Shown one piece after another: positions 1 through 64,000 of a stretch of 64,000 nucleotides of DNA (its first letter is position 1; each line of letters begins with the position of its first letter). The stretch covers positions 124,001-188,000 of the forward strand of contig JADFXG010000003.1 in NCBI GenBank assembly GCA_015233895.1. Reading direction: 5' to 3'. The notes beneath the pieces are model-generated. The model was not told the DNA's origin and searched no databases. It was given only the letters and a program-made list of their open reading frames with translations. A program made the translations under genes and the position numbers. The DNA comes from Nitrospirota bacterium. Lineage in GTDB: Bacteria; Nitrospirota; Thermodesulfovibrionia; Thermodesulfovibrionales; Magnetobacteriaceae.

Positions 1-674
1 GGCGCTGTAGCGGAGTACATCACTGCCGGGTCTGCCCCTATTGCTACTGCCACCTCAAGCGGCTTGCCCAGTTTCTCTGCTTTTCTGTAGTGCCGTGCCC
101 CGTCTTTGTGCATATGCCAGTGCATGCCGGTTGTGTGCTCATCGTAAACATGCATACGGTACATGCCGCAGTTGCGCTCGCCGGTTTCAGGGTCTTTTGT
201 AAAGACCAATGGAAGGGTTATAAAGCGGCCTCCGTCTGAAGGCCACGTTTTAAGAATCGGAAATATACTTAATGATGGATTTTCTTTTGTTATAACATCC
301 TTACAGTGTCCTGTTTTAACATATTTGGGTAAAAAATCCGCAAGGCGCTTTAACTTAGGAAGCGCCCTCAGTTTGGATATCAGATTTGTCGGTATCTCAG
401 GCTCTAAAAACTCAAGAATCTCCACTCCGATATCATCTAATTTATCCACCTCAAGAGCCAGACACATCCTTTCAAAAGTGCCAAAGAGATTGACAACGCA
501 TGGAAATTGCGCTCCCTTGCAGTTTTCAAAAAAAAGAGCCTCTCCGCCGTTTTTGACAAACCTGTCGTTAATCTCAGTAATTTCAAGCTCAGGGTCAACC
601 TCTGCTTTAATATACTTAATAAGCCCCTTCTTCTTTAATAACCCTATAAAGTCTCTGATATCTCTGTATGCCAT
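1..674 (-). CDS. UbiD family (menaquinone-type) decarboxylase, N-terminal part
   Basis: The reading frame starts at an ATG at 674 and stays open to the left edge, so only about the first 224 residues are present. The translation begins MAYRDIRDFIGLLKKKGLIK and contains the UbiD-type stretches ERNCGMYRMHVYD and TTGMHWHMHKDGARHY. These belong to the prenylated-flavin-binding core of the family. UbiD enzymes decarboxylate aromatic acids, here most likely a ubiquinone or menaquinone precursor, in the cytoplasm. The family is normally about 450-600 residues, so roughly half or more is missing off the window. The DUF4124 gene ends 23 bp upstream on the same strand. The substrate cannot be settled from this fragment. 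Confidence 0.85.
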   Translation of the reverse strand, partial: MAYRDIRDFIGLLKKKGLIKYIKAEVDPELEITEINDRFVKNGGEALFFENCKGAQFPCVVNLFGTFERMCLALEVDKLDDIGVEILEFLEPEIPTNLISKLRALPKLKRLADFLPKYVKTGHCKDVITKENPSLSIFPILKTWPSDGGRFITLPLVFTKDPETGERNCGMYRMHVYDEHTTGMHWHMHKDGARHYRKAEKLGKPLEVAVAIGADPAVMYSATA

Positions 675-697
675 CTCATCCTTTTTGCAATCAGCCC

Positions 698-3286
698 TTA
701 ACTCAGAGGCTTTTTACCACCTTTATTTTTACCACGGTTGCTGTTGCTCTTTTCTGCCGGAGTATCTTCAGTTGATACGTCATCTATACCGGCGATGCCT
801 AAATCAGCCGGCAAGGAGATATCCGGTGTCATCTCCTCAGGTGTTATTTCAACACCACTGACACTCTCCTCACTGAGAATCTCCACAGTCGTGTCATTCA
901 GCGATAAGTCATAATTTTCAAAAGACAACTTGGACGGCACTATCGTCTCCTCATCAAAGTCCGGAGTGCTGCTCTCATCTGTAGCTAACACTGCTGAATC
1001 ACTTAGTCCAGGTTCATCATCAAGAGAGAGTTCAAGGTCCGGAATATCGTCTAAGTCCGGAGCGCTGCTCTCATCTATAGCTAACACAACTGAATCGCTA
1101 AGTCTTGGTTCATCGTCAAGAGAAAGTCCAAGGTCCGGAATATCCTCTAAATCCGGAGCGCTGCTCTCATCTATAGCTAACACAGCTGAATCACTTAGTC
1201 TCGGTTCATCGTCAAGAGAAAGCTCAAGGTCAGGAATATCCTCTAAATCCGGAGTGCTGCTCTCATCTATAGCTAACACAGCTGAATCACTAAGTCTCGG
1301 CTCATCCTCAAGAGAAAGCTCAAGGTCAGGAATATCCTCTAAATCCGGTGCGCTGCTCTCATCTGTAGCTAACACAGCTGAATCACTAAGTCTCGGCTCA
1401 TCATCTAGCGAAAGTTCAAGGTCCGGAATATCGTCTAAATCCGGAGTGCTGCTCTCATCTGTAGCTAACACAGCTGAATCGCTAAGTCTCGGTTCATCGT
1501 CAAGTGTAAGCTCAAGATCTGGCTCTACAGCAACTTGCGGCTGTTTTTTGCTATCAATATCAATTCCAAAGTCCTCTATATCCTGGCCTAAAACAACAGT
1601 GGAATCATCCGAATAATCATAGTCCTCATCCTTAATCTCAAAGTCCTCTTTATTCTCCTCATTATAGTCGGAGTGCTCATCTTTTTCAGCTTGCGGCTCA
1701 TCCCCCAAATCTATTTCCAGTGAAGAGGATAAATCCACTTCTGCATCATCATATGGTTTTTGATTTTCTATATTTATCTGATCTGATGGAGTTTCCAGAA
1801 CAAGGTCGGAGTCAAAATCATCTGATAGTTCAAAGTCTTCACTGCCAGCTTCATCAAGTTTAAACTCCTCATCAGATGAAATCATGTCAACCGGTGTTTC
1901 CAGGCTGTCTTCTAACGCCTCAGCGTTTTTAATGCCAGGGCCTGTTATTGTCTCATACTCTTCATCGTCAGTTTTGAGAGCTGAGTCCTCCCCTGAATCG
2001 TACCGCAGCACACCCTGTTCAGAGTCATCCTCCACAACTTCAAACCCGAGGTCTTCTTTGTTAATCGTAAGAGTTTCCTCATCTTCAGCCGTCTCAGTCT
2101 GAGCAGTTTGTTCTAATGTTACAGCCTCATCAGAATCATCATTATATACAGCAATCGTGTCATCTATAGAGGAAAAATCATAACCCCGCGAGGGTGTTAA
2201 GCCAGCCCCTGCTGCAGACATATCCGTAGTTGACATATCCGATACATCATCCCATGCTCTTTTTTCGGAGGGGAGCTGTCCACCGGCAAATCTCTCCGCA
2301 AACATTTCCTCCTGTTTGCGCTTTTTGCCCGACATCCATATCAGATACTCAGGTGTTAAAAAGAACGCTAGTGTGCCAAGAAGCAGAAAAACAGACTCTG
2401 CTATTGCCAAAATAAAAGAAACAGGCAGCAACACTATGCAAACAAAAGATATTCCCCAAAATACATAAGAAGCGGCATGAACAACCCCTGCTTTCCTGTC
2501 AAGCCCCAGGTTTTCCGCAAGCGACATGTATGAAGCTGTAAACGCATACGGTAACGTTAAAGGAAAAATCAAAAGAGCTATCCACCACACAGGCTTTCCT
2601 GACACAATGACAACAGTATAGAAGTTGACAACCGGAATAAGAGCAATCAATACAGCAGGTACCTCAAGAAGCTTGGCAATCCTAAACAGTGAATAACCAA
2701 AGAACAAAGCAAACAGAAATATAACAATAGGAGCAATTTTAAGAAACAGAGGGTATTTTGTGGATATGATTTCAAAGTTTTTTAACAGTGCGTATTTTGA
2801 TTTTGGAGATACTTTAACCTTGCCGGCTGTAACAGGAAACTTCTTAACGGGGTGCTTTGGCGGCTGTATGCGCTGAGGCTGAGTGGCTGCCGGCTGCTGC
2901 TCTGGGACAGGAGGTGCTGAAGCTGTAATGGCCGGTACAGGAGCAGGAGAGGGGGATGGAGCCATGGTTGGAGTTGGCGTCGGGGTACTTTGAGCTGTTT
3001 GCTGTTGTTCAGCCGGTTTGGGATTTTTTGCTTTCGTATCTTGTTTTTGTGTAACCTCTTTACCATGTCCGGGTGCAGTTACAGGAGATTTTTTTGACGG
3101 CGCCGGTGTTGGCAGAGGAGGTTCCTCATCCGATGTCGTTACATCCTCTGCGGGAGGAAAGTCGGTAAAATGAGTCATGCCTGCCTTATCCTTCCATCTA
3201 TACAATTTGGCTTCAGATACTGCTGTCAGAAAAACCAATAGGGCCAACACAAAAGATGAGACTCCTACAGCGTACTTACCAAACAT
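698..3286 (-). CDS. DUF4124 membrane protein with acidic repeat tail
   Basis: This is an 862-residue envelope protein of unknown function. A signal peptide (residues about 1-26) is followed by a DUF4124-type segment, LYRWKDKAGMTHFTDFPP, and then a Pro/Ala/Thr-rich linker. Several hydrophobic segments at about residues 180-330 resemble the compact membrane domain of DUF5684-type proteins (for example IALIPVVNFYTVVIV and PVWWIALLIFPLTLPYAF). The C-terminal half is strongly acidic and includes six 32-residue repeats rich in Asp, Glu, Ser and Leu. The end is basic (RGKNKGGKKPLS). A role in scaffolding or protein interaction in the membrane is a guess from the architecture. The gene precedes the UbiD gene on the same strand by 23 bp. 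Confidence 0.75.
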   Translation of the reverse strand: MFGKYAVGVSSFVLALLVFLTAVSEAKLYRWKDKAGMTHFTDFPPAEDVTTSDEEPPLPTPAPSKKSPVTAPGHGKEVTQKQDTKAKNPKPAEQQQTAQSTPTPTPTMAPSPSPAPVPAITASAPPVPEQQPAATQPQRIQPPKHPVKKFPVTAGKVKVSPKSKYALLKNFEIISTKYPLFLKIAPIVIFLFALFFGYSLFRIAKLLEVPAVLIALIPVVNFYTVVIVSGKPVWWIALLIFPLTLPYAFTASYMSLAENLGLDRKAGVVHAASYVFWGISFVCIVLLPVSFILAIAESVFLLLGTLAFFLTPEYLIWMSGKKRKQEEMFAERFAGGQLPSEKRAWDDVSDMSTTDMSAAGAGLTPSRGYDFSSIDDTIAVYNDDSDEAVTLEQTAQTETAEDEETLTINKEDLGFEVVEDDSEQGVLRYDSGEDSALKTDDEEYETITGPGIKNAEALEDSLETPVDMISSDEEFKLDEAGSEDFELSDDFDSDLVLETPSDQINIENQKPYDDAEVDLSSSLEIDLGDEPQAEKDEHSDYNEENKEDFEIKDEDYDYSDDSTVVLGQDIEDFGIDIDSKKQPQVAVEPDLELTLDDEPRLSDSAVLATDESSTPDLDDIPDLELSLDDEPRLSDSAVLATDESSAPDLEDIPDLELSLEDEPRLSDSAVLAIDESSTPDLEDIPDLELSLDDEPRLSDSAVLAIDESSAPDLEDIPDLGLSLDDEPRLSDSVVLAIDESSAPDLDDIPDLELSLDDEPGLSDSAVLATDESSTPDFDEETIVPSKLSFENYDLSLNDTTVEILSEESVSGVEITPEEMTPDISLPADLGIAGIDDVSTEDTPAEKSNSNRGKNKGGKKPLS
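947..1522 (-). repeat. Six tandem 96-bp coding repeats
   Basis: Six head-to-tail units of exactly 96 bp start, reading on the minus strand, at 1522, 1426, 1330, 1234, 1138 and 1042. Each encodes 32 residues of the form PDLELSLDDEPRLSDSAVLA followed by T/I-DESS and a PDL(E/D)DI end. Units differ at only a few codons (Ala/Thr, Asp/Glu, Thr/Ile), pointing to recent duplication or ongoing homogenisation. The units keep frame, so copy number can change without breaking the protein. Confidence 0.95.
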
Positions 3287-3387
3287 ACATCCTCCCTTAA
3301 TAAGGATTAATCAACACACTCCATGCTGTTTATCGCTCTCTTACACGATAACCGCTGCTGCTTGCTTTGCAATTATCAGGCAGACTA

Positions 3388-3936
3388 CTATTTTATTTTT
3401 TCAAATTTGATAGTTATCACTTTGCCTGATGAGAAAACAGCTGAGCAGTCACTTCCGCTTACAGAGTTGCAACCGTTCCATGATGAGATAAAAGAGTGTG
3501 ACGACGGTGTGGCAATAATAGACAGCTTTTTATCCTTTTTTAAATGGCCTATTGAACCTACATGACCTTTCCACGATATTTTATCCCCGCCTTTTACTGA
3601 AACAGTGCCGTTGCCTGTGCCCTCCTTTACTATGTATAGGACATCTGGTGAAGAGGGCGTTACCGCTGCTGCATAAAACTTACCATTACCGCCGGGTGTT
3701 GAACCGTTACTGAAGCCCGGCTCTGATTTCAAGCCCCGAAACTCAGGCAGCGCTGTAGTCTCGCTCCTCACGCTTATTTCATGTGTGTTCAAAGAGCCCT
3801 TAATAACCTTAAAGTCCGGGAATTCCTTAAATGTTGTCAACATGATAGTCAAAAATGAGAGCACATATATGGGGTTAAATATCGGATGTGCCGTCATAAA
3901 AGACCCTCTGCCCAACGTATTTACATTTTCTTTCAT
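3388..3936 (-). CDS. Hypothetical protein with bacterial-repeat-like C-terminus
   Basis: The 182-residue product is not assigned to a named family. It has one hydrophobic stretch near the N-terminus (PIYVLSFLTIMLTTF), which could be a signal anchor. The C-terminal part, from GTGNGTVSV through SWNGCNSVSGSDCSAVFSSG to VITIKFEKIK, follows the pattern of the beta-rich surface repeat that reads GxGxGTV..W.GC.G...C...V.V.F. That repeat occurs in secreted and surface proteins of many bacteria. The ATG at 3936 has a GGAGG eleven bases upstream, which supports this start. The protein is probably exported or surface-exposed. Function unknown. Confidence 0.6.
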   Translation of the reverse strand: MKENVNTLGRGSFMTAHPIFNPIYVLSFLTIMLTTFKEFPDFKVIKGSLNTHEISVRSETTALPEFRGLKSEPGFSNGSTPGGNGKFYAAAVTPSSPDVLYIVKEGTGNGTVSVKGGDKISWKGHVGSIGHLKKDKKLSIIATPSSHSFISSWNGCNSVSGSDCSAVFSSGKVITIKFEKIK

Positions 3937-4144
3937 TTTGCTGCTGAACCTCCATATTTTATAATTACCATTGCCTCTGTCATACCCTGTTTGCTACTTT
4001 CTTCACCCTTCTGCATATGTGATGTAACCCTGCCGGATTCTATAACAAACTACCGTTACTTGTCAACATGCCGTAATTTCATAACAAAAAACTATATATA
4101 AATTCCCTTATGCGCTTAACAAAAAATATTTACATTTTTAACAT

Positions 4145-4150
4145 TATAAT
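4145..4150 (+). promoter_or_regulatory. Possible -10 element for argG
   Basis: A perfect TATAAT lies 45 bases before the argG start in an AT-rich gap. No convincing -35 is visible at 16-18 bp, so this is tentative. Confidence 0.3.
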
Positions 4151-4194
4151 GCTAAGTTTTAAGTAAAATAATTTTTAGCCAGCAGGGGGACATA

Positions 4195-5382
4195 ATGAAA
4201 AAAGTGGTGCTTGCGTATTCGGGCGGGCTTGATACGTCGGTTGCTATAAAGTGGCTTAAGGAAAGCGTTGATGCTGATGTGGTAGCGTTTTGCGCCGATT
4301 TAGGACAGGGTGAGGAACTTGACCACGTAAGAGAAAAAGCGCTTAAAACCGGTGCATCTAAAGTCTATGTTGAGGACGTACGAGAGGAGTTTGCCAGAGA
4401 TTATGTTTTTCCGATGCTTCGGTCTAATGCCGTCTATGAGCAGTACTATCTGCTTGGCACCTCAATAGCAAGACCATTAATTGCTAAAAAACTTATAGAG
4501 ATTGCAATAAAGGAAAACGCAGCATACGTTGCACACGGGGCTACTGGTAAGGGCAACGATCAGGTACGATTTGAGCTTGGCTCGTATGCTTTAAAACCCG
4601 ACATTAAAATAATAGCTCCGTGGCGGATGTGGCCGTTTAAATCAAGGCAATCACTGATAGAATATGCCGCAGCACACGGCATAGATGTTCCCGTAACTAA
4701 AGAAAAACCATATAGCACAGACAGAAACGCTCTTCACATTAGCTACGAGGGTGGCATACTTGAAGATCCGTGGGCTGAGCCCCCCTCTGATATGTTCACG
4801 CTTATGGTGTCTCCTGAAAAAGCCCCGGATGTGCCCACATACGTTGAGATTGAGTACGAAAGAGGGAATCCTGTAGCAGTTGACGGCAAAAAAATGTCCC
4901 CGTATGAGCTTCTCTCATCCTTAAATAAAACAGCCGGCAGTAACGGTGTTGGCAGAGTCGATATTGTAGAAAACCGGTATGTTGGCATTAAATCCCGTGG
5001 AGTGTATGAAACTCCGGGAGGAACCACTCTTCATGTTGCCCACAGAGCAGTTGAGTCCATAACTTTGGACAGAGAAGTGCTCCATCTCAGGGATTCATTA
5101 ATTCCAAAGTATGCAGAGATGGTCTATAACGGGTACTGGTTTTCGCCGGAACGGCTTGTCCTTCAGAAGTTTATGGATGAGTGTCAGGACGTGGTAACAG
5201 GCACGGTGCGTCTTAAGCTCTATAAGGGTAATTGTAGTGTAACAGGCAGAAAGTCGCCACATTCTCTCTATGACTCACGACTTGCCACATTTGAAGAGGA
5301 GGATGTGTATAATCAGGCAGATGCCGAGGGATTCATAAAACTAAATGCGCTCCGTTTAAAAACAGGCCGCTTAAAACTCTAA
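4195..5382 (+). CDS. argG: Argininosuccinate synthase
   Basis: It joins citrulline and aspartate, using ATP, to make argininosuccinate in arginine biosynthesis; the enzyme is a cytoplasmic tetramer. The N-terminus carries the PP-loop ATP-binding motif AYSGGLDTS, followed by family-typical segments including [15 protein letters not shown] and [17 protein letters not shown]. The length of 395 residues is normal and the frame is intact. A strong AGGGGG Shine-Dalgarno sits just upstream of the ATG. No other arg gene is next to it; dprA follows after 14 bp, so argG may be cotranscribed with the DNA-processing genes. Confidence 0.97.
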
Positions 5383-5396
5383 GGCTGTAAAAATTG

Positions 5397-6587
5397 ATGC
5401 AAGGGGATATTAAACATTGGCTGGCGCTTTCTGCGATAAAAAACGTGGGGCCAGGAACCGTACGAAAGCTTCTTGCCCATTTTAAAACTCCGGAAAACAT
5501 ATTTAAGGCAACTCTTACCGAACTTAAGGCTGTGGAGGGCGTTAAATCATTCAGAGCCGAGAGCGTTAAGAATTTCAACAGTTGGGATGCTGTTGAGCTT
5601 GCGTTAAAAAAAATTGAGCAAAACGGAATTAAAGTGTTTTGCTATCTGGAGGATGATTATCCGGAGATGTTGAAACCGTTTCCGGACAGTCCCCCTCTGC
5701 TTTTTGTTAAAGGAGATATAGTGCGTGAGGACCGCTACGCTATAGCGATAGTGGGTACACGTAAGCTCAGTCATTACGGGCAAAAGGTGGCGGAAAAGTT
5801 TACCGGTGAGCTTGTGGATATGGGCTTTACGATTGTAAGCGGGATGGCAAGAGGGATAGATACGATAGCGCACCGTGAGGCACTAAAATGTAACGGGCGC
5901 ACTATAGCGGTTTTAGGCACAGGGATAGACATAGCTTATCCTCCGGAAAACTTGTGGCTTATGCAGCGGATAGCTGAAAACGGTGCTGTAGTGTCTGAGT
6001 TTTTACCCGGCACCCGTCCCCAAAGAGAGAATTTCCCGATAAGAAACAGAATTATAAGCGCCTTGTCTTTAGGAGTTCTTGTTGTAGAAGCCGGACAGAG
6101 AAGCGGCGCTCTTATTACTGCTAATTTTGCACTTGAACAGGGTAAAGAGGTGTTTGCTGTTCCCGGAAACGTGCTCTCCTTATCTGCTCAGGGCTCTCAC
6201 AGCCTCATCCAAAGCGGAGCAAAGCTTGTTAACAACGCCTGCGATATTTTAGGGGAACTCGGAGATTTAATAAAAGCCTACATCAAAGAGAGAAAAGAAA
6301 ATCCACCGGTTAAACGTAATGCAGAAAAATCTAAGACAACTGCTGCAGAAAAAAGAAAAGTCTCAGCTCATGATTCTCTGCGCACAACCTCCGATGAAAA
6401 ACCTGTCTCAGAGCAAAGTGACGATGGTAAAAAGGTATTTTCCGTGCTTGGTTTTGAAAGTATGCACGTTGATGAAATTATCCGTAAGACATTGCTGCCG
6501 GCTCACAAGGTGCTCAACGTTTTACTAGAGCTTGAGTTAAAGGGACTGGTTAAACAGTCTGAGGGCATGAAATTTTATATTGTGTAA
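5397..6587 (+). CDS. dprA: DNA processing protein DprA (Smf)
   Basis: DprA binds incoming single-stranded DNA and loads RecA during natural transformation, and it is conserved even in species not known to be competent. The protein shows an N-terminal helical (SAM/HhH-like) region, then the Rossmann-like core with GTRKLSHYGQKVAEKF, SGMARGIDTIAHREAL and FPIRNRIISALS. A charged linker of about 60 residues leads to a C-terminal winged-helix segment (about residues 340-396). The frame also has a TTG immediately before the chosen ATG. It lies 14 bp after argG and before the smg-like gene and topA, an order also seen as smf-smg-topA in proteobacteria. Confidence 0.95.
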   Translation: MQGDIKHWLALSAIKNVGPGTVRKLLAHFKTPENIFKATLTELKAVEGVKSFRAESVKNFNSWDAVELALKKIEQNGIKVFCYLEDDYPEMLKPFPDSPPLLFVKGDIVREDRYAIAIVGTRKLSHYGQKVAEKFTGELVDMGFTIVSGMARGIDTIAHREALKCNGRTIAVLGTGIDIAYPPENLWLMQRIAENGAVVSEFLPGTRPQRENFPIRNRIISALSLGVLVVEAGQRSGALITANFALEQGKEVFAVPGNVLSLSAQGSHSLIQSGAKLVNNACDILGELGDLIKAYIKERKENPPVKRNAEKSKTTAAEKRKVSAHDSLRTTSDEKPVSEQSDDGKKVFSVLGFESMHVDEIIRKTLLPAHKVLNVLLELELKGLVKQSEGMKFYIV

Positions 6588-6663
6588 CAGAGGGTGTTTA
6601 TTTAAATAGAGTGTTCTGATAGAATAGTTGGAAATGTAAGCAATACATGTGGAGGTTAGATAG

Positions 6664-6948
6664 ATGTACAGGAAATTTATGGCGTTACTAAAGCTGATAG
6701 CAAATGAGATAGTGTTAAATGATTTAAACTTAGAGTACAGTAACGTCAACATGATGGTTAAGGACTACAATGTGGCTGATTTGTACGAGGATTTGATGGA
6801 ACTAGAAAGTCTTGGAATCATGACAGACGAGGATATTGACACATTGAAGTCTTTTTTGACTTACATAATCTCTAAAGACACTCATATGGACAAGGATGAG
6901 ATTTACTCGATGGTCTTTGGCCGTGGTAAAAGGATCGTATGGCATTAA
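6664..6948 (+). CDS. Small Smg-like (DUF494-type) protein
   Basis: This 94-residue helical, acidic protein is encoded between dprA and topA and overlaps the topA start by 10 bp. Its ATG follows a GGAGG. Smg (DUF494) occupies this exact place in many gammaproteobacteria, and the segment DLYEDLMELESLGIMTDEDI has the right character. However, the protein is shorter than the usual Smg (about 150 residues) and I see no invariant motif. The position is strong evidence; the family link is tentative. Function unknown. Confidence 0.6.
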   Translation: MYRKFMALLKLIANEIVLNDLNLEYSNVNMMVKDYNVADLYEDLMELESLGIMTDEDIDTLKSFLTYIISKDTHMDKDEIYSMVFGRGKRIVWH

Positions 6949-9230
6949 AACTCTTAATAGTGGAATCCCCTGCAAAGGCAAAAACGATAGAGAAAATACT
7001 TGGCAAGGACTTTACGGTAAAGGCATCGGTAGGACACATATTGGATTTACCTAAAAAGGTACTGGGTGTGGACAGAGAAAATGGCTATGAGCCAGAATAT
7101 GTGACAATTCCCGGCAAAGAGAAAATCACATTAGAACTCAGAGAGGCAGCCCAAAAAGCAGAGGAAGTTTACTTAGCTCCTGACCCTGACAGAGAGGGGG
7201 AGATAATAGCCTGGCACATATCCACAATAATATCAAAAAACAAAGGCAGACAGCCCAAAATGTTTAGGGTGACCTTTAATGAGATAACGGAAAGAGCGGT
7301 AAAAGAAGCGATGACCCGTCCATCAAACATAGACATGAACAAGGTCAATGCACAGCAGGCCAGACGTGTGCTGGACAGACTGGTCGGCTATGGCTTAAGC
7401 CCAATGCTGTGGAAAAAGATAAGCTTTGGACTAAGTGCCGGCAGGGTGCAGTCGGTAGCAGTCCGCCTGATTGTTGACAGGGAAAGAGAGATAGAAGCGT
7501 TTAAAAAAGAGGAGTACTGGTCATTAACCGCTTCGTTTCTTGCCGACATAGAGCCTTCATTTCCGGCAAAGCTGCATAAGTATGAAGGGAAAACTGTCAT
7601 TGAGAAATCATCAAAGGGTAACAAGTTTTTAATAACCAAAGAAGAGCAGGCAACTAAAATAAGAGAAAGTCTCTTAGTGGAGACTTACACACTAAAAAGT
7701 GTGGACAAAAAGGAAAAAAAGAGAATGCCTGCTCCGCCCTTTATAACCAGTACCCTTCAGCAGGAGGCAATTAAAAAACTTCGCTTTACTGCAAAGAAAA
7801 CAATGAGTATAGCTCAAAAGCTATACGAGGGAGTGGGTCTTGGCTCTGAGGGTTCAGTCGGGTTAATATCTTACATGCGTACCGATTCAGTCCGCAGTGC
7901 TCCAGAGGCGGTAAAGTGGGCAAGGGAGTATATAGAAAAGACCTTTGGCAAAGAATACATACCAACTAAGCCCCATACTTTTAAAACCAAGCGATCAGCG
8001 CAGGATGCCCATGAGGCTATAAGGCCAACATACGTTAAGTATCCGCCTGAGGCAGTAAAAAAATACCTTAAACCTGAGGAATACGCTCTGTATGAGCTAA
8101 TCTGGAAGCGCTTTATGGCAAGCCAGATGGCACAGGCAGAGCTTTTGCAGACCTCGTTTGACATATTTGACAGCGCTGAGAAGGCGCTCTTTAGAGCAAG
8201 CGGCACAATAATTAAATTTAAGGGATTTCTGGCTCTCTATTCAGAAGCACTTGAAAGTGATGACAGCGGTGAAACCTCAGTTTTACCAGCACTAAGCGGC
8301 GGCGAAAAACTTAAACTTCTTGAACTTAAACCGGAACAGCACTTCACTCAACCCCCACCCAGATACACCGAGGCCTCCCTTGTTAAGACTCTTGAGGAAA
8401 AAGGCGTAGGCAGACCCAGCACCTATGCCGCCATTTTATCCACCATAGGGGAAAGACAGTATGTTAACAAAGAGGAGGGAAAGTTTAAACCCACGGAGCT
8501 CGGAAAAATTGTAAATGATCTTTTGGTTAAGCGCTTTCCTGAGCTGATAGACATAACCTTTACGGCTAAAATGGAGGACGACCTTGATAAGGTAGAGGAG
8601 GGCAGTATTGCCTGGAATGCTCTCATTGGGGACTTCTATCCGCCATTTAAAAAGGAACTGGATGAGGCCACAGAAGCTAAGGACAGGGTTAAGCCTGAGG
8701 ATATTCCCACTGATACGGTGTGTGAGAAGTGCGGCAAGGTAATGGTAAAAAAATGGAGCAAAAACGGCTGGTTTCTTTCCTGCAGCGGATACCCGAAGTG
8801 TAAAAACGCAAAACCTCTTGATGACGAACAAAATGGAACAAGCGGCGCTCCTGTGGAACAGACCGATGAGATATGTGATAAGTGTTCATCTCCTATGATC
8901 ATAAAGACCGGCAAATTTGGCAGATTTATGGCCTGTTCCGCCTATCCTGACTGTAAGAACATAAAGCCAATCCCTACCGGGCTTAAGTGTCCTGAGGACG
9001 GGGGTGATCTTATAGAAAGAAAGTCTACAAAAGGAAAGTTCAGGGGACGAATTTTCTACAGTTGCAGCAACTATCCGAAATGCAAGTTTATCTCTAACTA
9101 CAAACCAGTTAATGAAAGCTGTCCGCACTGTAACGCAAAAACCATGTACGAAAAGAAAAACAAAGATGGAGATACAATTATTTTTTGCCAGAACAAAGAC
9201 TGTAAGCACAAAAGCGTGGTTGCTGACTGA
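6939..9230 (+). CDS. topA: DNA topoisomerase I
   Basis: Type IA topoisomerase that relaxes negatively supercoiled DNA by cutting one strand through a tyrosine phosphodiester. The N-terminal Toprim domain has VESPAKAKTIEKILG and the metal-binding APDPDREGEIIAWH. The catalytic tyrosine is about residue 312 in SYMRTDS, and GVGRPSTYA is also conserved. The C-terminal third holds topoisomerase zinc-ribbon units, beginning CEKCGKVMVKKW, CDKCSSPMIIKT and CPHCNAKTMYEK; one unit that begins CPEDGG lacks one of its first two cysteines. The length of 763 residues is normal. It is translationally linked to the preceding smg-like gene. Confidence 0.97.
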   Translation: MALKLLIVESPAKAKTIEKILGKDFTVKASVGHILDLPKKVLGVDRENGYEPEYVTIPGKEKITLELREAAQKAEEVYLAPDPDREGEIIAWHISTIISKNKGRQPKMFRVTFNEITERAVKEAMTRPSNIDMNKVNAQQARRVLDRLVGYGLSPMLWKKISFGLSAGRVQSVAVRLIVDREREIEAFKKEEYWSLTASFLADIEPSFPAKLHKYEGKTVIEKSSKGNKFLITKEEQATKIRESLLVETYTLKSVDKKEKKRMPAPPFITSTLQQEAIKKLRFTAKKTMSIAQKLYEGVGLGSEGSVGLISYMRTDSVRSAPEAVKWAREYIEKTFGKEYIPTKPHTFKTKRSAQDAHEAIRPTYVKYPPEAVKKYLKPEEYALYELIWKRFMASQMAQAELLQTSFDIFDSAEKALFRASGTIIKFKGFLALYSEALESDDSGETSVLPALSGGEKLKLLELKPEQHFTQPPPRYTEASLVKTLEEKGVGRPSTYAAILSTIGERQYVNKEEGKFKPTELGKIVNDLLVKRFPELIDITFTAKMEDDLDKVEEGSIAWNALIGDFYPPFKKELDEATEAKDRVKPEDIPTDTVCEKCGKVMVKKWSKNGWFLSCSGYPKCKNAKPLDDEQNGTSGAPVEQTDEICDKCSSPMIIKTGKFGRFMACSAYPDCKNIKPIPTGLKCPEDGGDLIERKSTKGKFRGRIFYSCSNYPKCKFISNYKPVNESCPHCNAKTMYEKKNKDGDTIIFCQNKDCKHKSVVAD

Positions 9231-9326
9231 TACCAACTCAGAGACCGTTGCAAAAGTAACAGTAAATGTTGAGGTAAACAAATAAGTTGACTGAAAGCAG
9301 AGATGTTTTATAGAATACACATAGAC

Positions 9327-9401
9327 AGGCGCATAGCTCAGTGGTAGAGCGCTACCTTGACACGGTAGAGGTCGGGGGTTCGATACCCCCTGTGCCTACC
9401 A
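9327..9401 (+). tRNA. tRNA-Val (anticodon GAC)
   Basis: A full cloverleaf can be drawn. The acceptor stem AGGCGCA pairs with TGTGCCT, including one G-T pair. The D-arm region is GCTCAGTGGTAGAGC. The anticodon stem CTACC/GGTAG closes the loop TTGACAC, with GAC at positions 34-36. The T-arm is GGGGGTTCGATACCCCC. The 3' CCA is encoded. It reads valine codons GUC and GUU and stands alone between topA and the AAA+ gene. Confidence 0.95.
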
Positions 9402-9428
9402 TTCCTATATCGGACTTCGGGTTAATCA

Positions 9429-9458
9429 TTGACTTTTTTCCCTGTAAGTATTTATAGT
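9429..9458 (+). promoter_or_regulatory. Sigma-70-type promoter
   Basis: TTGACT and TATAGT are separated by 18 bp, downstream of tRNA-Val. It would give a leader of roughly 105 bases before the AAA+ gene at 9570. Confidence 0.5.
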
Positions 9459-9521
9459 ACTAACTAAGTGATAGTGTTGTAGAAAGCTCAGTGTTGTTTT
9501 GGGGAGCAACATATGTAAAGG

Positions 9522-9537
9522 TGGCGTGTATATTGTG
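9522..9537 (+). promoter_or_regulatory. Possible sigma-54 promoter
   Basis: TGGCGT, five bases, then TTGTG approximates the -24/-12 consensus TGGCAC-N5-TTGC with correct spacing, 32 bases before the start at 9570. The -12 element has GT in place of GC, so this is weak. Since rpoN is in the window, it is worth testing. Confidence 0.3.
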
Positions 9538-9569
9538 TTAAATATTACAAGAAGAAAGGAGCATACAAT

Positions 9570-10634
9570 ATGGCGGCACAAAAAGATTTAAGAAATGTGT
9601 TAGTAAAGGTCAAACTGGGTGATAGCGAAACTATGTCTAAAATTACCAAAGACGTGTTGGCAGCATCTGAAAATGACGAGATTGTGGTTATCGAAGGGGA
9701 GGCAGGTACAGGAAAACGTTACATAGCAAAGCTCATCCATCGCCTGAGTAAAAGAGCAACCCAACCTTTTGTTAAAGTTGATCTAAGTTTGATTCCGGAA
9801 CACTTACTGGAAAGTGAATTGTTTGGATACGAAAAGGGAGCCATTGAAGGAGCAGAAAACGGAAAGCCCGGGTTTTTTGAGGCAGCCAACAATGGCACTC
9901 TGGTTTTAGATGAACTGCAATCTGTGTCGCGTCAACTGCAAACCAAACTGCTGCAGGTCATTAAGGACAGCAAAGTTACCCCTTTGGGAGCTAAACACCC
10001 CAAAGACATGGATATACGAATAATCGTAACAACAGATAAAAGCCTTGAGGAGCTTGTCAAACACGACTGTTTCAGTGCTGATTTATACAAAACGATCAAT
10101 GAGCATTTGATAATAATTCCGGCAATAAGAGACCACAGAGATGATATAAAATTCTTTGCCTACAGGTTTTTAGAGGAAATAACAGGTGAGCTGGAAAAAC
10201 AAATATACGGCTTTACTGATGAGGCGATTACGCTGCTTGGTTTTCACAATTGGCCCGGCAACTTAAGGGAAATAAAAAGTGTTATAAAAAGAGCTATATT
10301 GATCTGCAAGGGCAGCACCATAGAACATACCGACCTTGTATTTCTGCGCGCATATATAAAGGGCTATCGCCCTGCAGCAACAGGCAGACGCCGTGAAAGA
10401 ATACACAAAACTTTAAAGGATATTTCCAATAAGGCAACTGAGTTCTTTGAAAAAGATGCGATATGCCATGTTCTTAACATCACATCGGGTAACAAAAAGA
10501 AGGCTGCCAGCCTCCTGCAAGTGGACTACAAGACGCTTTTCAATAAAATCAGGGATTATGATCTGATTTACCCCAAAGAGCCGCTTACTCTGAGGCCGCC
10601 CAGACTGGACATGAGGGCTAAAAGAGTTTTCTAA
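9570..10634 (+). CDS. Degenerate sigma-54-activator-like AAA+ protein with Fis-type HTH
   Basis: The 354-residue protein has the AAA+ domain of NtrC-family enhancer-binding proteins and no receiver domain. Walker A is intact (GEAGTGK, residues 43-49) and Walker B reads LVLDE (111-115). The sigma-54-contacting loop, normally GAFTGA, is GAIEGA (90-95). The usual FREDLYYRL segment, which supplies the trans arginine fingers, reads FSADLYKTI (168-176), so both arginines are missing. A Fis-type helix-turn-helix is present near the C-terminus (NKKKAASLLQVDYKTLFNKI). It probably binds DNA and nucleotide but is unlikely to remodel sigma-54 holoenzyme in the normal way. It may act as a repressor, co-regulator or partner of the intact activator downstream. 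Confidence 0.8.
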   Translation: MAAQKDLRNVLVKVKLGDSETMSKITKDVLAASENDEIVVIEGEAGTGKRYIAKLIHRLSKRATQPFVKVDLSLIPEHLLESELFGYEKGAIEGAENGKPGFFEAANNGTLVLDELQSVSRQLQTKLLQVIKDSKVTPLGAKHPKDMDIRIIVTTDKSLEELVKHDCFSADLYKTINEHLIIIPAIRDHRDDIKFFAYRFLEEITGELEKQIYGFTDEAITLLGFHNWPGNLREIKSVIKRAILICKGSTIEHTDLVFLRAYIKGYRPAATGRRRERIHKTLKDISNKATEFFEKDAICHVLNITSGNKKKAASLLQVDYKTLFNKIRDYDLIYPKEPLTLRPPRLDMRAKRVF

Positions 10635-10793
10635 ACCATAGTAAATTGATGCGGATGTGGAGAGGGCGAGGCGCTCTACCTCATCATCTGTATTACCATT
10701 TTATAAACACAATAGCGTATAATTAATCATCAGGGATTTAAGCTATATAAGAAAAGCAGTAAAAACCCTTTAATTACGTAAAGGAGGCTGACC

Positions 10794-11576
10794 ATGTTCA
10801 ACGTTTCCACAGGAATGCTGGTACTAATGGCTGTTTTGTTTTTTTTCTGGAGTGCCATAAAAATACTAAATGAATACGAAAGAGGCGTTGTGTTCAGGCT
10901 TGGCAGGGTGATACCGTTAAAAGGCCCCGGACTTGTTATAATCCTGCCCATGATTGACAAGCTTGTAAGGGTCAGCCTGCGAACCGTGACTATGGATGTG
11001 CCGTCTCAGGACGTGATTACAAGAGACAACGTAACAGTTAAGGTCAATGCAGTTGTGTATTTCAAAGTAGTTGAGCCGATAAAGGCTATAACTGAAATAG
11101 AAAATTTCTATTTCGCAACAAGCCAGATAGCCCAAACAACCTTAAGAAGCACCCTTGGACAGAGCCAACTCGATGATCTTCTTTCCAAACGAGAGGAGAT
11201 AAACGCTCAACTTCAAAAGATAATAGATCTGCAAACAGAGCCGTGGGGAATTAAAGTGACCGCAGTTGAAACCAAAAATGTTGATTTGCCTGTAGAGATG
11301 CAGCGAGCAATAGCTAAGCAGGCTGAGGCTGAAAGAGAAAGACGCGCCAAGATTATACATGCCGAGGGTGAGCTTCAGGCTTCTTATAAACTGGCTGATG
11401 CCGCAAAGATTATTTCATCTGAATCCGGCACACTACAGTTAAGATACCTGCAAACACTGACTGAGATTTCGGCTGAGAAAAACTCAACCATAATCTTCCC
11501 GCTTCCCATTGAGCTTCTGACGCCTTTTCTAGATCGCTTCAAAAATAAGCCGGACCAGACAGTGAAAGACGCTTAA
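10794..11576 (+). CDS. Slipin / stomatin-like SPFH-band 7 protein
   Basis: A 260-residue membrane-anchored scaffold protein that multimerises in membrane microdomains. One N-terminal transmembrane segment (about residues 7-24) precedes the SPFH domain with [39 protein letters not shown] and [20 protein letters not shown] helical, alanine- and glutamate-rich segment follows ([20 protein letters not shown]). This is the standard slipin layout. A good AAAGGAGG ribosome site precedes the ATG. No NfeD-type partner is adjacent. The downstream sigma-54 regulator begins within about 30-170 bp and may be cotranscribed. Confidence 0.93.
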
Positions 11577-11605
11577 AATAGTGCTGTTATTCTAAAGGAA
11601 CGACA

Positions 11606-13018
11606 CTGGCGCAAACGAACCCAGACTTAACAGGCCTTTCTCTGCTAATCGTAAGTGGCAGCAAAGCTTCATTTAACGATATCCGGAAGAGATTTGAACA
11701 ATTCGGAGGAAAAGCTTTTGTAGCAACGGAGCCGGATGCTGCCCTTTATATGTCAATGAAGGAGCGTATTGACATAGTGCTGGCTGATTCAAAAACGCTT
11801 GGGAGTAACGTATCTGTTTTTATAGAAAAATGTAAGTCAACAAATCCTGCCGCTATAATTTATCTGACAATTGATAACTTACGGGGTGCTGCCTCATCTG
11901 TGCTGCCGCAAGGAGTTGAGGATTATCTGCATAACAATATAACCGGAATCAGGTTTGCGCAAATGACGGAGATGAGATTTGGCAGGGGGCAGCAAGGGGA
12001 AAGCAGCTCGCTGACACTGATGGATCCTCTGGTGTCGCGTTTAAGGCCGTATTTTCAGTTTCACTCAGAGGCCATGCGCCGGGCGCTTGTCAATCTGCCA
12101 GCTATCGCCCGTTCAGAGCAAACCGTGCTGATTTCCGGTGAAACAGGGACAGGCAAAGAGATGACAGCCCGCTCGATACACGTACTAAGTAAACGGTCAT
12201 CAGGCCCATTTGTAGCCGTTAACTGCGGAGCTATTCCGGAAACTCTGATAGAGGGTGAACTGTTTGGACATGAGAAAGGTGCTTTTACCGGTGCTTTCCG
12301 CACACGGAAGGGTAAGTTTGAAGCGGCTGCAAACGGCACCCTGTTTCTTGATGAAATCGGCGATATGCCTTTAGCGCTTCAGAGAAGACTGCTCAGGGTT
12401 TTAGAAGAGGGGCAAATTTACAGAGTAGGCGCTGAATCCCCCGTCTCTATAAACGCAAGAGTGATAGCTGCTACCGGCAGAGATTTAAAGCACTCAGTAC
12501 AAAACGGACTTTTCAGAGAAGACCTCTACTACAGACTCAACATTTTGCCAATACATCTGCCACCACTCAGAGAGCGCATTGAGGACATCCCATACCTTGC
12601 GATATATTTTCTGGGGCGTGCTATGACAGAACAAGGTATCCCTCCCCCGTACCCAGCCCTTTCCCCTGCCACTATTGATGTGCTTGAAAAGTATCCGTGG
12701 CGGGGTAATGTCAGAGAACTCAGAAACGTTATGACTCGTGTGGCAACTCTTATCCCAGGCGGAATTGAACAAGTGCTGCCCATTCACATAATCCCTCACC
12801 TTGAGGAAAACCTCATAAAATCGGCATTATCACTACAACCGGAAAAATCCGGCAGTAACGGAGTATTTATCCCTGTCGGCACACCGATGTCTGAAGCTCA
12901 TGATATGATAATTGCTGAAACTCTCCGTCACACAGGCGGTAACCGTACAAAAGCCGCCGAATTGCTAAAAATCGGACTCCGTACTCTCAGAAGGCGGCTA
13001 AACTGTCCTGAACGATAA
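11606..13018 (+). CDS. Sigma-54-dependent response regulator (NtrC family)
   Basis: The first ordinary start in frame is the ATG at 11750, but receiver-like sequence begins earlier (LLIVSGSKASFNDIRKRFEQ). The open frame runs back to a TAG at about 11579 with no ATG, GTG or TTG in between. A CTG at 11606 sits 5 bases after AAAGGA and is my preferred start. The receiver-like domain has IDIVLADSKTLGSN, in which the Asp could be the phosphorylation site, though the usual second acidic pair is not obvious. The AAA+ domain is complete: GETGTGKEMTARS, HEKGAFTGAFR, GTLFLDEIGDMP and FREDLYYRLNILP. A Fis-type HTH ends the protein. It should activate sigma-54 promoters on signal. No sensor kinase is adjacent. 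Confidence 0.85.
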   Translation: MAQTNPDLTGLSLLIVSGSKASFNDIRKRFEQFGGKAFVATEPDAALYMSMKERIDIVLADSKTLGSNVSVFIEKCKSTNPAAIIYLTIDNLRGAASSVLPQGVEDYLHNNITGIRFAQMTEMRFGRGQQGESSSLTLMDPLVSRLRPYFQFHSEAMRRALVNLPAIARSEQTVLISGETGTGKEMTARSIHVLSKRSSGPFVAVNCGAIPETLIEGELFGHEKGAFTGAFRTRKGKFEAAANGTLFLDEIGDMPLALQRRLLRVLEEGQIYRVGAESPVSINARVIAATGRDLKHSVQNGLFREDLYYRLNILPIHLPPLRERIEDIPYLAIYFLGRAMTEQGIPPPYPALSPATIDVLEKYPWRGNVRELRNVMTRVATLIPGGIEQVLPIHIIPHLEENLIKSALSLQPEKSGSNGVFIPVGTPMSEAHDMIIAETLRHTGGNRTKAAELLKIGLRTLRRRLNCPER

Positions 13019-13020
13019 TC

Positions 13021-13049
13021 TTTACAAAAACTCTGTGCAGTTGTAGAAT
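13021..13049 (+). promoter_or_regulatory. Promoter of the AT-rich four-gene cassette
   Basis: TTTACA and TAGAAT are 17 bp apart, beginning three bases after the regulator's stop codon. The expected start point is near 13056, only about 11 bases before the first cassette ATG, with AAGG at the very 5' end of the mRNA. This would let the cassette be transcribed independently of its neighbours. Confidence 0.5.
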
Positions 13050-13066
13050 ATTAATAAGGTTATAGA

Positions 13067-13711
13067 ATGGCAAATAAACAGAATATTAAAAAAAAATTAA
13101 AACCAGGAGATATTTTGCTTCTGTTGCTATACGTTGATGACTGTTCATCTATAAGAGGGCGAACAAGGCTTCAAAAAATGGTTTTTGTTTTTGAAGAGGA
13201 AATTTTGAAGCAAAATGGTTTTGACAAACTACTATCCCAAAATCACCAACAGTCCTTGTTTGACTTTAAACCTCATTATTATGGACCTTTTTCTGAGAAA
13301 GTTTTGACAAATATGGAATTTTTTGTAAACGTTGGCATGGTTGAAGCTAAATGTGATATTCAAGACGGAGATTTTGAAGAAGCTCTTGCCGGTATAGATG
13401 ATCAACAAATCCTAATGGATGATCTTAGGGAATTACCTGATGGGCTTGAAGATGATGAGGCATACGGAATTGAAGATGAATTTTGCATAGAACCTGAGTA
13501 TTTTCTAAGTGAGACTGGGAAGAAATATGTTAATGAGAAGCTCATTGTTTTTATCAGTGGAGAGCAGAAAAATGCCTTAACTATCCTAAAAAAGAATTTT
13601 AATAAAATTTCTTTAAACAATATTCTAAGATATGTTTATACTAAATATCCAAATATGTCGGAAGAATCATTAATTAAGGATACTGTGTTAGAGAAGCCAT
13701 GGCAATTCTAG
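13067..13711 (+). CDS. YwgA/SocA-like winged-helix protein
   Basis: This 214-residue protein has the GRTRLQKMVFVFEEE motif followed by FKPHYYGPFSEKVLTNMEFF and a late LSETGKKYV. That is the pattern of YwgA-like and Panacea/SocA-like proteins, a winged-helix group found next to toxins, nucleases and phage-defence genes. A stretch of about 60 residues (105-165) is very acidic. It is the first gene of a four-gene operon and overlaps the next by 13 bp. The region is much poorer in G+C than its flanks (13 G or C in bases 13561-13620). An antitoxin- or adaptor-like role is an inference from family and context. Confidence 0.65.
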   Translation: MANKQNIKKKLKPGDILLLLLYVDDCSSIRGRTRLQKMVFVFEEEILKQNGFDKLLSQNHQQSLFDFKPHYYGPFSEKVLTNMEFFVNVGMVEAKCDIQDGDFEEALAGIDDQQILMDDLRELPDGLEDDEAYGIEDEFCIEPEYFLSETGKKYVNEKLIVFISGEQKNALTILKKNFNKISLNNILRYVYTKYPNMSEESLIKDTVLEKPWQF

Positions 13712-14100
13712 AAAAAGAGCTTATAACCAGTTTTAAAGCGATATTTAATGGAAAAGATAATATGCATGAGGAGGTTGCTTTTGGTAATCGCTGCATTGAT
13801 ATGGTTCTGGTTAGAGATTCTGTAATAACAACAATCGAATTTAAAATAAATAACTGGCGTAAAGCATTAACTCAAATAGAAGACCATTTATTAGTTGCTG
13901 ATTTCTCCTATTTATGTATGCCGAAAAAAAGAATTTCAGAGGAGCTATTAACAATTCTAAGAAAAAATGGAATTGGCTTATGGCATTATGACTTTGAGGT
14001 TAATGAATTAATTGAAGTAGTAAAACCTGATAAATCCTCATACCAATTTGAATTCTATAAAAACGCTATGTTGGAAAAGCTATCCAAAAGGTCGAATTAG
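13699..14100 (+). CDS. Small PD-(D/E)xK nuclease-like protein
   Basis: The 133-residue protein shows the restriction-endonuclease-like core: Glu24/Glu25, then Asp34 in NRCIDMVLV, then Glu47-Phe-Lys49 in TTIEFKINNWRKAL, with Gln59 after it. The D-x12-ExK spacing and the hydrophobic strands around it fit the fold, and its small size suggests little beyond the catalytic core. Similar proteins in this family are nucleases or DNA-binding relatives. The start overlaps the end of the YwgA-like gene and its stop lies 3 bp before the next ATG, so the two are almost certainly translated from one mRNA. Substrate unknown. Confidence 0.65.
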   Translation: MAILEKELITSFKAIFNGKDNMHEEVAFGNRCIDMVLVRDSVITTIEFKINNWRKALTQIEDHLLVADFSYLCMPKKRISEELLTILRKNGIGLWHYDFEVNELIEVVKPDKSSYQFEFYKNAMLEKLSKRSN

Positions 14101-14103
14101 ATC

Positions 14104-15435
14104 ATGAAGGAGTCTCACTTTCTCAGATATGGGACATCTTCTGAACAAAAATATATGGCCAGTTATCAACACACTTATGATGGAATAGCAATAAATGGGA
14201 ATATGTTAGCCCATATTTCAAAGAGCATATCTCTTTTTGTCCACAAGGATATAGGAAAAGAATTTTTTATAGACCCAATGACTCATTCTTTTCAACATGA
14301 AACAGAAAAAATATCATCAGCTTCAGGTCGGATAAAGTCGTCTATCAAAAAACTTATAGAAATTTATGGAAATCCGTTAAAATTAATATTGGATGAGTTC
14401 CGTCCAATTACTGCAACCGATTTTAACACTAACAATATTCCTAAATTTGTAGCCACCGTGCTGGGATTCCAAAAAGACCATATAAGACGAAGCTTAGATG
14501 AGGAATATAGTGATTATATCGACTATTTAGAAATTTCCAAAGAGCCTATCTTTCTAATTGCACCTTACTTTTATATGCAATCAGATAGAACATTTGATGA
14601 TTGGTTTAGCTTAAACAGTAGAATGATTAACGAAAGTATAAAATTAAAGGCAGAATATAAAAAGGATATTTTTGCTGAACTCGTTATTGATAAAAAACTA
14701 CTATGTGACGAGGATAAGATAAATAAAATACTTAAAACCTATTCTGATTCAAAGATAGATGGTTTACTATACTGGATCAATGGCTTTGATGAGACTCAGG
14801 CAACTGTAGATGAGCTATCGGCAGTCAAAGATTTTGTTGTAAAATACAAACGTAGTAATCCAAATAAAAAAATTATTTCTCTTTACGGTGGTTATTTTTC
14901 TGAATTGTTAATGGGGATATCTAACGCACTTGATGGTGTTGTTCACGGTTTAGAGTATGGCGAATCACGAGAGGTAGTTCCTGTAGGTGGTGGTATTCCA
15001 ATATCAAAATATTATTTCCCGGACATAAAAAAACGCATGCCTGAACTAAGAATGTCTAAAATACTATTAGTTCTCAAAATTGATACCCCTGTTAAATTTC
15101 ATAAACAGATTTGCGATTGCAAGAAATGTAAAGAAACAATCGTAAAAGATGTTCTTCCTGATTTTAACAGATATTTTAAGGCTAAACCTAAAATTATTAA
15201 GTTTAAAAAAACAGGAAACACAAGAGAAATAGATTATCCTGAGAGAGAAAGTAAAGAGCTTTGCTTATTTCACTATCTGGAGGTTAAAAATAAGGAATTT
15301 AAATATATAAAAGAGCATGGAATATCAGACATAGCTAATGAGTTAACCAAAGTGCATGAAAAGTACAAAGAGCATTTAAACGAAATGGAGATAGGGCATT
15401 TAGAGCGTTGGGCAAAAGTTCTTAGTGATGGCTAA
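14104..15435 (+). CDS. Uncharacterised protein with TGT-like zinc motif
   Basis: A 443-residue protein I do not recognise as a named family. It alternates predicted strands and helices in a way that suggests a TIM barrel: LKLILDEF, PIFLIAPYFYM, DIFAELVID, KIDGLLYWING, KIISLYGGYF and LDGVVHGLEYGE. Near the C-terminus Cys337, Cys339 and Cys342 form CDCKKC, the CxCxxC pattern that with a later His binds zinc in tRNA-guanine transglycosylases; His390 in CLFHYLE could be the fourth ligand. TGT-like enzymes exchange a guanine for a 7-deazaguanine in tRNA, or in DNA in Dpd systems. The spacing to the His is longer than in classical TGT and no active-site match is clear. The gene overlaps the SIR2 gene by 8 bp. 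Confidence 0.5.
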   Translation: MKESHFLRYGTSSEQKYMASYQHTYDGIAINGNMLAHISKSISLFVHKDIGKEFFIDPMTHSFQHETEKISSASGRIKSSIKKLIEIYGNPLKLILDEFRPITATDFNTNNIPKFVATVLGFQKDHIRRSLDEEYSDYIDYLEISKEPIFLIAPYFYMQSDRTFDDWFSLNSRMINESIKLKAEYKKDIFAELVIDKKLLCDEDKINKILKTYSDSKIDGLLYWINGFDETQATVDELSAVKDFVVKYKRSNPNKKIISLYGGYFSELLMGISNALDGVVHGLEYGESREVVPVGGGIPISKYYFPDIKKRMPELRMSKILLVLKIDTPVKFHKQICDCKKCKETIVKDVLPDFNRYFKAKPKIIKFKKTGNTREIDYPERESKELCLFHYLEVKNKEFKYIKEHGISDIANELTKVHEKYKEHLNEMEIGHLERWAKVLSDG

Positions 15436-16486
15436 AAAAACAGTTTTTATTCTTGGGGCGGGTTTTTCATATGATGCTGGAATTCCACTTCAGGCGGCAC
15501 TTTTAAAGGAAGCATTAACCATTACTCCACCTGTATTTACATATAATAACCCTGAAGCAATTTCCTTTATGGAGTATCAGAAAAAATTAAAGGATTTTAT
15601 CAATAACTTGTTTGGTTCATTAGATAATGTAGCTTTAGAAGATATTTTTACAATACTTGATAAAAGTGTTATAGGAAAAGAACGATTTAAAGAATATTCG
15701 TGGAAAGAACTCTATGAGTACAGAGGTTATTTAGTAAATCTAATCCTTCAGGTACTTACGATAAAACTAAAAGATATTACTAATTCATCAGAAAAACCGT
15801 ATAAAAAATTTGCAGAAAAAGTAATTGAAATAAGGGAAAAAGCAGGGCAGAAAACAGACTCACTTGGAATTATTTCATTAAATTGGGACACATTACTTGA
15901 GTTATCTCTTAATAAAGCTCTTACTGATTCTAAAGATAAGAAATGCCGTATTGATTATTGTGCCTATACTCATCACAGAGACAACACTGAAGTCTCTCAT
16001 ATCAATTTAAAATCTTTGGGTTTTTATAATATTAAAGTGTTGAAATTGCACGGCTCCTTAAACTGGCTTTATTGTAGTAATTGCGGACGATTGTATGTAG
16101 ATGATGGAAATATTGGTATTGAAAAAATAGAATGTAATTACTGCAAATCTTATACGGAAAAATTATATGAAGAGCCTCTTATAATTACCCCAACAATGAT
16201 AAAAGAACTGCATAATCTTCATATTAAAAATATTTGGCAAAATGCCTTTATAGAAATACAAGAGGCGACTGATATTTATTTTATAGGATATTCACTTCCT
16301 TACGCCGATTTCGAGTTTAAGTATATTTTGAAAAAAGCTATTGATAAAAAAAGCAAAATAACTGTTGTTCTGAGTAAAAATGACGAAACAAACGGAACCA
16401 ACAAAAGATATCAAGAGTTCCTTGGTAATAGTGTGAAACTATATAATGGCGGATTCTCTGACTGGATAAGTAATAATAATATTTAG
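15428..16486 (+). CDS. SIR2-family protein with zinc ribbon
   Basis: A 352-residue NAD-binding protein. It starts with the nucleotide loop FILGAGFSYDAGIP, has Asn152-Trp-Asp154 in ISLNWDTLLE, and His208 in KLHGSLNW at the place of the sirtuin catalytic histidine. Cys216, Cys219, Cys236 and Cys239 (CSNC and CNYC) form a zinc ribbon, and IGYSLPYADFEFKYIL closes the fold. In phage-defence SIR2 proteins (Thoeris ThsA, DSR, SIR2-HerA, SPARSA) the equivalent Asn and His destroy NAD+ to abort infection. Whether this one is an NADase or a deacylase is open. The ATG at 15428 is preferred; a GTG lies directly before it. It is the last gene of the cassette, and codon use is AT-rich (17 G or C in bases 15661-15720). 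Confidence 0.8.
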   Translation: MAKKTVFILGAGFSYDAGIPLQAALLKEALTITPPVFTYNNPEAISFMEYQKKLKDFINNLFGSLDNVALEDIFTILDKSVIGKERFKEYSWKELYEYRGYLVNLILQVLTIKLKDITNSSEKPYKKFAEKVIEIREKAGQKTDSLGIISLNWDTLLELSLNKALTDSKDKKCRIDYCAYTHHRDNTEVSHINLKSLGFYNIKVLKLHGSLNWLYCSNCGRLYVDDGNIGIEKIECNYCKSYTEKLYEEPLIITPTMIKELHNLHIKNIWQNAFIEIQEATDIYFIGYSLPYADFEFKYILKKAIDKKSKITVVLSKNDETNGTNKRYQEFLGNSVKLYNGGFSDWISNNNI

Positions 16487-16492
16487 AGCTTT

Positions 16493-16539
16493 AGGGGAGG
16501 GGTGAGGCACCCCCGCCGTTATGGGCAGCGCCTTCCCCT
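16493..16539. terminator. GC-rich hairpin between convergent genes
   Basis: An inner GGGGTG/CACCCC stem is nested in an outer AGGGGAGG/CCTTCCCCT pairing with one bulge. It sits between the ends of the SIR2 gene and the lipoprotein gene, where a two-way terminator would be expected. There is no strong T-tract, so the role is tentative. Confidence 0.4.
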
Positions 16540-16550
16540 TACTTATTCCT

Positions 16551-17177
16551 TTATCTCTCAAACTTAACATCTTCAGTAACAATCGTAAACTTATACCCGC
16601 CTACAGTTGCAGTGATACGGTTCGGGTACCATACACCCCCAAGCCACTTTACATCTCCATAGGCAATGTGCAGAATGCCGCCTCTGGGTAAGTATATAAA
16701 TTGTTCAATTGGCATCAGAGATTCACTATCTAAAACCATTTGTTGGCGGGGTTGTTTGATTTTAAGGTATCTGCCCTCTGTTGTGATATTATTTACGTTA
16801 TTAATCCACCAGAACAGTCCGTTTTTAATACATAGCGAGATGAGTTGCTCCTCTTCGGGTTTTAACTTCGGCTGACTGTAAAACACTCCGCCACGCTCCC
16901 GGAACTCGCCAACCGGTATGCCAAGCGTATAGAGCTTAACTTCATACTCGTTTGGAGAGAGTTTCATAGAGGCCATCCCGGACATGTACGCATCGTGCAT
17001 CTGCATGGAAATGTCGGCAGTACCCTTTATCTGACGGATTGCTCTCAGCCGGCTGATAAATTCATCGAATGATATTTTTTCGTAATTCTCTTGTACTGGA
17101 ACATACTGAGTACATGAAAACAACATGACAGTTAAGATGACAAAAATAAGTGATTTAATAATTGATAGCGGCTTCAA
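16551..17177 (-). CDS. Outer-membrane-type lipoprotein, LolB/DUF4292-like
   Basis: The 208-residue protein begins with a lipoprotein signal ending LFSC (cysteine about residue 22), so it is lipidated. The body, with TADISMQMHDAYMSGMASMK, LYTLGIPVGEF and later beta-rich segments, resembles the LolA/LolB-like fold of DUF4292 lipoproteins, which handle lipoproteins or lipids at the outer membrane. The start is a TTG at 17177 inside the end of radA (23-bp overlap) with GGAGG close upstream; no other start would keep the signal sequence. Translation is probably coupled to radA. A specific LolB role is not proven. Confidence 0.65.
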   Translation of the reverse strand: MKPLSIIKSLIFVILTVMLFSCTQYVPVQENYEKISFDEFISRLRAIRQIKGTADISMQMHDAYMSGMASMKLSPNEYEVKLYTLGIPVGEFRERGGVFYSQPKLKPEEEQLISLCIKNGLFWWINNVNNITTEGRYLKIKQPRQQMVLDSESLMPIEQFIYLPRGGILHIAYGDVKWLGGVWYPNRITATVGGYKFTIVTEDVKFER

Positions 17178-18525
17178 TTGCCTCCTCTATGTTTTTAACC
17201 CCGGTGATTTTAATGTCCGGCTTAAAAGTAAGCCGCTGCAAGGTGGAATCAGGAATAATCGCCTCCTTAAAGCCAATCTTAGTGCCTTCCTTAATTCGTC
17301 CCTCAGCCTGTGACACTCCCCGTATCTCTCCGGATAGTCCCACCTCACCAAACACGAAAAGAGTCTCCCTGACGGGTTTTTCCTTAAATGAAGAGACAAT
17401 CGCCGTGATGATACCCAAATCAAAAGCCGGCTCGTTTATCTTAAGTCCGCCGACTACGTTAAGAAACACATCCATTCCGCCAAGATGCACCCCGCCCACC
17501 TTTTCAAGCACGGCAATTAGAAGATTAACCCGGTTGGTTTCAACCCCTATGGCGGTTCTTCTTGGCATAGCAGTGTTGGAATGTGAAACCAGCGCCTGAA
17601 GCTCTACCATAATCGGGCGGGTTCCCTCTATAGTAGAAACAACGGCGGTGCCGGATGCCCCCTCAGGGCGCTCCGAAAGAAACAGCTCGGATGGATTTGT
17701 TATTTCTACCAGTCCCAAATCCCGCATCTCAAACACCCCGATCTCATTTGTCGAGCCAAAGCGGTTTTTCACAGCCCGCAGGATTCTGTAAGGATTGCCC
17801 CTGTCTCCTTCGAAATATAAAACCGTATCCACAATGTGTTCAAGAGTGCGTGGACCTGCTATAGCGCCGTCTTTGGTTACATGCCCAATTAAAAAAATTG
17901 ATGTCATGGAATTCTTTGCTAAAAACATGAGCTTAAGCGCACACTCCCTCACCTGAGTGACAGAGCCCGGAGCTGAGGGCGCATCCTGTGTAAACATGGT
18001 TTGAATTGAATCAATGATTACAACTGCGGGCTTTAACGATTTTATTTGCTCAGTGATACTCTCAAGACAAGTCTCAGAAAGGACGTTTATTTCAGGATTG
18101 TCAACATTCAGTCTGCCTGCGCGAATTTTTATCTGCTTCATGGACTCCTCGCCTGAGACGTAGAGGGAGATGTTTTTCATGGTAGCATTGGTTTTATAAA
18201 GGGAGGCCAGCATTTGAAGCACAATGGTTGACTTACCAATTCCAGGGTCTCCGCCAATTAAAATCAAAGAGCCTGCCACAATGCCTCCGCCAAGCACACG
18301 GTTAAGCTCCTCTATGCCGGTAGAGAGCCTGTCTTCAGCGTTTAGAGGGATGTCACTAAGAGACATTGCCTCAGAGCTGCCTGGGCGTGCCATCCCTTTT
18401 TTAACCTGCACCTCCTGCTCTTCAGTAAAACTGTTCCAGCTACCGCAGTCCGGGCACTTTCCAACCCACTTGGGTGAGCTGAACCCGCACGATTGGCACT
18501 GAAATATGGTTTTTGTCTTAGACAT
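17155..18525 (-). CDS. radA: DNA repair protein RadA (Sms)
   Basis: RadA is a RecA-like ATPase that drives branch migration of recombination intermediates. The N-terminal zinc finger is CQSCGFSSPKWVGKCPDCGS. The ATPase has Walker A GGDPGIGKSTIV and the diagnostic KNRFGSTNEIGVF motif. The C-terminal Lon-protease-like domain, containing GGLKINEPAFDLGI and FGEVGLSGEIRGV, is complete. The length of 456 residues is typical. The ATG at 18525 follows GGGCAAT. The lipoprotein gene overlaps its end. Confidence 0.97.
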   Translation of the reverse strand: MSKTKTIFQCQSCGFSSPKWVGKCPDCGSWNSFTEEQEVQVKKGMARPGSSEAMSLSDIPLNAEDRLSTGIEELNRVLGGGIVAGSLILIGGDPGIGKSTIVLQMLASLYKTNATMKNISLYVSGEESMKQIKIRAGRLNVDNPEINVLSETCLESITEQIKSLKPAVVIIDSIQTMFTQDAPSAPGSVTQVRECALKLMFLAKNSMTSIFLIGHVTKDGAIAGPRTLEHIVDTVLYFEGDRGNPYRILRAVKNRFGSTNEIGVFEMRDLGLVEITNPSELFLSERPEGASGTAVVSTIEGTRPIMVELQALVSHSNTAMPRRTAIGVETNRVNLLIAVLEKVGGVHLGGMDVFLNVVGGLKINEPAFDLGIITAIVSSFKEKPVRETLFVFGEVGLSGEIRGVSQAEGRIKEGTKIGFKEAIIPDSTLQRLTFKPDIKITGVKNIEEAIEAAINY

Positions 18526-18554
18526 ATTGCCCTATCAGTAAGCTCTGCAAAAAA

Positions 18555-18634
18555 ACTGGATTCCTGCCTCCGCAGGAATGACAGAAAAAACCATCTCCTC
18601 CTCTGTCATTCCCGCCTCCGAGCGGGAATCCAGT
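18555..18634. repeat. REP-like inverted repeat pair
   Basis: A 30-bp left arm (18555-18584) and a 32-bp right arm (18603-18634) are near-perfect inverted copies, starting ACTGGATTC and ending GAATCCAGT. Each arm contains its own smaller palindrome (TTCCTGC/GCAGGAA and TTCCCGC/GCGGGAA). Sequences of this kind (TCATTCCCGC...GCGGGAATCC) are dispersed between genes in many bacteria. It lies between the 3' end of thiD and the 5' end of radA, and could stabilise or terminate the thi mRNA. Confidence 0.8.
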
Positions 18635-18694
18635 CCCTTTTTATACATTTTTAGCTGACAGAAAACCATCAACCTGAGTAATTTCATAAGTATT

Positions 18695-19462
18695 TTATAC
18701 ATTTAAAATTGCCATCCCGCCTCCGGGATAAATTGCCCGTGTATCTATCGCATTTGTGACAAATGCTTTTGCAAGCCGGGCACTTTCAAGTGCTGCTATA
18801 CCTTTTGCAAGATTTGCCGACACTGCCGCCGAATACAGACACCCTGTGCCGTGATATGTCCCCGGCTTTAGAGGGGTCTCCATCCTTATAAATTCCGCTC
18901 CGCCATAAAAAGTATCCGTAGCACTTTTAAGACCTTGTCCGCCTGTTATTATAACGTTCCTGACTCCAAACTCTCTTAACAGCCTGGCTGCAACGTCTAT
19001 ATCGGCTTCTGTTTTTATGTCCATTCCTGAATAGAGAGCAGCCTCACTGATATTTGGAGTAAAGCACTCACAAAGCGGCAGTAGTTTTTGTTTGACTGCC
19101 TCCGGAACTCCGGCTTCTGTCATCGTTTTGCCTGAGGTAGATACCGTTACCGGATCAATAACGAGATTTTTAAGATTATATTTTCTAATGTAGTGGTCAA
19201 GAATTTCAACAATGTCAGCGGTTGGCAAAATTCCGGTTTTAACGGCATCCGGAGTTAAATCGGAAAGAAGGACTGAAAGTTGCCGCTCGAAAATTTCAGG
19301 GCTCACAGCATAAACATCGCTAACCCCTTGTGTGTTTTGGGCGGTTATCGAGGATGCTACCGAAAGCCCATAAACCCCATGAGCGTGGAAGGCTTTTAAA
19401 TCCGCCTGAAGTCCGGCTCCGCCTGTAGGGTCGAAGCCGGCAACGGTTAACGCTGTGGTCAT
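18695..19462 (-). CDS. thiD: Hydroxymethylpyrimidine/phosphomethylpyrimidine kinase
   Basis: It phosphorylates HMP and then HMP-P to give HMP pyrophosphate for thiamine assembly. The ribokinase-type fold is seen in VAGFDPTGGAGLQADLKAFH at the start and in the ATP/anion-hole segment GTYHGTGCLYSAAVSANLAKG at the end. The 255-residue length is normal. It is the last gene of the thi operon, overlapping thiC by 4 bp (ATGA), which implies coupled translation. Confidence 0.96.
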   Translation of the reverse strand: MTTALTVAGFDPTGGAGLQADLKAFHAHGVYGLSVASSITAQNTQGVSDVYAVSPEIFERQLSVLLSDLTPDAVKTGILPTADIVEILDHYIRKYNLKNLVIDPVTVSTSGKTMTEAGVPEAVKQKLLPLCECFTPNISEAALYSGMDIKTEADIDVAARLLREFGVRNVIITGGQGLKSATDTFYGGAEFIRMETPLKPGTYHGTGCLYSAAVSANLAKGIAALESARLAKAFVTNAIDTRAIYPGGGMAILNV

Positions 19463-20757
19463 TCTGCCGCTTTGCCTGTGGGGTGAAGCGCGCGCTCAAC
19501 GGTTCTGATAGCGCAAAAATCGGCACACATGCTACAAACCTCAGATAGTGCGGGGGGGAGGTGTGCCCTCATGTTTCTGACCTTATCGGGATTAAAAGAC
19601 ATAGAAATCTGCCCCTCCCAGTCAAGGTTTTTTCTGTACCGCGCCATCTTTTTATCCCTCTCTATAGCAGAGGGAATTCCCTTTGCTATGTCAGCCGCAT
19701 GTGCTGCTATTTTTGAAGCTACAACACCTTCTATGACATCATTGAGTTCCGGAAGCCGGACGTGCTCTGAGGGCGTTACGTAGCAGAGAAAATCTGCCCC
19801 GGCAGCTCCCGCAATTGCTCCGCCTATGGCTGAGGTTATGTGGTCATACCCCATTCCAACATCTGTGACAAGAGGCCCTAGCACATAAAACGGGGCGCCG
19901 CTACACAGTGATTTCTGAAGTTTTATATTCATTTCTACCTGGTTAATCGGGACGTGGCCCGGCCCCTCGATTATCACCTGCACACCGTGCTCAAGAGCGA
20001 TTTTCTGTAGCTTTCCTAAAGTAATAAGCTCCTCCACCTGCGCTCTGTCCGTAGCGTCAGCCAGACAGCCGGGTCTTAGCCCATCCCCTAAGCTAAGTGT
20101 CATGTCGTACTTTTTTGATATTTCAAGCAGCCTGTCATATTGCTCAAAGAGGGGGTTTTCCCGGTCGTTTACAATCATCCATTCAAGCATTATGGAGCCT
20201 CCGCGGCTTACAATATCAAGAATCCTGCCCTGTGCTTTCAGATGCTCAACTGTATCTCTGGTTAGCCCGGCATGTACCGTTACAAAGTCAACCCCTTCTT
20301 TAGCATGAACCTCTATGATTTCAAACAAATCATCGGCAGTCATCTTTATGATGCTGCCGTACTTTTCAACAGCCATGACGGCAGTCTCGTATATGGGTAC
20401 AGTGCCGATAGGCACGGGGGATTTTTCGGTCATCATCCGTCTCAGGTCTCTTATTGGCCCTCCGGTTGATAAATCCATGATGGCATCAGAGCCGTATTTA
20501 ACTGATGCCTCAAGCTTAAGCATCTCCTCACCCACCGAGGCATGGTCTTTTGATGTGCCGATGTTTGCGTTTATCTTTGTGGTAAGCCCTCTGCCAATGC
20601 CCGTGGGTTTGATTTTATGCAGAATGTTTTTTGTGATGACGGTGAAACCTGCTGCAATGTCTTCTGAGATTTTTTCTGCCGATACTGATTCACTTTGCGC
20701 TACAGCCTTTACATCATCTGTTATAATGCCCTTTTTAGCCGACTCTATAGTTGTCAT
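19459..20757 (-). CDS. thiC: Phosphomethylpyrimidine synthase
   Basis: ThiC is a radical SAM enzyme that turns aminoimidazole ribotide into HMP phosphate. Its unusual C-terminal iron-sulfur motif CSMCADFC (CxxCxxxxC) is present. Other typical blocks are GTVPIYETA, FVTVHAGLTRDTVEHLK, EGPGHVPINQVEMNIKLQK and CYVTPSEHVRLPELNDVIEG. At 432 residues it is the shorter bacterial/archaeal-type form lacking the long N-terminal extension of E. coli ThiC. It overlaps thiE and thiD by 4 bp each. Confidence 0.97.
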   Translation of the reverse strand: MTTIESAKKGIITDDVKAVAQSESVSAEKISEDIAAGFTVITKNILHKIKPTGIGRGLTTKINANIGTSKDHASVGEEMLKLEASVKYGSDAIMDLSTGGPIRDLRRMMTEKSPVPIGTVPIYETAVMAVEKYGSIIKMTADDLFEIIEVHAKEGVDFVTVHAGLTRDTVEHLKAQGRILDIVSRGGSIMLEWMIVNDRENPLFEQYDRLLEISKKYDMTLSLGDGLRPGCLADATDRAQVEELITLGKLQKIALEHGVQVIIEGPGHVPINQVEMNIKLQKSLCSGAPFYVLGPLVTDVGMGYDHITSAIGGAIAGAAGADFLCYVTPSEHVRLPELNDVIEGVVASKIAAHAADIAKGIPSAIERDKKMARYRKNLDWEGQISMSFNPDKVRNMRAHLPPALSEVCSMCADFCAIRTVERALHPTGKAAE

Positions 20758-21374
20758 TTTAGTAACTCCAGGTATTTTTTAGTTTCGCCAAAAACATCAG
20801 TTGACGACAGAATTCCGGAAATCACGGCTACGCCGTCCGCCCCGGCCTCTAAGACCTCTGTTAAATTATCCGGCTTGATGCCACCTATGGCAAAGACCGG
20901 TATCTTTAATTTCTTTTTGACCTTTGTGATGGTTTGCACTCCTATTGGGGGCCCAAACTGAAGTTTGGACTTTGTTTCGTAAATTGGCCCAAGTGTTATA
21001 AAATCAGCGCCCTTGCTTTGTGCTAAAATCGCCTCCTCAAGAGAATGTGTGGACTGAGCTATGATGAGCCTGTCTCCGGCTATCTTTCTTGCCGCTGCAA
21101 CGGGAATACTGTTCTGGGTCAGGTGCACTCCGTCAGCCTCCACTGCAAGGGCAACATCAACCCGGTCATTTATAAACAGTTTGGCTTTGTAGGTTTTGGT
21201 AAGCTCCCTCATTTTTTCAGCCAGCACCATTATTTCTTTGATATTTAGATCTTTTTCCCTTAGCTGAACAGCGCCTGCTCCAGCCGCAAGTGCTGCCTCA
21301 AGCACATCACAACAGGGCTTGTTAACAAGAGATCTGTCACTTATAAGATAGAGCTTAAAATCAATTCCTGCCAT
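20754..21374 (-). CDS. thiE: Thiamine-phosphate synthase
   Basis: It joins HMP pyrophosphate with the thiazole phosphate to make thiamine phosphate. The 206-residue TIM barrel shows AGAGAVQLREKDL, LFINDRVDVALAVEADGVHL, GADFITLGPIYETKSK and the phosphate-binding IGGIKPDNLTEVLEAGADGV. The frame is complete. It lies between thiG (21 bp upstream) and thiC (4-bp overlap) in the riboswitch-controlled operon. Confidence 0.95.
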   Translation of the reverse strand: MAGIDFKLYLISDRSLVNKPCCDVLEAALAAGAGAVQLREKDLNIKEIMVLAEKMRELTKTYKAKLFINDRVDVALAVEADGVHLTQNSIPVAAARKIAGDRLIIAQSTHSLEEAILAQSKGADFITLGPIYETKSKLQFGPPIGVQTITKVKKKLKIPVFAIGGIKPDNLTEVLEAGADGVAVISGILSSTDVFGETKKYLELLK

Positions 21375-21395
21375 GTTCTTTCTCCTCCGGTTTTA

Positions 21396-22169
21396 CTACA
21401 GCATTCCTTCAATGGGGCTGCTTGCCGATGCGTAGAGTTTCCGGGGTATGCGCCCGGACTTGTAGGCATATCGTCCGGCAATTACTGCGTGTTTCATAGC
21501 CTCAGCCATCATAATAGGATCCTTTGCGCCGGCAATAGCCGTGTTAATGAGCACAGCGTCACACCCAAGCTCCATTGCCTCTGCCGCATCCGAGGCTGTC
21601 CCCACACCGGCATCTACCACAATGGGCAAGGTTTTTATAAGCTCAAGGATGATTTTGATATTATAGGGGTTTCTTATGCCAAGCCCTGAGCCAATGGGAG
21701 CGCCAAGGGGCATAACCGCTGCGGCTCCTGCATCAACAAGCCTTTGAGCCGTGATGGGGTCATCGCTTGAGTATGGGAGCACGATAAACCCTTCTTTAGC
21801 TAAAATCTCTGTGGCCTTAAGCAGACCGCAGACATCTGGAAACAGGGTTTTTTCGTCCCCTATGACCTCAAGTTTTACCATATCAGACACTCCTGCCTCA
21901 CGCCCAAGGCGAGCGTATCTAAGGGCATCCTCGACATTATAACATCCTGCGGTGTTAGGCAAGATTTTGTACTTCTTTGGGTCTATGTAGTCAAGCAGGT
22001 TTGTACTCTTTCTGTCAGTTATATTAACTCTTCTTACTGCAACAGTTACAATGTCAGCTCCTGATGCCTCAATAGCACGGGCTGTCTCATCAAAATCCTT
22101 ATACTTACCAGTGCCTACCCAAAGGCGGGATTTTATTTCTATCGAGGAAACTATTAGTTTATCGTCCAT
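21396..22169 (-). CDS. thiG: Thiazole synthase
   Basis: ThiG builds the thiazole phosphate ring from deoxyxylulose phosphate, dehydroglycine and sulfur delivered by ThiS. Recognisable blocks are [50 protein letters not shown] and [21 protein letters not shown]. The length of 257 residues is standard. It follows thiS by about 48 bp. No thiH, thiO or thiF is in the operon, so the dehydroglycine source and the ThiS-adenylating enzyme must be encoded elsewhere. Confidence 0.97.
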
Positions 22170-22217
22170 GCGCTCTCCTTATCTTTATAGTATATGAGTA
22201 ATGTCAGCATTTTAAAA

Positions 22218-22418
22218 TTATCCACCCCCTACAAAGTTAACAATTTCCACCGTATCGCCGTCCTGAATTTGAGTTAGAAGGAGGTCGGCTTTTTTTATCA
22301 CTTTCAGATTTAATTCAACTGCAACCCTATTCATTTGAATATCTAACTCATCAAGGAGCTCTTTAACCGTTTTAGCCCCCTTTACAGCGTAATCTTCAGA
22401 GTTTAATTTAATTATCAT
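22218..22418 (-). CDS. thiS: Sulfur carrier protein ThiS
   Basis: This small ubiquitin-like sulfur carrier for thiazole synthesis ends in the required Gly-Gly (VEIVNFVGGG). I start it at the ATG at 22418 (MIIKLNSEDYAVKG), giving 66 residues, the usual size. A longer frame beginning at 22463 would place its start inside the riboswitch terminator hairpin and adds a tail unlike ThiS. It is the first gene of the thi operon. Confidence 0.9.
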   Translation of the reverse strand: MIIKLNSEDYAVKGAKTVKELLDELDIQMNRVAVELNLKVIKKADLLLTQIQDGDTVEIVNFVGGG

Positions 22419-22450
22419 AGTTAAATTTCGTTTACGGGCTATTAAAAAGC

Positions 22451-22485
22451 AAAAAAACCGCATTCCTATACTTGAAGGAATACGG
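22451..22485 (-). terminator. Intrinsic terminator of the TPP riboswitch
   Basis: Reading on the minus strand, CCGTATTCCT pairs with AGGAATGCGG over ten pairs (one G-T), with an 8-base loop, followed by seven Ts. It lies between the riboswitch and thiS, so it is the expression platform: TPP binding should favour termination before the thi genes. Confidence 0.88.
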
Positions 22486-22492
22486 CCTTTAG

Positions 22493-22598
22493 CCCTTTTC
22501 CCTCCGTCGGTATAACCCGTATCAGGTTCAAGGGGTCACCTTATAATAAGGTTTCTCAGGCTTAACACCGATTTCGTGTTTTTAGCCTCCCCCAAGGG
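22493..22598 (-). promoter_or_regulatory. TPP (THI-box) riboswitch
   Basis: On the minus strand the conserved TPP aptamer elements appear in order: GGGGGAGGC, a short hairpin (AACAC/GTGTT), GCCTGAGAAA, a variable stem, then ACCCCTTGAACCTGATACGG and GTTATACCGACGGAGGGAA. An outer CCCTT/AAGGG pairing can form P1. It is followed 7 bases later by an intrinsic terminator and then by thiS. Confidence 0.95.
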
Positions 22599-22615
22599 TA
22601 CTGCTTAATTGGATG

Positions 22616-22642
22616 TTATTACAAATTAATGGAAATAGTCAA
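22616..22642 (-). promoter_or_regulatory. Promoter of the thi operon
   Basis: On the minus strand TTGACT (22642-22637) and TAATAA (22621-22616) are 15 bp apart, a little short of the ideal spacing. Transcription would begin near 22609, just before the riboswitch 5' end at 22598, which supports the assignment. Confidence 0.5.
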
Positions 22643-22687
22643 GAGTTTTGGAGAGATTGTGGTAACACGTAGCTATATCTATATTGT

Positions 22688-23932
22688 TTATACAACCATT
22701 GCAACTAACATAGCGATGGTTAGCAAAATTATCAGGACAATAGTTATCCATGTGATGATGTTATAGCCGCGCGGATTTATATACTCTCCCATCAGAGTCT
22801 TTTTATTGATGAGAGTCACTGCATATACAAGCACAAATGGCAGCAGGAGACCGTTAACAAAAGAGGAAAGCACCATCAGGAAAACAAGCGGCGCATGAGG
22901 CAGAATAACAAAAAATGCGGCAAGAAAAATAGTTATCGAATAAATCCACACAAATTGAGGGGCCTGAGAGTATCGTTTGTTGATTCCGGTCTCCCAGCCT
23001 AACGCCTCGCATATATAGTAGGCAGTGGCAATGGGAACGATAATAGCGCCCAGAAGGGAGGCGCTCCCCAGACTTAGAGCATAAATCGCTGAGGCATAAT
23101 GCCCGGCAAGCGGCTTAAGAGCAAGGGCAGCCTCTGATGCCTCATTTATTACTATTCCTTTTGGAAACAACACCGCACCACAGGTTACCACCATAAAAAA
23201 CGAAATTAAATCCGTTACGATGCTTCCTACAAATATCTCAAGTTTTGACATTGCAAAATTTTCTGTCTTTACCCCCTTTTCCACTATCGAGGACTGAAGG
23301 TAAAACTGCATCCACGGTGTTATCGTAGTGCCAATGATTGCAATTGAAAGCATTACGTATTGAGCATCAAGCGGATTGGTTATCTTTCTCAGAGTTTCTT
23401 TTGGCGGAAATAGTGTTGCCTTAAAAACACTGCCCCACTCAGGCTGCGCTAAAACGGCGGATATTACATACCCAACATACATCAAACAGGCAAGAAGGAG
23501 GATTTTTTCCACTGAGCTGTAAGTCCCCCTCGTTACGATTAACCAGATAGCAAAAGCGCCTGTCGGCACCATGACGTACTTTGTAAGGCCCAATACCTCC
23601 ATGCTTGCTGCAAATCCGGCAAAATCGGCCACCGTTGTTCCAAGATTTGCGATAAAAAGGCCAACCATCATAAGACAAGCTGCCTTTACACCGTAGTTTT
23701 CCCTTATTAAGTCCGCAAGCCCCTTACCAGTCACTACCCCAAGGCGCGCAACCATCTCCTGTACCACAACCAGTGAAACCGTTATTGGGATTATTGTCCA
23801 CAAAAGCCCATAGCCATACCTTGCGCCTGCCACAGAAAATGTGGTAACACCGGCTGCGTCATTATCTATCATAGAGGTAATTAGCCCAGGGCCAATTACA
23901 GCAAGATAAATTTTCAGGCGCTTCAGCGTCAT
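22688..23932 (-). CDS. NRAMP-related divalent metal transporter
   Basis: The 414-residue protein has about 11 hydrophobic segments in an NRAMP/LeuT-type arrangement. TM1 reads GPGLITSMIDNDAAGVTTF, where classical Mn/Fe NRAMPs have a DPGN motif; here it is DNDA. TM6 has VPIATAYYICEALGW in place of the usual metal-binding Met-containing motif. Loss of the canonical TM1 motif is a feature of NRAMP-related magnesium transporters and other outgroup members, so Mg2+ or Mn2+ import is plausible. The gene starts 3 bp after a soluble MgtE-N/CBS gene, strongly supporting a magnesium link. Substrate not proven. Confidence 0.8.
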   Translation of the reverse strand: MTLKRLKIYLAVIGPGLITSMIDNDAAGVTTFSVAGARYGYGLLWTIIPITVSLVVVQEMVARLGVVTGKGLADLIRENYGVKAACLMMVGLFIANLGTTVADFAGFAASMEVLGLTKYVMVPTGAFAIWLIVTRGTYSSVEKILLLACLMYVGYVISAVLAQPEWGSVFKATLFPPKETLRKITNPLDAQYVMLSIAIIGTTITPWMQFYLQSSIVEKGVKTENFAMSKLEIFVGSIVTDLISFFMVVTCGAVLFPKGIVINEASEAALALKPLAGHYASAIYALSLGSASLLGAIIVPIATAYYICEALGWETGINKRYSQAPQFVWIYSITIFLAAFFVILPHAPLVFLMVLSSFVNGLLLPFVLVYAVTLINKKTLMGEYINPRGYNIITWITIVLIILLTIAMLVAMVV

Positions 23933-23935
23933 ATG

Positions 23936-25219
23936 TTAAATTTTCTTCCTCTTTTTTCTTGCACTTGGAGGTAAAATAAAGTCTATAATGTCATCGGCGG
24001 TTACTATCCCAAGCATTATGCCGTCATCGTCAACAACCGGAATTGCCACAAGGTTATACTTTGAAATCATGGCTGCTACCGTGTCCTCATCGTCATCGGG
24101 TTTTAGTGACTTAATGTTTGTATTCATACAGTCCATAAGTTTAATGCTGGAATCTGAAAGCAGGAGTTCCTTTAACGATATAACCCCTATGAGTTTGTCA
24201 TCATCATCAACAACATACACATAGTAGATGGTTTCAACTTCTTTGGCATCAACTTTAAAACTATGAATGACATCTATTACTTTAGTGTCCGGACTATAAG
24301 AAAGAAACTCGGTGGTCATAAGCCCTCCGGCCGTATCCTCGTCGTGTCCCAGCAGCTCTCTGATGTTTTCAGCATCATCTTTTTGTAACGTGTCAAGAAT
24401 CTCACCGATTTTACTTTTGTGCAGGTCACTGAGAGTGTCAACAGCATCATCGGGGGACATTTCCTCGATAATCATGGCAATCTGCCTGGTGTCCATGCTG
24501 GCAATGATATCGGCCTGAGTTTCAGGCTCAAGTTCCGGAAGGGTCTCAGCCGCAGATTCAACATCCAGGTTGCTGAAAAAATTTGCGCCCTCCTCCCGCG
24601 ACAGTGAGCTTATGATTTCAGCTAAATCTGCCGGGTGCATCTTAGATAGCATCTGCTGGGGCATCGTAAGAGATATGGACTTAAGTCTTGGGCTTATTGG
24701 CTGCAGATAGTTCCATGCAATCAGATTATATGGAATGGAAATTTTAAAGAATTTCAGGAAATCTTCTCCTTTTTTCTCAATCCTGAGCCGCCTTAAAATT
24801 CCCCTTATACCAACATCAATAGCAAACAACATGGCATGGTTTTGATAGCCGCCTAATTTAATATCGTTAACTCTAACCACCTTTGCGCCGTTAATATCCA
24901 CCACCTGCTTATCCAGGACATCGCGCACGGCAAGAAGATCATCCTCCGTGAAGTCATACCCAGGGAGCTCTTCATGGCTTAAGGTGCTTGTTATTATTCT
25001 TCTGTTAAAAATGCTCAGGCTGCTAAAATCCACCTTGTAAAACTGCTTTCGTTTCTCTGACAAATTTCCTGTCCCCTCCACGATGAGAGCATCCAGAAGC
25101 GGCAGGGTCGTGCCGCGCACTACCACAATATCGTTTAGTCTGCCTAACTCTTCACCCTTTTGGTCATAGACAACTTTCTTAAGTATCTCACTTATAAATA
25201 ACTCACCAATGAGAGGCAT
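23936..25219 (-). CDS. Soluble MgtE N-domain and CBS-pair protein with PRC-barrel
   Basis: The 427-residue cytoplasmic protein has PRC-barrel-like sequence at the N-terminus (VVYDQKGEELGRLNDIVVVR). Next comes the MgtE N-terminal helical domain at about residues 185-295 (MHPADLAEIISSLSREE, LGHDEDTAGGLMTTEFL). Two CBS domains follow, at about 300-420, with DDDDKLIGVISLKELLLSD and DDDGIMLGIVTADDIIDFI. The MgtE transmembrane domain is absent, and the protein ends in a basic tail. In MgtE these cytosolic domains sense Mg2+ and gate the channel. Here they probably sense Mg2+ for the NRAMP-like transporter encoded 3 bp downstream. Confidence 0.88.
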   Translation of the reverse strand: MPLIGELFISEILKKVVYDQKGEELGRLNDIVVVRGTTLPLLDALIVEGTGNLSEKRKQFYKVDFSSLSIFNRRIITSTLSHEELPGYDFTEDDLLAVRDVLDKQVVDINGAKVVRVNDIKLGGYQNHAMLFAIDVGIRGILRRLRIEKKGEDFLKFFKISIPYNLIAWNYLQPISPRLKSISLTMPQQMLSKMHPADLAEIISSLSREEGANFFSNLDVESAAETLPELEPETQADIIASMDTRQIAMIIEEMSPDDAVDTLSDLHKSKIGEILDTLQKDDAENIRELLGHDEDTAGGLMTTEFLSYSPDTKVIDVIHSFKVDAKEVETIYYVYVVDDDDKLIGVISLKELLLSDSSIKLMDCMNTNIKSLKPDDDEDTVAAMISKYNLVAIPVVDDDGIMLGIVTADDIIDFILPPSARKKRKKI

Positions 25220-25395
25220 TTTTTCACCTCAAAAATTTTTTTTGGAGCAGTGTATCCAATAAAGTCAACCGCTGATTATACCACAATCAAAGTGTGTATT
25301 TTGGTTACAATTTGGTTACAAGAAAACCAGTGCTGTGTGCGTGCGCAAACTTGACAGCTCTGTCTTATAAACTGTACACTAATCCATATTGGTGT

Positions 25396-26181
25396 ATGCT
25401 TAGTTCAAAGAAAATAAGAGAGCTCGTTATTACTCAGTCTAAGAGGGCTAATGTTGGGCATATCGGGTGCGCTCTGTCAGTGGCTGATATATTGGCAGTC
25501 CTCTACGGAGGAATAATGAGGATAGATAGCTTTGATGATCCTGCCAGAGATCGTTTTATTCTCTCCAAAGGACATGCAGCGTTGGCACTTTATGCTGTGT
25601 TTTATCTTAAGGGTTGGATATCTGAGGTGGAACTCAATACGTTTTACACAAATAATACACTTTTAGCTGTGCATCCGGAGAGTGCCCATAGGTGCGTGGA
25701 TTTCTCAACCGGGTCATTAGGCCAGGGGATAACGTTTGGAGTTGGAGCTGCACTTGCCGCAAAAATGAAGAAATCTACTCACAGAGCTTTTGTGCTGGTA
25801 AGCGATGGCGAGTGTAATGAGGGCGCTTTATGGGAGGCAGTTATGTTTGCCGCTCACAACAAATTATCTAATTTAGTAGTTATAGTGGATTTAAATGGCC
25901 TTCAGGCATTGGGTCACACTAAAGATATAATCTCGTTAGAACCATTAAGCGGAAAGTGGCGCTCCTTTGGCTGGAATGTTATTGAGGTGGATGGCCACGA
26001 TACGGCTAAGATGACTGAAACTATTGAAAAAATTGATACAACCTCAGGCCCCCCTACCGTAATAATTGCTAACACAGTGTTTGGTAAAGGTGTTTCTTTT
26101 ATGGAAAATAATTTGAAATGGCACTACATGCCAATGACTGATGAGCAATTCAAAACAGCCCTTTCTGAGATTAAACAATGA
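25396..26181 (+). CDS. Transketolase, N-terminal (TPP-binding) subunit
   Basis: Split transketolase: this half binds thiamine diphosphate. The GDG-type motif region reads VLVSDGECNEGALWEAVMFA, with DLNGLQALG following, and SKGHAALALYAVFYLKGW near the start. I begin at ATG 25396 (MLSSKKIRELV), which matches the usual N-terminus; the frame is open upstream to a GTG at 25294 but that extension has no family likeness. It overlaps its partner by 4 bp. Being at the head of a sugar/radical SAM cluster, it may make an unusual sugar or polyol and not serve the central pentose pathway; that is an inference. Confidence 0.92.
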   Translation: MLSSKKIRELVITQSKRANVGHIGCALSVADILAVLYGGIMRIDSFDDPARDRFILSKGHAALALYAVFYLKGWISEVELNTFYTNNTLLAVHPESAHRCVDFSTGSLGQGITFGVGAALAAKMKKSTHRAFVLVSDGECNEGALWEAVMFAAHNKLSNLVVIVDLNGLQALGHTKDIISLEPLSGKWRSFGWNVIEVDGHDTAKMTETIEKIDTTSGPPTVIIANTVFGKGVSFMENNLKWHYMPMTDEQFKTALSEIKQ

Positions 26182-27098
26182 GAAAATCTTTTGTTACAGC
26201 CCTTGTAGATATAGCCCAAAAAGACAGCCGCATTGTGCTTCTAACCGGGGATTTAGGGTTTATGGTGCTTGAGCCGTTTATCGAGCGATTTCCGGAGCGT
26301 TTTTTTAACGTTGGCGTTTCCGAACAAAATATGGCAGGAATTGCCACAGGCTTAGCGGAGGCTGGATTTATCCCATTTATATATTCAATAGCGCCATTTG
26401 CCGCTCTGCGCACGTATGAGTTTATTCGTAACGGCCCGATTAAGCATAAGCTCCCTGTCAGAGTTGTCGGGGTAGGTGCTGGTTTTGACTATGGGCTGAA
26501 TGGCCTCACTCACTGGGGACTGGAGGATATAAGCGTAATGCGAATTCAGCCCGGGATAACGGTAATTGCGCCTGCTGACAGCGCTCAGGCAAGCAGCGCT
26601 TTAAAAGCATCATGGAATTTAAACGGCCCGGTTTACTACAGTCTTGGAAAAGATGAGGACTCTCTTGTGGCTGCTCTTAACGGTAAATTTGAGATTGGCA
26701 AGATAGATACTGTAAGAGACGGAGATGACATTCTGATAATAACAATGGGAGGCATAGTGTTTGAGGCTATTGCCGCTGCTGATATGTTAAAAGCCTCCGG
26801 TGTGAGCTCTCAGATTGCAATTGTGTCGTGTGTTAATCCACCTCCAACCGATGACATTGTTAAAGCCCTTAAGCGGCATAAGATAGTGTTAACCGTTGAG
26901 GTGCAGTATGTAAACGGGGGGTTGGGTTCTCTGGTGTCAGAGACAATAGCTGAGTTTGGACTTAACTTAAGGCTTGTACGGATTGGTGTACGCAAACACA
27001 TAGAGGGCCCGATAGGAAATCAGAAATTCATGCAGGCTCTTTGCGGTCTTTCGGCTGAAAACATAGCACAGAGCGCTTTAAATACGCTAAAAGGATAG
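26178..27098 (+). CDS. Transketolase, C-terminal subunit
   Basis: This is the partner half of the split transketolase, with the pyrimidine-binding domain and the transketolase C-terminal domain. Typical sequences are RIVLLTGDLGFMVLEPF, FFNVGVSEQNMAGIATGLAE (with the catalytic Glu), and GLTHWGLEDISVMR. The length of 306 residues fits the family. The ATG overlaps the end of the N-terminal subunit gene (ATGA), giving coupled 1:1 synthesis. The next gene, a radical SAM enzyme, follows after 4 bp. Confidence 0.93.
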   Translation: MRKSFVTALVDIAQKDSRIVLLTGDLGFMVLEPFIERFPERFFNVGVSEQNMAGIATGLAEAGFIPFIYSIAPFAALRTYEFIRNGPIKHKLPVRVVGVGAGFDYGLNGLTHWGLEDISVMRIQPGITVIAPADSAQASSALKASWNLNGPVYYSLGKDEDSLVAALNGKFEIGKIDTVRDGDDILIITMGGIVFEAIAAADMLKASGVSSQIAIVSCVNPPPTDDIVKALKRHKIVLTVEVQYVNGGLGSLVSETIAEFGLNLRLVRIGVRKHIEGPIGNQKFMQALCGLSAENIAQSALNTLKG

Positions 27099-27102
27099 AG
27101 GA

Positions 27103-28182
27103 ATGTTTGGTATAGATAAGGATAAATTAATCAGACGGGCAAAGATTCTTTCAAAACTTGGCTCAGCCATTGTTAAAGCAAAACTCTTAAAAGAAAGAAA
27201 ACCTATTTTTGTCGGGTTATACATTACTAATTTGTGTAATCTCAGATGTAAGTACTGTTTTGTTAACATAGATGATCGCTTTAATGAGCCATCAAGGGCT
27301 GGTTTCAATAAGGATGAGGTTATCAAAATTGTAGATGAACTCTATGAAATGGGCACAAGGTGGATATTTCTGTTGGGCGGTGAGCCACTTATGCACAAAG
27401 ACATCGGTCCCATTGTAAGGCATATTACAAAAAAGGGAATTTTACTTCATATACTAACAAACGGCACTCTGATTAAGCAGAAAATTGATGAGATAGATAC
27501 AGCAGACAGTGTTTGCATTAGCATTGACGGAGCAGAGGACTCAACAGACAAGATGCGGGGACAGGGCACGTTTAAGCGGGCGCTAAGTGGAGTGGAAACT
27601 GCTCTTTCTCGCGGAATGTTGGTCAGGGTTCATGCCGTGCTAAATAAGCACAGCCTTACCGAAATGGATGCTCTGGTTGAAATGGCAAAGGAAATGAAAA
27701 TTACAATAACAATTTCTCCGCCAAATTATCTGGGCAAATCTGATGATCCTGCACTTGCACTCACAACCGACGAGTACAAGGAGTTTTATCTCCGCTATAG
27801 AAAGCTTAAAGAAAAAGGCTATCCGATTGGTAATTCCTTCTACTCTATTGATAAATCATTGCACTGGCCGATAAGTTATCACAACTACATTACAACAGAG
27901 CAGAAATTTGCGCACTATAAGCCTATTCCTTGTGTTATCGGCTACACTCACGGCTGTATAGACGCCGAGGGCACCATGTTTAACTGCATTCAACGCGGTT
28001 GCCTGGACGGACTAAACATAAAAGAGGTTGGAATCAAACGGGCATGGGATGCTCTTCCTGAGCGCAGAGCCGACTGCGTAAGCTGCTCCTCTATTAATAC
28101 GATTGAGACATCGGCTTACTTAAATCTCATTCCGGATATAATGCTGGATGGTTTCAGGTTTTTCCTTGGGCAACGAAAATGA
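27103..28182 (+). CDS. Radical SAM protein
   Basis: The 359-residue enzyme has the radical SAM cluster motif CNLRCKYC (CxxxCxxC) at about residues 45-52, followed by the SAM-binding LLGGEPLMHKDIGPIV and CISIDGAEDSTDKMRGQGTF. Several later cysteines (CVIGYTHGC, FNCIQRGC, CVSC) suggest a SPASM- or twitch-type auxiliary cluster. SPASM enzymes modify peptides, sugars or lipids; no small peptide substrate is visible next to it. It is in one transcription unit with transketolase upstream and a B12-dependent radical SAM gene downstream. Reaction unknown. Confidence 0.85.
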   Translation: MFGIDKDKLIRRAKILSKLGSAIVKAKLLKERKPIFVGLYITNLCNLRCKYCFVNIDDRFNEPSRAGFNKDEVIKIVDELYEMGTRWIFLLGGEPLMHKDIGPIVRHITKKGILLHILTNGTLIKQKIDEIDTADSVCISIDGAEDSTDKMRGQGTFKRALSGVETALSRGMLVRVHAVLNKHSLTEMDALVEMAKEMKITITISPPNYLGKSDDPALALTTDEYKEFYLRYRKLKEKGYPIGNSFYSIDKSLHWPISYHNYITTEQKFAHYKPIPCVIGYTHGCIDAEGTMFNCIQRGCLDGLNIKEVGIKRAWDALPERRADCVSCSSINTIETSAYLNLIPDIMLDGFRFFLGQRK

Positions 28183-28195
28183 AGGAGACTCAACA

Positions 28196-29743
28196 GTGAG
28201 AGTAGTGTTTTATGACAGTGGATATGAAACTTTTGGTGTGCAATATTTAATTTCGGTGTTGAAAGAAAAAGGGCATGATGTCAGGCTTTTTTTCGATTCC
28301 TCATTTGCAAGGGATTATTTAGCACAAGACTTCTTCCTTATGGATTTTTTCTCTTTGACTGCAAAACAGGTTTGTGACGGAATTTGCGCCCATTCCCCTG
28401 ATGTTGTATGTTTTTCTGTTTTCACAATATTTTACCAGAGTAATCTCTCTGTCATAAGACTTATCAAACGTCAGATGCCTGACGTTAAAATTGTCTGTGG
28501 CGGAGTTCACGTCTCTTTGTTGCCAGACATTGTTTTACAAAATGATGAGATTGATTTTGTTGTGCTTGGTGAGGCTGAGGAGTCATTACCACTTCTTGTT
28601 GAAAAACTGCAGCAGATGGATAAGCAAGTAGTTAAGGATTTGCCGTTTGACCAATTGCCTGGTGTTTGGAATGTAAGCAAAGGGAATTTGGTAAAAAGAG
28701 GCCTGTCCCCCATTCCTCACGATTTAGATAAAATCCCGTTTCCTGAAAAATCTATGTATTATAAAACTAATCCATCCCTTGCAATCACATACACTGCCAT
28801 TGCAAGCCGCGGGTGCCCCTACAGTTGCAGTTACTGTAATAGTGATACGATAAAATCTCTCTACGGTTCTTATAAAGAACGTTATTACAGATACAGGTCT
28901 GTGGAAAATATAATAGCCGAGCTTAAGTACGCTCTCAGAGAGTATAAGCCCAGGTATATTATGTTTTTTGATAACGTGTTTGCTTCAAGAAAGGACTGGT
29001 TGATTGAATTTGTTAAAAGGTACAAAGAGGAAATTGGATTGCCCTACTACTGTCAGACCAGTCCTCTGACACACAATAAAGAAAGTTTGCAGTTGCTGTA
29101 TGACAGTGGTTGTTGTCTGCTTGAGTTTGGCTTTCAGAGCGCTAATGAGGAGGTACGCAGAGAAATATTGAACCGGCGTGAAAAAACTCCAGCCATGAAA
29201 GAACTTATAAGGTCGGCTGTAAATATAGGCATGTTCACTGAGGTTGATATGATAGCCAATTTGCCTGGTGAAACAGCACAGCATTTAGACGAGGCTCTGG
29301 ATTTCTTTATAGAAACACGCCCAAACTGGGTAAATCTTGCTTTCCTTCAGTTTTATCCTAAAACAATGATAACAGATATTGCCATTTCAAAAAATATACT
29401 CAAACCTGAGGATGTTACTAAGATTGAGCATGGTTACATGGCTACGTCTATGAGATTGTTATCAAAATCAAACCTTGGGAAAACATACCGTGTGCTTCCT
29501 TTTCAGGTTTTTGCAGCTTTTTATTTTAATGAGAAAATATCAAGACGAATTATTGCTTTGACCAAAAATAAATTGTTTTCATCCCTTTTGTCTTATATGG
29601 CCTCTCCATTCCTTTACTTCTCACGGATACTTTTAAGCTACATGGACAGGAGGGATTTTTTAATCAGACATCATGTTGTACGCTCATTCCATGCAGCTAA
29701 AAATGTTTTATCTGCAAAAATATTTGGGTCTAAAAAGCATTGA
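28196..29743 (+). CDS. B12-binding radical SAM protein
   Basis: It has an N-terminal cobalamin-binding-type domain (about residues 1-150: FGVQYLISVLKEKGHDVRLF, PDVKIVCGGVHVSLLPDIVL, FVVLGEAEESLPLLVEKL). The radical SAM motif CPYSCSYC and SGCCLLEFGFQSANEEV follow. The last 120 residues are partly hydrophobic. I use the GTG at 28196 because AAGGAG lies 8 bases upstream; an ATG at 28148 would overlap the previous gene and has no ribosome site. Related proteins methylate unreactive carbons or rearrange lipids. Located with glycosyltransferase and methyltransferase genes. Substrate unknown. Confidence 0.88.
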   Translation: MRVVFYDSGYETFGVQYLISVLKEKGHDVRLFFDSSFARDYLAQDFFLMDFFSLTAKQVCDGICAHSPDVVCFSVFTIFYQSNLSVIRLIKRQMPDVKIVCGGVHVSLLPDIVLQNDEIDFVVLGEAEESLPLLVEKLQQMDKQVVKDLPFDQLPGVWNVSKGNLVKRGLSPIPHDLDKIPFPEKSMYYKTNPSLAITYTAIASRGCPYSCSYCNSDTIKSLYGSYKERYYRYRSVENIIAELKYALREYKPRYIMFFDNVFASRKDWLIEFVKRYKEEIGLPYYCQTSPLTHNKESLQLLYDSGCCLLEFGFQSANEEVRREILNRREKTPAMKELIRSAVNIGMFTEVDMIANLPGETAQHLDEALDFFIETRPNWVNLAFLQFYPKTMITDIAISKNILKPEDVTKIEHGYMATSMRLLSKSNLGKTYRVLPFQVFAAFYFNEKISRRIIALTKNKLFSSLLSYMASPFLYFSRILLSYMDRRDFLIRHHVVRSFHAAKNVLSAKIFGSKKH

Positions 29744-29767
29744 GATACACACAACTGATCTAATATA

Positions 29768-30247
29768 ATGAAACCACTGTGGCATGTCATAGCAGGCGCA
29801 GGGCTTGGCCTTGCGGCATATAAGGTTACAGGGAGTTGGGAATTTACTTCTGTAACAGTAGCTGCAGAAATTTTAATTGATACTGACCATATCATTGACC
29901 ACCTGACACAAAGTGACAAACCCTTTGACATAAAAGCCTTTTTTTCGGATGAAGAATCCCTTAAGTGGAAAAAGATTATGTTTATTTTTCATTCTTATGA
30001 ATTGGTTTTGCTAATAGCTGTTGCTGCTTTTTATTTTTCATATCCTTTGTTGTTGGCCGTTTCTATAGGCATGCTCCTTCATCTTATACTTGATGAGACA
30101 GGTAACCGGAACGTTTCCTTTCCAATACGTATGGTGCCTGCATTTTATTTTCTCTCCTGCCGGCTTATACATGGTTTTAATACTAACAAACTATTGTACA
30201 GGCTTCAGGAAAAGGAAATAAATGGTAAAGGCAAGTGTCTTGTCTAA
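29768..30247 (+). CDS. YdjM/DUF457-like membrane protein
   Basis: A 159-residue inner-membrane protein with about three hydrophobic segments. The histidine/aspartate-rich pieces KPLWHVIAGAGLG, DTDHIIDHL and HLILDETGN recall the metal-dependent-hydrolase-like YdjM/DUF457 family. The assignment is by pattern only. It ends inside the next gene (26-bp overlap with the glycosyltransferase start) and begins 24 bp after the B12 radical SAM gene, so it belongs to the same operon. Confidence 0.5.
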   Translation: MKPLWHVIAGAGLGLAAYKVTGSWEFTSVTVAAEILIDTDHIIDHLTQSDKPFDIKAFFSDEESLKWKKIMFIFHSYELVLLIAVAAFYFSYPLLLAVSIGMLLHLILDETGNRNVSFPIRMVPAFYFLSCRLIHGFNTNKLLYRLQEKEINGKGKCLV

Positions 30248-31205
30248 AAAAATAACTGCAGTTATAGCTTGTTATAAGGACGCTCAGGCAATACCTTTTA
30301 TGTACAGGCGGCTTGTCGATGTCTTTACAAAAATAGGAGTTGATTATGAAATCATTTTTGTAAATGACTGCAGCCCCGACAATGCCCGTGAGGTTTTAGA
30401 GGAGCTGACATCAAAAGACAGCAAAGTTATTGCTATCAACCACTCAAGAAACTTTGGTTCACAGAATGCTTTCACAAGCGGCATGAGAATATCCTCTGGT
30501 GATGCGGTGGTTCTGTTAGATGGCGACCTGCAGGATCCCCCTGAGGTGATAGAGCACTTTTATTACAAATGGCTGGAGGGTTTTGATGTTGTCTATGGAG
30601 TGAGAATTAAAAGGGAAGCAAACCTGTTTCTTAACATAGCGTATAAAGCATTCTACAGAGTTTTCAAATACATGTCTTACATTAATATTCCGGTTGACGC
30701 CGGAGATTTTTCTTTAATAGATCGTAAGGTTGTAAACATAATTAATACATTGCCTGAAAATAACAGATTCATGCGCGGACTTCGTGCCTGGGCTGGTTTT
30801 AAACAAACTGGTGTTGAGTACTTCAGGCCAGAGAGAATGTTTGGGAAATCTACCAATTCCATGATTAACAACATGGCCTGGGCAAGAAAAGCAATATTTT
30901 CTTTTTCTTATGTTCCTATGGATTTTATGATTGTGTTAGCTCTGTTTTTTCTATTAATTTCGTTTATATTGGCATCTGTTCAAATTACCATGAAGCTTTT
31001 GCACCCTGAGTTATCTCCTTCAGGTTACACAACACTGTTGCTTGTAACAATATTTATGGGAAGCATTCAACTGTTGTGTTTTGCTATCATAGGGTCATAT
31101 ATATCACACATGTATGATGAGATAAAGCACCGTCCCCCGTATGTTGTGGAAAGTTACATAAATTATTTACCGAAAAAATCTGCTGATAAAGATGCCCCAC
31201 ACTAA
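30222..31205 (+). CDS. Family 2 glycosyltransferase (ArnC/DPM-like)
   Basis: The 327-residue protein has a GT-A fold N-terminus (ITAVIACYKDAQAIP, VNDCSPDNAREVLEEL, VVLLDGDLQDPPEVIEHF) and two C-terminal transmembrane segments (around residues 230-300). This is the layout of polyprenyl-phosphate sugar transferases such as ArnC and dolichyl-phosphate mannose synthases, which charge a lipid carrier with a sugar on the cytoplasmic face. An AAAGGA precedes the ATG. It overlaps genes on both sides (26 bp and 14 bp). Confidence 0.93.
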   Translation: MVKASVLSKKITAVIACYKDAQAIPFMYRRLVDVFTKIGVDYEIIFVNDCSPDNAREVLEELTSKDSKVIAINHSRNFGSQNAFTSGMRISSGDAVVLLDGDLQDPPEVIEHFYYKWLEGFDVVYGVRIKREANLFLNIAYKAFYRVFKYMSYINIPVDAGDFSLIDRKVVNIINTLPENNRFMRGLRAWAGFKQTGVEYFRPERMFGKSTNSMINNMAWARKAIFSFSYVPMDFMIVLALFFLLISFILASVQITMKLLHPELSPSGYTTLLLVTIFMGSIQLLCFAIIGSYISHMYDEIKHRPPYVVESYINYLPKKSADKDAPH

Positions 31206-32118
31206 GCCGCTATTCCCCACAAAGTGTGCCATTTGTAACACTGAGGGAAACTCAACAGAACTATACAGAGCAAACTTTGAACCGGAGTCTTTTAACGCTA
31301 CAAAGTTTTCGGCGCGCAGAGTGCCTGATAAAACTCACTACCGTATCGTTAAATGTAACAGCTGCGGGCTGGTTCGTTCCGACCCTGTTGTCTCTGCTGA
31401 TGTTGCCGCAGGGCTTTACCATCAAAGCTCTTTCAAATATGAGGATGAGGTGGAGAACCTGAAAATTACTTATGGAAGGTATTTGAAAAAGCTGACTAAA
31501 TATGGGCAAAAAAAAGAATCAATTTTCGAAATAGGCTGCGGTAACGGTTTTTTTCTTGAATATGCCAAAAGCTTTGGTTTCACCCATGTCTGTGGAATAG
31601 AGCCCAGCAAGGATGCAATTTCAAAAGCCTCAGACTATATGAAACAGCATATTATTTGTGACATGCTGAACCCTGGTAAGTTTGAACCCGAAACTTTTGA
31701 TGTAATTTGTTTTTTTCAATTGATAGACCACATTTATGACGTTGGTTTACTGTTAAAGGAGTGTTACCGGCTTCTTAAACCAGGCGGACTTATCCTGTGT
31801 ATTAATCACAATGTAAGTGCACTTTCCAGCCGGTTACTTGGTGAGCATAGCCCTATTTTTGATATAGAACATACATACCTGTTTGATGAGAAAACCTTAA
31901 GTAAAGTGTTTCTTGCTAACAATTTTACAGTAAAAGAGGTTGCTACCTCTCTAAACCGGATTTCATTAAGTTACCTGAACCATCTGTTGCCGCTGCCATC
32001 ACATTTTAAAGTAGCAGTGTCATCATTTTTAAAATATACAAAAGTAGCAGCAACGTCATTTTTTTTACCATTAGGTAATATATATATAATTGCAGAGAAA
32101 CCGGGGGAATCACTATGA
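31192..32118 (+). CDS. SAM methyltransferase with zinc-finger N-terminus
   Basis: The 308-residue protein has two CxxC pairs at the start (KCAICNT and KCNSCGL), forming a zinc-binding module common in sugar methyltransferases. A class I methyltransferase core follows with motif I IFEIGCGNGFFLEYAK and motif IV CFFQLIDHIYD, then LKECYRLLKPGGLILCINHN. The target is probably a sugar or lipid in the same cluster. It overlaps the glycosyltransferase by 14 bp and the next methyltransferase by 4 bp. Confidence 0.88.
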   Translation: MPHTKPLFPTKCAICNTEGNSTELYRANFEPESFNATKFSARRVPDKTHYRIVKCNSCGLVRSDPVVSADVAAGLYHQSSFKYEDEVENLKITYGRYLKKLTKYGQKKESIFEIGCGNGFFLEYAKSFGFTHVCGIEPSKDAISKASDYMKQHIICDMLNPGKFEPETFDVICFFQLIDHIYDVGLLLKECYRLLKPGGLILCINHNVSALSSRLLGEHSPIFDIEHTYLFDEKTLSKVFLANNFTVKEVATSLNRISLSYLNHLLPLPSHFKVAVSSFLKYTKVAATSFFLPLGNIYIIAEKPGESL

Positions 32119-32837
32119 AACACTCTGATAAAGACGCAGTGCAGATATTCAATCGGGATATTGAAGCTAATAAGGGCTACCTATATACTACAAATGCCTC
32201 GTTAAGCAGTTATCTGTCCAATAAACGCCTTACGGATGCCGTGTTGGAGCTGATAGATTTTAAAAACAAAACAGTCCTTGATATTGGCTGTGGGGATGGC
32301 ACTTTTACAAGAGATATTTGCCATCGCGGTCAGACTTCACATATAGTTGGGATTGACCCGGCCCGCGAGGCAATTGAAACCGCTAAGAAAAAAAAAACCG
32401 GCATTGAAAATATAACTTTTGAGGTGCAAAACGCCTGTGCCCTGCCGTTTGAATCAAAGAGCTTTGATATAGCGCATATAAGGGGAGTGCTGCATCATAT
32501 GGAAAACCCAAAAGATGCGTTAAAAGAGGCTCTAAGGGTAGCAAAGATGACAATTGTGGTAGAGCCAAATGGTTATAACCCTGTGTTAAAATTATTAGAG
32601 CGGTTTTCAAAATACCATAGAGATCATGACGAGAAGTCCTATAGCCCAGCTCTTTTGGATTTTTGGATACGGCAACTTGGCGCTGATGTCAAAACACGGT
32701 GTTATGCTGGTCTCGTTCCGTTTTTTTGCCCTGATTGGATGGCTAAAACATTAAAGAAAATGGAGGCTTTTGTTGAAGACATTCCTGTTGTTAAATCAGT
32801 TTGTTGCGGCGTGTATATTTTTACTGCAGGGGATTAA
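32115..32837 (+). CDS. Class I SAM-dependent methyltransferase
   Basis: A 240-residue methyltransferase with motif I VLDIGCGDGTFTRDICH, an acidic SAM-ribose site near VGIDPAREAIE, and FDIAHIRGVLHHMENPKDAL. This is the UbiE/UbiG-like small-molecule type. The late hydrophobic helices may bind a lipid substrate. It overlaps its neighbour by 4 bp and stops directly before the epimerase ATG, so the three genes are translationally linked. Confidence 0.88.
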   Translation: MKHSDKDAVQIFNRDIEANKGYLYTTNASLSSYLSNKRLTDAVLELIDFKNKTVLDIGCGDGTFTRDICHRGQTSHIVGIDPAREAIETAKKKKTGIENITFEVQNACALPFESKSFDIAHIRGVLHHMENPKDALKEALRVAKMTIVVEPNGYNPVLKLLERFSKYHRDHDEKSYSPALLDFWIRQLGADVKTRCYAGLVPFFCPDWMAKTLKKMEAFVEDIPVVKSVCCGVYIFTAGD

Positions 32838-33800
32838 ATGAAAAAAGTAATTATTACCGGAGCCACGGGCTTTGTGGGCTCTAATCTGGCAAGAGCACTG
32901 CTTAGACAAGGACATGATGTGCATCTTTTCCTTCGCCATGGTTTTAATCCATGGAGAATTAACAGTGTCATTGACAATGTACGCATACATGAGGTTTCTC
33001 TTACAAATGAAGAACAACTCACTCAAACAATGAAAGAAATCAAGCCGGACTGGATTTTTCATCTTGCCGTTCATGGAGCTTATTCGTGGCAGACAGACGT
33101 ATATAAAATTATAGAGACAAACATTACCGGAACGGTTAGTTTGGTTTGTGCAGCAGTAAAGACCGGATTTGAGGCATTTATAAATACTGGCAGCTCCTCG
33201 GAATATGGCTACAAAAGTGATGCTCCTAAGGAAAGCGACTGCCCACAGCCTAATAGTTATTATGCTGTAGCAAAAACCTCAGCCACGATGTTTTGCGCCT
33301 ACATGGCAAAACAGCATATGGTAAACATATCCACATTAAGGCTTTACTCGGCTTACGGACCATTTGAGGAGCCAAACAGGCTCATTCCCACTCTGATGAT
33401 TAATGGACTTCACGGCAAACTGCCGGTATTGGTACGGCCTGACATTTCACGGGATTACATATACATAGATGACATTACAGACCTTTATACACTTATTGCA
33501 GCAAATCACCCATCTGAGCCAGGAGCAATATTCAACGTTGGGACAGGAGTACAAACCTCGCTCAGAGAGATAGTGGAAATTACAAGAGCGATGTTTAATA
33601 TCAAGGAACTCCCTGTGTGGGGCAGCATGCCTGAGAGACTTTGGGACACTGATATTTGGCGTTGTGACAGTAGTAAACTAAAGGAAACATTTTTGTGGAA
33701 TTATCGTTATAGTTTAGAAGATGGATTAAAGAAAACCAGAGAATGGCTTGAAACTGACGGGTATCTGTCTGAATATGAAAATCAAATTAAATTGATATGA
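32838..33800 (+). CDS. NAD-dependent sugar epimerase/dehydratase
   Basis: This extended short-chain dehydrogenase has the NAD-binding loop GATGFVGSNLARAL, the catalytic Ser in NTGSSSEYG, and Tyr-x-x-x-Lys in SYYAVAKTSA. PFEEPNRLIPTLM and DYIYIDDITDLYTLI follow. At 320 residues it is the size of CDP- or UDP-sugar epimerases and 4,6-dehydratase relatives. It follows the methyltransferase stop with no gap. The precise sugar nucleotide is not determinable from sequence. Confidence 0.9.
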   Translation: MKKVIITGATGFVGSNLARALLRQGHDVHLFLRHGFNPWRINSVIDNVRIHEVSLTNEEQLTQTMKEIKPDWIFHLAVHGAYSWQTDVYKIIETNITGTVSLVCAAVKTGFEAFINTGSSSEYGYKSDAPKESDCPQPNSYYAVAKTSATMFCAYMAKQHMVNISTLRLYSAYGPFEEPNRLIPTLMINGLHGKLPVLVRPDISRDYIYIDDITDLYTLIAANHPSEPGAIFNVGTGVQTSLREIVEITRAMFNIKELPVWGSMPERLWDTDIWRCDSSKLKETFLWNYRYSLEDGLKKTREWLETDGYLSEYENQIKLI

Positions 33801-33837
33801 CAAACTCTAAAGGTGTTACACATAGTAAAGTAGAAAT

Positions 33838-35025
33838 ATGGATAACTTTGTAGTAATAGGAGTGAGATATGAGTGGTTGAAAGCTGCTGTAGATGGGTAT
33901 TTAAAAACAAAGCAGCCTCTTATAGCTAATTATAATGGTACTTTGGGGGTAGCAGGCCCTTCGGATGATATTGGTATCTATTATTTTATTCCCAAAATAG
34001 CTTGTTGGTTTGGACTGTCTCTTGACCAATCGTTGTACGTTTTCTATGGTGGCATTACGGTGTTATCTTTGTTATCCGGCCTTATCGGATTCATTTTCTT
34101 GTACCGAAAGCAATATTGTCATCTTGCCGTAGCTTTTGTTTTCCTGGCATGGTTTATTTTTTTTGCGCTGAGACGTCTTACAGAAGTTTATATTATCCCT
34201 CCGGCTTTGGTGATAGCCCTCGTTCCATGGATAATGTATTCTTTACACTCAAATGTTAAGTATTCAATAATTTTGTATTCAATAGTTTCATTTATCGCTT
34301 CTATCAGCCATTTTATACGTACTCATGCGGCTACAGGATTGCTCATATTTATGGTAACTCTTATTGTCCTGTCAAAGAATTTTTCCAAAAAAATTAAAGT
34401 GATAATGCTTTTTTTTATTGTACTGTCTTTTATGATTCCGTTTATTTATGCTCAGAATTTAATAAAGGCAAGAGATAATTTAATGAAAGCAAAATATCCT
34501 GATTACAAAAAAATAATTGCAAAGCATGAACTGTGGCACTCTGTATATATAGGTTTGGCATTTGTAGAGAACCCTGTAGTTGGCCCATTTTTCAATGATA
34601 TTGCAGGTTTCGATAAAGCTCTGTCTATTAATCCAAATTTACCTGGAGCTGTTAATCCGCCCAAATACTTAGGTGGTGCAAATATAGGCGGATATCAGGA
34701 TTATTATGATATCTTAAAAAAAGAATTTTTCAAGGTAGTATTTAGACATCCTATTGTAATAATTGAAAATTTTGGCACAAAACTTGCTATACTATATATC
34801 TATTTTATAATCTTTGCAAACATAGGCATAATTTTTGCCTTCATTTACAAAAAACCCATACAAATTGAGGTTGCTCTATGGTGTGGGATACTATTTAATG
34901 CTTTACCAGGGCTGTTGGTTGTTCCAGCGTTTCATTATAATGCCGCCTTTATAGCCTTTGCAGCAATATACGGACTTTTTAGTGTCAATCAAGCATGTAG
35001 CTCTGACAGAGCTCTCGACAATTGA
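33838..35025 (+). CDS. Polytopic membrane protein, GT-C-like
   Basis: The 395-residue protein has about nine hydrophobic segments and AT-rich codons. The N-terminal part carries an acidic loop (GVAGPSDDIGIYYFIPK) ahead of the first strong transmembrane span, reminiscent of the catalytic acidic loop of GT-C glycosyltransferases. However, it lacks the usual first transmembrane segment, so it may be N-terminally shortened or start elsewhere. It is 37 bp after the epimerase. I do not assign a family. Confidence 0.6.
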   Translation: MDNFVVIGVRYEWLKAAVDGYLKTKQPLIANYNGTLGVAGPSDDIGIYYFIPKIACWFGLSLDQSLYVFYGGITVLSLLSGLIGFIFLYRKQYCHLAVAFVFLAWFIFFALRRLTEVYIIPPALVIALVPWIMYSLHSNVKYSIILYSIVSFIASISHFIRTHAATGLLIFMVTLIVLSKNFSKKIKVIMLFFIVLSFMIPFIYAQNLIKARDNLMKAKYPDYKKIIAKHELWHSVYIGLAFVENPVVGPFFNDIAGFDKALSINPNLPGAVNPPKYLGGANIGGYQDYYDILKKEFFKVVFRHPIVIIENFGTKLAILYIYFIIFANIGIIFAFIYKKPIQIEVALWCGILFNALPGLLVVPAFHYNAAFIAFAAIYGLFSVNQACSSDRALDN

Positions 35026-35067
35026 AATTACAACTGAATATAAAGAAGCTGTGATAGAGGGGTTGTT

Positions 35068-35127
35068 ATGGTTTCAGGAGTAACAGCAGGGTCGGATTGG
35101 CTGTTGGGATTTTTGTTTGGTATCTGA
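35068..35127 (+). CDS. Possible 19-residue hydrophobic peptide
   Basis: A tiny frame MVSGVTAGSDWLLGFLFGI with GAGGGG 7 bases before its ATG lies in the 181-bp gap before the cobyrinate synthase gene. It could be a leader peptide, a small membrane protein, or chance. Nothing else obvious occupies this gap. Confidence 0.15.
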   Translation: MVSGVTAGSDWLLGFLFGI

Positions 35128-35206
35128 TGTCACACAGTTTGCTTTTTTTTATTTTTAAGTAGTTAAATAGAGTAATGTGTGAAATTATTAATATTGTGTT
35201 ACGTAA

Positions 35207-37282
35207 ATGCCGGTAGGCAGGGTGGTGATAGCCGGGCTTAGGGGCGGCTCAGGAAAGACCACGCTGTCGTTAGGGCTTTTGAGGCTTTGGCGAGGCAGCC
35301 GTAAGGTAGTGCCGTTTAAAAAGGGGCCTGACTATATTGATGCCGGATGGCTTTCACAAGCCGCTGGCACACAGTGTTATAATCTGGACACATTTATAAT
35401 TGCCGGAGACAGGATTCTTCAATCCATATCAAAAAACTCTAAAGACGCCGATTTTGCCGTGATAGAAGGTAACAGAGGTCTCTTTGACGGCCTTGACTCT
35501 AAGGGCACTTTTAGCACTGCCTCACTTGCCGTGCTTACTGACACACCGGTTATTCTTGTTGTGGACTGCTTAAAGGCAACGACAACAGTGGGCGTAATAG
35601 TTAAAGGAGTTGTGGCGTTTGACTCAAAAGTTAAAATAAAAGGAGTGGTGCTTAACAGTGTCTCTAATCAGCGGCATGAGTCAGTGATAAGAGAGGCTGT
35701 GGAGACATACTCAGGCGTACCGGTTGTGGGGGCGTTAAAAAAGACATCCACCCCGCTTTTGCCTGAAAGACACATGGGACTTGTAACTGCCGATGAGCAT
35801 ATGCAGGTTGAAAGAGCGCTTACGGAAATCTGCACACTTGTTAAGGACTCCGTAGATATTGAGAGAATATGGGAAACTGGCATGGCCGCTGGAATTCTCA
35901 ACATTCCGGTTGTCTCAGAGCCACAGTATGAAAACAAGGAAAATGTAAAAATCGGAGTCATAAAAGATACCGCGTTTCAGTTTTACTATCCTGAAAATCT
36001 GGATGAATTAAGGAAAGCTGGCGGAGAGCTTTCAGAGATAAGCGCAGTTTCTCAAGAGGATTTACCAGATGTTGATGCGCTTTATATCGGAGGCGGATTT
36101 CCAGAGACAAACGCAATAAAACTTTCTGAAAATGTACAATTTAAAACGCAACTAAAAACCGCCATAGAAAACGGACTTCCCGTATATGCCGAATGCGGTG
36201 GTTTAATGTTCCTTGGCCGCAGCATAACAATGGATGGCAAAAGATACCCGATGGTGGGGGTTTTCCCTATGGATTTTGAAATGCAACCTAAACCTCAGGC
36301 ACACGGTTACACTGTGGTTGAGACTGTTAAGGAAACTCCGTTTTTTGGCAAAAACGTGGTGCTGCGGGGCCATGAGTTTCATTACTCACGGGTAAGCGGA
36401 CTGAGTGGCGGGGAGATGGATTTTGCCTTTAAGATGAAAAGAGGTAAGGGGATTTTTAATGGGCAGGATGGAGTGTGCTACAAAAGTGTATTTGCCTCCT
36501 ACACTCACCTTCATGCCCTTGGCGCTCCTGAGTGGGTTAAAGGAATGATTAGTGCTGCCATACAGTTTAAAAGAACAAGGGGGGTACAGATGGAAGAAAG
36601 TTTTTTAAAGAATCTTAAAAAAACTGAGATGTCACTGAGACAATTAAAACAAATCATTAAAGCACACATAGAGAAAGAGGAGTCTTCAAGCATTGAGGAA
36701 TTCGTAAAGAAAGACAAACGAGCTCTGAGTGCACTTGTGTCAATGTCGTACGATAAAAGTATTAAGAACTGCTGGAGGGCGGCCTTGTTAGCTGGCCAGA
36801 TAATAGGACGCATGGCTAACTGGAATTCAAAAGAGGCGCGTGGCCAGGTGCAGAGACTCCTGTGGAATATGAGTGATGAATCCGGCACAATCCCGTGGAT
36901 GGTGCCGGAAATATTAGGCGAGGTGGTGCGTGAAAACCCTGAGCCATTTTCTGACATACCGGCCATAATTGTCGGGTACTCACATTCGGAAACTGAAGAC
37001 AACATATTCCTTGCTGGTGTGCTTTATGCTATCGGGCGCATTGGGGAGATTCATAAAGAGTACATTGCTGATTATCCGTACATTCTCGTGAAAGAGAGTT
37101 TTCTTCACCGTGAGGCTGATGTCTGTATAAATGCGGTGGTGGCGGCCAAAAGACTGTCCATGACTGGCGTTGACGATTTATTGGTTAAGGTTAAAAAACG
37201 AAATGATATTGTAAATGTTTATTATGACAACTGTCTGAGGACGGTAACGATAGCTGAGATGGCAGGAGAGTTATTTTCATAG
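35207..37282 (+). CDS. Cobyrinate a,c-diamide synthase (CobB/CbiA) fused to HEAT-like domain
   Basis: Residues about 1-455 form the glutamine-dependent amidase: P-loop GLRGGSGKTTLSLGLLR, KKGPDYIDAGWLSQAAG, and the class I amidotransferase with the nucleophile Cys in YAECGGLMFLG. This domain amidates the corrin or, in DsrN-like relatives, siroheme. Residues about 460-691 are an all-helical extension (EARGQVQRLLWNMSDESG, GVLYAIGRIG) like the DVU0298-type HEAT-like proteins of sulfate reducers. The usual protein is about 450 residues, so this is a fusion. No other cobalamin gene is next to it. The frame is open and intact. Confidence 0.88.
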   Translation: MPVGRVVIAGLRGGSGKTTLSLGLLRLWRGSRKVVPFKKGPDYIDAGWLSQAAGTQCYNLDTFIIAGDRILQSISKNSKDADFAVIEGNRGLFDGLDSKGTFSTASLAVLTDTPVILVVDCLKATTTVGVIVKGVVAFDSKVKIKGVVLNSVSNQRHESVIREAVETYSGVPVVGALKKTSTPLLPERHMGLVTADEHMQVERALTEICTLVKDSVDIERIWETGMAAGILNIPVVSEPQYENKENVKIGVIKDTAFQFYYPENLDELRKAGGELSEISAVSQEDLPDVDALYIGGGFPETNAIKLSENVQFKTQLKTAIENGLPVYAECGGLMFLGRSITMDGKRYPMVGVFPMDFEMQPKPQAHGYTVVETVKETPFFGKNVVLRGHEFHYSRVSGLSGGEMDFAFKMKRGKGIFNGQDGVCYKSVFASYTHLHALGAPEWVKGMISAAIQFKRTRGVQMEESFLKNLKKTEMSLRQLKQIIKAHIEKEESSSIEEFVKKDKRALSALVSMSYDKSIKNCWRAALLAGQIIGRMANWNSKEARGQVQRLLWNMSDESGTIPWMVPEILGEVVRENPEPFSDIPAIIVGYSHSETEDNIFLAGVLYAIGRIGEIHKEYIADYPYILVKESFLHREADVCINAVVAAKRLSMTGVDDLLVKVKKRNDIVNVYYDNCLRTVTIAEMAGELFS

Positions 37283-37297
37283 AAAAGGGGAAATTAA

Positions 37298-38563
37298 ATG
37301 GATAAATTATTAATAAGAGGCGGTAAAGCGCTAAGAGGAGAGGTGGAGATAAGCGGAGCAAAAAATGCGGCGCTTCCCATTATGGCAGCAACTATTTTGA
37401 GCCCCGGGCTAAACACCCTCTATAATATTCCTGATTTAAAAGATATAAAAACCATGTCAACCGTGTTGGAGAGCATGGGGGGGAGGGTGGCAAGGGCAGA
37501 TGAGGATGGAGCGCTTACAATAAACACAGAAGGGGTGGAAACCGTTGAGGCCCCCTATGAGTTGGTAAAAACAATGAGAGCGTCGGTGCTGACTTTGGGG
37601 CCATTAATGGCGCGTTTTGGGTATGCGCGTGTGTCGATGCCCGGTGGTTGTGCAATAGGAGCGCGTCCCATAAACCTGCACCTAATGGGACTTGAAAAAA
37701 TGGGAGCGGAAATCACCCTCTCACAGGGTTACGTAGTGGCAAAGGCAGAGCGGCTCAAAGGGGCTGATATTAACTTTGACACGGTCACGGTAACCGGAAC
37801 GGAGAACCTGATGATGGCTGCAGTGCTTGCTAATGGAGTAACACGGCTTGAAAACGCAGCCCGAGAGCCTGAGGTCTGTGACCTTGCTGGGGTGTTAATC
37901 CAAATGGGTGCCCATATAACAGGGGTTGGCACACCGCTTATAGAAATAGAAGGTGTAAGTGAGCTTAGACCTGCCAATTACCGTATAATACCGGACAGGA
38001 TAGAGACCGGCACATTTTTGGCCTTTGCAGGAATTACAGGGGGCGACATATTAATAAAAAACTGTGAAGTAACACACATTGGCTCGGTGATAAAAAAGTT
38101 TATGGAGGCAGGGCTTACGATAAGCGAGGAGGCAGGGGGCTTAAGAGTAATCGGGCCGCACGCAGGCGCCCTTAAAGCGGCAGAGGTTGCAACCTCGCCC
38201 TATCCTGGGTTTCCCACAGATATGCAGGCACAACTTATGGCGCTGATGTGTGTAGCAGATGGCACAAGTATCATAAGAGAGACGATTTTTGAAAATCGCT
38301 TCATGCACGCTGCCGAATTAAGGCGAATGGGAGCAAACATAGAGGTGGAGGACAATTTGGCGATAGTCAAAGGAGTCAACAAACTTCTTGGAGCTCAGGT
38401 TATGGCAACCGACCTGAGAGCCAGCGCATCCCTGGTTGTAGCAGCACTTGCCGCCGAGGGAGAGACAATTATCGACAGAATCTACCATCTTGACCGCGGT
38501 TATGAAAAAATAGAATATAAACTCTCTAAGCTCGGAGCAGATATACACAGAGTTAGTGCATAG
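37298..38563 (+). CDS. murA: UDP-N-acetylglucosamine 1-carboxyvinyltransferase
   Basis: First committed enzyme of peptidoglycan synthesis; it transfers enolpyruvate to UDP-GlcNAc and is the fosfomycin target. [17 protein letters not shown] is the N-terminal signature, and the fosfomycin-sensitive Cys is in [16 protein letters not shown]. Later blocks include [20 protein letters not shown] and [17 protein letters not shown]. The length of 421 residues is normal. Its last 11 bases overlap the end of the convergent kinase gene, so the stop regions share sequence. Confidence 0.97.
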
Positions 38564-41500
38564 CAGAGACCTTTTTAGCTTCATCGACAACCTCGCTGTT
38601 AGAATCCGATAAGCCTTTAGCAAGAAGGTCTTTTGCTGTTGAGCCTTTAAAGTATTTAAGTGTGGCCACCGCATCTTTTCTTACTTTGTTGTCAGGGTTA
38701 TTTAGTAAACTTTCAATGAGAGACAAAGCAATTGCTGCTTCTATTTTACCGGATGCTATGATTTTACCAAGAAACGGCGATATTATGCCGGTTAGTGAGG
38801 GCGTTGCTGAAATTAGTGTAACAAGCTCATTAACAGCCTCATCGGTTGCAATAACTGACAGCACATGAACAATCCGTTTTGCTCCCGCAGGATTTCCTTT
38901 TACAAATTGCTCATCGCGTAACAAACCAGAAAGTGGCGCAAACACATCGTTTCCCATATAAGCCAACAGATACTCTAATGCTTGTGAGTCAGCAGGGTCC
39001 GGGGCTTTTACCATCTCTGAAATCAGTGTTTTTACCGCTATGGCATCTTTGCGCCCGGACAGAAGACAAGTGATGTTTTCACGGCTTTTGGGATATGCCG
39101 CTTGAACCTCTGCACGGTTCTTTTTTATAAACACTATGTAGCTTTCCCTGTATGAGTCTGACTCAGATGCGTTACAGCCGGAGGCAGGCTTATCCAAAGA
39201 TTTCAAAGCATCAGCTACTAAAGCAAAATAACTGTCCTCCTCACTTTTTTTGTTAATTTCACCTGAGTCATATTTTGTAACTGTGCTCTGATACACATAA
39301 TAAGCCACACCGAGAATAACCACTAACAGAGCTAACGCAACCGTTAATAGTTTGTTCTTTTTCTTTTCTGCTTTAGTTTGTATTTCATGAGAGGTCGGCT
39401 TTTGGGCTATCTCCTCTTGTATAAGAGACGGGCGCATTATTGTTGTTGTCCCCATCTGCTTTGATTGTTTAAGCGGCTGATCAGTTTTAATATCCTGCTC
39501 TTCTGACAGTTCCCAGTCAAGAAACCACTGTATCACAGTAGCATCCTTGCCGCCGGAGTATAAGTACCACCCATTAGGGGTAAACGCTAACGCGTTTACG
39601 CCATCAGTGTGGCCATGAAGTGTGGCCAAAATCTCACCGCTTTCAACACTGTGAATGTTTATCGTCTCATTGGATGTTCCCACTGCAAAGCATTTTCCAT
39701 CAGGATGAAACACGGCAGTTAACACTCCTTTATTTGACACCTTATGCCGTTTCACTCGTCTCATTGTCTTAGTGCCCCAACCACACACGTAACCGTCCTC
39801 ACCTCCGGTAAGAAAATGCTCCCCGTCAGCACTGAATGATATTGAGTTTACAGAGCCCGTATGTCCCTCAACACTTGACAGCACTTTACCTGTGACACTG
39901 TCCCAAAATATGACCAATCCATTTACTGTGCCTGAAATTAGCGTTCTTTCCTCATTATGCAGCGCTATGGTGGTTATCTCATCGGAGCTTTCCTCAAATC
40001 TGCCGTAGTATCTGCCATGTATTGCGTCAAACAAACGGATGGTTCTTTCCGGGGATGCCGAAAAGACATATCTGCCGTCAGAGGTTAATACAACCGTCGT
40101 CACAGACCCCACTGGGACTTTTAAGTCGCTCAGACGTTCAGTGTTATCTAAATCCCACGTCTGAATTGTCCCCTCAGCACTGCCAAAGCACACCGTATGT
40201 GACGTATAATCTATTGCAAGCGTTTTTACCGACCCAGGCGCTGTAATCTCTGACAAATCAGTGTTGGAGGGGGAGGAAATGTCGGTCCTTACGACTTTGC
40301 CATCGTCTCCGCCTGTTATTAGATACCTTTCGTCGGAGCTTATGACAACAGCGGTAACTGAATCTATGTGATGCTGATAGTCTCTGAGTTTAAATCCTGC
40401 TCTTAAGAATTTTTTACTATAAATTAGCGGAATTGTGGTTAAGAGCGATATTGCTGCCGGGTTCTGTTCAAAACCTGTCAGACTCCTTGCTCCCTCAATG
40501 AGATTAAGCGCTTCGGTGAATTCTGATTGATTGATTTTCTGGGAAGCATCGGATAGTCTTTTTGAAAACTCGTATCGTATCTCCTCTTCACGGATTGCGG
40601 CAGGTGTTATAAGCGTATATGAAAGAGAGTACCGGTTATGAAAATTCAGCACCATTATCTCATTGCCGTGCGCTATTGTAAGCTTATTTTGTGCCAACCC
40701 CAAAGCGGCGCAAGTAAGAGGGCCTCTGTATTTAAAAATAGTGTGGGTGAGTTTACTTTTAATATCCCACACTCGTAGATTTCTCTCATCAGCGGAGAGT
40801 AAGAATCTGCCGTCAGCACTGATTCCCACATACAGCACAGGACTTGTGTGGCCGGAGAAGGTGTGAATGCTTTTCCCAGACTCAGTATCCCACAAAATCA
40901 CTGCTGACTGCCCTGCCCCTGCGGTTACTGCAAGTTTCCCGTTGTTGCTTAAAAAAATTGAGACAGCTCCGCTCTTATGGCCCGAAAATGTGCTCACAGG
41001 TTTACCGGTTTTAGTTTCCCACACACACGGAGGCCCCCCCTTATGAGCAGTATAAACTTGCTTTAAATCCGGCGACAGCGCTAAAGATGTTACCGGCTTT
41101 CCCTCGGTTTTAAATGCTCCTGCGCTTTTCCCTGTCTTTATGTCCCATACTAAAATTATGCTGTCTGCCGAAGCTGAGATTACATAATTTTTAGACGCTA
41201 AAAACTTAATTGCCGACACAGCTTTCGTGTGCTTTTTAAAAAACCATATTTCGCTGCCGTCTGAGGCATTAAGAATGTGTACTGAGCCGTCCTCATGCCC
41301 AGAGGCAATGATGTCTCCTTTGGGATTTATATCAATGGCAGTGACTTTCCCATAGCTGAGCTTAAACACCTCTGCCGGCGACTCTGATGCTACATCATAA
41401 ACATTTATGTGACCGTCACTCATACCGGCATAGATATGCTGTCCGCAAGCGGATACCGCAAGGGAGCATGGCACTCTGAACTCGTCAAAATATGTCCTTT

Positions 41501-43163
41501 GTACTGAAAACCCTGGCAGATACTGAGACACGGCCTCATCCAGAGAGTCCGGGAGTTCCATAAAGCGCGCTCTCATGGAGTCATAGAGTGCGGCATAATC
41601 CTCTCCAAGTTCTCTCAGGCAGTAGCAGTAACCTGCAGCCACAACTGGGTCATCTTTGCCGTTGTCTAAAAACCACTTAAAGCTATCTGCGGCCTTTTTA
41701 AGTGAAATCGTGTCCTGTTTTGTGACCTCCCGGTTGGCAATGGAAAGAGCTTGTAATTTAAGCGCCTCCGCCGACTCCTTGCCCTCTGTGATTATTTCAT
41801 TTATCAGATTGAGGGCATTGTGCTCATCGGCATGAAAGAGGTGAAGTTTACCCAATAGAAACTTTCCCTGTCCGGTGTGTTGCACGCTCCGCAGAAAGTC
41901 CCGCATCTCGGAAACCGCTGTATCTTCTGTTAACTCACCAGTTTTACATTTAAGCATAGTTAAATTAAAGGCAGCCTCAACGTGCTCAGGCTCGGCAGTG
42001 AGCGCCTCTTTCCAACTATTTTCCGCACGGTGCAGTTGATTAATTGTTGCATAGGAGACCCCCTGATTATTGAGGGAATCGGCCTTTAAGTCGTCGGATT
42101 TTGCCTCAGGGCGAGGATACGGTGTGCCCGTTAAGTGGCTGTATATTGAAACAAGCCTGTTTAAGATTTCTTTGAAACTATCTGGTCTTCCCACCGGATT
42201 TTTAGCAAGACACTCTACCATGAGGGAGGACAGTGCGTCATCAAGATTTACGCTCAAGTCCTGAGGATTTGGTGGAGGTTCGCCAGTGTGCATTTTTTGC
42301 CAAAGCATCAGTTGATAAAAAATCACGGCATGCCTTTGCTCTTCTGTAAGAACAAACGGTCTGCGCCCGCAAAATAATTCATAGAGAATGCAGCCGTAAG
42401 CATAAATATCTGCCGGGATGCCGGCAGTGTGCGCATTTGCAAACTGCTCCGGAGCCATGTACTGAGGAGTGCCAAACGGTACTCCCCCTATGGTCATAGT
42501 CTGCCACGGGTTTGATGAGTCCTCCTCATCGCTTGCCATCTGACTTGACACAAGGTCTATCATGCTTTTGTTTTTCTCGGAGACTGTAAAAATCTCTTCA
42601 TTTCCCCAACTGCCTAATCCCACTAGACCAAAATCTGTGATTAATGACATCCCGTACCTGCTCATAAGAATGTTAGCCGGTTTAAGGTCTCTGTGCACAA
42701 GGCCAGTTTGAGAGTCTCCGTTTTCGTCTGTCCAAATGAGTGAATGCGTGTGATCCATACCGGCAGCTATTTGAATTGCTATATCGAGTTTTTCGGTAAG
42801 CGTTGAAAAACGTCCTTCTTTGAGCCACTTATCCATAGCTCCGCCATCGACGTATTCAACAAACAGACGGGGGATTCCCTCCATCACCTGAACATAGTAA
42901 GCAGAGCAGATGTTAGGGTGAATTCCCAGACTTATCCAAGCCTCCGCCTCCCTGTAAAAACGTTTAAGACCCTCCTCGTTTTTAAGCACTGAGGGAAGCG
43001 GGGTTTTTACAGCCATCATCCTGCCTATTTCACGGTCATAGACAAAATAGACCTCACCCATGCCGCCGCGGGCAAGTCCCCTGACATCGTAACGATTGTC
43101 TATAACATCGTTTTTAGACCAAAGCCCTTTCTCTTTGATTGAGATTGTGGACAGTGTCGCCAT
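38553..43163 (-). CDS. Ser/Thr protein kinase with TPR, WD40 repeats, TM segment and HEAT-like tail
   Basis: The 1536-residue protein begins with a Hanks-type kinase (about 20-345): glycine loop LARGGMGEVYFVYD, AVKT lysine, VHRDLKPANIL, TDFGLVG and MAPEQF. A TPR-like region follows (about 360-420). Many WD40 repeats at about 560-820 and 930-1217 could make two propellers (for example SGHTSPVLYVGISADGRFLL and GHTDGVNALAFTPNGWYLYS). One transmembrane helix lies at about 1271-1291. The last 200 residues are helical and HEAT-like (VRKDAVATLKYFKGS). If the membrane topology is simple, kinase and propellers are cytoplasmic and the tail extracytoplasmic. Substrates unknown. An FHA kinase gene is upstream on the same strand. 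Confidence 0.93.
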   Translation of the reverse strand: MATLSTISIKEKGLWSKNDVIDNRYDVRGLARGGMGEVYFVYDREIGRMMAVKTPLPSVLKNEEGLKRFYREAEAWISLGIHPNICSAYYVQVMEGIPRLFVEYVDGGAMDKWLKEGRFSTLTEKLDIAIQIAAGMDHTHSLIWTDENGDSQTGLVHRDLKPANILMSRYGMSLITDFGLVGLGSWGNEEIFTVSEKNKSMIDLVSSQMASDEEDSSNPWQTMTIGGVPFGTPQYMAPEQFANAHTAGIPADIYAYGCILYELFCGRRPFVLTEEQRHAVIFYQLMLWQKMHTGEPPPNPQDLSVNLDDALSSLMVECLAKNPVGRPDSFKEILNRLVSIYSHLTGTPYPRPEAKSDDLKADSLNNQGVSYATINQLHRAENSWKEALTAEPEHVEAAFNLTMLKCKTGELTEDTAVSEMRDFLRSVQHTGQGKFLLGKLHLFHADEHNALNLINEIITEGKESAEALKLQALSIANREVTKQDTISLKKAADSFKWFLDNGKDDPVVAAGYCYCLRELGEDYAALYDSMRARFMELPDSLDEAVSQYLPGFSVQRTYFDEFRVPCSLAVSACGQHIYAGMSDGHINVYDVASESPAEVFKLSYGKVTAIDINPKGDIIASGHEDGSVHILNASDGSEIWFFKKHTKAVSAIKFLASKNYVISASADSIILVWDIKTGKSAGAFKTEGKPVTSLALSPDLKQVYTAHKGGPPCVWETKTGKPVSTFSGHKSGAVSIFLSNNGKLAVTAGAGQSAVILWDTESGKSIHTFSGHTSPVLYVGISADGRFLLSADERNLRVWDIKSKLTHTIFKYRGPLTCAALGLAQNKLTIAHGNEIMVLNFHNRYSLSYTLITPAAIREEEIRYEFSKRLSDASQKINQSEFTEALNLIEGARSLTGFEQNPAAISLLTTIPLIYSKKFLRAGFKLRDYQHHIDSVTAVVISSDERYLITGGDDGKVVRTDISSPSNTDLSEITAPGSVKTLAIDYTSHTVCFGSAEGTIQTWDLDNTERLSDLKVPVGSVTTVVLTSDGRYVFSASPERTIRLFDAIHGRYYGRFEESSDEITTIALHNEERTLISGTVNGLVIFWDSVTGKVLSSVEGHTGSVNSISFSADGEHFLTGGEDGYVCGWGTKTMRRVKRHKVSNKGVLTAVFHPDGKCFAVGTSNETINIHSVESGEILATLHGHTDGVNALAFTPNGWYLYSGGKDATVIQWFLDWELSEEQDIKTDQPLKQSKQMGTTTIMRPSLIQEEIAQKPTSHEIQTKAEKKKNKLLTVALALLVVILGVAYYVYQSTVTKYDSGEINKKSEEDSYFALVADALKSLDKPASGCNASESDSYRESYIVFIKKNRAEVQAAYPKSRENITCLLSGRKDAIAVKTLISEMVKAPDPADSQALEYLLAYMGNDVFAPLSGLLRDEQFVKGNPAGAKRIVHVLSVIATDEAVNELVTLISATPSLTGIISPFLGKIIASGKIEAAIALSLIESLLNNPDNKVRKDAVATLKYFKGSTAKDLLAKGLSDSNSEVVDEAKKVSAMH

Positions 43164-43199
43164 TTAAAAACCTTAATTTCTCCTACTAAAGAGATTTTT

Positions 43200-43262
43200 A
43201 ACCACAGATAAACACGGATTATAATCATTTATTTTATCTGCGTTCATCTGCGTCATCTGCGG
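43200..43262. repeat. Dispersed intergenic repeat fragment
   Basis: AACCACAGATAAACACGGAT followed closely by ATCTGCGTTCATCTGCGTC is a sequence type found many times between genes in unrelated bacterial genomes. It fills the gap between the lipoprotein gene end and the large kinase gene start. Only one copy is in this window, so the assignment rests on recall of the motif. Confidence 0.5.
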
Positions 43263-43284
43263 ACAAATCTTTTTCAAGAGTTAC

Positions 43285-43608
43285 TCACTTAAGTGACAGT
43301 GCACCGGTTTTAGGATCATAGTTATAAACACCCTTATCCAGGGCTGAACCGGAAAACTGTTCCAATTCTGCCAGATCTTTTGGGAATCTGCCCTCAGAGG
43401 CGTTAAAAGCGTTAATGGCTGCGCGCAGATTTTCAAGCTCTGTTTTCTGTGCCACCACCTTAGACTTGTCCAGCGCATCCTTTCGTGATTTGGCCATCTC
43501 CTGAACCTTGTCCGTCATTCCCTCTTTTTTATCATCTTGTTTTTCACAAGCTGACAGTAGCAGTACCACAAATGAAAACAGTAACAACAATTTAAATGTT
43601 TTTCTCAT
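43285..43608 (-). CDS. Small lipoprotein with pseudopilin-like segment
   Basis: The 107-residue protein has a signal peptide ending in the lipobox LLSAC, then a charged coil. A segment ELENLRAAINAFNASEGRFPKDLAEL follows, resembling the middle of type II secretion pseudopilins (the GspG-like region that follows their helix). The protein is thus a membrane-anchored lipoprotein and not a true pilin. It lies between the two kinase genes, 1 bp after the FHA kinase gene ends, so it is likely coexpressed with them. Confidence 0.7.
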   Translation of the reverse strand: MRKTFKLLLLFSFVVLLLSACEKQDDKKEGMTDKVQEMAKSRKDALDKSKVVAQKTELENLRAAINAFNASEGRFPKDLAELEQFSGSALDKGVYNYDPKTGALSLK

Positions 43609-43609
43609 T

Positions 43610-45130
43610 TTACCTCCAACCCTCGCGTTCCATTATATTGTCTATCAGCAAACACAGCGTATTGGCGCTCTGATAGCTTACCTTAATGTCTTTTGTAACG
43701 GCTTTATCTATGACGGTAGCCAGAACCGGTGGGATATCCACCCTGCGTTTCAGTATTGGTATCGGTTTTTCCTCTAACACGATATCAAGGGGATGTCTTT
43801 GAGATTTACTTTCTCCGGTTATCGGCATATTTTTAATCTCATCCGGTACATCTACAGTGTATTTGCCTGTCAGCATAAAATAGAGTGTGACTGCTGCGGC
43901 ATAGACATCCACAGGGGGCTTTGAGTACTTATAGTTTTTAATAAGCTCAGGGGACATGTACATAAGAGAGCCAGCAAAGCCGCCATGAGTTCTGGTTATA
44001 TCAAAGAAAGAATCACCTACATTTTCAAAAGACTTAGCAAGACCGTAATCGCATATCTTTGCTAAAGGAGATTCATCCTGATTTGGGCAGGATAGCAAAA
44101 TATTTGAGGGTTTAATGTCTCTGTGAATAAAGCCTCTGCTATGCAGTGCGTTAAGCCCTTTAAGAATTTGAACCGCAATTGCGCAGGCGTTTTTCACTGA
44201 GAGAGTTTTACTGGCAGAGTTTTTCATAAGATTTAACACATCGCCTCCCGCCATAAACTCAGTAACAAAGTAGTATGTTGTGCCAAAAGTGCCCTTATCG
44301 GTAATGGCAACGAGATTAGGATGTGTGGCTTCAGACTGAACCGCCATCTCACGCTCAAAGAGTTTTAATCGCCGGGGGTCATCCAAAGTGGATGGGTGAA
44401 GTTTTTTTATTGCGCACACTCTGCCGGTACTTCTTTGCACCGCTTTATAGACTACACCCATACCGCCCCGGCCTAACTCTCCAATGGTTGCATAGTGGTT
44501 TTCGTAGTCAAAATGCTGTGATTTGTCCTCAATGCGGTTTGTACAATCTTTACAAATATATACAGCAAGAGGAAAAAAGTTAGCCATACCATCAGAGTTG
44601 GCACAGTCTGAGACATCAGTAGAACAACGGCTGCACAGAAACGTTTTTCTGGCTGGTTTACCGGACTTATCTTCTGGTGCAAAATCAATCTTTTCAGAGG
44701 TTTCAACCTCATTTGTCTGACATTCCTCACAAAGGGCGTCTCCGGCATCTGTCTTATCGCCATCGTAACTAACTAACTTCACTATTTCAACCCCGCAAAG
44801 TCTGCATAACACGGGGGTAGTGCCTGCCTCTTCATGTGTAAAACGTAAAAGAACATCCCCTATTTTTATTATGTCCATGGGGTTTAAAACCTGTTTGGAT
44901 ATTTTCCTTCCGTTAACAAGTGTACCGTTTTTGCTTTGCAAATCAGACAGTACACATTGATTTGCTGTCATCACCAGTTTACAGTGGCTGCGGGAAATTG
45001 ACCCGTCGCTGCTTGACAACTGTATATCAGCATTTTTAGAGCGCCCTATGATTACCTCTTTAGAGCCACTAAAGAGAAACCGTTTGCCTTTCTGAGAACC
45101 CTCCAGTATTTCTATCCTGATGCCGGACAT
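43610..45130 (-). CDS. FHA-domain Ser/Thr protein kinase
   Basis: Residues about 1-100 form a forkhead-associated domain that binds phosphothreonine (IIGRSKNADIQLSSSDGSIS, RSHCKLV, LQSKNGTLVNGRKI). A cysteine-rich linker has four CxxC pairs (CRLC, CEEC, CSRC, CKDC), likely zinc sites. The Hanks-type kinase follows: GELGRGGMGVVYKAVQ, CAIKKLHP, FIHRDIKPSNILL and ICDYGLAK (DYG in place of DFG, a tolerated variant), then MYMSPELIKNY. No transmembrane segment is seen. The two kinases here could form a cascade in which the FHA domain reads phosphorylated partners. Confidence 0.93.
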   Translation of the reverse strand: MSGIRIEILEGSQKGKRFLFSGSKEVIIGRSKNADIQLSSSDGSISRSHCKLVMTANQCVLSDLQSKNGTLVNGRKISKQVLNPMDIIKIGDVLLRFTHEEAGTTPVLCRLCGVEIVKLVSYDGDKTDAGDALCEECQTNEVETSEKIDFAPEDKSGKPARKTFLCSRCSTDVSDCANSDGMANFFPLAVYICKDCTNRIEDKSQHFDYENHYATIGELGRGGMGVVYKAVQRSTGRVCAIKKLHPSTLDDPRRLKLFEREMAVQSEATHPNLVAITDKGTFGTTYYFVTEFMAGGDVLNLMKNSASKTLSVKNACAIAVQILKGLNALHSRGFIHRDIKPSNILLSCPNQDESPLAKICDYGLAKSFENVGDSFFDITRTHGGFAGSLMYMSPELIKNYKYSKPPVDVYAAAVTLYFMLTGKYTVDVPDEIKNMPITGESKSQRHPLDIVLEEKPIPILKRRVDIPPVLATVIDKAVTKDIKVSYQSANTLCLLIDNIMEREGWR

Positions 45131-45136
45131 CCTTTG

Positions 45137-45397
45137 CTATTCCTGCTTGTTGATAAATATAAGCGGTTTAACTTTAGTTAGTAGTTGAGATATTCTGTAC
45201 TGTCTCAGGTTTTGTCTGCCAGAAAGCAGAATAAAGACAATCAAAACAAACCTTGGCCCGTTAAAGTCTTTGTTGATTATGTGGTAAATTAAGAGTGCAA
45301 TTCCAATCAATGTGCTTGATATGCTGAAGATAAGAAAGTAGATTTTTCTTCTTATCAAACGGTTTATAAACTTTGTATCTTTATCATCCAGTTCCAC
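45137..45397 (-). CDS. Small two-TM membrane protein
   Basis: An 86-residue protein with two hydrophobic helices (YFLIFSISSTLIGIALLIYHI and PRFVLIVFILLSG) separated by a short loop, and charged ends. The GTG start at 45397 has AGAGGG six bases upstream. It ends 6 bp before the FHA kinase gene and is probably in the same operon. No family recognised. Confidence 0.6.
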   Translation of the reverse strand: MELDDKDTKFINRLIRRKIYFLIFSISSTLIGIALLIYHIINKDFNGPRFVLIVFILLSGRQNLRQYRISQLLTKVKPLIFINKQE

Positions 45398-45511
45398 AAA
45401 TCGCCCTCTTACAATTATTCTACACTGATTCCCCTTGTAAATCCTGCCTTAAGTATAGCCTGTACATTGCAAAATGTCCAGACATGCGAAAATTTTTTTT
45501 AATCAGCATTA

Positions 45512-45541
45512 TTGACTAAATATCCAGCATTATGATATAAA
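45512..45541 (+). promoter_or_regulatory. Promoter of the dsbC-like gene
   Basis: TTGACT and TATAAA are 18 bp apart. The -10 ends six bases before the ATG at 45548, so transcription should start at or next to the start codon, giving an essentially leaderless mRNA. Confidence 0.6.
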
Positions 45542-45547
45542 AAGGTG

Positions 45548-46339
45548 ATGAAAAAATTGGTGCTTATGGGTATGCTTCTGATGGCTGTGATGTTTTATTA
45601 CACGGCAACAACTGAGGGAATGAGCGGATGTGACACAAACTGTGTGGCGTGTCACACGTTGACCGAAGAGGAGGCCACAGACATACTAAAGCAGCTTGGA
45701 CCTGCCATAACTGTAACGAAGGTGCAGGGAGCTCCGTCAAAGGGATTGTGGGAGGTAACCATTAAAGCTGCGGATAAAGAGGGACACCAAAAAGACGGTG
45801 TTGTGTATATTGACTACTCAAAAGGAAACGTTATATTAGGAAACATTCTTAAGTTAAAGACCAGAGAGAACATGACCGAAAAGCGTATGGGTGAAATAAA
45901 GAAGTTTGATTATAAATCCATACCGTTAAAAAATGCCATCCTGCTTGGGAATAAAAAGGCCAAATACAAGATAATCGTGTTTACTGACCCTGACTGTCCA
46001 TTTTGCCAGAAATTGCATGGGGAGTTAAAACAGGTTGTTGCTGAAAGGGATGATATCGCATTTTACATCCTGATGTTTCCACTTACGGAAATTCATCCTG
46101 GCTCATACAAAAAGGCTGTCTCTATAATGTGCACTAAGTCACTAAAACTCCTTGACGATGCAGCGGAAAAGAAGGAGATACCTGAGGAAAATTGCAGCAC
46201 AAAGGCCGTGGATGATAACATAAAACTTGCTAACAAACTTGGTATAACTGGCACCCCCACAGTCATCTTACCCAACGGCAGACAGTATCGCGGCAATATG
46301 AAAACGGAGGAGCTGATAAACGCAATTGAAAACAAGTAA
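45548..46339 (+). CDS. DsbC-like thioredoxin-fold protein with a CxxCH motif
   Basis: This is a periplasmic disulfide isomerase-type protein. The signal sequence is followed by CDTNCVACH, containing a c-type heme attachment motif CVACH. A DsbC/G-like N-terminal dimer region leads to a thioredoxin domain with active site DPDCPFCQ and the cis-Pro loop GITGTPTVILPNG. About 263 residues from the ATG at 45548 (a GTG directly precedes it). A DsbC with a heme-type motif is unusual; the motif is near the mature N-terminus, and whether it binds heme is open. It could serve cytochrome maturation; a ccsA-type gene is about 10 kb away. Confidence 0.85.
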   Translation: MKKLVLMGMLLMAVMFYYTATTEGMSGCDTNCVACHTLTEEEATDILKQLGPAITVTKVQGAPSKGLWEVTIKAADKEGHQKDGVVYIDYSKGNVILGNILKLKTRENMTEKRMGEIKKFDYKSIPLKNAILLGNKKAKYKIIVFTDPDCPFCQKLHGELKQVVAERDDIAFYILMFPLTEIHPGSYKKAVSIMCTKSLKLLDDAAEKKEIPEENCSTKAVDDNIKLANKLGITGTPTVILPNGRQYRGNMKTEELINAIENK

Positions 46340-46459
46340 GTTGTAATAGTTCTTTTTGCTGTATATATGTACTACAATCATATTTTTCAAGCTCTAACCA
46401 GATCCATCACATAGTCTGTTTGTTCTTTAATCAGTCTTGTTGCAAACAGACGTCTATCA

Positions 46460-47686
46460 CTATTTATCCGCAAGCTCTATATCGGGCAGTATTGAAGGAC
46501 ACTCTTTTTTTATGCTAAATAGCCTGTATATCAATAACCACAAACCAGTCTCTTGCAATGGTGATAAGGCAGAACCTTTGCCGATGATATATCTGTTACC
46601 TCTCCAGTTGATAGTGTTGCTGAAAATCGGTACAAACCAAATAATCCCTATTATAATATCCTTAACTGGTGATAACAAATACAGAAGCGGATTCATCCCG
46701 GCTTGAAGTCTGGTTCCGATGTGAATGTCATGAGCAATTTTAAGCAAACTAACTGCTACTGCAAACAAGATGGAGGCAGGTGATAATGGCATAATAAACA
46801 TCAGAATGAAAGCCATAAATACGGCATTACTAAACAGTTCGGAGAAGTACTTTGCGCCGCCAATTTGCCATCTTAGCTTTCCCCACCTTGTATGCCGGTT
46901 AATAAAACGCTTTAAACTCCAGTATTCATTAACATTATTAATAAGATGACTTGAAAGAATGATCTTTTTTCCAAGTGCATGAATTCTTTGGCCGATTATG
47001 TAGTCCTCTGCAAGAAAGTCCTTAACTGAGGTTAAGCCACCAATGGACTCAAGGTCATCCTTGCGGATGAGTATAGATTTTCCAATGACGCATGGCATGT
47101 CGAGATATTTATCTAAAATACAGACACTTCCAACAACAAATGAATTCAGGTGAAGATTTTCCATGACAGCCCCAAACGACCGACCGCCTACTCCCCTTAT
47201 CAAATTGGTTACGAGTCCGACAGATGGATCGTCCATATGTCGGGAAATATCCGCCAAATAGTCTTTTTCAACCCGGATATTGCTGTCACTGATAAGTATA
47301 AGGTCGTATTTGGCTTTTCTATATGCTGGTATCAGATTATTCACCTTGGGATTCAATCCTGCGTCACAATGTTCTACGATAATAGAGATATCCTTAAAAC
47401 AGTATTTATCCTTGACTTTCCTTACCACTTTATAGGCAGGGTCATTCTGATCATGCAGAGTAAAGATGATTTCATAAACAGGATAATCCTGATTACAAAA
47501 GCTTTCGAGATTATCAAATAATCCATCCTCAAGGCCTTTAAGTGGTTTAATGATTGAAATAGCGGGAAATGTATCAGGAATCAGTTCGATATCTGGTTTA
47601 GTGAAAGACGTATAAGATCTTACAGCCATCACCTCAAGCAGATACAGGGCAATAACAACCACTATCAATACCATAAAAACCGACAT
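46460..47686 (-). CDS. Ceramide-glucosyltransferase-like GT21 enzyme
   Basis: The 408-residue membrane glycosyltransferase has an N-terminal anchor, then PAISIIKPLKGLEDGLFDNL, LILISDSNIRVEKDYLADI (the D2 aspartate), DFLAEDYIIGQRI (D3) and the family's R-x-x-R-W-like signature NRHTRWGKLRW. C-terminal hydrophobic segments follow. This is the ceramide glucosyltransferase/HpnI family, which puts a sugar on sphingolipids, hopanoids or related lipids at the cytoplasmic face. It is followed on the same strand by nothing and preceded 11 bp upstream by a PHP phosphatase gene. Confidence 0.9.
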   Translation of the reverse strand: MSVFMVLIVVVIALYLLEVMAVRSYTSFTKPDIELIPDTFPAISIIKPLKGLEDGLFDNLESFCNQDYPVYEIIFTLHDQNDPAYKVVRKVKDKYCFKDISIIVEHCDAGLNPKVNNLIPAYRKAKYDLILISDSNIRVEKDYLADISRHMDDPSVGLVTNLIRGVGGRSFGAVMENLHLNSFVVGSVCILDKYLDMPCVIGKSILIRKDDLESIGGLTSVKDFLAEDYIIGQRIHALGKKIILSSHLINNVNEYWSLKRFINRHTRWGKLRWQIGGAKYFSELFSNAVFMAFILMFIMPLSPASILFAVAVSLLKIAHDIHIGTRLQAGMNPLLYLLSPVKDIIIGIIWFVPIFSNTINWRGNRYIIGKGSALSPLQETGLWLLIYRLFSIKKECPSILPDIELADK

Positions 47687-47697
47687 ATGTTTACCTC

Positions 47698-48390
47698 CTA
47701 ATTTCTGAAAAGTGTTACGGCTACACCCTTGTTATGCCTGATACATTGTTTTATGGAATCTATATTGTTAGCGCAGTTTAGAAGAGTTTTCCACGAAAAA
47801 AGATGTTTCGGTTTATGGAAGTCGCTGTTTGCAATATATGGATACTTTTTCAGGCTTATAACATTGAATATATCATCTCTGTTGCCAATCTCCCATGCGT
47901 CAATATAACGGGCATATTTTCCTCTGTTATTCCAGAGAAAAAGTGTGTCCTTATCGATTTTTCTTGTCATATAATGTGGATGGCAGGCTACTATCAGGGC
48001 ATTTTGCAATTTCGCCTTCAGGAATATCTCTTCATAACTTAGACATGCCGGTATAAACTCATGGATATCGATAATCAGAATGTGTGCAGAATTGCTGGCA
48101 GAAAAATGATTTTTCGTTATTTCAATACCTGGAATAACGAGCATACCGTATCTGTCATAAGCCCTTTGGGCCTCCTCCCGTATGTGGTAGATATACTGGG
48201 TGAAGTTATCGGCCGTTATAGTATATTTAAATCGATGTGCCAGTTTTCCCAGCGGATTATCCCTGTTAACCACGTGATCGGTAATTGCTATTACATCAAA
48301 GCCGGCTTGTCCAAAAATATCTATTGTTTTTCTAAGCTCGACCGAGCCATCGGAATAAGTGGTGTGAATATGGAAGTCACACAGCAACAT
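47698..48390 (-). CDS. PHP-domain phosphoesterase
   Basis: The 230-residue protein starts with CDFHIHTTYSDGSVELRKTI and has FDVIAITDHV, the metal-binding His/Asp cluster of the PHP superfamily. VIPGIEITKN and ANSDFHKP carry further metal ligands. Such proteins hydrolyse phosphate esters in three-metal active sites; substrates range from histidinol phosphate to nucleotides. It lies between a GT21 transferase gene (11 bp) and a GH1 glycosidase gene (118 bp), all on the minus strand. Confidence 0.9.
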   Translation of the reverse strand: MLLCDFHIHTTYSDGSVELRKTIDIFGQAGFDVIAITDHVVNRDNPLGKLAHRFKYTITADNFTQYIYHIREEAQRAYDRYGMLVIPGIEITKNHFSASNSAHILIIDIHEFIPACLSYEEIFLKAKLQNALIVACHPHYMTRKIDKDTLFLWNNRGKYARYIDAWEIGNRDDIFNVISLKKYPYIANSDFHKPKHLFSWKTLLNCANNIDSIKQCIRHNKGVAVTLFRN

Positions 48391-48508
48391 GTCAATATGT
48401 ATAACAGCTAATCATTTATAACTATTATAGCGATTAAATATTACAGCATAATGAAATTATCATTACAATATGGTTAAAGATTTAGCAGTAAAAAATTTTA
48501 TCGAAAGG

Positions 48509-49756
48509 TTAGAATTTTCTATTTTTTATGATATAAGAATAATATGTGGCTGCACTTGTAGGCTTACGTTCGAGGGTCTCGAAATTGACGTTATAGAGCC
48601 CGAAGCGGGCATCAAGGCCATTGAGCCACTCGTAATTGTCAATCAGTGACCAGTAGAAATAACCTCTTATATCCAATCCGTGCTTTTTTTTGCAGTGTTC
48701 CATTGAGTCAATATGTTCTTTTATAAATCGGATTTTTTTGTGGCTATCCCTTGTAGCTATTCCATTTTCGGTTATTATAAGAGGAACATTTAACGTCGAG
48801 GCGAACTTCAGCATCTTTTCAAGTCCGCGCGGATATATCTCCCAACCCATGTCGGTAAGTCCATGGCCATCGATGTCCAAATGTCTCATCTCAACTCCCA
48901 TCTTTTTCAGTGGATTAAACCTCATATGTATCCTTGTGTAGTAGTTCACGCCAAAGAAGTCGAGTTTTCCTTTTATGGGAACTGGAAATCTCATTTCCTC
49001 CTTTAATGGGAATTTAACTATCAACAATCCGGTGCGAAAGGCATCGAGCAGGGATTGATTATAGAAACTTCTTGCAAACCTAGCAAGCAGTTTATCCAGG
49101 GGATTCCATTTACTCCACGGAGCAAGCGCAGCCATATTATGGGCCACACTCACCTCCGCATCCGGGTATGCGGCATGTATGATCTCATATGCCCCTGCAT
49201 GAGCCTTGAGAATATTCACAAGGGCCTTGATTCCTAACGGTACATTATTCATTGCCGGAGGAATACACCCTTCAAAATAGCCTGCAAGGATAAGGACATA
49301 GGGTTCGTTAAAGGTTATCCAGTATTTTACGTTTTTTACTGCAGCAACTATTCTTTTTACATAGGCAAGGAATATATCCACAGATTCATCCTCGTGCCAT
49401 GGGTATTTCTTTATAAACCAAAGGGGATGTGTAAAATGATGCAGGGTAAGCATAGGTTCGATGCGGTATTTTATGAGAATATCTATGATTTCCACATAAT
49501 GTTCGATTGCCAGGTCATCCCATGTGTGTTCATGCGGTTGTATCCGGCTCCATTCAAGCGAGAAGCGGTACGCGTTTACCCCAAGGTCGTGAAGGAGACT
49601 GAGGTCTTTTCTGTACAGTTCATAATGGTTTGTTATTTTAGGCTTTTCACTAAGTATAGTGTCCCATGATGACCAGTCAGCGTGAGGAGAACCCTCAAGC
49701 TGAAAGGCAGACGTTGCAACCCCCCATAAAAAAGTTTCACGTGAACATTCTTTCAT
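48509..49756 (-). CDS. Glycoside hydrolase family 1 beta-glycosidase
   Basis: The 415-residue enzyme starts with FLWGVATSAFQLEGS, the GH1 N-terminal signature. The acid/base Glu lies in WITFNEPYVL, and the nucleophile Glu in LIITENGIATRDSH. YFYWSLIDNYEWLNGLDARF marks the aglycone end. The length matches cytoplasmic beta-glucosidases and there is no signal peptide. With the GT21 and PHP genes beside it, it may process or recycle a glycolipid or its sugar; GH1 enzymes can also transglycosylate. Inference only. Confidence 0.93.
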   Translation of the reverse strand: MKECSRETFLWGVATSAFQLEGSPHADWSSWDTILSEKPKITNHYELYRKDLSLLHDLGVNAYRFSLEWSRIQPHEHTWDDLAIEHYVEIIDILIKYRIEPMLTLHHFTHPLWFIKKYPWHEDESVDIFLAYVKRIVAAVKNVKYWITFNEPYVLILAGYFEGCIPPAMNNVPLGIKALVNILKAHAGAYEIIHAAYPDAEVSVAHNMAALAPWSKWNPLDKLLARFARSFYNQSLLDAFRTGLLIVKFPLKEEMRFPVPIKGKLDFFGVNYYTRIHMRFNPLKKMGVEMRHLDIDGHGLTDMGWEIYPRGLEKMLKFASTLNVPLIITENGIATRDSHKKIRFIKEHIDSMEHCKKKHGLDIRGYFYWSLIDNYEWLNGLDARFGLYNVNFETLERKPTSAATYYSYIIKNRKF

Positions 49757-49959
49757 ATTATCCGTGCAGGTGCTAATACGTTCTCCACATTAGTTGTCTT
49801 TTTTTTATCCATGCTTTTTATTATAACTTAATCGTTGCCATATTCTAAAAAGTCTGTGCATGTTTGCCTCAAAACTTGATTTATTTCCAAAAAGTAAGCT
49901 AATATTTGGATATTACTGATAGAGTCGGTTTGCGCTATTTATGCAGTTAAAGGAGTGAT

Positions 49960-51564
49960 GTGCATTTTCTTAAGACAAAATATCCGGCAATAATTCTGAT
50001 AGTAGCACTTGCCTACGGCTTCTATCTGCGCTCTTACCATATAGACTATCCAAGTGTTGGTTATCACAACATGAAAGAAAACCAGCATCTGAGCGAAACC
50101 CTCAATTTCTACAAGACCGGTATATCTATTCACAGACAAGTGTATTTCCAGGAGGCTGACAGAGACATTCCATATTATGAGGAGTATCCGCAACTGCCAT
50201 TTATTCCTGCTATTGGCGATGTTTTATGGAAAATCTTCGGCGTCTCATATTGGCTTATGCGTATTCAGATGATAGCCTACTCTTTGGGCACAATTGTTAT
50301 TTCCTGCATTTTTGTAAAAAGGCTGACTGATGACACCAACCTGTCTTTGCTTACAGCCGTCTATATGGCAATTATGCCGTTAAACGTGTTCTTTGGGCGC
50401 AATATACAACCGGAGTCGCCTTGTCTGTTTTTTGTAATGCTGTTTTATCTGTTGTTTTTCGAATGGGTCGAAAAACCCTCCTTTAAATATTCGTTTCTTT
50501 CGGCACTGTCCTTATCTATAGCCGCAATGGCTAAGATGTCTTTCCTTGTTCCGGCCATTGCCGTAATTGGTTTTATTCCGCTTAGGGAAACTATTAAAAA
50601 AGTACGGGCGGCTAAAATGAAATCCGTCTATGGTTTTTTGATTTTTGCAACTGTACCCTTTTATGTATGGTTAACTAAAATCACAAATATAAACGAAACT
50701 CTGACAGAGGGTTCAATTCATAAAATAAAAATTTTTGAACCTTTTACCCTTAACTTTTGGAAAATCAACTCGGCCACTTTAATGAGTTTTTTTGTTGATA
50801 ACTATACCATATTTAATGGAATTCTAATGTTTGGCGGACTTCTGCTTTTACCGCTTGCTTACAAAAAAGCACGGGGATTTTTCTCGTTCTATCTTATCTC
50901 ATTAGTGTGTTATATATCTGTTTTTAATTTCTATTTTAAAGAGCACAGTTACTACCAGATGCCGTATGTGTTTCTTGCGGCCTTTCTTATGGCATACTGC
51001 GTTAACTATGTATTTTCTCATATTTTTAAAAATCTGCAAACACACTACATAACAGCTCTGTCATTAATCGTGCCTCTTTTGAGTCTCACAGCCGTAAATG
51101 CCTCACTTACCAGACAGTATGACAAGCAGTTTTTTGGAATAGACGTGGCTGGCCAGTACATCAAAACACACACCGCCGAAAAGGACAGATTTCTGCTTAC
51201 CGTAACTGCCCAAAAACTCGGAGTCTGCTACTTTGCCGAAAGGTTTTGTCTTGGCACTCCAGATAAACCAGAGGCAGTAGAGGCATACGAAAAGAAATTT
51301 AATTCAAAATATATTTTTGTCCATGTTAGTTCCTTCTCTGAATTTATGAAGCTAAAATCCTGGCTATACATTGAGAAAAACTATAGAATAGTTCAGGGCG
51401 GCTTTACTCCATATCAAGGACAAATGGTTCTTAACTATCTTATCCTTGAAAAAGGCGGAGTGTTTTCGATGGATGACTTAAAGAAGTCTCAGCCTTTTTT
51501 TGCCAAATCATACGAGCTTAAGAATGAGGCAATTCCATTTTACACCGTTACATTGGTAAAGTAG
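49960..51564 (+). CDS. ArnT/PMT-like membrane glycosyltransferase
   Basis: The 534-residue protein has a signal anchor and about ten hydrophobic segments. The acidic loop after the first segment (GYHNMKENQHLSETLNF) and the arrangement are those of GT39/GT83 mannosyl- or aminoarabinosyl-transferases (ArnT, PMT). These move a sugar from a polyprenyl phosphate to lipid A or proteins on the periplasmic side. The GTG start at 49960 follows AAAGGAG closely. It is divergent from the GH1 gene with 203 bp between, which holds an AT-rich likely promoter region. A PP-loop gene follows 13 bp after. Confidence 0.85.
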   Translation: MHFLKTKYPAIILIVALAYGFYLRSYHIDYPSVGYHNMKENQHLSETLNFYKTGISIHRQVYFQEADRDIPYYEEYPQLPFIPAIGDVLWKIFGVSYWLMRIQMIAYSLGTIVISCIFVKRLTDDTNLSLLTAVYMAIMPLNVFFGRNIQPESPCLFFVMLFYLLFFEWVEKPSFKYSFLSALSLSIAAMAKMSFLVPAIAVIGFIPLRETIKKVRAAKMKSVYGFLIFATVPFYVWLTKITNINETLTEGSIHKIKIFEPFTLNFWKINSATLMSFFVDNYTIFNGILMFGGLLLLPLAYKKARGFFSFYLISLVCYISVFNFYFKEHSYYQMPYVFLAAFLMAYCVNYVFSHIFKNLQTHYITALSLIVPLLSLTAVNASLTRQYDKQFFGIDVAGQYIKTHTAEKDRFLLTVTAQKLGVCYFAERFCLGTPDKPEAVEAYEKKFNSKYIFVHVSSFSEFMKLKSWLYIEKNYRIVQGGFTPYQGQMVLNYLILEKGGVFSMDDLKKSQPFFAKSYELKNEAIPFYTVTLVK

Positions 51565-51577
51565 CAACTGTAAAAAA

Positions 51578-52588
51578 ATGGCAAAAGCTGTAGCATTATT
51601 ATCAGGCGGCCTTGACAGCACACTGGCCGTGCTTGTGTTACTAAGGCAAAACATAGAAATAACCGCCGTAACGTTTCAGACCTGGTTTGGCTGCGATGCC
51701 TCAAGTGTGTCCTCATGTGGACGGCCTACGTATGATTTAGCCGCAAAGTTTGGGTTTGACGTTGAAACAATCACGCTTGGTGAAAGTTTTATAGATATAG
51801 TGAAAAACCCCCACCACGGCCACGGAAAGAACATGAACCCGTGTATAGACTGCCGGATTCTGATGCTTAAAGAGGCACTCACATTGATGCACTCAATTGG
51901 CGCTGATTTTCTTGTAACCGGCGAGGTGCTGGGACAGAGGCCGATGAGCCAGAGGCGGGAGTGCTTTCCCCTTATTGACCGGGATGCCGGTGTTGAGGGA
52001 TACGTGCTCAGGCCTCTTTGTGCCAAACTTCTAAAACCAACCATCGCTGAGGAAAAGGGGCTTGTTGACAGGGCACAGCTATATGCAATGAGCGGCAGAA
52101 CCCGAAAGCCTCAGATGGCATTAGCTGAAGAGCTTGGGCTTACGGAGTATCCTGCCCCTGCCGGCGGCTGCCTTCTGACCGATCCCATCTATTCACAAAG
52201 GCTTAAGGAACTCCTCCATTACGACCCGGATGCCTCCGTTAGAGACATATCCCTGCTTCAAATTGGCAGGCATTTTCGCCTCAATCCAACATGTAAGGCT
52301 GTTGTAGGCAGAAATGAAGCAGAAAACGAAAAAATCGAGCTATTACTCAATAATGATTCTGTCCTTTTTGCTGTAACAGAGGTCGGTTCTCCAACCACTT
52401 TGCTGATTAATAAAGATACCGCTGTAACAGCAGAATTAATCAGGCTTACTGCTGCAATAACCGCCAGATATTCTGATGCTAAGAGAGAAAAAGAAGTTGA
52501 GGTAGTCTATTGGGGAAAAACAAGCGGAAAAATAACCGTCAATCCAACTAACCCCGATGTTGCGGAAAGTTTCAGAATAAAAGAATAA
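51578..52588 (+). CDS. PP-loop thiouridylase-like protein
   Basis: The 336-residue protein has the PP-loop ATP-binding motif LLSGGLDSTLAV. CIDCRILMLKEAL contains a possible catalytic cysteine pair, and PAGGCLLTDPIYSQRL another cysteine. These are seen in MnmA/ThiI-like tRNA thiolation enzymes. The last 110 residues resemble the NFACT-R-like domain fused to this family in anaerobes. It probably activates a tRNA uridine for sulfur insertion, but the exact target is unclear. It is 13 bp after the ArnT-like gene and convergent with the AEC transporter (8 bp gap). Confidence 0.82.
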   Translation: MAKAVALLSGGLDSTLAVLVLLRQNIEITAVTFQTWFGCDASSVSSCGRPTYDLAAKFGFDVETITLGESFIDIVKNPHHGHGKNMNPCIDCRILMLKEALTLMHSIGADFLVTGEVLGQRPMSQRRECFPLIDRDAGVEGYVLRPLCAKLLKPTIAEEKGLVDRAQLYAMSGRTRKPQMALAEELGLTEYPAPAGGCLLTDPIYSQRLKELLHYDPDASVRDISLLQIGRHFRLNPTCKAVVGRNEAENEKIELLLNNDSVLFAVTEVGSPTTLLINKDTAVTAELIRLTAAITARYSDAKREKEVEVVYWGKTSGKITVNPTNPDVAESFRIKE

Positions 52589-52596
52589 TTCTGATT

Positions 52597-53544
52597 TTAA
52601 TTCAGGAGTCTTTCAATAACCGGCAGAGTAAACAAAGAGCAGGCAGTGGTGGAGACAATCATAAAAGCAGAGAGAGTAACGTCAAGGTTAAATCTTGCAG
52701 CAATAAGGAGAGATAGAACCATGGTTGGCATGGCGCCCTCAATGGCACAGGCATTCAGTGCAACGCCAACGAGTCCGAGTTTTTTTGCTACAAAATATGC
52801 CAAAAGCGGAGAGATAATAACTTTGATGCCACCTGAGATTGCGGCACAATAAACATGGCTGACTTTTGGAACGGTTATGGCAAGCCCGAGACTGAAAATC
52901 ATAAGCGGTACAACAAGTGAACCTAACAGGGAAAAAGCTTTAAACACGGGTTCTGGCAGCGTAATACCAGCGCTTTGGATAATCCCGCCAAGTATGACTC
53001 CATGGATTGGCGGGAGCATGAGAACACTTTTCAAAGATGAATACAGCATTTGTTTTTTACTGGCAGAGTTTTTTACGGACAGCCCGCCATACCTTGCCGC
53101 TACCTGAGTGCCGATTAGCCATAGAATTGGGGTGGCAGTCATAAGGTCGTAGTAGAGGACATACTTTTGAGCACTCTGTCCGTAGAGTTCGGTTATTACA
53201 GGAAGTCCAAGGTAGGTGGTGTTGCCAAATGCGGCACATATAATAAGGGCTCCAACCTCCGGCATAGAGAGGTTTTTAAATTTACCGATTATTTTAAAAA
53301 CAAAATGGGCGAGTGCCATAAGCGCAAATATAGTAAGCGCTGCCGTTATAGGAACCAGAAGAGCCTCAATATCAAGTTTGGTTTCAGCGAAAATCTTTAC
53401 ACACAAAGCCGGCAAAAAAACATTTAAGACAGTCGCATTTATTGAGTTTCGTGCCGTATCGGCATCAACTCCGCCGGGTTTAAGACGCCGAAAGGCAACA
53501 CCTGCCAGCACTATCAGGGTAAAAGATAAAAGTGTAGAATACAT
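52597..53544 (-). CDS. AEC-family transporter
   Basis: The 315-residue protein has ten hydrophobic segments in two repeats of five, with the family segments FGNTTYLGLPVITELYG and ALNACAIEGAMPTMVLSLL. Auxin-efflux-carrier relatives in bacteria export or import organic acids such as malate or malonate. No enzyme neighbour reveals its substrate. Its 3' end is 8 bp from the convergent thiouridylase gene. Confidence 0.9.
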   Translation of the reverse strand: MYSTLLSFTLIVLAGVAFRRLKPGGVDADTARNSINATVLNVFLPALCVKIFAETKLDIEALLVPITAALTIFALMALAHFVFKIIGKFKNLSMPEVGALIICAAFGNTTYLGLPVITELYGQSAQKYVLYYDLMTATPILWLIGTQVAARYGGLSVKNSASKKQMLYSSLKSVLMLPPIHGVILGGIIQSAGITLPEPVFKAFSLLGSLVVPLMIFSLGLAITVPKVSHVYCAAISGGIKVIISPLLAYFVAKKLGLVGVALNACAIEGAMPTMVLSLLIAARFNLDVTLSAFMIVSTTACSLFTLPVIERLLN

Positions 53545-53570
53545 AAAGGCTACGGTATTATAACAAAATG

Positions 53571-53882
53571 TCAGTTATCGTATCCACAATTAAACCGATT
53601 ATCAGCTACTAATACCAGGTTGCGCTCAAAGATATAACTAAATGTCATAGTAAAAAGAGCTCCACTCAAAGCGACGTGACAAGCACGCTCCTGTAACAGG
53701 TCGTAAGACAGACGTGAGGGTAGAGCTGGTTTGATATAATTTTTCATTCTGAGCGGTTCTCTGCCGAGATAAAACAGCACCTGTTTTACCGGCTTTCCGT
53801 ACGTCTTGTTAATATAAATCCGGTACCTGAGCATTCTATATGGCATGTTGCTGTTATTTGTGGCCTGAAATTCTATATGCAA
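53571..53882 (-). pseudogene. Remnant of Rpn-family PD-(D/E)xK nuclease/transposase-like gene
   Basis: The 103-residue frame starts MHIEFQATNNSNMPYRMLRY and continues KPVKQVLFYLGREPLRM. This matches the middle of Rpn/YhgA-like proteins (usually 250-300 residues), where HIEFQ supplies the ExQ catalytic residues. The N-terminal third is absent: the hemA stop codon is only 8 bp upstream. The C-terminal half is also replaced by unrelated sequence. It is best read as a decayed fragment of a mobile recombination-promoting nuclease that landed behind hemA. Confidence 0.7.
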
Positions 53883-53890
53883 TTAGTATA

Positions 53891-55159
53891 TTATTTCATA
53901 TCTCCATTAATACCGTACAGCCGTCTTACGGCAGCAATAAGAATGTCCCTGTCCTCGTCATCACTTTTAAGGGCAACCGTCGGGGGATGAATTAGTTTGT
54001 TGACAATGGCTGAGGCCATAAGTTCTATAGATTTTTTTTCTTTTTCTCCAAGGCCATCCAGTTTGTTAAAGAGTTTTGTAAGTTCCTCATCGCGAATATC
54101 TCCTGCCGTTTTTCTCAATGCCACGATAGTTGGCACAGCATCAAGAGACTGCATCCACTTAAAAAACACTTCAACCTCCTCTTTTACTATCTCTTCAGCC
54201 TTAAGAGCCTCCTTCTGTCTTTCGTGAAGGTTTGAATCTACTACCCCCTGCAGATCATCTATATCGTAAAGATACACGTTGTCTATGTCGTTGACGGCAG
54301 GGTCTATGTTGCGCGGCACTGAGATATCTATGATAAAGACGGAACGCTTTTTTCTGTCTTTCATTATTTTTTCCATATCAGACTTATTTAAAACATACGA
54401 TGGCGCTCCGGTAGAACATATTACTATATCGGCTTTGGCCATTTCATGTTTAAACTGTGAAAACTCAATCGCCCTGCCGGAAAACTCCTCGGCAAGCGCA
54501 CACCCTCTTTCAAAAGTCCGGTTGGCCACTATGACCTCTTTGACGCCAAAGCCTGTCAGATGTTTTGCCGCTAATTCTGCCATCTCACCAGCCCCAAGAA
54601 GCATAGAGACTTTATCCGACAACTCTCCAAAAATCTTCTTAGCCAGCTCCACCGCAGCATATCCTATTGAGACAGCGTTTTCCGCTACCTTTGTCTCTGT
54701 GCGCACGCGTTTGGCTACAGAGATGGCTTTTTTCATTAGTTTATTTAGAATGATTCCTGATGAGGAATTTTTTAGCGCAAGATCAAATGCACTCTTAAGC
54801 TGGCCCAGTATCTGCGGCTCTCCTAAAACCATAGAGTCCAGACTGGATGCTACGCGAAATATATGCCGCACTCCGTCATAGTCTCCCCGCATGTAAAGAG
54901 CCGCCTCAAGCTTTTCCCTTTCAATGTTGCGGAGGGCTGAAAAGTAGTCCTTAACGCCTGTTGATATTTTATCTGAGCCAGCACCACTGAGGTATATCTC
55001 AACGCGGTTACAAGTTGATAGTATCACGGCTTCATTTACGCCGGTTATACTTTTGAGGGTACTTAACCCCGCAGGGATTTCATCGGCAGCAAAGGCGATT
55101 TTTTCCCTTACATCAACATCTGCTGTTTTATGGTTAAGACCGACTACCAGAATGCTCAT
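53891..55159 (-). CDS. hemA: Glutamyl-tRNA reductase
   Basis: First step of C5-pathway tetrapyrrole synthesis: reduces glutamyl-tRNA to glutamate-1-semialdehyde. The catalytic Cys is in ILSTCNRVEIYLSG. Other landmarks are MSILVVGLNHKTADVDVREK, GEPQILGQLKSAFDLA and MLLGAGEMAELAAKHLTGFG (NADPH site). The C-terminal dimerisation helices end in KLIHPPTVALK. The length of 422 residues is normal. It overlaps the ccsA-type gene by 4 bp, an order common in many bacteria (hemX/ccsA next to hemA). Confidence 0.97.
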   Translation of the reverse strand: MSILVVGLNHKTADVDVREKIAFAADEIPAGLSTLKSITGVNEAVILSTCNRVEIYLSGAGSDKISTGVKDYFSALRNIEREKLEAALYMRGDYDGVRHIFRVASSLDSMVLGEPQILGQLKSAFDLALKNSSSGIILNKLMKKAISVAKRVRTETKVAENAVSIGYAAVELAKKIFGELSDKVSMLLGAGEMAELAAKHLTGFGVKEVIVANRTFERGCALAEEFSGRAIEFSQFKHEMAKADIVICSTGAPSYVLNKSDMEKIMKDRKKRSVFIIDISVPRNIDPAVNDIDNVYLYDIDDLQGVVDSNLHERQKEALKAEEIVKEEVEVFFKWMQSLDAVPTIVALRKTAGDIRDEELTKLFNKLDGLGEKEKKSIELMASAIVNKLIHPPTVALKSDDEDRDILIAAVRRLYGINGDMK

Positions 55160-55968
55160 TTAAACTCGTGTATAGATTTTAAAAGTATGCTTACACCAAA
55201 AAATGTAAACAAGACAGCAACAAATCCTGCCACTGACATTATCGCAGAGCGTTTGCCGTGCCAACCGGCGGTAATCCTGAGGTGTATTATGAGGGCATAG
55301 AAAAACCATGTAATCAGCGACCATACCTCCTTAGGATCCCATCTCCAAAACGTTCCCCACACTCCTTCTGCCCACACAGCCCCGGAAATAATGGCAAGCG
55401 TAAGAAGTGGAAACCCAATGGTTATCAACCTGTAGTTGACCTCATCAAGCACACGGAGGCTTGGCAGGCGGTGGAAAAGCCCGCCCAATTTCTTGGCCTT
55501 AACAAAATGCTCCTGAATCAGATACATAACCCCTATGCCGCAGGCTACCGCAAAGGCGGCATCTCCGGTAAAAGCTAAAAGCGTGTGAATCCACAGCCAG
55601 TAATTTTGAAGCACCGGGCTCAGTGGATTTATCTCTCGTGGGAGTATCGAGGACGATAGCATTAAAATAAATGCCATAGGCATGATAAATGCCCCAAGCA
55701 AACCTACCCTGTATTTAATCTCTATAATGAAGAAAACAATGACCACACTCCAGGCAAACAACGAGGCCGCCTCGTGAAGATTAGCCACCGGCATGTGGCC
55801 GCCCTGTATAAACCGCATAAGTATGGACAGCGTGTGCAAGGTAAAACCTGAAATAGCAAAAACTGTCATCCCACCTGACGTTGCCTTTGAGCCTTTTACC
55901 AGCTCAAGCACGCCCAGTATTGTTGATATGAAATAACAGGTCAGAGCTAATTCAAATGCTATAACCAC
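55156..55968 (-). CDS. Cytochrome c biogenesis CcsA/HemX-type membrane protein
   Basis: The 270-residue protein has about eight hydrophobic segments and the tryptophan-rich heme-handling signature WGTFWRWDPKEVWSLITW, flanked by conserved histidines (for example HLHEAASLFAW-like and WIHTLLAF). CcsA brings heme across the membrane for attachment to apocytochromes c in system II maturation; HemX relatives affect HemA levels. It lies between the MobB-like gene (directly adjacent) and hemA (4-bp overlap). I cannot distinguish CcsA from HemX firmly. Confidence 0.9.
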   Translation of the reverse strand: MVIAFELALTCYFISTILGVLELVKGSKATSGGMTVFAISGFTLHTLSILMRFIQGGHMPVANLHEAASLFAWSVVIVFFIIEIKYRVGLLGAFIMPMAFILMLSSSILPREINPLSPVLQNYWLWIHTLLAFTGDAAFAVACGIGVMYLIQEHFVKAKKLGGLFHRLPSLRVLDEVNYRLITIGFPLLTLAIISGAVWAEGVWGTFWRWDPKEVWSLITWFFYALIIHLRITAGWHGKRSAIMSVAGFVAVLFTFFGVSILLKSIHEFK

Positions 55969-56694
55969 TTAAAAACATCCTAAATCACAGCTTTTTATTT
56001 TAACATGAAGCCTGTTAGCCTCTGCCCCTAACTCCTTATACGGTATCTCCAACTCCTCTGCTAAGGCTCTTGCCAAAGCGCAGGAGACCCTGCCATCAGT
56101 TACTCTCTCAAACAGTCTCTTTTGTATCTCTTTAGTTTTCAGCATTTCTATAATCATCCCTGTACATGTTTTAAAATCCAGCTCCCCGTTATTATATACT
56201 GAAGCAGTACAAGTTTTCATCCCCTCCGGCCATTGTTTTATTTTATGGTATGCCTCTGGTGTCTGGAAAACAACGGCAATATCAGATTTTTCAAAAAACT
56301 TCTCTGCCGATTCTTTAAACCGTCCTGCATCAGTGCCTAAGACAAAGACGGTAAGATCTGGCCTTACAAAATCCATCGGACTGTTACCTTCAATGATAAT
56401 CCCCAAAACCCTCGGTAAGTCAAACATTGCAAACCTCAAAGCCTCGTCAAGGGCACTGTACGGGGACTGTACCCACTTTACGGCCACTGCCCCTGCTTGT
56501 AAAAGCCGCGTGGAATCTTTACCCTCCTGATTGGCCGTGTCAGCGGCATCAGTAACAGATGTATAAAAGGATGTCTTTGTATACTTTATCGCCGCCCATT
56601 TGCCTTTCACATTTTTTAACAACTCTGTGGCAAGCGAGGTTTTTCCGGAGCCGCTGTATGCCCCTCCTATACACACTATTAACGGATTAGCCAT
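55969..56694 (-). CDS. MobB-like P-loop NTPase with C-terminal Cys domain
   Basis: The 241-residue protein has a P-loop GGAYSGSGKTSLATELL and a MobB-like core (WAAIKYTKTSFY, DSTRLLQAGAVAVKWVQ, GIIIEGNSPMDFVRPDLTVF). MobB binds GTP in molybdenum cofactor dinucleotide formation. The C-terminal tail, VSCALARALAEELEIPYKEL and IKSCDLGCF, has cysteines and is not part of ordinary MobB; it may bind metal or a cofactor. It abuts the ccsA-type gene. A role in metal or cofactor handling is likely. Confidence 0.72.
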   Translation of the reverse strand: MANPLIVCIGGAYSGSGKTSLATELLKNVKGKWAAIKYTKTSFYTSVTDAADTANQEGKDSTRLLQAGAVAVKWVQSPYSALDEALRFAMFDLPRVLGIIIEGNSPMDFVRPDLTVFVLGTDAGRFKESAEKFFEKSDIAVVFQTPEAYHKIKQWPEGMKTCTASVYNNGELDFKTCTGMIIEMLKTKEIQKRLFERVTDGRVSCALARALAEELEIPYKELGAEANRLHVKIKSCDLGCF

Positions 56695-56880
56695 TCTTAT
56701 TTTAAATCACTACCAGTAACCTATTAAGGTAACAGATGTGTAGCAAATAAGTAAACCCCCCGAATTCATAACCTATAGTTTACCACTGTTATAACTCTTC
56801 ACTCTCTCCTGTTGTTTTTTAACGCTCTCTGCTTAGTGTGAATATTTTATTAATAATTTCATTCGGGTATGAGTTTTGCA

Positions 56881-56910
56881 TTGAAATGAAGTCTGTTTTC
56901 ATGATACAAT
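56881..56910 (+). promoter_or_regulatory. Promoter of lptC operon
   Basis: TTGAAA and TACAAT are 18 bp apart. The -10 ends six bases before the GTG start of lptC, so the transcript should begin at the start codon; no Shine-Dalgarno is seen. Confidence 0.55.
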
Positions 56911-56916
56911 CTAAGT

Positions 56917-57426
56917 GTGAAAAACACTATACCTATAATAGTGGTTGTAGCAGCAACGGTTATTTATATAATGCTTGCAATGCCAGAGAATGATTTAACA
57001 AAAAATGTTAAAATTCAACCAGGTGAATCTGTTATGGAAAAGGTCAATATCTACAGAAGCACAGACACAAAGATTATTTGGAGTGCACAAGTGAACAGGC
57101 TGATATTAGAGGATAATAGTAAGAAGGCTAAGATTGACGGTATTGAGGCTGATTTTCCTAAAAGCGGAATAACCATTAAAGCCAAAAGCGGTCTCTATAA
57201 CCTCTCTAACAATACCATTACGGTTGACAGCAATGTGCTGGCTTACAATAAAGATGCTCAGATAACGTCAAAAGATATATACGTTGATTTCAAAACTCAG
57301 GCGGTTAGTTCTAAAAGCGGTGTAACAATCACAGGGAAAAATTACACTGTGACTGCTGATTCTTTTAACTCATTAAATGGTGACAATGTAACCTTAAACG
57401 GCAATGTAAAGGTGGTTTATAACTGA
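56917..57426 (+). CDS. lptC: LPS export protein LptC
   Basis: Single-pass inner-membrane protein of the Lpt bridge that passes LPS to LptA. The 169 residues begin with a signal anchor (VKNTIPIIVVVAATVIYIML) followed by a beta-rich domain with the usual pattern GIEADFPKSGITIKAKSGLY and ITSKDIYVDFKTQAV. The start is a GTG. Its stop overlaps the ATG at 57426. It is the first gene of lptC-lptA-lptB-rpoN-hpf-rapZ. Confidence 0.88.
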   Translation: MKNTIPIIVVVAATVIYIMLAMPENDLTKNVKIQPGESVMEKVNIYRSTDTKIIWSAQVNRLILEDNSKKAKIDGIEADFPKSGITIKAKSGLYNLSNNTITVDSNVLAYNKDAQITSKDIYVDFKTQAVSSKSGVTITGKNYTVTADSFNSLNGDNVTLNGNVKVVYN

Positions 57427-57470
57427 TGGTAAACCACACGGTGGCAAATAAAGCTGAGACAGGAGTAAAG

Positions 57471-57980
57471 ATGAAGATATTTATATCGGCAGCGATTTTA
57501 CTTGTCGTGACGGCTCTGCCAGGCTTAAGCACCACAGCACTTTACGCACAACCACCCTCCGATAATGAATCTACTTCTATGAAGTTATTTAAAGGAGATA
57601 AGAACGTACCTCTGATAATTACAAGTAATCAACTAAGCACTGACAATAAAAACAAAACTGCAACTTTCACAGGCTCTGTTAAAGCTGTAAAGGGTGAGAC
57701 CACATTCTACGCTGATAAAATGGTCGTGTATTATACTGATGACCAGTCTAAGATAAAACAAATAGATGCAACCGGCAACACTAAACTTATTCGGGGAGAG
57801 AAGATAGTCACGGCCGCTAAGACAGTTTATTTTGCAGGCGCTGACGAACACGTTGTCTTTACCGGTAACCCTGTGGCAACAGAGGGCAAAAACACAATAA
57901 CCGGCACTAAGATGACTTACTACATGAGCGATGACCGCTCTGTTGTGGAAAACAGCCGCGCACATCTTGAGGATAAGTGA
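57471..57980 (+). CDS. lptA: LPS transport periplasmic protein LptA
   Basis: LptA forms the periplasmic beta-jelly-roll bridge for LPS. The start at 57471 gives a normal signal peptide (MKIFISAAILLVVTALPGLS) and has GGAG six bases upstream; an ATG overlapping the lptC stop at 57426 would add 15 residues in front of the signal. The mature part has NQLSTDNKNKTATFTGSVKA, FYADKMVVYYTDD and AHLEDK at the end, as in the OstA-like family. It overlaps lptB by 4 bp. Confidence 0.9.
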   Translation: MKIFISAAILLVVTALPGLSTTALYAQPPSDNESTSMKLFKGDKNVPLIITSNQLSTDNKNKTATFTGSVKAVKGETTFYADKMVVYYTDDQSKIKQIDATGNTKLIRGEKIVTAAKTVYFAGADEHVVFTGNPVATEGKNTITGTKMTYYMSDDRSVVENSRAHLEDK

Positions 57981-58699
57981 ACACGATAGAAGCAACAGGG
58001 CTGAAAAAGAGTTACTCAAAAAAAACAGTAGTTTGGAATCTGAGTTTAACTCTTAATACGGGTGAAATTGTGGGGCTTTTGGGCCCTAACGGCGCAGGGA
58101 AAACAACAACATTTTATATGCTGACAGGAATTATCAAACACGATGCCGGCTCCATTGCCTTAAACAAAAAAGACATTGGCTCGCTCCCCATGTATGTACG
58201 GGCAAGGCACGGAATATCATACCTGCCGCAGGAGACCTCGATTTTCAGAAAACTCACGGTTGCTGAAAACATCCAGGCAGTGCTTGAAATTAAAGGAATG
58301 AACAGGCAGCAGATTACCGATAAGGTGCAACAGGTTCTTGAGGAGTTTTCCATATCGCACATTGCCGGAAATATAGCTTATACGCTTTCCGGAGGCGAAA
58401 GAAGGCGCACAGAAATAGCACGCGCTATCGCCACAGACCCCGTGTTCATTCTCTTTGATGAACCATTTACCGGCATAGACCCGATAGCTATAATAGAGCT
58501 TAAAAAAATGCTGACCTACTTAAAAAACCGCGGGCTTGGGATTCTCATTACAGACCACAACGTTCGCGATACACTTTCCATAACCGATCGCGCCTACATA
58601 ATAAATCACGGCGAGGTGCTGGATGAGGGTACACCGGAAAAACTTATCAGTAACAGAAATGTCAAACAAGCATACCTTGGCGAGGATTTCACTCTGTAA
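57977..58699 (+). CDS. lptB: LPS export ABC transporter ATP-binding protein LptB
   Basis: ATPase of the LptB2FG extractor. It shows Walker A GPNGAGKTTTFYML, the Q-loop in LPQETSIFRKL, the signature LSGGERRRTEIARAI, Walker B VFILFDEPF and the H-loop ITDHNVRDTL. GTG start at 57977, overlapping lptA by 4 bp. The 240-residue size is typical. The transmembrane partners lptF and lptG are not in this window. Confidence 0.96.
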   Translation: MNTIEATGLKKSYSKKTVVWNLSLTLNTGEIVGLLGPNGAGKTTTFYMLTGIIKHDAGSIALNKKDIGSLPMYVRARHGISYLPQETSIFRKLTVAENIQAVLEIKGMNRQQITDKVQQVLEEFSISHIAGNIAYTLSGGERRRTEIARAIATDPVFILFDEPFTGIDPIAIIELKKMLTYLKNRGLGILITDHNVRDTLSITDRAYIINHGEVLDEGTPEKLISNRNVKQAYLGEDFTL

Positions 58700-60153
58700 T
58701 GGCACTTGAGACACGGTTAGAAGCAAGACTATCACAAAAGTTGGTACTGACGCCACAGTTGCAGATGGCGATAAGGCTTCTGCAGTTGCCCCAGCTTGAG
58801 CTTACGCAGGCGATAAATCAGGAAATTATAGAAAATCCGTTTCTTGAAGAGCATACGGATGATTTGTATCAGGGGGAATCAGAGGGCGGACCTAGTAACG
58901 AGCCGGAGTCACACTCTGATAGCGAAAATGAGGGGGCATATTCAGAGGTTACCATGGAGGGACTTACGTCTTTTTCCGTGGATGAGTACTTTGAAGAGCG
59001 CGGGGCAGACGGACGCGATCTTGGATATTTCACTTCCGGAGAGGACGAAAAACCCGGCTTTGAAACTTTTCTCACCGAGTCCTTAGATTTAACAGACCAT
59101 CTGAAACTTCAATTGGATATGTCAGAGGCACACGGCAGGCTGAAAGAGGCTGCCGAGATGATTATCGGCAATATTGATGAAAACGGCTATTTATGTGCAA
59201 CCGTTGAAGAGCTTGCAAAGGTGCTTGGCGAGGAACTACCGGTTGTGGAAAAGGCGCTGAGGCTGGTGCAGAGATTTGATCCGCCGGGAGTAGGTGCGCG
59301 TAACATAAAAGAGTGTCTGATAATACAGATAAAACTTCTGGGACTTGAGAATACGTTAGTAGAGAAAATTGTAGGAAACAATCTGGAGGACCTTGAAAAG
59401 AAGAAATACCAGGCTATCGCCAGAAGTTACCGTGTAACCCTTGAGGAGGTAATGGTAGCTGTTAAGATAATCGAGGGACTTGAGCCAAAGCCAGCCAGAA
59501 ATTTTTCCAACGTCAGTATCTCTTTCATCACACCGGATGTATATGTGGAACGTGTGGATGACCTCTATAAGATAATCCTAAACGATGAACACACACCACG
59601 CGTGCGGATAAGCAGCAGATACCGGGAGCTTTTAAAAAGTAAAAACATTCTGGATAAAACAGAAAAGCAATTCCTCTTAGAAAAGTATCGTTCTGCCACA
59701 TGGCTGATAAAGAGCCTTGATGAGCGTAACCGCACAATATACCGTGTGACGGAGAGCATTCTGAGGCGTCAGCGGGAGTTTTTCGAAAACGGCATACAAT
59801 ATCTCAAACCACTTAACCTTAAAACAATAGCCGAGGACGTAAGCGTCCACGAAAGCAACATAAGCCGCGTCACTTCAAACAAGTACCTTGCGTGCAGCCA
59901 CGGGGTGTATCCGTTCAGGTTTTTTTTCAGCAACTCTCTTGGCTCAGATGACGGCGATATATCCTCAACAACAGTTAAGGAACTGATAAAAAAAATCATA
60001 AGCGAGGAGGATAAAACTAACCCGTTAACAGATCAGAAATTAATGGACATTCTAAGCGGTAAAGGGATAAAAATAGCAAGGCGCACACTTGCCAAATACA
60101 GAGAGGAGCTAAACATTGCTCCGCACACAAAGAGGAAAAAAATAGCCAATTAG
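58699..60153 (+). CDS. rpoN: RNA polymerase sigma-54 factor
   Basis: The alternative sigma factor that needs AAA+ activators. The N-terminal activator-interacting region is ALETRLEARLSQKLVLTPQL. The core-binding domain follows, with GVGARNIKECLIIQIKLLGL. The C-terminal HTH and the RpoN box (ARRTLAKYREELNI) recognise the -24 element. 484 residues, intact. It overlaps lptB by 1 bp, the common arrangement lptB-rpoN-hpf-rapZ. Two activator-family genes are about 46-49 kb away in this window. Confidence 0.97.
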   Translation: MALETRLEARLSQKLVLTPQLQMAIRLLQLPQLELTQAINQEIIENPFLEEHTDDLYQGESEGGPSNEPESHSDSENEGAYSEVTMEGLTSFSVDEYFEERGADGRDLGYFTSGEDEKPGFETFLTESLDLTDHLKLQLDMSEAHGRLKEAAEMIIGNIDENGYLCATVEELAKVLGEELPVVEKALRLVQRFDPPGVGARNIKECLIIQIKLLGLENTLVEKIVGNNLEDLEKKKYQAIARSYRVTLEEVMVAVKIIEGLEPKPARNFSNVSISFITPDVYVERVDDLYKIILNDEHTPRVRISSRYRELLKSKNILDKTEKQFLLEKYRSATWLIKSLDERNRTIYRVTESILRRQREFFENGIQYLKPLNLKTIAEDVSVHESNISRVTSNKYLACSHGVYPFRFFFSNSLGSDDGDISSTTVKELIKKIISEEDKTNPLTDQKLMDILSGKGIKIARRTLAKYREELNIAPHTKRKKIAN

Positions 60154-60191
60154 ATATAATAGGCATACATAATAAAAACACTGGAGGCACT

Positions 60192-60728
60192 ATGAACGTA
60201 AATATTACCGGACGTAATTTCGACATAACGGAGTCAATAAAGGACTATGCGGAGGGCAAACTCAAGAAGTTTGCCAAGATGCTCGTTCATGAGTGTGACG
60301 CTATGGTAGTCTTAACGGTAGAAAAGTACAGACACAAGGCAGAGGTACTGATAAAGTCTAACGGGGTGCTGATTCAAGCCGAATCAATAACAGCGGAGAT
60401 GTACTCGTCAATAGATGAGGTGCTGGAGAAACTGGAGCGTCAGATAAAAAAGTACAAGGACAAATTAACGTCAAAGAGAAAAACACTGGCTAAAGGCTCA
60501 GCCTCACACACCGAGCAAACAGAAAATGTCCTGGCAGAATCCAACCCGATACGAATAATCAAACGCAAGAGATTTGACATGAAACCGATGCCACCCGATG
60601 AAGCTGCCATGAATCTTGAGCTTCTGGATAAAGACTTTTACGTTTTTTCAAATGAAATCACAGGCGATGTAAACGTGATTTACAGAAGAAAGGACGGGGA
60701 TTTTGGACTTATAGAGCCGACGCGATGA
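60192..60728 (+). CDS. hpf: Ribosome hibernation-promoting factor, long form
   Basis: The N-terminal S30AE domain (about residues 1-100: MNVNITGRNFDITESIKDYA) binds the 30S decoding site in stationary phase. A linker leads to the C-terminal dimerisation domain (IRIIKRKRFDMKPMPPDEAA, NVIYRRKDGDFGLIEP), which makes 100S ribosomes. 178 residues is the long form. GGAGG precedes the ATG. It overlaps rapZ by 4 bp. Confidence 0.95.
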   Translation: MNVNITGRNFDITESIKDYAEGKLKKFAKMLVHECDAMVVLTVEKYRHKAEVLIKSNGVLIQAESITAEMYSSIDEVLEKLERQIKKYKDKLTSKRKTLAKGSASHTEQTENVLAESNPIRIIKRKRFDMKPMPPDEAAMNLELLDKDFYVFSNEITGDVNVIYRRKDGDFGLIEPTR

Positions 60729-61582
60729 GTTCTAAGACTTTCATCCTGATAGTGACAGGTATGTCAGGGGCAGGAAAGACAGTGACTTTGCGGGCACTTG
60801 AGGACAGCAGTTACTTTTGTGTGGATAATCTACCGCCATCGCTGATTGATGATTTTGTAAAGATAACAGCAAAGAGCGCCGAGGTAGGCAGCATAGCCAT
60901 AGGGATGGACGTCAGGGAAAAAAGTTTTCTTGCCGATTTAGAGTCAACCCTTGAGCATTTAAGAACAGCTTATACGCTTCAGATACTTTTTTTAGAGGCA
61001 GAGACAGATGTATTAATACGGCGGTTTAAGGAAACAAGGCGGCCTCACCCTCTGCAGAAACTCTATGACGGCAGCATGGAAAAAGCTATGGAGAGTGAGG
61101 AGGAGCTGCTTAGACCGCTTAGAGATGAGGCCGAAACTATCATTGATACCTCATCATACACCCCGCATCAGTTGAGAACCCATATAACATCGCTTTTTGG
61201 AGGGGGTTCATCAGCGTCATTAAAAGTTACACTGATTTCATTTGGTTTTAAAGCCGGCACTCCGCATCATTTGGACATGTTGTTTGATGTGCGGTTTCTT
61301 GCCAATCCACATTTTGTCGAAGCCTTAAGGCCCCTTACCGGGCTTGATATCTCGGTAAGTAATTACGTCTTAGAAAATCCTCTTACAGTGGAATACCTTA
61401 AAAAGGTAGAGGATTTATTGGATTTTCTCATACCAAATTATATAAAAGAGGGCAAATCGTTTCTCACCATAGGAATAGGCTGCACGGGGGGACGCCACAG
61501 GGCTCCGGCTATAACCCAAAAAATTGCAGCTTTCATCTCCAAACATTCCCTTAACGTGGAAACCATCCACAGAGACATTTAA
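60725..61582 (+). CDS. rapZ: RNase adapter protein RapZ
   Basis: A P-loop protein, VTGMSGAGKTVTLRALEDS, with YFCVDNLPPSLIDD and the C-terminal GIGCTGGRHRAPAI motif. In E. coli RapZ steers RNase E to a small RNA controlling amino-sugar synthesis; in other bacteria the role is less clear. 285 residues, complete. It ends the operon; its last base is next to the end of the convergent TonB receptor gene. Confidence 0.95.
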   Translation: MSSKTFILIVTGMSGAGKTVTLRALEDSSYFCVDNLPPSLIDDFVKITAKSAEVGSIAIGMDVREKSFLADLESTLEHLRTAYTLQILFLEAETDVLIRRFKETRRPHPLQKLYDGSMEKAMESEEELLRPLRDEAETIIDTSSYTPHQLRTHITSLFGGGSSASLKVTLISFGFKAGTPHHLDMLFDVRFLANPHFVEALRPLTGLDISVSNYVLENPLTVEYLKKVEDLLDFLIPNYIKEGKSFLTIGIGCTGGRHRAPAITQKIAAFISKHSLNVETIHRDI

Positions 61583-63445
61583 TTAGAAGTTTACCTTTAC
61601 GCCGCCATAAATAATACGCCCGTTGTAGATGTGGTTTGCGTAAAAAATAAGAGAATCATTAAAAATATTGTTGCCCTTTACAAAGAGGCCAACATTCAGA
61701 TTATTATCCCTATATACTTCTTTGGAAAGATTAAGGTCAAAAATCATGGCGTTATTGCCCAAAAATGTGTAGTAGTTATCGTATTTAGAGGGGTCATAGT
61801 ACCATCTGATGTAGTGGCCTTTAAGTGAAGCGTTTAAAACCTTAGGATTGCGGTATTCAACACCTAAATCGTAGCTGTATTGAGGGGTGTCTTCAACCTT
61901 CTGTCCGGTATCGGCGTTTTTAGCATCGGTATAGGAACATCCCAAAGTTATGGTTGTATGATAAATCGGTGCGGTTTCAGTTTCCACCTCCACACCCTGA
62001 CGGATTTGCCTGATATCGTTTTGCATCTGAAAGGTGTTTGATGATATGGTTTTCATAGTGAAAGCATCCCAAACGTCATGCCTGAAAAGAGAGGTCTTAA
62101 ACCACAGGTATTTTAGTATGCCGCTTTCTATGCCAGCCTGGTAAGAGATAACCTTTTCTACTTTTAATTCAGGATTTGCAATATAATTGGTGTCCCCGGC
62201 CCTTATAGATACAGAGGAGTACTTAGCAGGGACAGCGTTAAATCCCCTGGTTACAAAAAACCGTAATAAGGTAGTTTTGCCTAAATCGTATGTAACTCCA
62301 AGGCCGGGACTTACAAATGCTCCGCCCTGTGTTAGCCAGTCGTATCTGATACCGGGAGTTATGGTAAACCTGCTAACAGGAATAGTATCGTTAACAAAAA
62401 CCGCCCACTTTGTAAAATAAGCCTTCCCGCTTTCTATTGTATCGGTCTTAAGAATTTGGTAATCATAATCGCCGCCTGTCACCACGGAATGCCCGGGCGG
62501 ACTCCACTTGACGTTTACACTGCCGCCATAATCAGTATCTTTTACAATCTCCTTTCCATTTACCATTTCTACCGTATGGTAAAAATCTGAGGTCCTGAGT
62601 GAAACATTAAAGTCTGTTGATTCACTTAATTTGGAATTTACGTTAAGCGTTGTGTACAAAGAATCGTTATAATCTGTCATTTGAGGATTAATCGGCTCAC
62701 CTGAGGTCTTATTGTATCCCAGAGTGAACCGCATAACTGTATTTTGAGACAAAGCAACTTTAAACTTACTGTAAAAGTTGTGTTGATCGTTTGAAAGCTC
62801 AGAATTATAACCATCAGAAAACTGCCTGCCGTAGAACACATAATACCCCAGTGGTCCAACCTTACCGTTTAAAACAACCCGTTCATCCTGGGTATTATAA
62901 GATCCATAAGCACCCTGAAGCTTCATACTGATTGGTTTTTCACTGTAATTATCCTTTGTTATGATGTTAATTATACCGCCAAGCGAGGAACCCCAGGTGG
63001 AGGAGGCCGGGCCTTTGATGATTTCTATTCTTTCTATGTTTTCCACAGGAATGGTTTGTAAAGTAATGGTACCTAAAGATATATCATTTAAAGTTACTCC
63101 GTCTATTATAACTCTTACATGGTTTGTTGTCTCAGTTCCCTGAATGTGGGATTCTACACCTGCTCCGCCAGGAATCATCCTTGTCTGAAAACCGATAACA
63201 TATTTTAAAACATCGGCAAGAGTGACAGCGCCAATTGCCTCTATGTCAGAAGCAGTAATCACAACTATGTTTTCAGCCACCTGGGATGTTGACTTAAGAT
63301 ACCTGGTCGGAGTTATAACCAAATCCTCTTTTTTGAAATACATGGAAAGCACCTTCTCATCGGTGTCATCAGTCCATGACAGCGCGATGCTGTTTGAGGA
63401 TAACAACAAAGCCAATATAAGGCTAATTTTAAATATAGTCTTCAC
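61583..63445 (-). CDS. TonB-dependent outer membrane receptor
   Basis: The 620-residue outer membrane receptor has a signal peptide (about residues 1-23), a plug domain (about 45-165) with VAENIVVITASDIEAIGA, HVRVIIDGVTLNDI and VENIERIEIIKGPASSTWG, and a 22-strand-type barrel ending in the aromatic terminus GRIIYGGVKVNF. It resembles BtuB/CirA-like receptors for iron complexes, B12 or other large nutrients; the ligand is not determinable. The GTG start at 63445 has almost no leader after its promoter. No TonB/ExbBD genes adjoin. Confidence 0.93.
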   Translation of the reverse strand: MKTIFKISLILALLLSSNSIALSWTDDTDEKVLSMYFKKEDLVITPTRYLKSTSQVAENIVVITASDIEAIGAVTLADVLKYVIGFQTRMIPGGAGVESHIQGTETTNHVRVIIDGVTLNDISLGTITLQTIPVENIERIEIIKGPASSTWGSSLGGIINIITKDNYSEKPISMKLQGAYGSYNTQDERVVLNGKVGPLGYYVFYGRQFSDGYNSELSNDQHNFYSKFKVALSQNTVMRFTLGYNKTSGEPINPQMTDYNDSLYTTLNVNSKLSESTDFNVSLRTSDFYHTVEMVNGKEIVKDTDYGGSVNVKWSPPGHSVVTGGDYDYQILKTDTIESGKAYFTKWAVFVNDTIPVSRFTITPGIRYDWLTQGGAFVSPGLGVTYDLGKTTLLRFFVTRGFNAVPAKYSSVSIRAGDTNYIANPELKVEKVISYQAGIESGILKYLWFKTSLFRHDVWDAFTMKTISSNTFQMQNDIRQIRQGVEVETETAPIYHTTITLGCSYTDAKNADTGQKVEDTPQYSYDLGVEYRNPKVLNASLKGHYIRWYYDPSKYDNYYTFLGNNAMIFDLNLSKEVYRDNNLNVGLFVKGNNIFNDSLIFYANHIYNGRIIYGGVKVNF

Positions 63446-63458
63446 TTTGAGTGAGCAT

Positions 63459-63487
63459 ATTGTAACTTAAAAATCTATTAAAATCAA
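63459..63487 (-). promoter_or_regulatory. Promoter of the TonB receptor gene
   Basis: On the minus strand TTGATT (63487-63482) and TACAAT (63464-63459) are 17 bp apart. The transcript would start near 63452, about 7 bases before the GTG, leaving no room for a full ribosome site. Confidence 0.55.
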
Positions 63488-63616
63488 CATATTTTATAAC
63501 GAATGTCACAAATATTAACAAAAAGTAATAATGTTATTTTAGGGCTATGTTTAGAAATGTAAAACACCTGTGCTGATAGTGTATAATTAAACGCAGCACG
63601 ATTGTGGGAGAGAATT

Positions 63617-64000
63617 TTGTACGAAAAAATTTTAGTAATAAAGCCAAGCTCTTATGGTGATGTGATTCATGCGCTGCCGTTTTTACAGGCATTAAAAAAC
63701 AAATATCCAAAAGCTGAAATCCACTGGGTGATAGCTGCTTCACTTAAGAGTATTCTTTATAACCATCCATTGATTGACCGTCTGTGGGTAATCGAAAAAG
63801 ACAAGTGGAAAAATATAGGGAGAATCACTGATACCATCAGAGAATTGCGCTCTCTGAGAACTGAACTCAGAAGAGAGCGGTACTCCCTTGTTGTGGATTT
63901 ACAGGGGCTCCTCCGAAGCGGAGTAATTGCGCAGATGAGCGGATGCAACAACGTTATCGGCTTTAAAGAGGCACGGGAGGGCAGCAGATTTTTTTATACT
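63617..64000 (+). CDS. Heptosyltransferase (GT9), N-terminal part
   Basis: The frame starts with TTG at 63617 (GGGAG 6 bases upstream) and runs off the right edge after 128 codons. The translation continues YEKILVIKPSSYGDVIHALP, HWVIAASLKSILYNHPLIDR and YSLVVDLQGLLRSGVIAQMS. These are the N-terminal signatures of WaaC/WaaF-type ADP-heptose:LPS heptosyltransferases, which build the LPS inner core in the cytoplasm. About 60% of the protein is missing. WaaC versus WaaF is undecided. A TATAAT at 63582-63587 may be its -10 element. Confidence 0.88.
   Translation, partial: MYEKILVIKPSSYGDVIHALPFLQALKNKYPKAEIHWVIAASLKSILYNHPLIDRLWVIEKDKWKNIGRITDTIRELRSLRTELRRERYSLVVDLQGLLRSGVIAQMSGCNNVIGFKEAREGSRFFYT

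Follow-up and report, generated by a model that had tools for sequence, protein, structure and literature searches.

A cassette of four genes in a 64,000-nucleotide stretch of Nitrospirota DNA (the window) probably represents an undescribed, horizontally moving immune system of the abortive-infection type, in which three core proteins, P1, P2 and P3, would detect invasion and set free an effector that can be exchanged for another. The constant part of the cassette is P1-P2-P3, and the SIR2 protein encoded by the fourth gene of the window's copy is one exchangeable output. The term 'SIR2-based' used in a first-pass annotation of this DNA is therefore incorrect, since a membrane protein takes the place of SIR2 in about half of the loci.

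In the proposed mechanism, the core would constitute the sensing and licensing part. P3 would be a tRNA-guanine transglycosylase (TGT) fold whose remodelling has turned exchange into recognition, of a nucleobase or of a nucleic acid; P2 would be a PD-(D/E)xK nuclease with nucleic acid as its substrate, and P1 a Panacea-like protein that either restrains the effector or couples and adapts the core to it. Once invasion is sensed, the core would free the effector, which in the window would be a SIR2 enzyme that hydrolyses NAD+ and so depletes it, elsewhere a small membrane protein of several helices whose action would be to breach the membrane, and in one locus possibly a kinase fused to P3.

Layout and composition of the cassette

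The open reading frames of P1 to P4 all lie on the forward strand (13067-16486) and are real genes, since same-order homologues occur in other phyla. P1 and P2 overlap by 13 bp and P3 and P4 by 8 bp, while P2 and P3 are separated by a 3-bp gap, which reproduces exactly the arrangement given in the first-pass annotation. The features are as follows.

13021..13049, + strand: sigma-70-like promoter box TTTACA-17-TAGAAT (10/12 matches)
13067..13711, + strand: P1, 214-aa protein, weakly Panacea/SocA(YwgA)-like (open reading frame, PADLOC and Pfam-type matches)
13699..14100, + strand: P2, 133-aa predicted PD-(D/E)xK nuclease-fold protein (AlphaFold2 and structure comparison); motif residues D34 (13798-13800), E47 (13837-13839), K49 (13843-13845) and Q59 (13873-13875)
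14104..15435, + strand: P3, 443-aa predicted TGT-fold protein (AlphaFold2 and structure comparison); D57 (14272-14274), E287 (14962-14964), putative zinc ligands C337/C339/C342 (15112-15129) and H390 (15271-15273)
15428..16486, + strand: P4, 352-aa zinc-ribbon SIR2 protein, candidate effector (ATG start; GTG at 15425 also possible); Asn152 (15881-15883), Asp154 (15887-15889), His208 (16049-16051) and four Cys (216/219/236/239)
16487..16550, no strand: inverted repeat, G+C-rich (61%), separating P4 from a convergent lipoprotein-like gene

The sharply lower G+C content remarked on earlier is borne out, at 31.3% for the cassette vs 42.9% for the remaining window; the 3.4-kb cassette has the lowest G+C of all window stretches of equal size (3.7 SD under the mean), and its GC3 is 0.23-0.27 compared with 0.38-0.50 in the tested flanking genes. 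The flanking signals attributed to the cassette hold in part. The promoter box is present, but promoter-like sites in the region number 16 where 17.6 are expected by chance, and the G+C-rich repeat that had been read as a hairpin after the last gene exists but lacks a T-run, is not called as a terminator and has a stability that is not significant (z -1.5; 18/200 shuffles equally good).

Folds and conserved residues of the four products

P1 appears to be a divergent Panacea-like protein, the likeness being weak. It gives a partial match to the PADLOC model PDC-M19A (1.3e-8), and 12 of 25 members of the P1 family match SocA_Panacea at E<=0.05 (best 2.9e-5); the window's own P1 scores 13.3 bits against that model, below the family cut-off of 25.7, and comparison of the P1 profile with one Panacea protein gave an E-value of 0.06. 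Residues G31, K37, F40, F67, G73, P74, L183, V190, Y191 and S201 are invariant in the family. P2 is assigned to the PD-(D/E)xK nucleases from its predicted fold and from the presence of the D...ExK motif. Its AlphaFold2 model (pLDDT 94.4) resembles 3dnx (VIA; Z 13.1, rmsd 3.0 over 124 aa) and, with Z of about 10 (VIA), XisH (2okf) and EndoMS/NucS (5gke); E47, K49 and Q59 are invariant (27/27), and D34 is present in at least 90%.

The P3 model (pLDDT 89.3, pTM 0.89) is predicted to adopt the TGT fold, comprising a barrel and a zinc subdomain, and matches 1iq8 with a Z of 22.6 (VIA; rmsd 3.0 over 300 aa), TGTs accounting for all 50 of the 50 best matches. This likeness was revealed by the fold alone, as neither a search of the PDB with the P3 sequence profile nor the Pfam TGT model gave a match. 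The zinc motif CxCxxC...H is present in 18/20 homologues. The zinc cysteines are absent from P3 of L003, L034 and L035. D57 lies within a D...FQ motif resembling the DSGGFQ motif of TGTs. At the position expected for the TGT nucleophile, the end of strand 7, Asp is absent from all 20 P3 proteins, which carry His, Asn or Ser there, as assigned by strand order and matching, not by superposition; in hhalign comparisons with canonical TGTs only the zinc region aligned, so that the catalytic positions cannot be mapped with certainty. The 'modification module' suggested in the first-pass annotation is consequently doubtful. It is possible, on a tentative view, that P3 lost base-exchange chemistry and became an immune sensor of a phage-altered nucleobase, tRNA or DNA state that switches on the paired effector together with P1 and P2. 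IMG/VR scans with P3, with aligned P1 sequences and with aligned Haloarcula P3 sequences as queries yielded no relatives, nor was there a P3 match in the phage collection; four P3 proteins, once aligned, diverged too far to allow a pattern search.

P4 belongs to the SIR2 family and, judging from its catalytic residues, is a candidate NADase-type effector. Its PADLOC matches are to generic SIR2 models (SIR2, 2.2e-12) and include Aga_SIR2. The GAGxS, N-W-D and HGS motifs and the four Cys are invariant in 10 homologues, and Asn152, Asp154 and His208, already recognised in the first-pass annotation, are conserved in 10/10. Overall, the products originally proposed for genes 2 to 4 stand by predicted structure or conserved residues, but the identity of gene 1 is only weakly upheld. 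The alternative fourth gene encodes a membrane protein of ∼200 aa that is unrelated to SIR2 and receives no name from Pfam; its layout of a helix, a soluble stretch and two helices is presumably akin to that of SLATT/S-2TM effectors.

Recurrence, effector exchange and genomic setting

A genome-wide scan with P1 as the sole bait, built from P1 proteins already known beside P3, recovered 34 loci from about ten phyla of bacteria and archaea, in 25 of which P2 and P3 homologues are adjacent to P1. Of these 25, 11 have a homologous SIR2 as the fourth gene and 13 the membrane protein, the two kinds never occurring together; the remaining locus is interrupted by a transposase (IS). In one locus a kinase is fused to P3. 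Throughout, the genes overlap or are separated by tiny gaps. Four loci have the circularly permuted order P3-SIR2-P1-P2, and in these, as in the membrane-type loci, P1 directly abuts the effector. In the P3 tree the membrane-type loci L023 and L029 are nested within a 12-row SIR2 clade (support 96/96), and it follows that effectors were swapped; on two Haloarcula plasmids P1-P3 are ∼80% identical and the fourth genes unrelated. The P1, P2 and SIR2 families are each also found without the others, implying that the parts are promiscuous, and since SIR2 and P2 profile searches in Nitrospirota returned relatives outside the cassette, neither is a specific marker of it; P3 is the better marker.

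Many cassettes adjoin or sit within BREX, restriction-modification or GmrSD loci. Two (L020, L027) are flanked by BREX on both sides, with BrxC upstream and PglZ or PglX downstream, and the neighbours of others include an HpaII restriction-modification system (L023), type IIG or Eco57I/MmeI-like enzymes (L028, L029, L015, L016), a C5 methylase plus HNH (L026), GmrSD (L007) and a PHP-SMC-type Ppl (L037). By eye, the neighbours of SIR2 relatives in other Nitrospirota look like DNA methylases, a helicase or another SIR2. The association with defence was judged on hand-picked neighbours against a small control, in which 2 of 8 P1 loci lacking P3 also had a defence-like neighbour, and the window's own cassette, like several others, adjoins no recognised defence gene. 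The first-pass annotation had made its proposal depend on co-occurrence elsewhere, and the four families are indeed found side by side across many phyla, frequently within defence islands.

Relation to known systems and alternative readings

As first annotated, the set is not known as a named system: no system model in PADLOC-DB 2.0.0 is matched by the cassette core, and no set combining TGT with SIR2 or TGT with defence in this way is described in the open-licence literature searched, a scope outside which most subscription papers and preprints fall. Searches with P2 and P3 of the window, L019 and L036 against PADLOC-DB 2.0.0 gave no match other than that of the window's P2 to PDC-S41 (E 0.022). 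A close parallel in organisation is provided by the long-B pAgo systems BPAN, BPAS and BPAM, where the output paired with a shared invader sensor varies between lineages, being a nuclease in some, a SIR2 NADase or membrane protein in others, and abortive infection results (PMC10620215). The same exchange of outputs across lineages is seen in the cassette, whose proposed sensing part, however, comprises TGT-fold, small PD-(D/E)xK and Panacea-like proteins; no Argonaute is encoded, which rules out membership of pAgo-SIR2 (SPARSA/BPAS). The SIR2 effectors of Thoeris, DSR and short-pAgo share with P4 a SIR2 domain with catalytic Asn and His, but P4 is short (352 aa), with an internal four-Cys zinc ribbon and no long C-terminal region, and these systems are ruled out on gene content, the cassette having neither a TIR ThsB nor an Argonaute.

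A TGT-family protein serves immunity in Type IV CBASS, where Cap10 has reportedly been repurposed against phage, its remodelled form binding a protein N-terminus conjugated to a nucleobase (PMC11996544); the absence of a CD-NTase and a QueC-like Cap9 among the four genes rules out membership. A TGT homologue is linked to BREX components in the BREX-related capture (BRC) gene set of PglZ, DUF6079, STAND, DUF4007, HerA, GNAT and TGT (PMC12839542), recalling the BREX setting of some cassettes, but the gene sets differ, SIR2 and Panacea are unmentioned in the main text of that paper, and in L020 and L027 the cassette is a separate unit inside the BREX locus.

In Dpd systems, too, a TGT-fold protein, DpdA, is accompanied by nucleases, again in the context of defence (PMC6884629, PMC12839542), and a Dpd-type restriction-modification reading would have P3 insert a 7-deazaguanine self mark into host DNA or tRNA, P2 cut what is unmarked, and the SIR2 or membrane protein act as a back-up killer. 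The pairing of a TGT fold with a PD-(D/E)xK protein and the D57 motif agree with this, and deazaguanine precursors should exist because the genome itself encodes QueC and a canonical TGT. The reading is nevertheless improbable, given that the nucleophile is apparently absent from every P3 compared by strand matching and the zinc site is lost in some. Membership of Dpd is ruled out on gene content: the cassette lacks DpdB and has no protein matching DpdC (DUF328) or the deazaguanine genes, and it carries a SIR2 or membrane effector.

Somewhat less improbable, though still unlikely, is a toxin-antitoxin addiction module in which P1 would be an antitoxin that directly neutralises the toxin, be it the SIR2 or the membrane protein, while P2 and P3 would be accessory genes and there would be no dedicated phage sensing. 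P1 is Panacea-like and abuts the effector in the loci noted above, and Panacea antitoxins have been described with a wide range of unrelated toxins, membrane proteins among them (PMC8832971; for exchangeable toxic partners see also PMC10440598). Those systems are two-gene pairs, however, as opposed to a three-gene core to which P1 contributes a weak, below-cut-off match, and a SIR2 partner is unmentioned in the main texts of both papers. Two-gene pairs of P1 with a SIR2 or membrane effector are absent among the 34 loci, embedding in restriction-modification and BREX loci indicates defence, and the active-site or pocket residues that P2 and P3 keep across bacteria and archaea would be hard to reconcile with passive accessories. 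It has been proposed that Panacea is a sensor (PMC10440598), and this reading and that of an immune cassette may thus merge. That four genes merely lie together in an AT-rich island with no joint function is scarcely credible: P1, P2 and SIR2 do each occur apart, but same-order overlapping clusters were recovered in many phyla from one bait, four loci have a permuted order, effectors are swapped across lineages, and the co-occurrence already contradicts it.

If the immune-system reading is right, the cassette would be a widespread modular system with a new sensing core, would place the TGT fold in immunity outside CBASS and Dpd, and would offer a natural experiment, a single core being coupled to suicide effectors of different chemistry. 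Cultured carriers include Moorella mulderi (DSM 14980; complete SIR2-type cassette, L021, 7893-11424), Glaciibacter superstes (DSM 21135; membrane-type cassette, L045, 7899-10717), Arthrobacter and Haloarcula sinaiiensis, making the cassette directly testable. Were P3 to prove a sensor, deazaguanine machinery would have been turned once more, and independently, into an anti-virus trigger, one common to bacteria and archaea.

Architecture and recurrence of the cassette

The four plus-strand genes at window 13067–16486 encode a Panacea/SocA (YwgA)-like protein (P1), a PD-(D/E)xK nuclease-fold protein (P2), a tRNA-guanine transglycosylase (TGT)-fold protein (P3) and a zinc-ribbon SIR2 protein (P4). 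The first-pass annotation holds for the ORFs, for the overlaps and gap between them and for the low G+C content (31%). The letters of the TTTACA-17-TAGAAT promoter that it proposed are present, although such boxes are equally common in shuffled sequence, and the hairpin said to follow the last gene is of unexceptional stability and was not recognised as a terminator. The cassette resides in a 3.7 Mb genome, and a same-genus relative (Nitrospirae MAG) has a near-identical one. Two further genomes of the genus share homology with the window from 16551–16556 onward and carry the sigma-54-activator gene, which here lies upstream of the cassette, at another place; the cassette therefore lies at a synteny breakpoint which, together with its G+C content, is consistent with horizontal acquisition. 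The window also contains a tandem array of a 96-bp unit (960–1516; 5.8 copies, 90% matches) and a minus-strand TPP riboswitch (22481–22603) with same-strand thiamine-biosynthesis-like genes downstream.

Sequence models scarcely detect the cassette proteins (PADLOC SIR2, 2e-12, for P4; PDC-M19A, 1e-8, for P1); P3 has no usable match in Pfam, NCBIfam or PADLOC, and neither P2 nor P3 is represented in any PADLOC system model. The first P3 relatives identified were on one Arthrobacter and three Haloarcula plasmids, in all four of which P1 and P2 adjoin P3, and in a genome of the same class (G156), where a Ser/Thr kinase-P3 fusion is followed by P2. In Haloarcula sinaiiensis pHsi540, P1-P2-P3 precedes a SIR2 gene of another subfamily (PDC-S25/ThsA-like). 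A single scan of genome contigs with P1 alone as bait (alignment A4) yielded 34 loci, distributed among Bacillota, Bacteroidota, Spirochaetota, Melainabacteria, Aminicenantes, Chloroflexota, Actinomycetota, Wolfebacteria, Bdellovibrionales, Halobacteria, Thermoplasmatota and others. Profile searches of the locus ORFs placed P2 and P3 beside P1 in 25 of these, a count that shows recurrence across lineages rather than a share of all P1-like proteins, since the bait was built from P1 proteins already known to adjoin P3. The P3 profile matches only 3/396 Nitrospirota genomes, and chance adjacency is therefore negligible.

P1 homologues also occur in other pairings. At L021 (12759–14718) and L050 (6569–8588) they overlap genes for HD-domain proteins (HD plus HD_assoc_2), possibly a second, different P1-based two-gene module. 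A recurrent haloarchaeal pair lacking P2 and P3 (L038, L042 and L044, 7241–8453) has a P1-like gene overlapping by 8 bp a 251-aa gene, which is TrmB-like in L038.

Exchange of the fourth gene

A SIR2 gene homologous to that of the window is present in 11 of the 25 loci (L017-L022, L025-L028, L031) and a membrane protein of ~180–220 aa, encoded between P1 and P2, in 13; the two never occur together, and in the remaining locus (L046) P3 is interrupted by a transposase-like gene. At L033 and L034, where the ORF picker took other frames, the membrane gene was read by eye, as was P1 of L034. SIR2-type loci have the order P1-P2-P3-SIR2, circularly permuted to P3-SIR2-P1-P2 in four, and membrane-type loci P1-TM-P2-P3. 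By hydrophobicity, most membrane proteins analysed have a single helix at the N terminus and two at the C terminus, separated by a soluble stretch.

Effector labels cluster on the P3 tree far above shuffled labels, and a 12-row, otherwise SIR2 clade (support 96/96) includes the membrane-type loci L023 and L029. P1, P2 and P3 of Haloarcula loci L015 and L016 are 79–81% identical, and their fourth genes are unrelated. These two observations indicate that effectors were exchanged on a stable core, P1-P2-P3. The SIR2 position in L016, a plasmid locus, holds a 405-aa protein with zinc-ribbon-like ends (6388–7605), possibly a further effector type. At L031 (4067–5908) a single reading frame joins P3 and SIR2, lacking the P3 zinc end and the first ~55 SIR2 residues; either the fusion is natural or it reflects a deletion that kept the frame.

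Defence neighbourhood

Cassettes lie within BREX loci in L020 and L027 (DUF6079/BrxC upstream; PglZ or PglX downstream), behind a C5 methylase with HpaII (L023/L024) or an HNH nuclease (L026), behind a type IIG enzyme (L028) or Eco57I-like methylases (L015/L016), flanked by an MmeI-type enzyme on one side and a C5 methylase with a type II enzyme on the other (L029), and near Ppl (L037); a split GmrSD precedes the P3 locus of G156. Fewer defence neighbours accompany P1 loci without P3 (2/8 control loci, a small sample). As neighbours were hand-picked, no enrichment statistic is claimed. In other Nitrospirota, SIR2 relatives adjoin other defence-like genes (read by eye), as expected for a shared effector. 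At L106 (1490–6616; Nitrospirota) two different SIR2-like proteins, one close to the window SIR2, flank a 951-aa protein in a candidate separate defence locus.

Predicted structures and proposed mechanism

The predicted P3 structure (443 aa; pLDDT 89.3, pTM 0.89) retrieved TGTs in all top 50 rows of the VIA structure-comparison ranking (best 1iq8, Z 22.6, 300 residues). Conserved residues are D57 in IDPxTxxFQ, W224, E230, Y261-G262, G278 and E287, and the CxCxxC...H zinc site is kept in 18/20. With strands matched by order, D57 would correspond to the Asp of TGT DSGGFQ and E230 to TGT Glu235; the end of strand 7 carries His, Asn or Ser, and Asp in no member, so that P3 appears to lack Asp where TGT has its nucleophile. 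Profile alignment of P3 gave no confirmation of these correspondences. A 402-aa frame in a same-family genome (L086; G310:C4:82160-82984), apart from that genome's canonical TGT, has a weak TGT-family match (2.2e-5) and may be another repurposed TGT. P2 (pLDDT 94.4) adopts a predicted PD-(D/E)xK fold nearest to 3dnx, XisH and EndoMS/NucS, with E-x-K and Q invariant in 27/27 and D34 almost so. GAGxS, Asn152-Trp-Asp154, His208-Gly-Ser and four zinc Cys are invariant in 10/10 SIR2 proteins.

Dpd, CBASS, Thoeris, DSR and pAgo were each rejected for the cassette on gene content, and the open-licence literature searched yielded no name for the P1-P2-P3 plus effector set. Long-B Argonautes are paired with nuclease, SIR2 or membrane effectors and follow an abortive-infection logic (PMC10620215). 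The cassette resembles such effector-swapping abortive systems in its presumed working, but its core differs from theirs. P3 would be the recognition subunit, for which Cap10 of type IV CBASS, a TGT-family protein remodelled for immunity, offers a precedent (PMC11996544). Panacea proteins restrain an effector (PMC8832971, PMC10440598), and P1 may do likewise, while P2 may produce the signal or process it. On the most parsimonious interpretation, the cassette would combine a sensor with an exchangeable effector, acting by an abortive-infection logic.

Follow-up and report, generated by a model that had tools for sequence, protein, structure and literature searches.

The window, a stretch of 64,000 nucleotides of Nitrospirota DNA, encodes a 443-aa protein that probably folds like a tRNA-guanine transglycosylase (TGT), as judged from two predicted structures; membership of the TGT family itself is not proven. 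Its gene belongs to an operon of four co-directional genes, overlapping or abutting (Panacea-like, nuclease, TGT-like, and SIR2), and the co-conservation of this gene set on plasmids of archaea and bacteria suggests an undescribed immune-type module. By a narrow preference, we predict an immune-type role for the operon. The features on which the argument draws are the following, in window coordinates.

13067 to 13711, forward strand: Panacea/SocA-like protein of 214 aa, likely an antitoxin or regulator (PF13274 13.3 bits, cut-off 25.7; PADLOC PDC-M19A E 1.3e-8)
13699 to 14100, forward strand: PD-(D/E)XK-type nuclease of 133 aa, named from its motif, ID...IEFK...Q, with no Pfam match
14104 to 15435, forward strand: TGT-like protein of 443 aa with an ATG start, from reading of the open reading frame, family alignment, and predicted structures
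14272 to 14274, forward strand: codon of Asp57, counterpart of the strand end of TGT Asp102, present in 7 of 7 aligned proteins, the structural register being approximate
15112 to 15129, forward strand: CDCKKC, putative zinc ligands Cys337, Cys339, and Cys342, with the triad found in 5 of 7 aligned proteins
15271 to 15273, forward strand: codon of His390, putative fourth zinc ligand, present in 7 of 7 aligned proteins
15428 to 16486, forward strand: SIR2-like protein of 352 aa, predicted as a likely NADase effector (PADLOC SIR2 2e-12; a GTG start at 15425 is possible)

The operon, its relatives, and its mobility

The four genes are separated, in order, by -13, +3, and -11 bases, the last counted from the GTG codon at 15425 that could also serve as start; the overlap between the TGT-like and SIR2 genes is 8 or 11 bases, according to which start is used. 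The Panacea-like protein aligns with the module Panaceas of Haloarcula and Arthrobacter, a GPFS motif being common to five runs, and three of these module relatives match PF13274 at E 1.8e-4, 6e-4, and 0.019. In the nuclease, E-x-K and Q are kept in all seven aligned proteins, and the first Asp occupies the same column in the window protein and four relatives, lying earlier, displaced by an insert, in the other two; the name PD-(D/E)XK follows the definition of that motif, D...ExK...Q. The SIR2-like protein matches PF13289 at E 2.2e-4 and 21.8 bits, below the cut-off of 24.5. Its GAGFS, NWD, and HGS motifs, presumably the residues of the SIR2 NAD site, are intact and align with those of the Haloarcula sinaiiensis SIR2, and it also carries a zinc ribbon. 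The defence context and SIR2 neighbour claimed by the first-pass annotation are thus borne out by the SIR2 gene itself, by the nuclease and Panacea-like genes, by low GC, and by relatives on plasmids. Two genes of sigma-54-activator type lie upstream (9570 to 10634 and 11750 to 13018), the second ending 48 bases before the cassette.

Relatives of the TGT-like protein were reached from several leads. Searching plasmids by tblastn at E up to 0.01 gave two records, Arthrobacter sp. AK-1 and Haloarcula marismortui, and the latter, used as lead, gave H. sinaiiensis and Haloarcula sp. JP-L23. Searches of Nitrospirota genomes gave a near-identical copy (genome G003), a further relative (G181), and broken pieces (G401). 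With the nuclease as lead we found Kocuria rosea, where a C-terminal stretch of the adjoining kinase protein, when aligned, is 17-19% identical to the family; this member was admitted from its shared motifs and G181-like layout, not from a database E-value. The resulting family of seven sequences omits the G003 copy, which is near-identical to the window and interrupted by Ns, and the broken G401 copy. The six loci other than the window are arranged as follows.

H. sinaiiensis plasmid: Panacea, nuclease, TGT-like, and a different SIR2 99 bases on
Haloarcula sp. JP-L23 plasmid: Panacea, nuclease, TGT-like, and a 405-aa zinc-ribbon protein 103 bases on
H. marismortui plasmid: Panacea, nuclease, TGT-like, with nothing similar after them and no effector seen
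Arthrobacter plasmid: Panacea, 3-TM predicted membrane protein, nuclease, TGT-like, with overlaps of 1-4 bases
G181: TGT-like domain fused to a kinase, the fusion gene overlapping that of the nuclease; upstream, a GmrSD-type gene and a Panacea gene (PF13274 3e-24)
Kocuria rosea plasmid (L018): 4581-5309, forward strand, unannotated nuclease open reading frame, converging on 5316-7406, reverse strand, Ser/Thr kinase-TGT-like fusion

The nuclease gene adjoins the TGT-like gene at all seven loci. A Panacea-like gene lies within the run at five of them, the two kinase-fusion loci (G181 and Kocuria) having no abutting Panacea gene, and the three-gene core of Panacea, nuclease, and TGT-like genes recurs on three Haloarcula plasmids and one Arthrobacter plasmid. 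The fourth gene or fusion partner, on the other hand, varies: SIR2 in two of the seven, a Ser/Thr kinase fusion in two, a membrane protein in one, and no recognised effector in two. Given the 99-base gap before it, the H. sinaiiensis SIR2 might be a separate gene. Panacea-type genes also occur on other plasmids (nine records); in the four of these that were inspected, neither a nuclease nor a TGT-like gene is annotated beside the Panacea gene, and TGT-like queries of plasmids matched none of these other records. The Panacea gene is therefore not specific to the module. Around the relatives several further genes were seen. At the G181 locus (L017 2398-5056) a canonical Panacea gene and then a GmrSD_N gene, seemingly split into two open reading frames, stand just upstream of the kinase-TGT fusion; an Eco57I-type DNA methyltransferase lies directly upstream of the JP-L23 module (L012 706-4971); and the broken TGT-like pieces of G401 (L016 4747-5300) sit beside open reading frames resembling parts of a DNA methyltransferase.

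The operon was apparently acquired horizontally. The cassette has a GC content of 31.3% (0.313) against 44.3% and 46.8% in its flanks, it is absent from two of three other genomes of the same genus, and plasmids carry all but one of the six other loci of the family. The TGT-like gene is rare in Nitrospirota genomes (4/394, 3/395, 3/229, 2/295, and 3/199, in sets that overlap and that mostly contain the genome of the window itself or the near copy), and a search of genome contigs returned only the G003 copy. Viral contigs, searched with the window protein, with three of its relatives, and with an alignment, gave no relative, and phages gave none. Compared with 12148-17349 of the window, the G003 copy (L002) has 40 differences between 12148 and 12887, two differing sites in the readable part up to 17277, with an N gap inside the TGT-like gene, and diverges again beyond; this pattern reflects either mosaic ancestry or a mixed assembly.

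Predicted fold, zinc motif, and catalytic residues

Sequence comparison did not place the protein. Pfam, NCBIfam, and PADLOC gave no identifying match for the window protein, and no TGT model of Pfam or NCBIfam (PF01702, queuine tRNA-ribosyltransferase) matched it at E up to 1; six aligned family members did not match Pfam TGT at E up to 10, and a search of the sequences of solved structures, with the single sequence and with a profile, returned no convincing match. Matches of TGT-like proteins to PHROG and Pfam were set aside, none being better than E 0.005. We also compared the family of seven, as a profile, with 30 TGTs and 13 DpdA-type proteins. With hhalign, P was 0.085 against TGT and 0.15-0.48 against phage DpdA, values to be read beside a positive control that failed as well: DpdA against TGT, known relatives, gave P 0.03-0.4, and subgroups of DpdA matched one another at P 1e-39. 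Since the DpdA-TGT control failed, the profile test lacks power. No dpd partner gene, a DpdB-like ATPase included, was recognised on reading the open reading frames at 8000-24000, five of which were also scanned for families. The likeness to DpdA raised in the first-pass annotation thus drew no backing from the profile comparison, whose control failed too, or from the operon, which has no dpd partners. DpdA-like proteins annotated as hypothetical were seen on plasmids of Paenibacillus and Acinetobacter (L061 2572-3633 and L062 2866-3618).

The predicted structures point to TGT. We modelled the window protein (model 1) and the TGT-like domain of G181 (model 2) with AlphaFold, from input alignments of four rows each that held the window and certain locus sequences only. 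Both models are of low confidence (mean pLDDT 46.5 and pTM 0.52 for model 1; 49.3 and 0.44 for model 2) and, as they share input sequences, are not fully independent. Each was compared by VIA-align with Foldseek's 1000 best PDB chains, and of these the best 50 were listed. TGTs fill the best 50 of 1000 for model 1, with Z from 9.2 to 8.1 at a pLDDT of only 46.5, and likewise for model 2, with Z from 9.7 to 9.1 at a pLDDT of only 49.3. The top match of model 1 is 9hn7_A (Z 9.2, rmsd 5.3, 234 aligned, model 53-443) and that of model 2 is 5n6f (Z 9.7, rmsd 3.2, 157 aligned, model 55-255 on Zymomonas mobilis 94-280). Foldseek alone, by contrast, gave no match with E below 0.001 for either model and ranked other TIM barrels first: the matches of model 1 are weak barrel matches with triosephosphate isomerase and KDO8P synthase at the head, and those of model 2 begin with adenosine deaminase, human TGT being second (probability 1.00, E 0.042). 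DpdA structures are not among the matches listed by VIA-align for either model, which is no evidence of a difference from DpdA. The structural comparison that had been proposed with TGT and DpdA divides, TGT occupying every listed VIA-align row and other barrels heading Foldseek; the claim of a TGT-like enzyme is partly supported, a TGT-like fold being likely but no Pfam or NCBIfam match being seen. Because both models are weak, we regard the TGT-only VIA-align lists as a strong hint rather than proof. That the protein is some other TIM barrel with a coincidental Cys-x-Cys-x2-Cys is unlikely: the lack of any TGT model matched by sequence, the low confidence of both models, and first Foldseek matches such as triosephosphate isomerase and adenosine deaminase would fit, but the listed VIA-align rows (best 50 of 1000) are all TGT, though the Foldseek lists are headed mostly by other barrels, and the Cys3His motif is placed after the barrel, as in TGT.

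The features first read in the 443-aa frame were confirmed: Cys337, Cys339, Cys342, and His390 are exactly where they had been placed, and predicted secondary structure, strands alternating with helices, agrees with the TIM-barrel-like strand pattern. When the protein was shuffled, CxCxxC arose in 10 of 20000 shuffles. From the last Cys to the next His (His390) there are 48 residues (x47 spacing), indeed longer than in TGT, if the +26 of the same genome's canonical TGT is the measure. Across the family the distance is +16, +28, +30, +30, and +48, and, being so variable, it makes the long spacing of the window look like a lineage-specific insertion. Two observations count against a strict zinc requirement: the triad is missing in the Arthrobacter and Kocuria relatives, and in the near-identical G003 copy a single substitution, 15119 G>T, turns Cys339 into Phe. 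Seven residues are invariant in the seven-sequence alignment (Asp57, Pro58, Gly271, Gly278, Tyr304, His390, and Trp436), and Glu287 and Tyr303 are kept in six of the seven.

According to the available part of PMC6165067, TGT uses Asp102 and Asp280 (Z. mobilis numbering) and a Cys3His zinc site, and in the non-catalytic QTRT2 Cys and Glu replace the catalytic Asp pair. Of this pair the window family shows only one half. With few gaps in the pairing that sets 55 against 94, residue 65 of model 2 (Asp57 in the window protein) comes close to Z. mobilis 102-104, so that the first Asp has an invariant counterpart at the matching strand. The aligned stretch of model 2 ends at Z. mobilis 280, where the family has Gly278 and varied residues; in a register taken from low-confidence models, none of the columns of the seven aligned proteins offers a conserved acid for the Asp280 nucleophile, the nearest being Glu287 (six of seven). 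Thus, either the nucleophile has moved or the TGT-like protein performs no base exchange. Queuosine and 7-deazaguanine genes had also been suggested as a clue, and the genome does carry canonical TGT, QueC, and QueD-type (PTPS/QueD-type) genes; as these are expected for tRNA queuosine, their presence is uninformative on the TGT-like protein. Elsewhere in the window, at 51584-51679, a 342-aa frame gives a weak match to the QueC profile (first 32 positions, 22.2 bits) and probably encodes another PP-loop ATPase.

A possible immune-type module and its alternatives

The TGT relatives known from genome conflict either insert bases, as enzymes of Dpd-type systems and phages, or are predicted to make marks in BRC (BREX-related capture) loci. 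The window family resembles bacterial TGT and eukaryotic QTRT1-QTRT2 (PF01702) in its predicted barrel and strand order, in an Asp shared by all seven proteins at the end of the corresponding strand and, in five of the seven aligned proteins, in the Cys-x-Cys-x2-Cys...His after the barrel; it departs from them in lacking a detectable profile match and a nucleophile Asp in register, in a His placed 16-48 residues after the last Cys rather than 26, in the absence of the triad from two relatives, and in its immune-type operon. QTRT2 is a precedent for a TGT-fold subunit without the catalytic pair (PMC6165067, in the part available). TGT domains in defence are already published for Dpd and BRC systems (PMC12839542, likewise in part). 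Like DpdA of Dpd systems and phages, the protein would be related to TGT and placed in a setting of genome conflict; unlike Dpd, the window operon combines Panacea, nuclease, and SIR2 with no dpd partners, and shows no profile similarity to DpdA (the control failing too). In BRC loci with TGT and GNAT a TGT-domain protein is similarly recruited to a defence operon, yet those loci, as far as the available text of PMC12839542 describes them, are HerA/FtsK-PglZ-centred, and none of these genes adjoins the window protein. The PanAT toxin-antitoxin systems offer a third likeness, an operon headed by a Panacea-type gene, and the PanAT survey names H. marismortui WP_049938427.1, the Panacea of the present module (PMC8832971, in part); the window layout differs from a two-gene pair in having four genes, with a nuclease, a TGT-like gene, and an exchangeable effector.

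As a tentative account of the whole, we propose that the protein is the TGT-fold recognition core of a horizontally moving, Panacea-controlled, effector-swapping defence module. The TGT-like subunit would bind tRNA or DNA through a barrel with one catalytic-type Asp and no clear nucleophile and, together with the small nuclease, would sense a disturbed base or the nucleic acid of an invader; sensing would release the effector held by Panacea, here SIR2, and the freed SIR2 would deplete NAD+, causing the infected cell to stop. The steps beyond the gene arrangement and the fold are those that we infer. Panacea neutralises many unrelated toxins (PMC8832971, in part), and NAD+ depletion in defence by SIR2 proteins is described in the DSR2 papers, in the portions available. 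A DNA- or tRNA-modifying role for the TGT-like protein is possible.

Such a role is carried furthest by a scheme of active base exchange, in which the TGT-like protein would mark host DNA or tRNA as self, as in a Dpd-like restriction-modification system, the nuclease would cut unmarked DNA, and SIR2 would serve as back-up. We hold this to be improbable. The TGT-like fold and first Asp, the nuclease partner at all seven loci, the QueC and QueD-type genes for 7-deazaguanine precursors, and the place of TGT homologues at the centre of Dpd systems and within BRC loci (PMC12839542, in part) all suit it; against them stand a nucleophile register without a conserved acid, an operon without a DpdB-like ATPase or other dpd gene, and a negative, if powerless, DpdA profile comparison. 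We give similarly little weight to a toxin-antitoxin system, with the TGT-like protein or the nuclease as toxin (acting, e.g., by tRNA base removal or exchange), Panacea as its neutraliser, and SIR2 as passenger. The wide range of toxins that Panacea neutralises and the naming of the H. marismortui Panacea (PMC8832971, in part), as well as the Panacea-like gene in five of seven runs, speak for it, but a core conserved together beside a fourth gene that changes is closer to a defence system than to a pair, neither kinase-fusion locus has an abutting Panacea gene, and the genes for SIR2 and the TGT-like protein overlap.

Our literature search on TGT with SIR2 or defence and on Panacea with SIR2, with most subscription journals outside its scope, returned no account of the module. 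The recognition-core reading might then describe, though here we are more doubtful still, a new immune class: a TGT-fold sensor, probably without base-exchange chemistry, joined to a PD-(D/E)XK nuclease, a Panacea hold, and interchangeable killers (SIR2, membrane protein, or kinase), in archaea and bacteria alike. The compact four-gene operon makes it directly testable and, if true, it would be a new route by which the recognition of a base or a tRNA leads to cell suicide.
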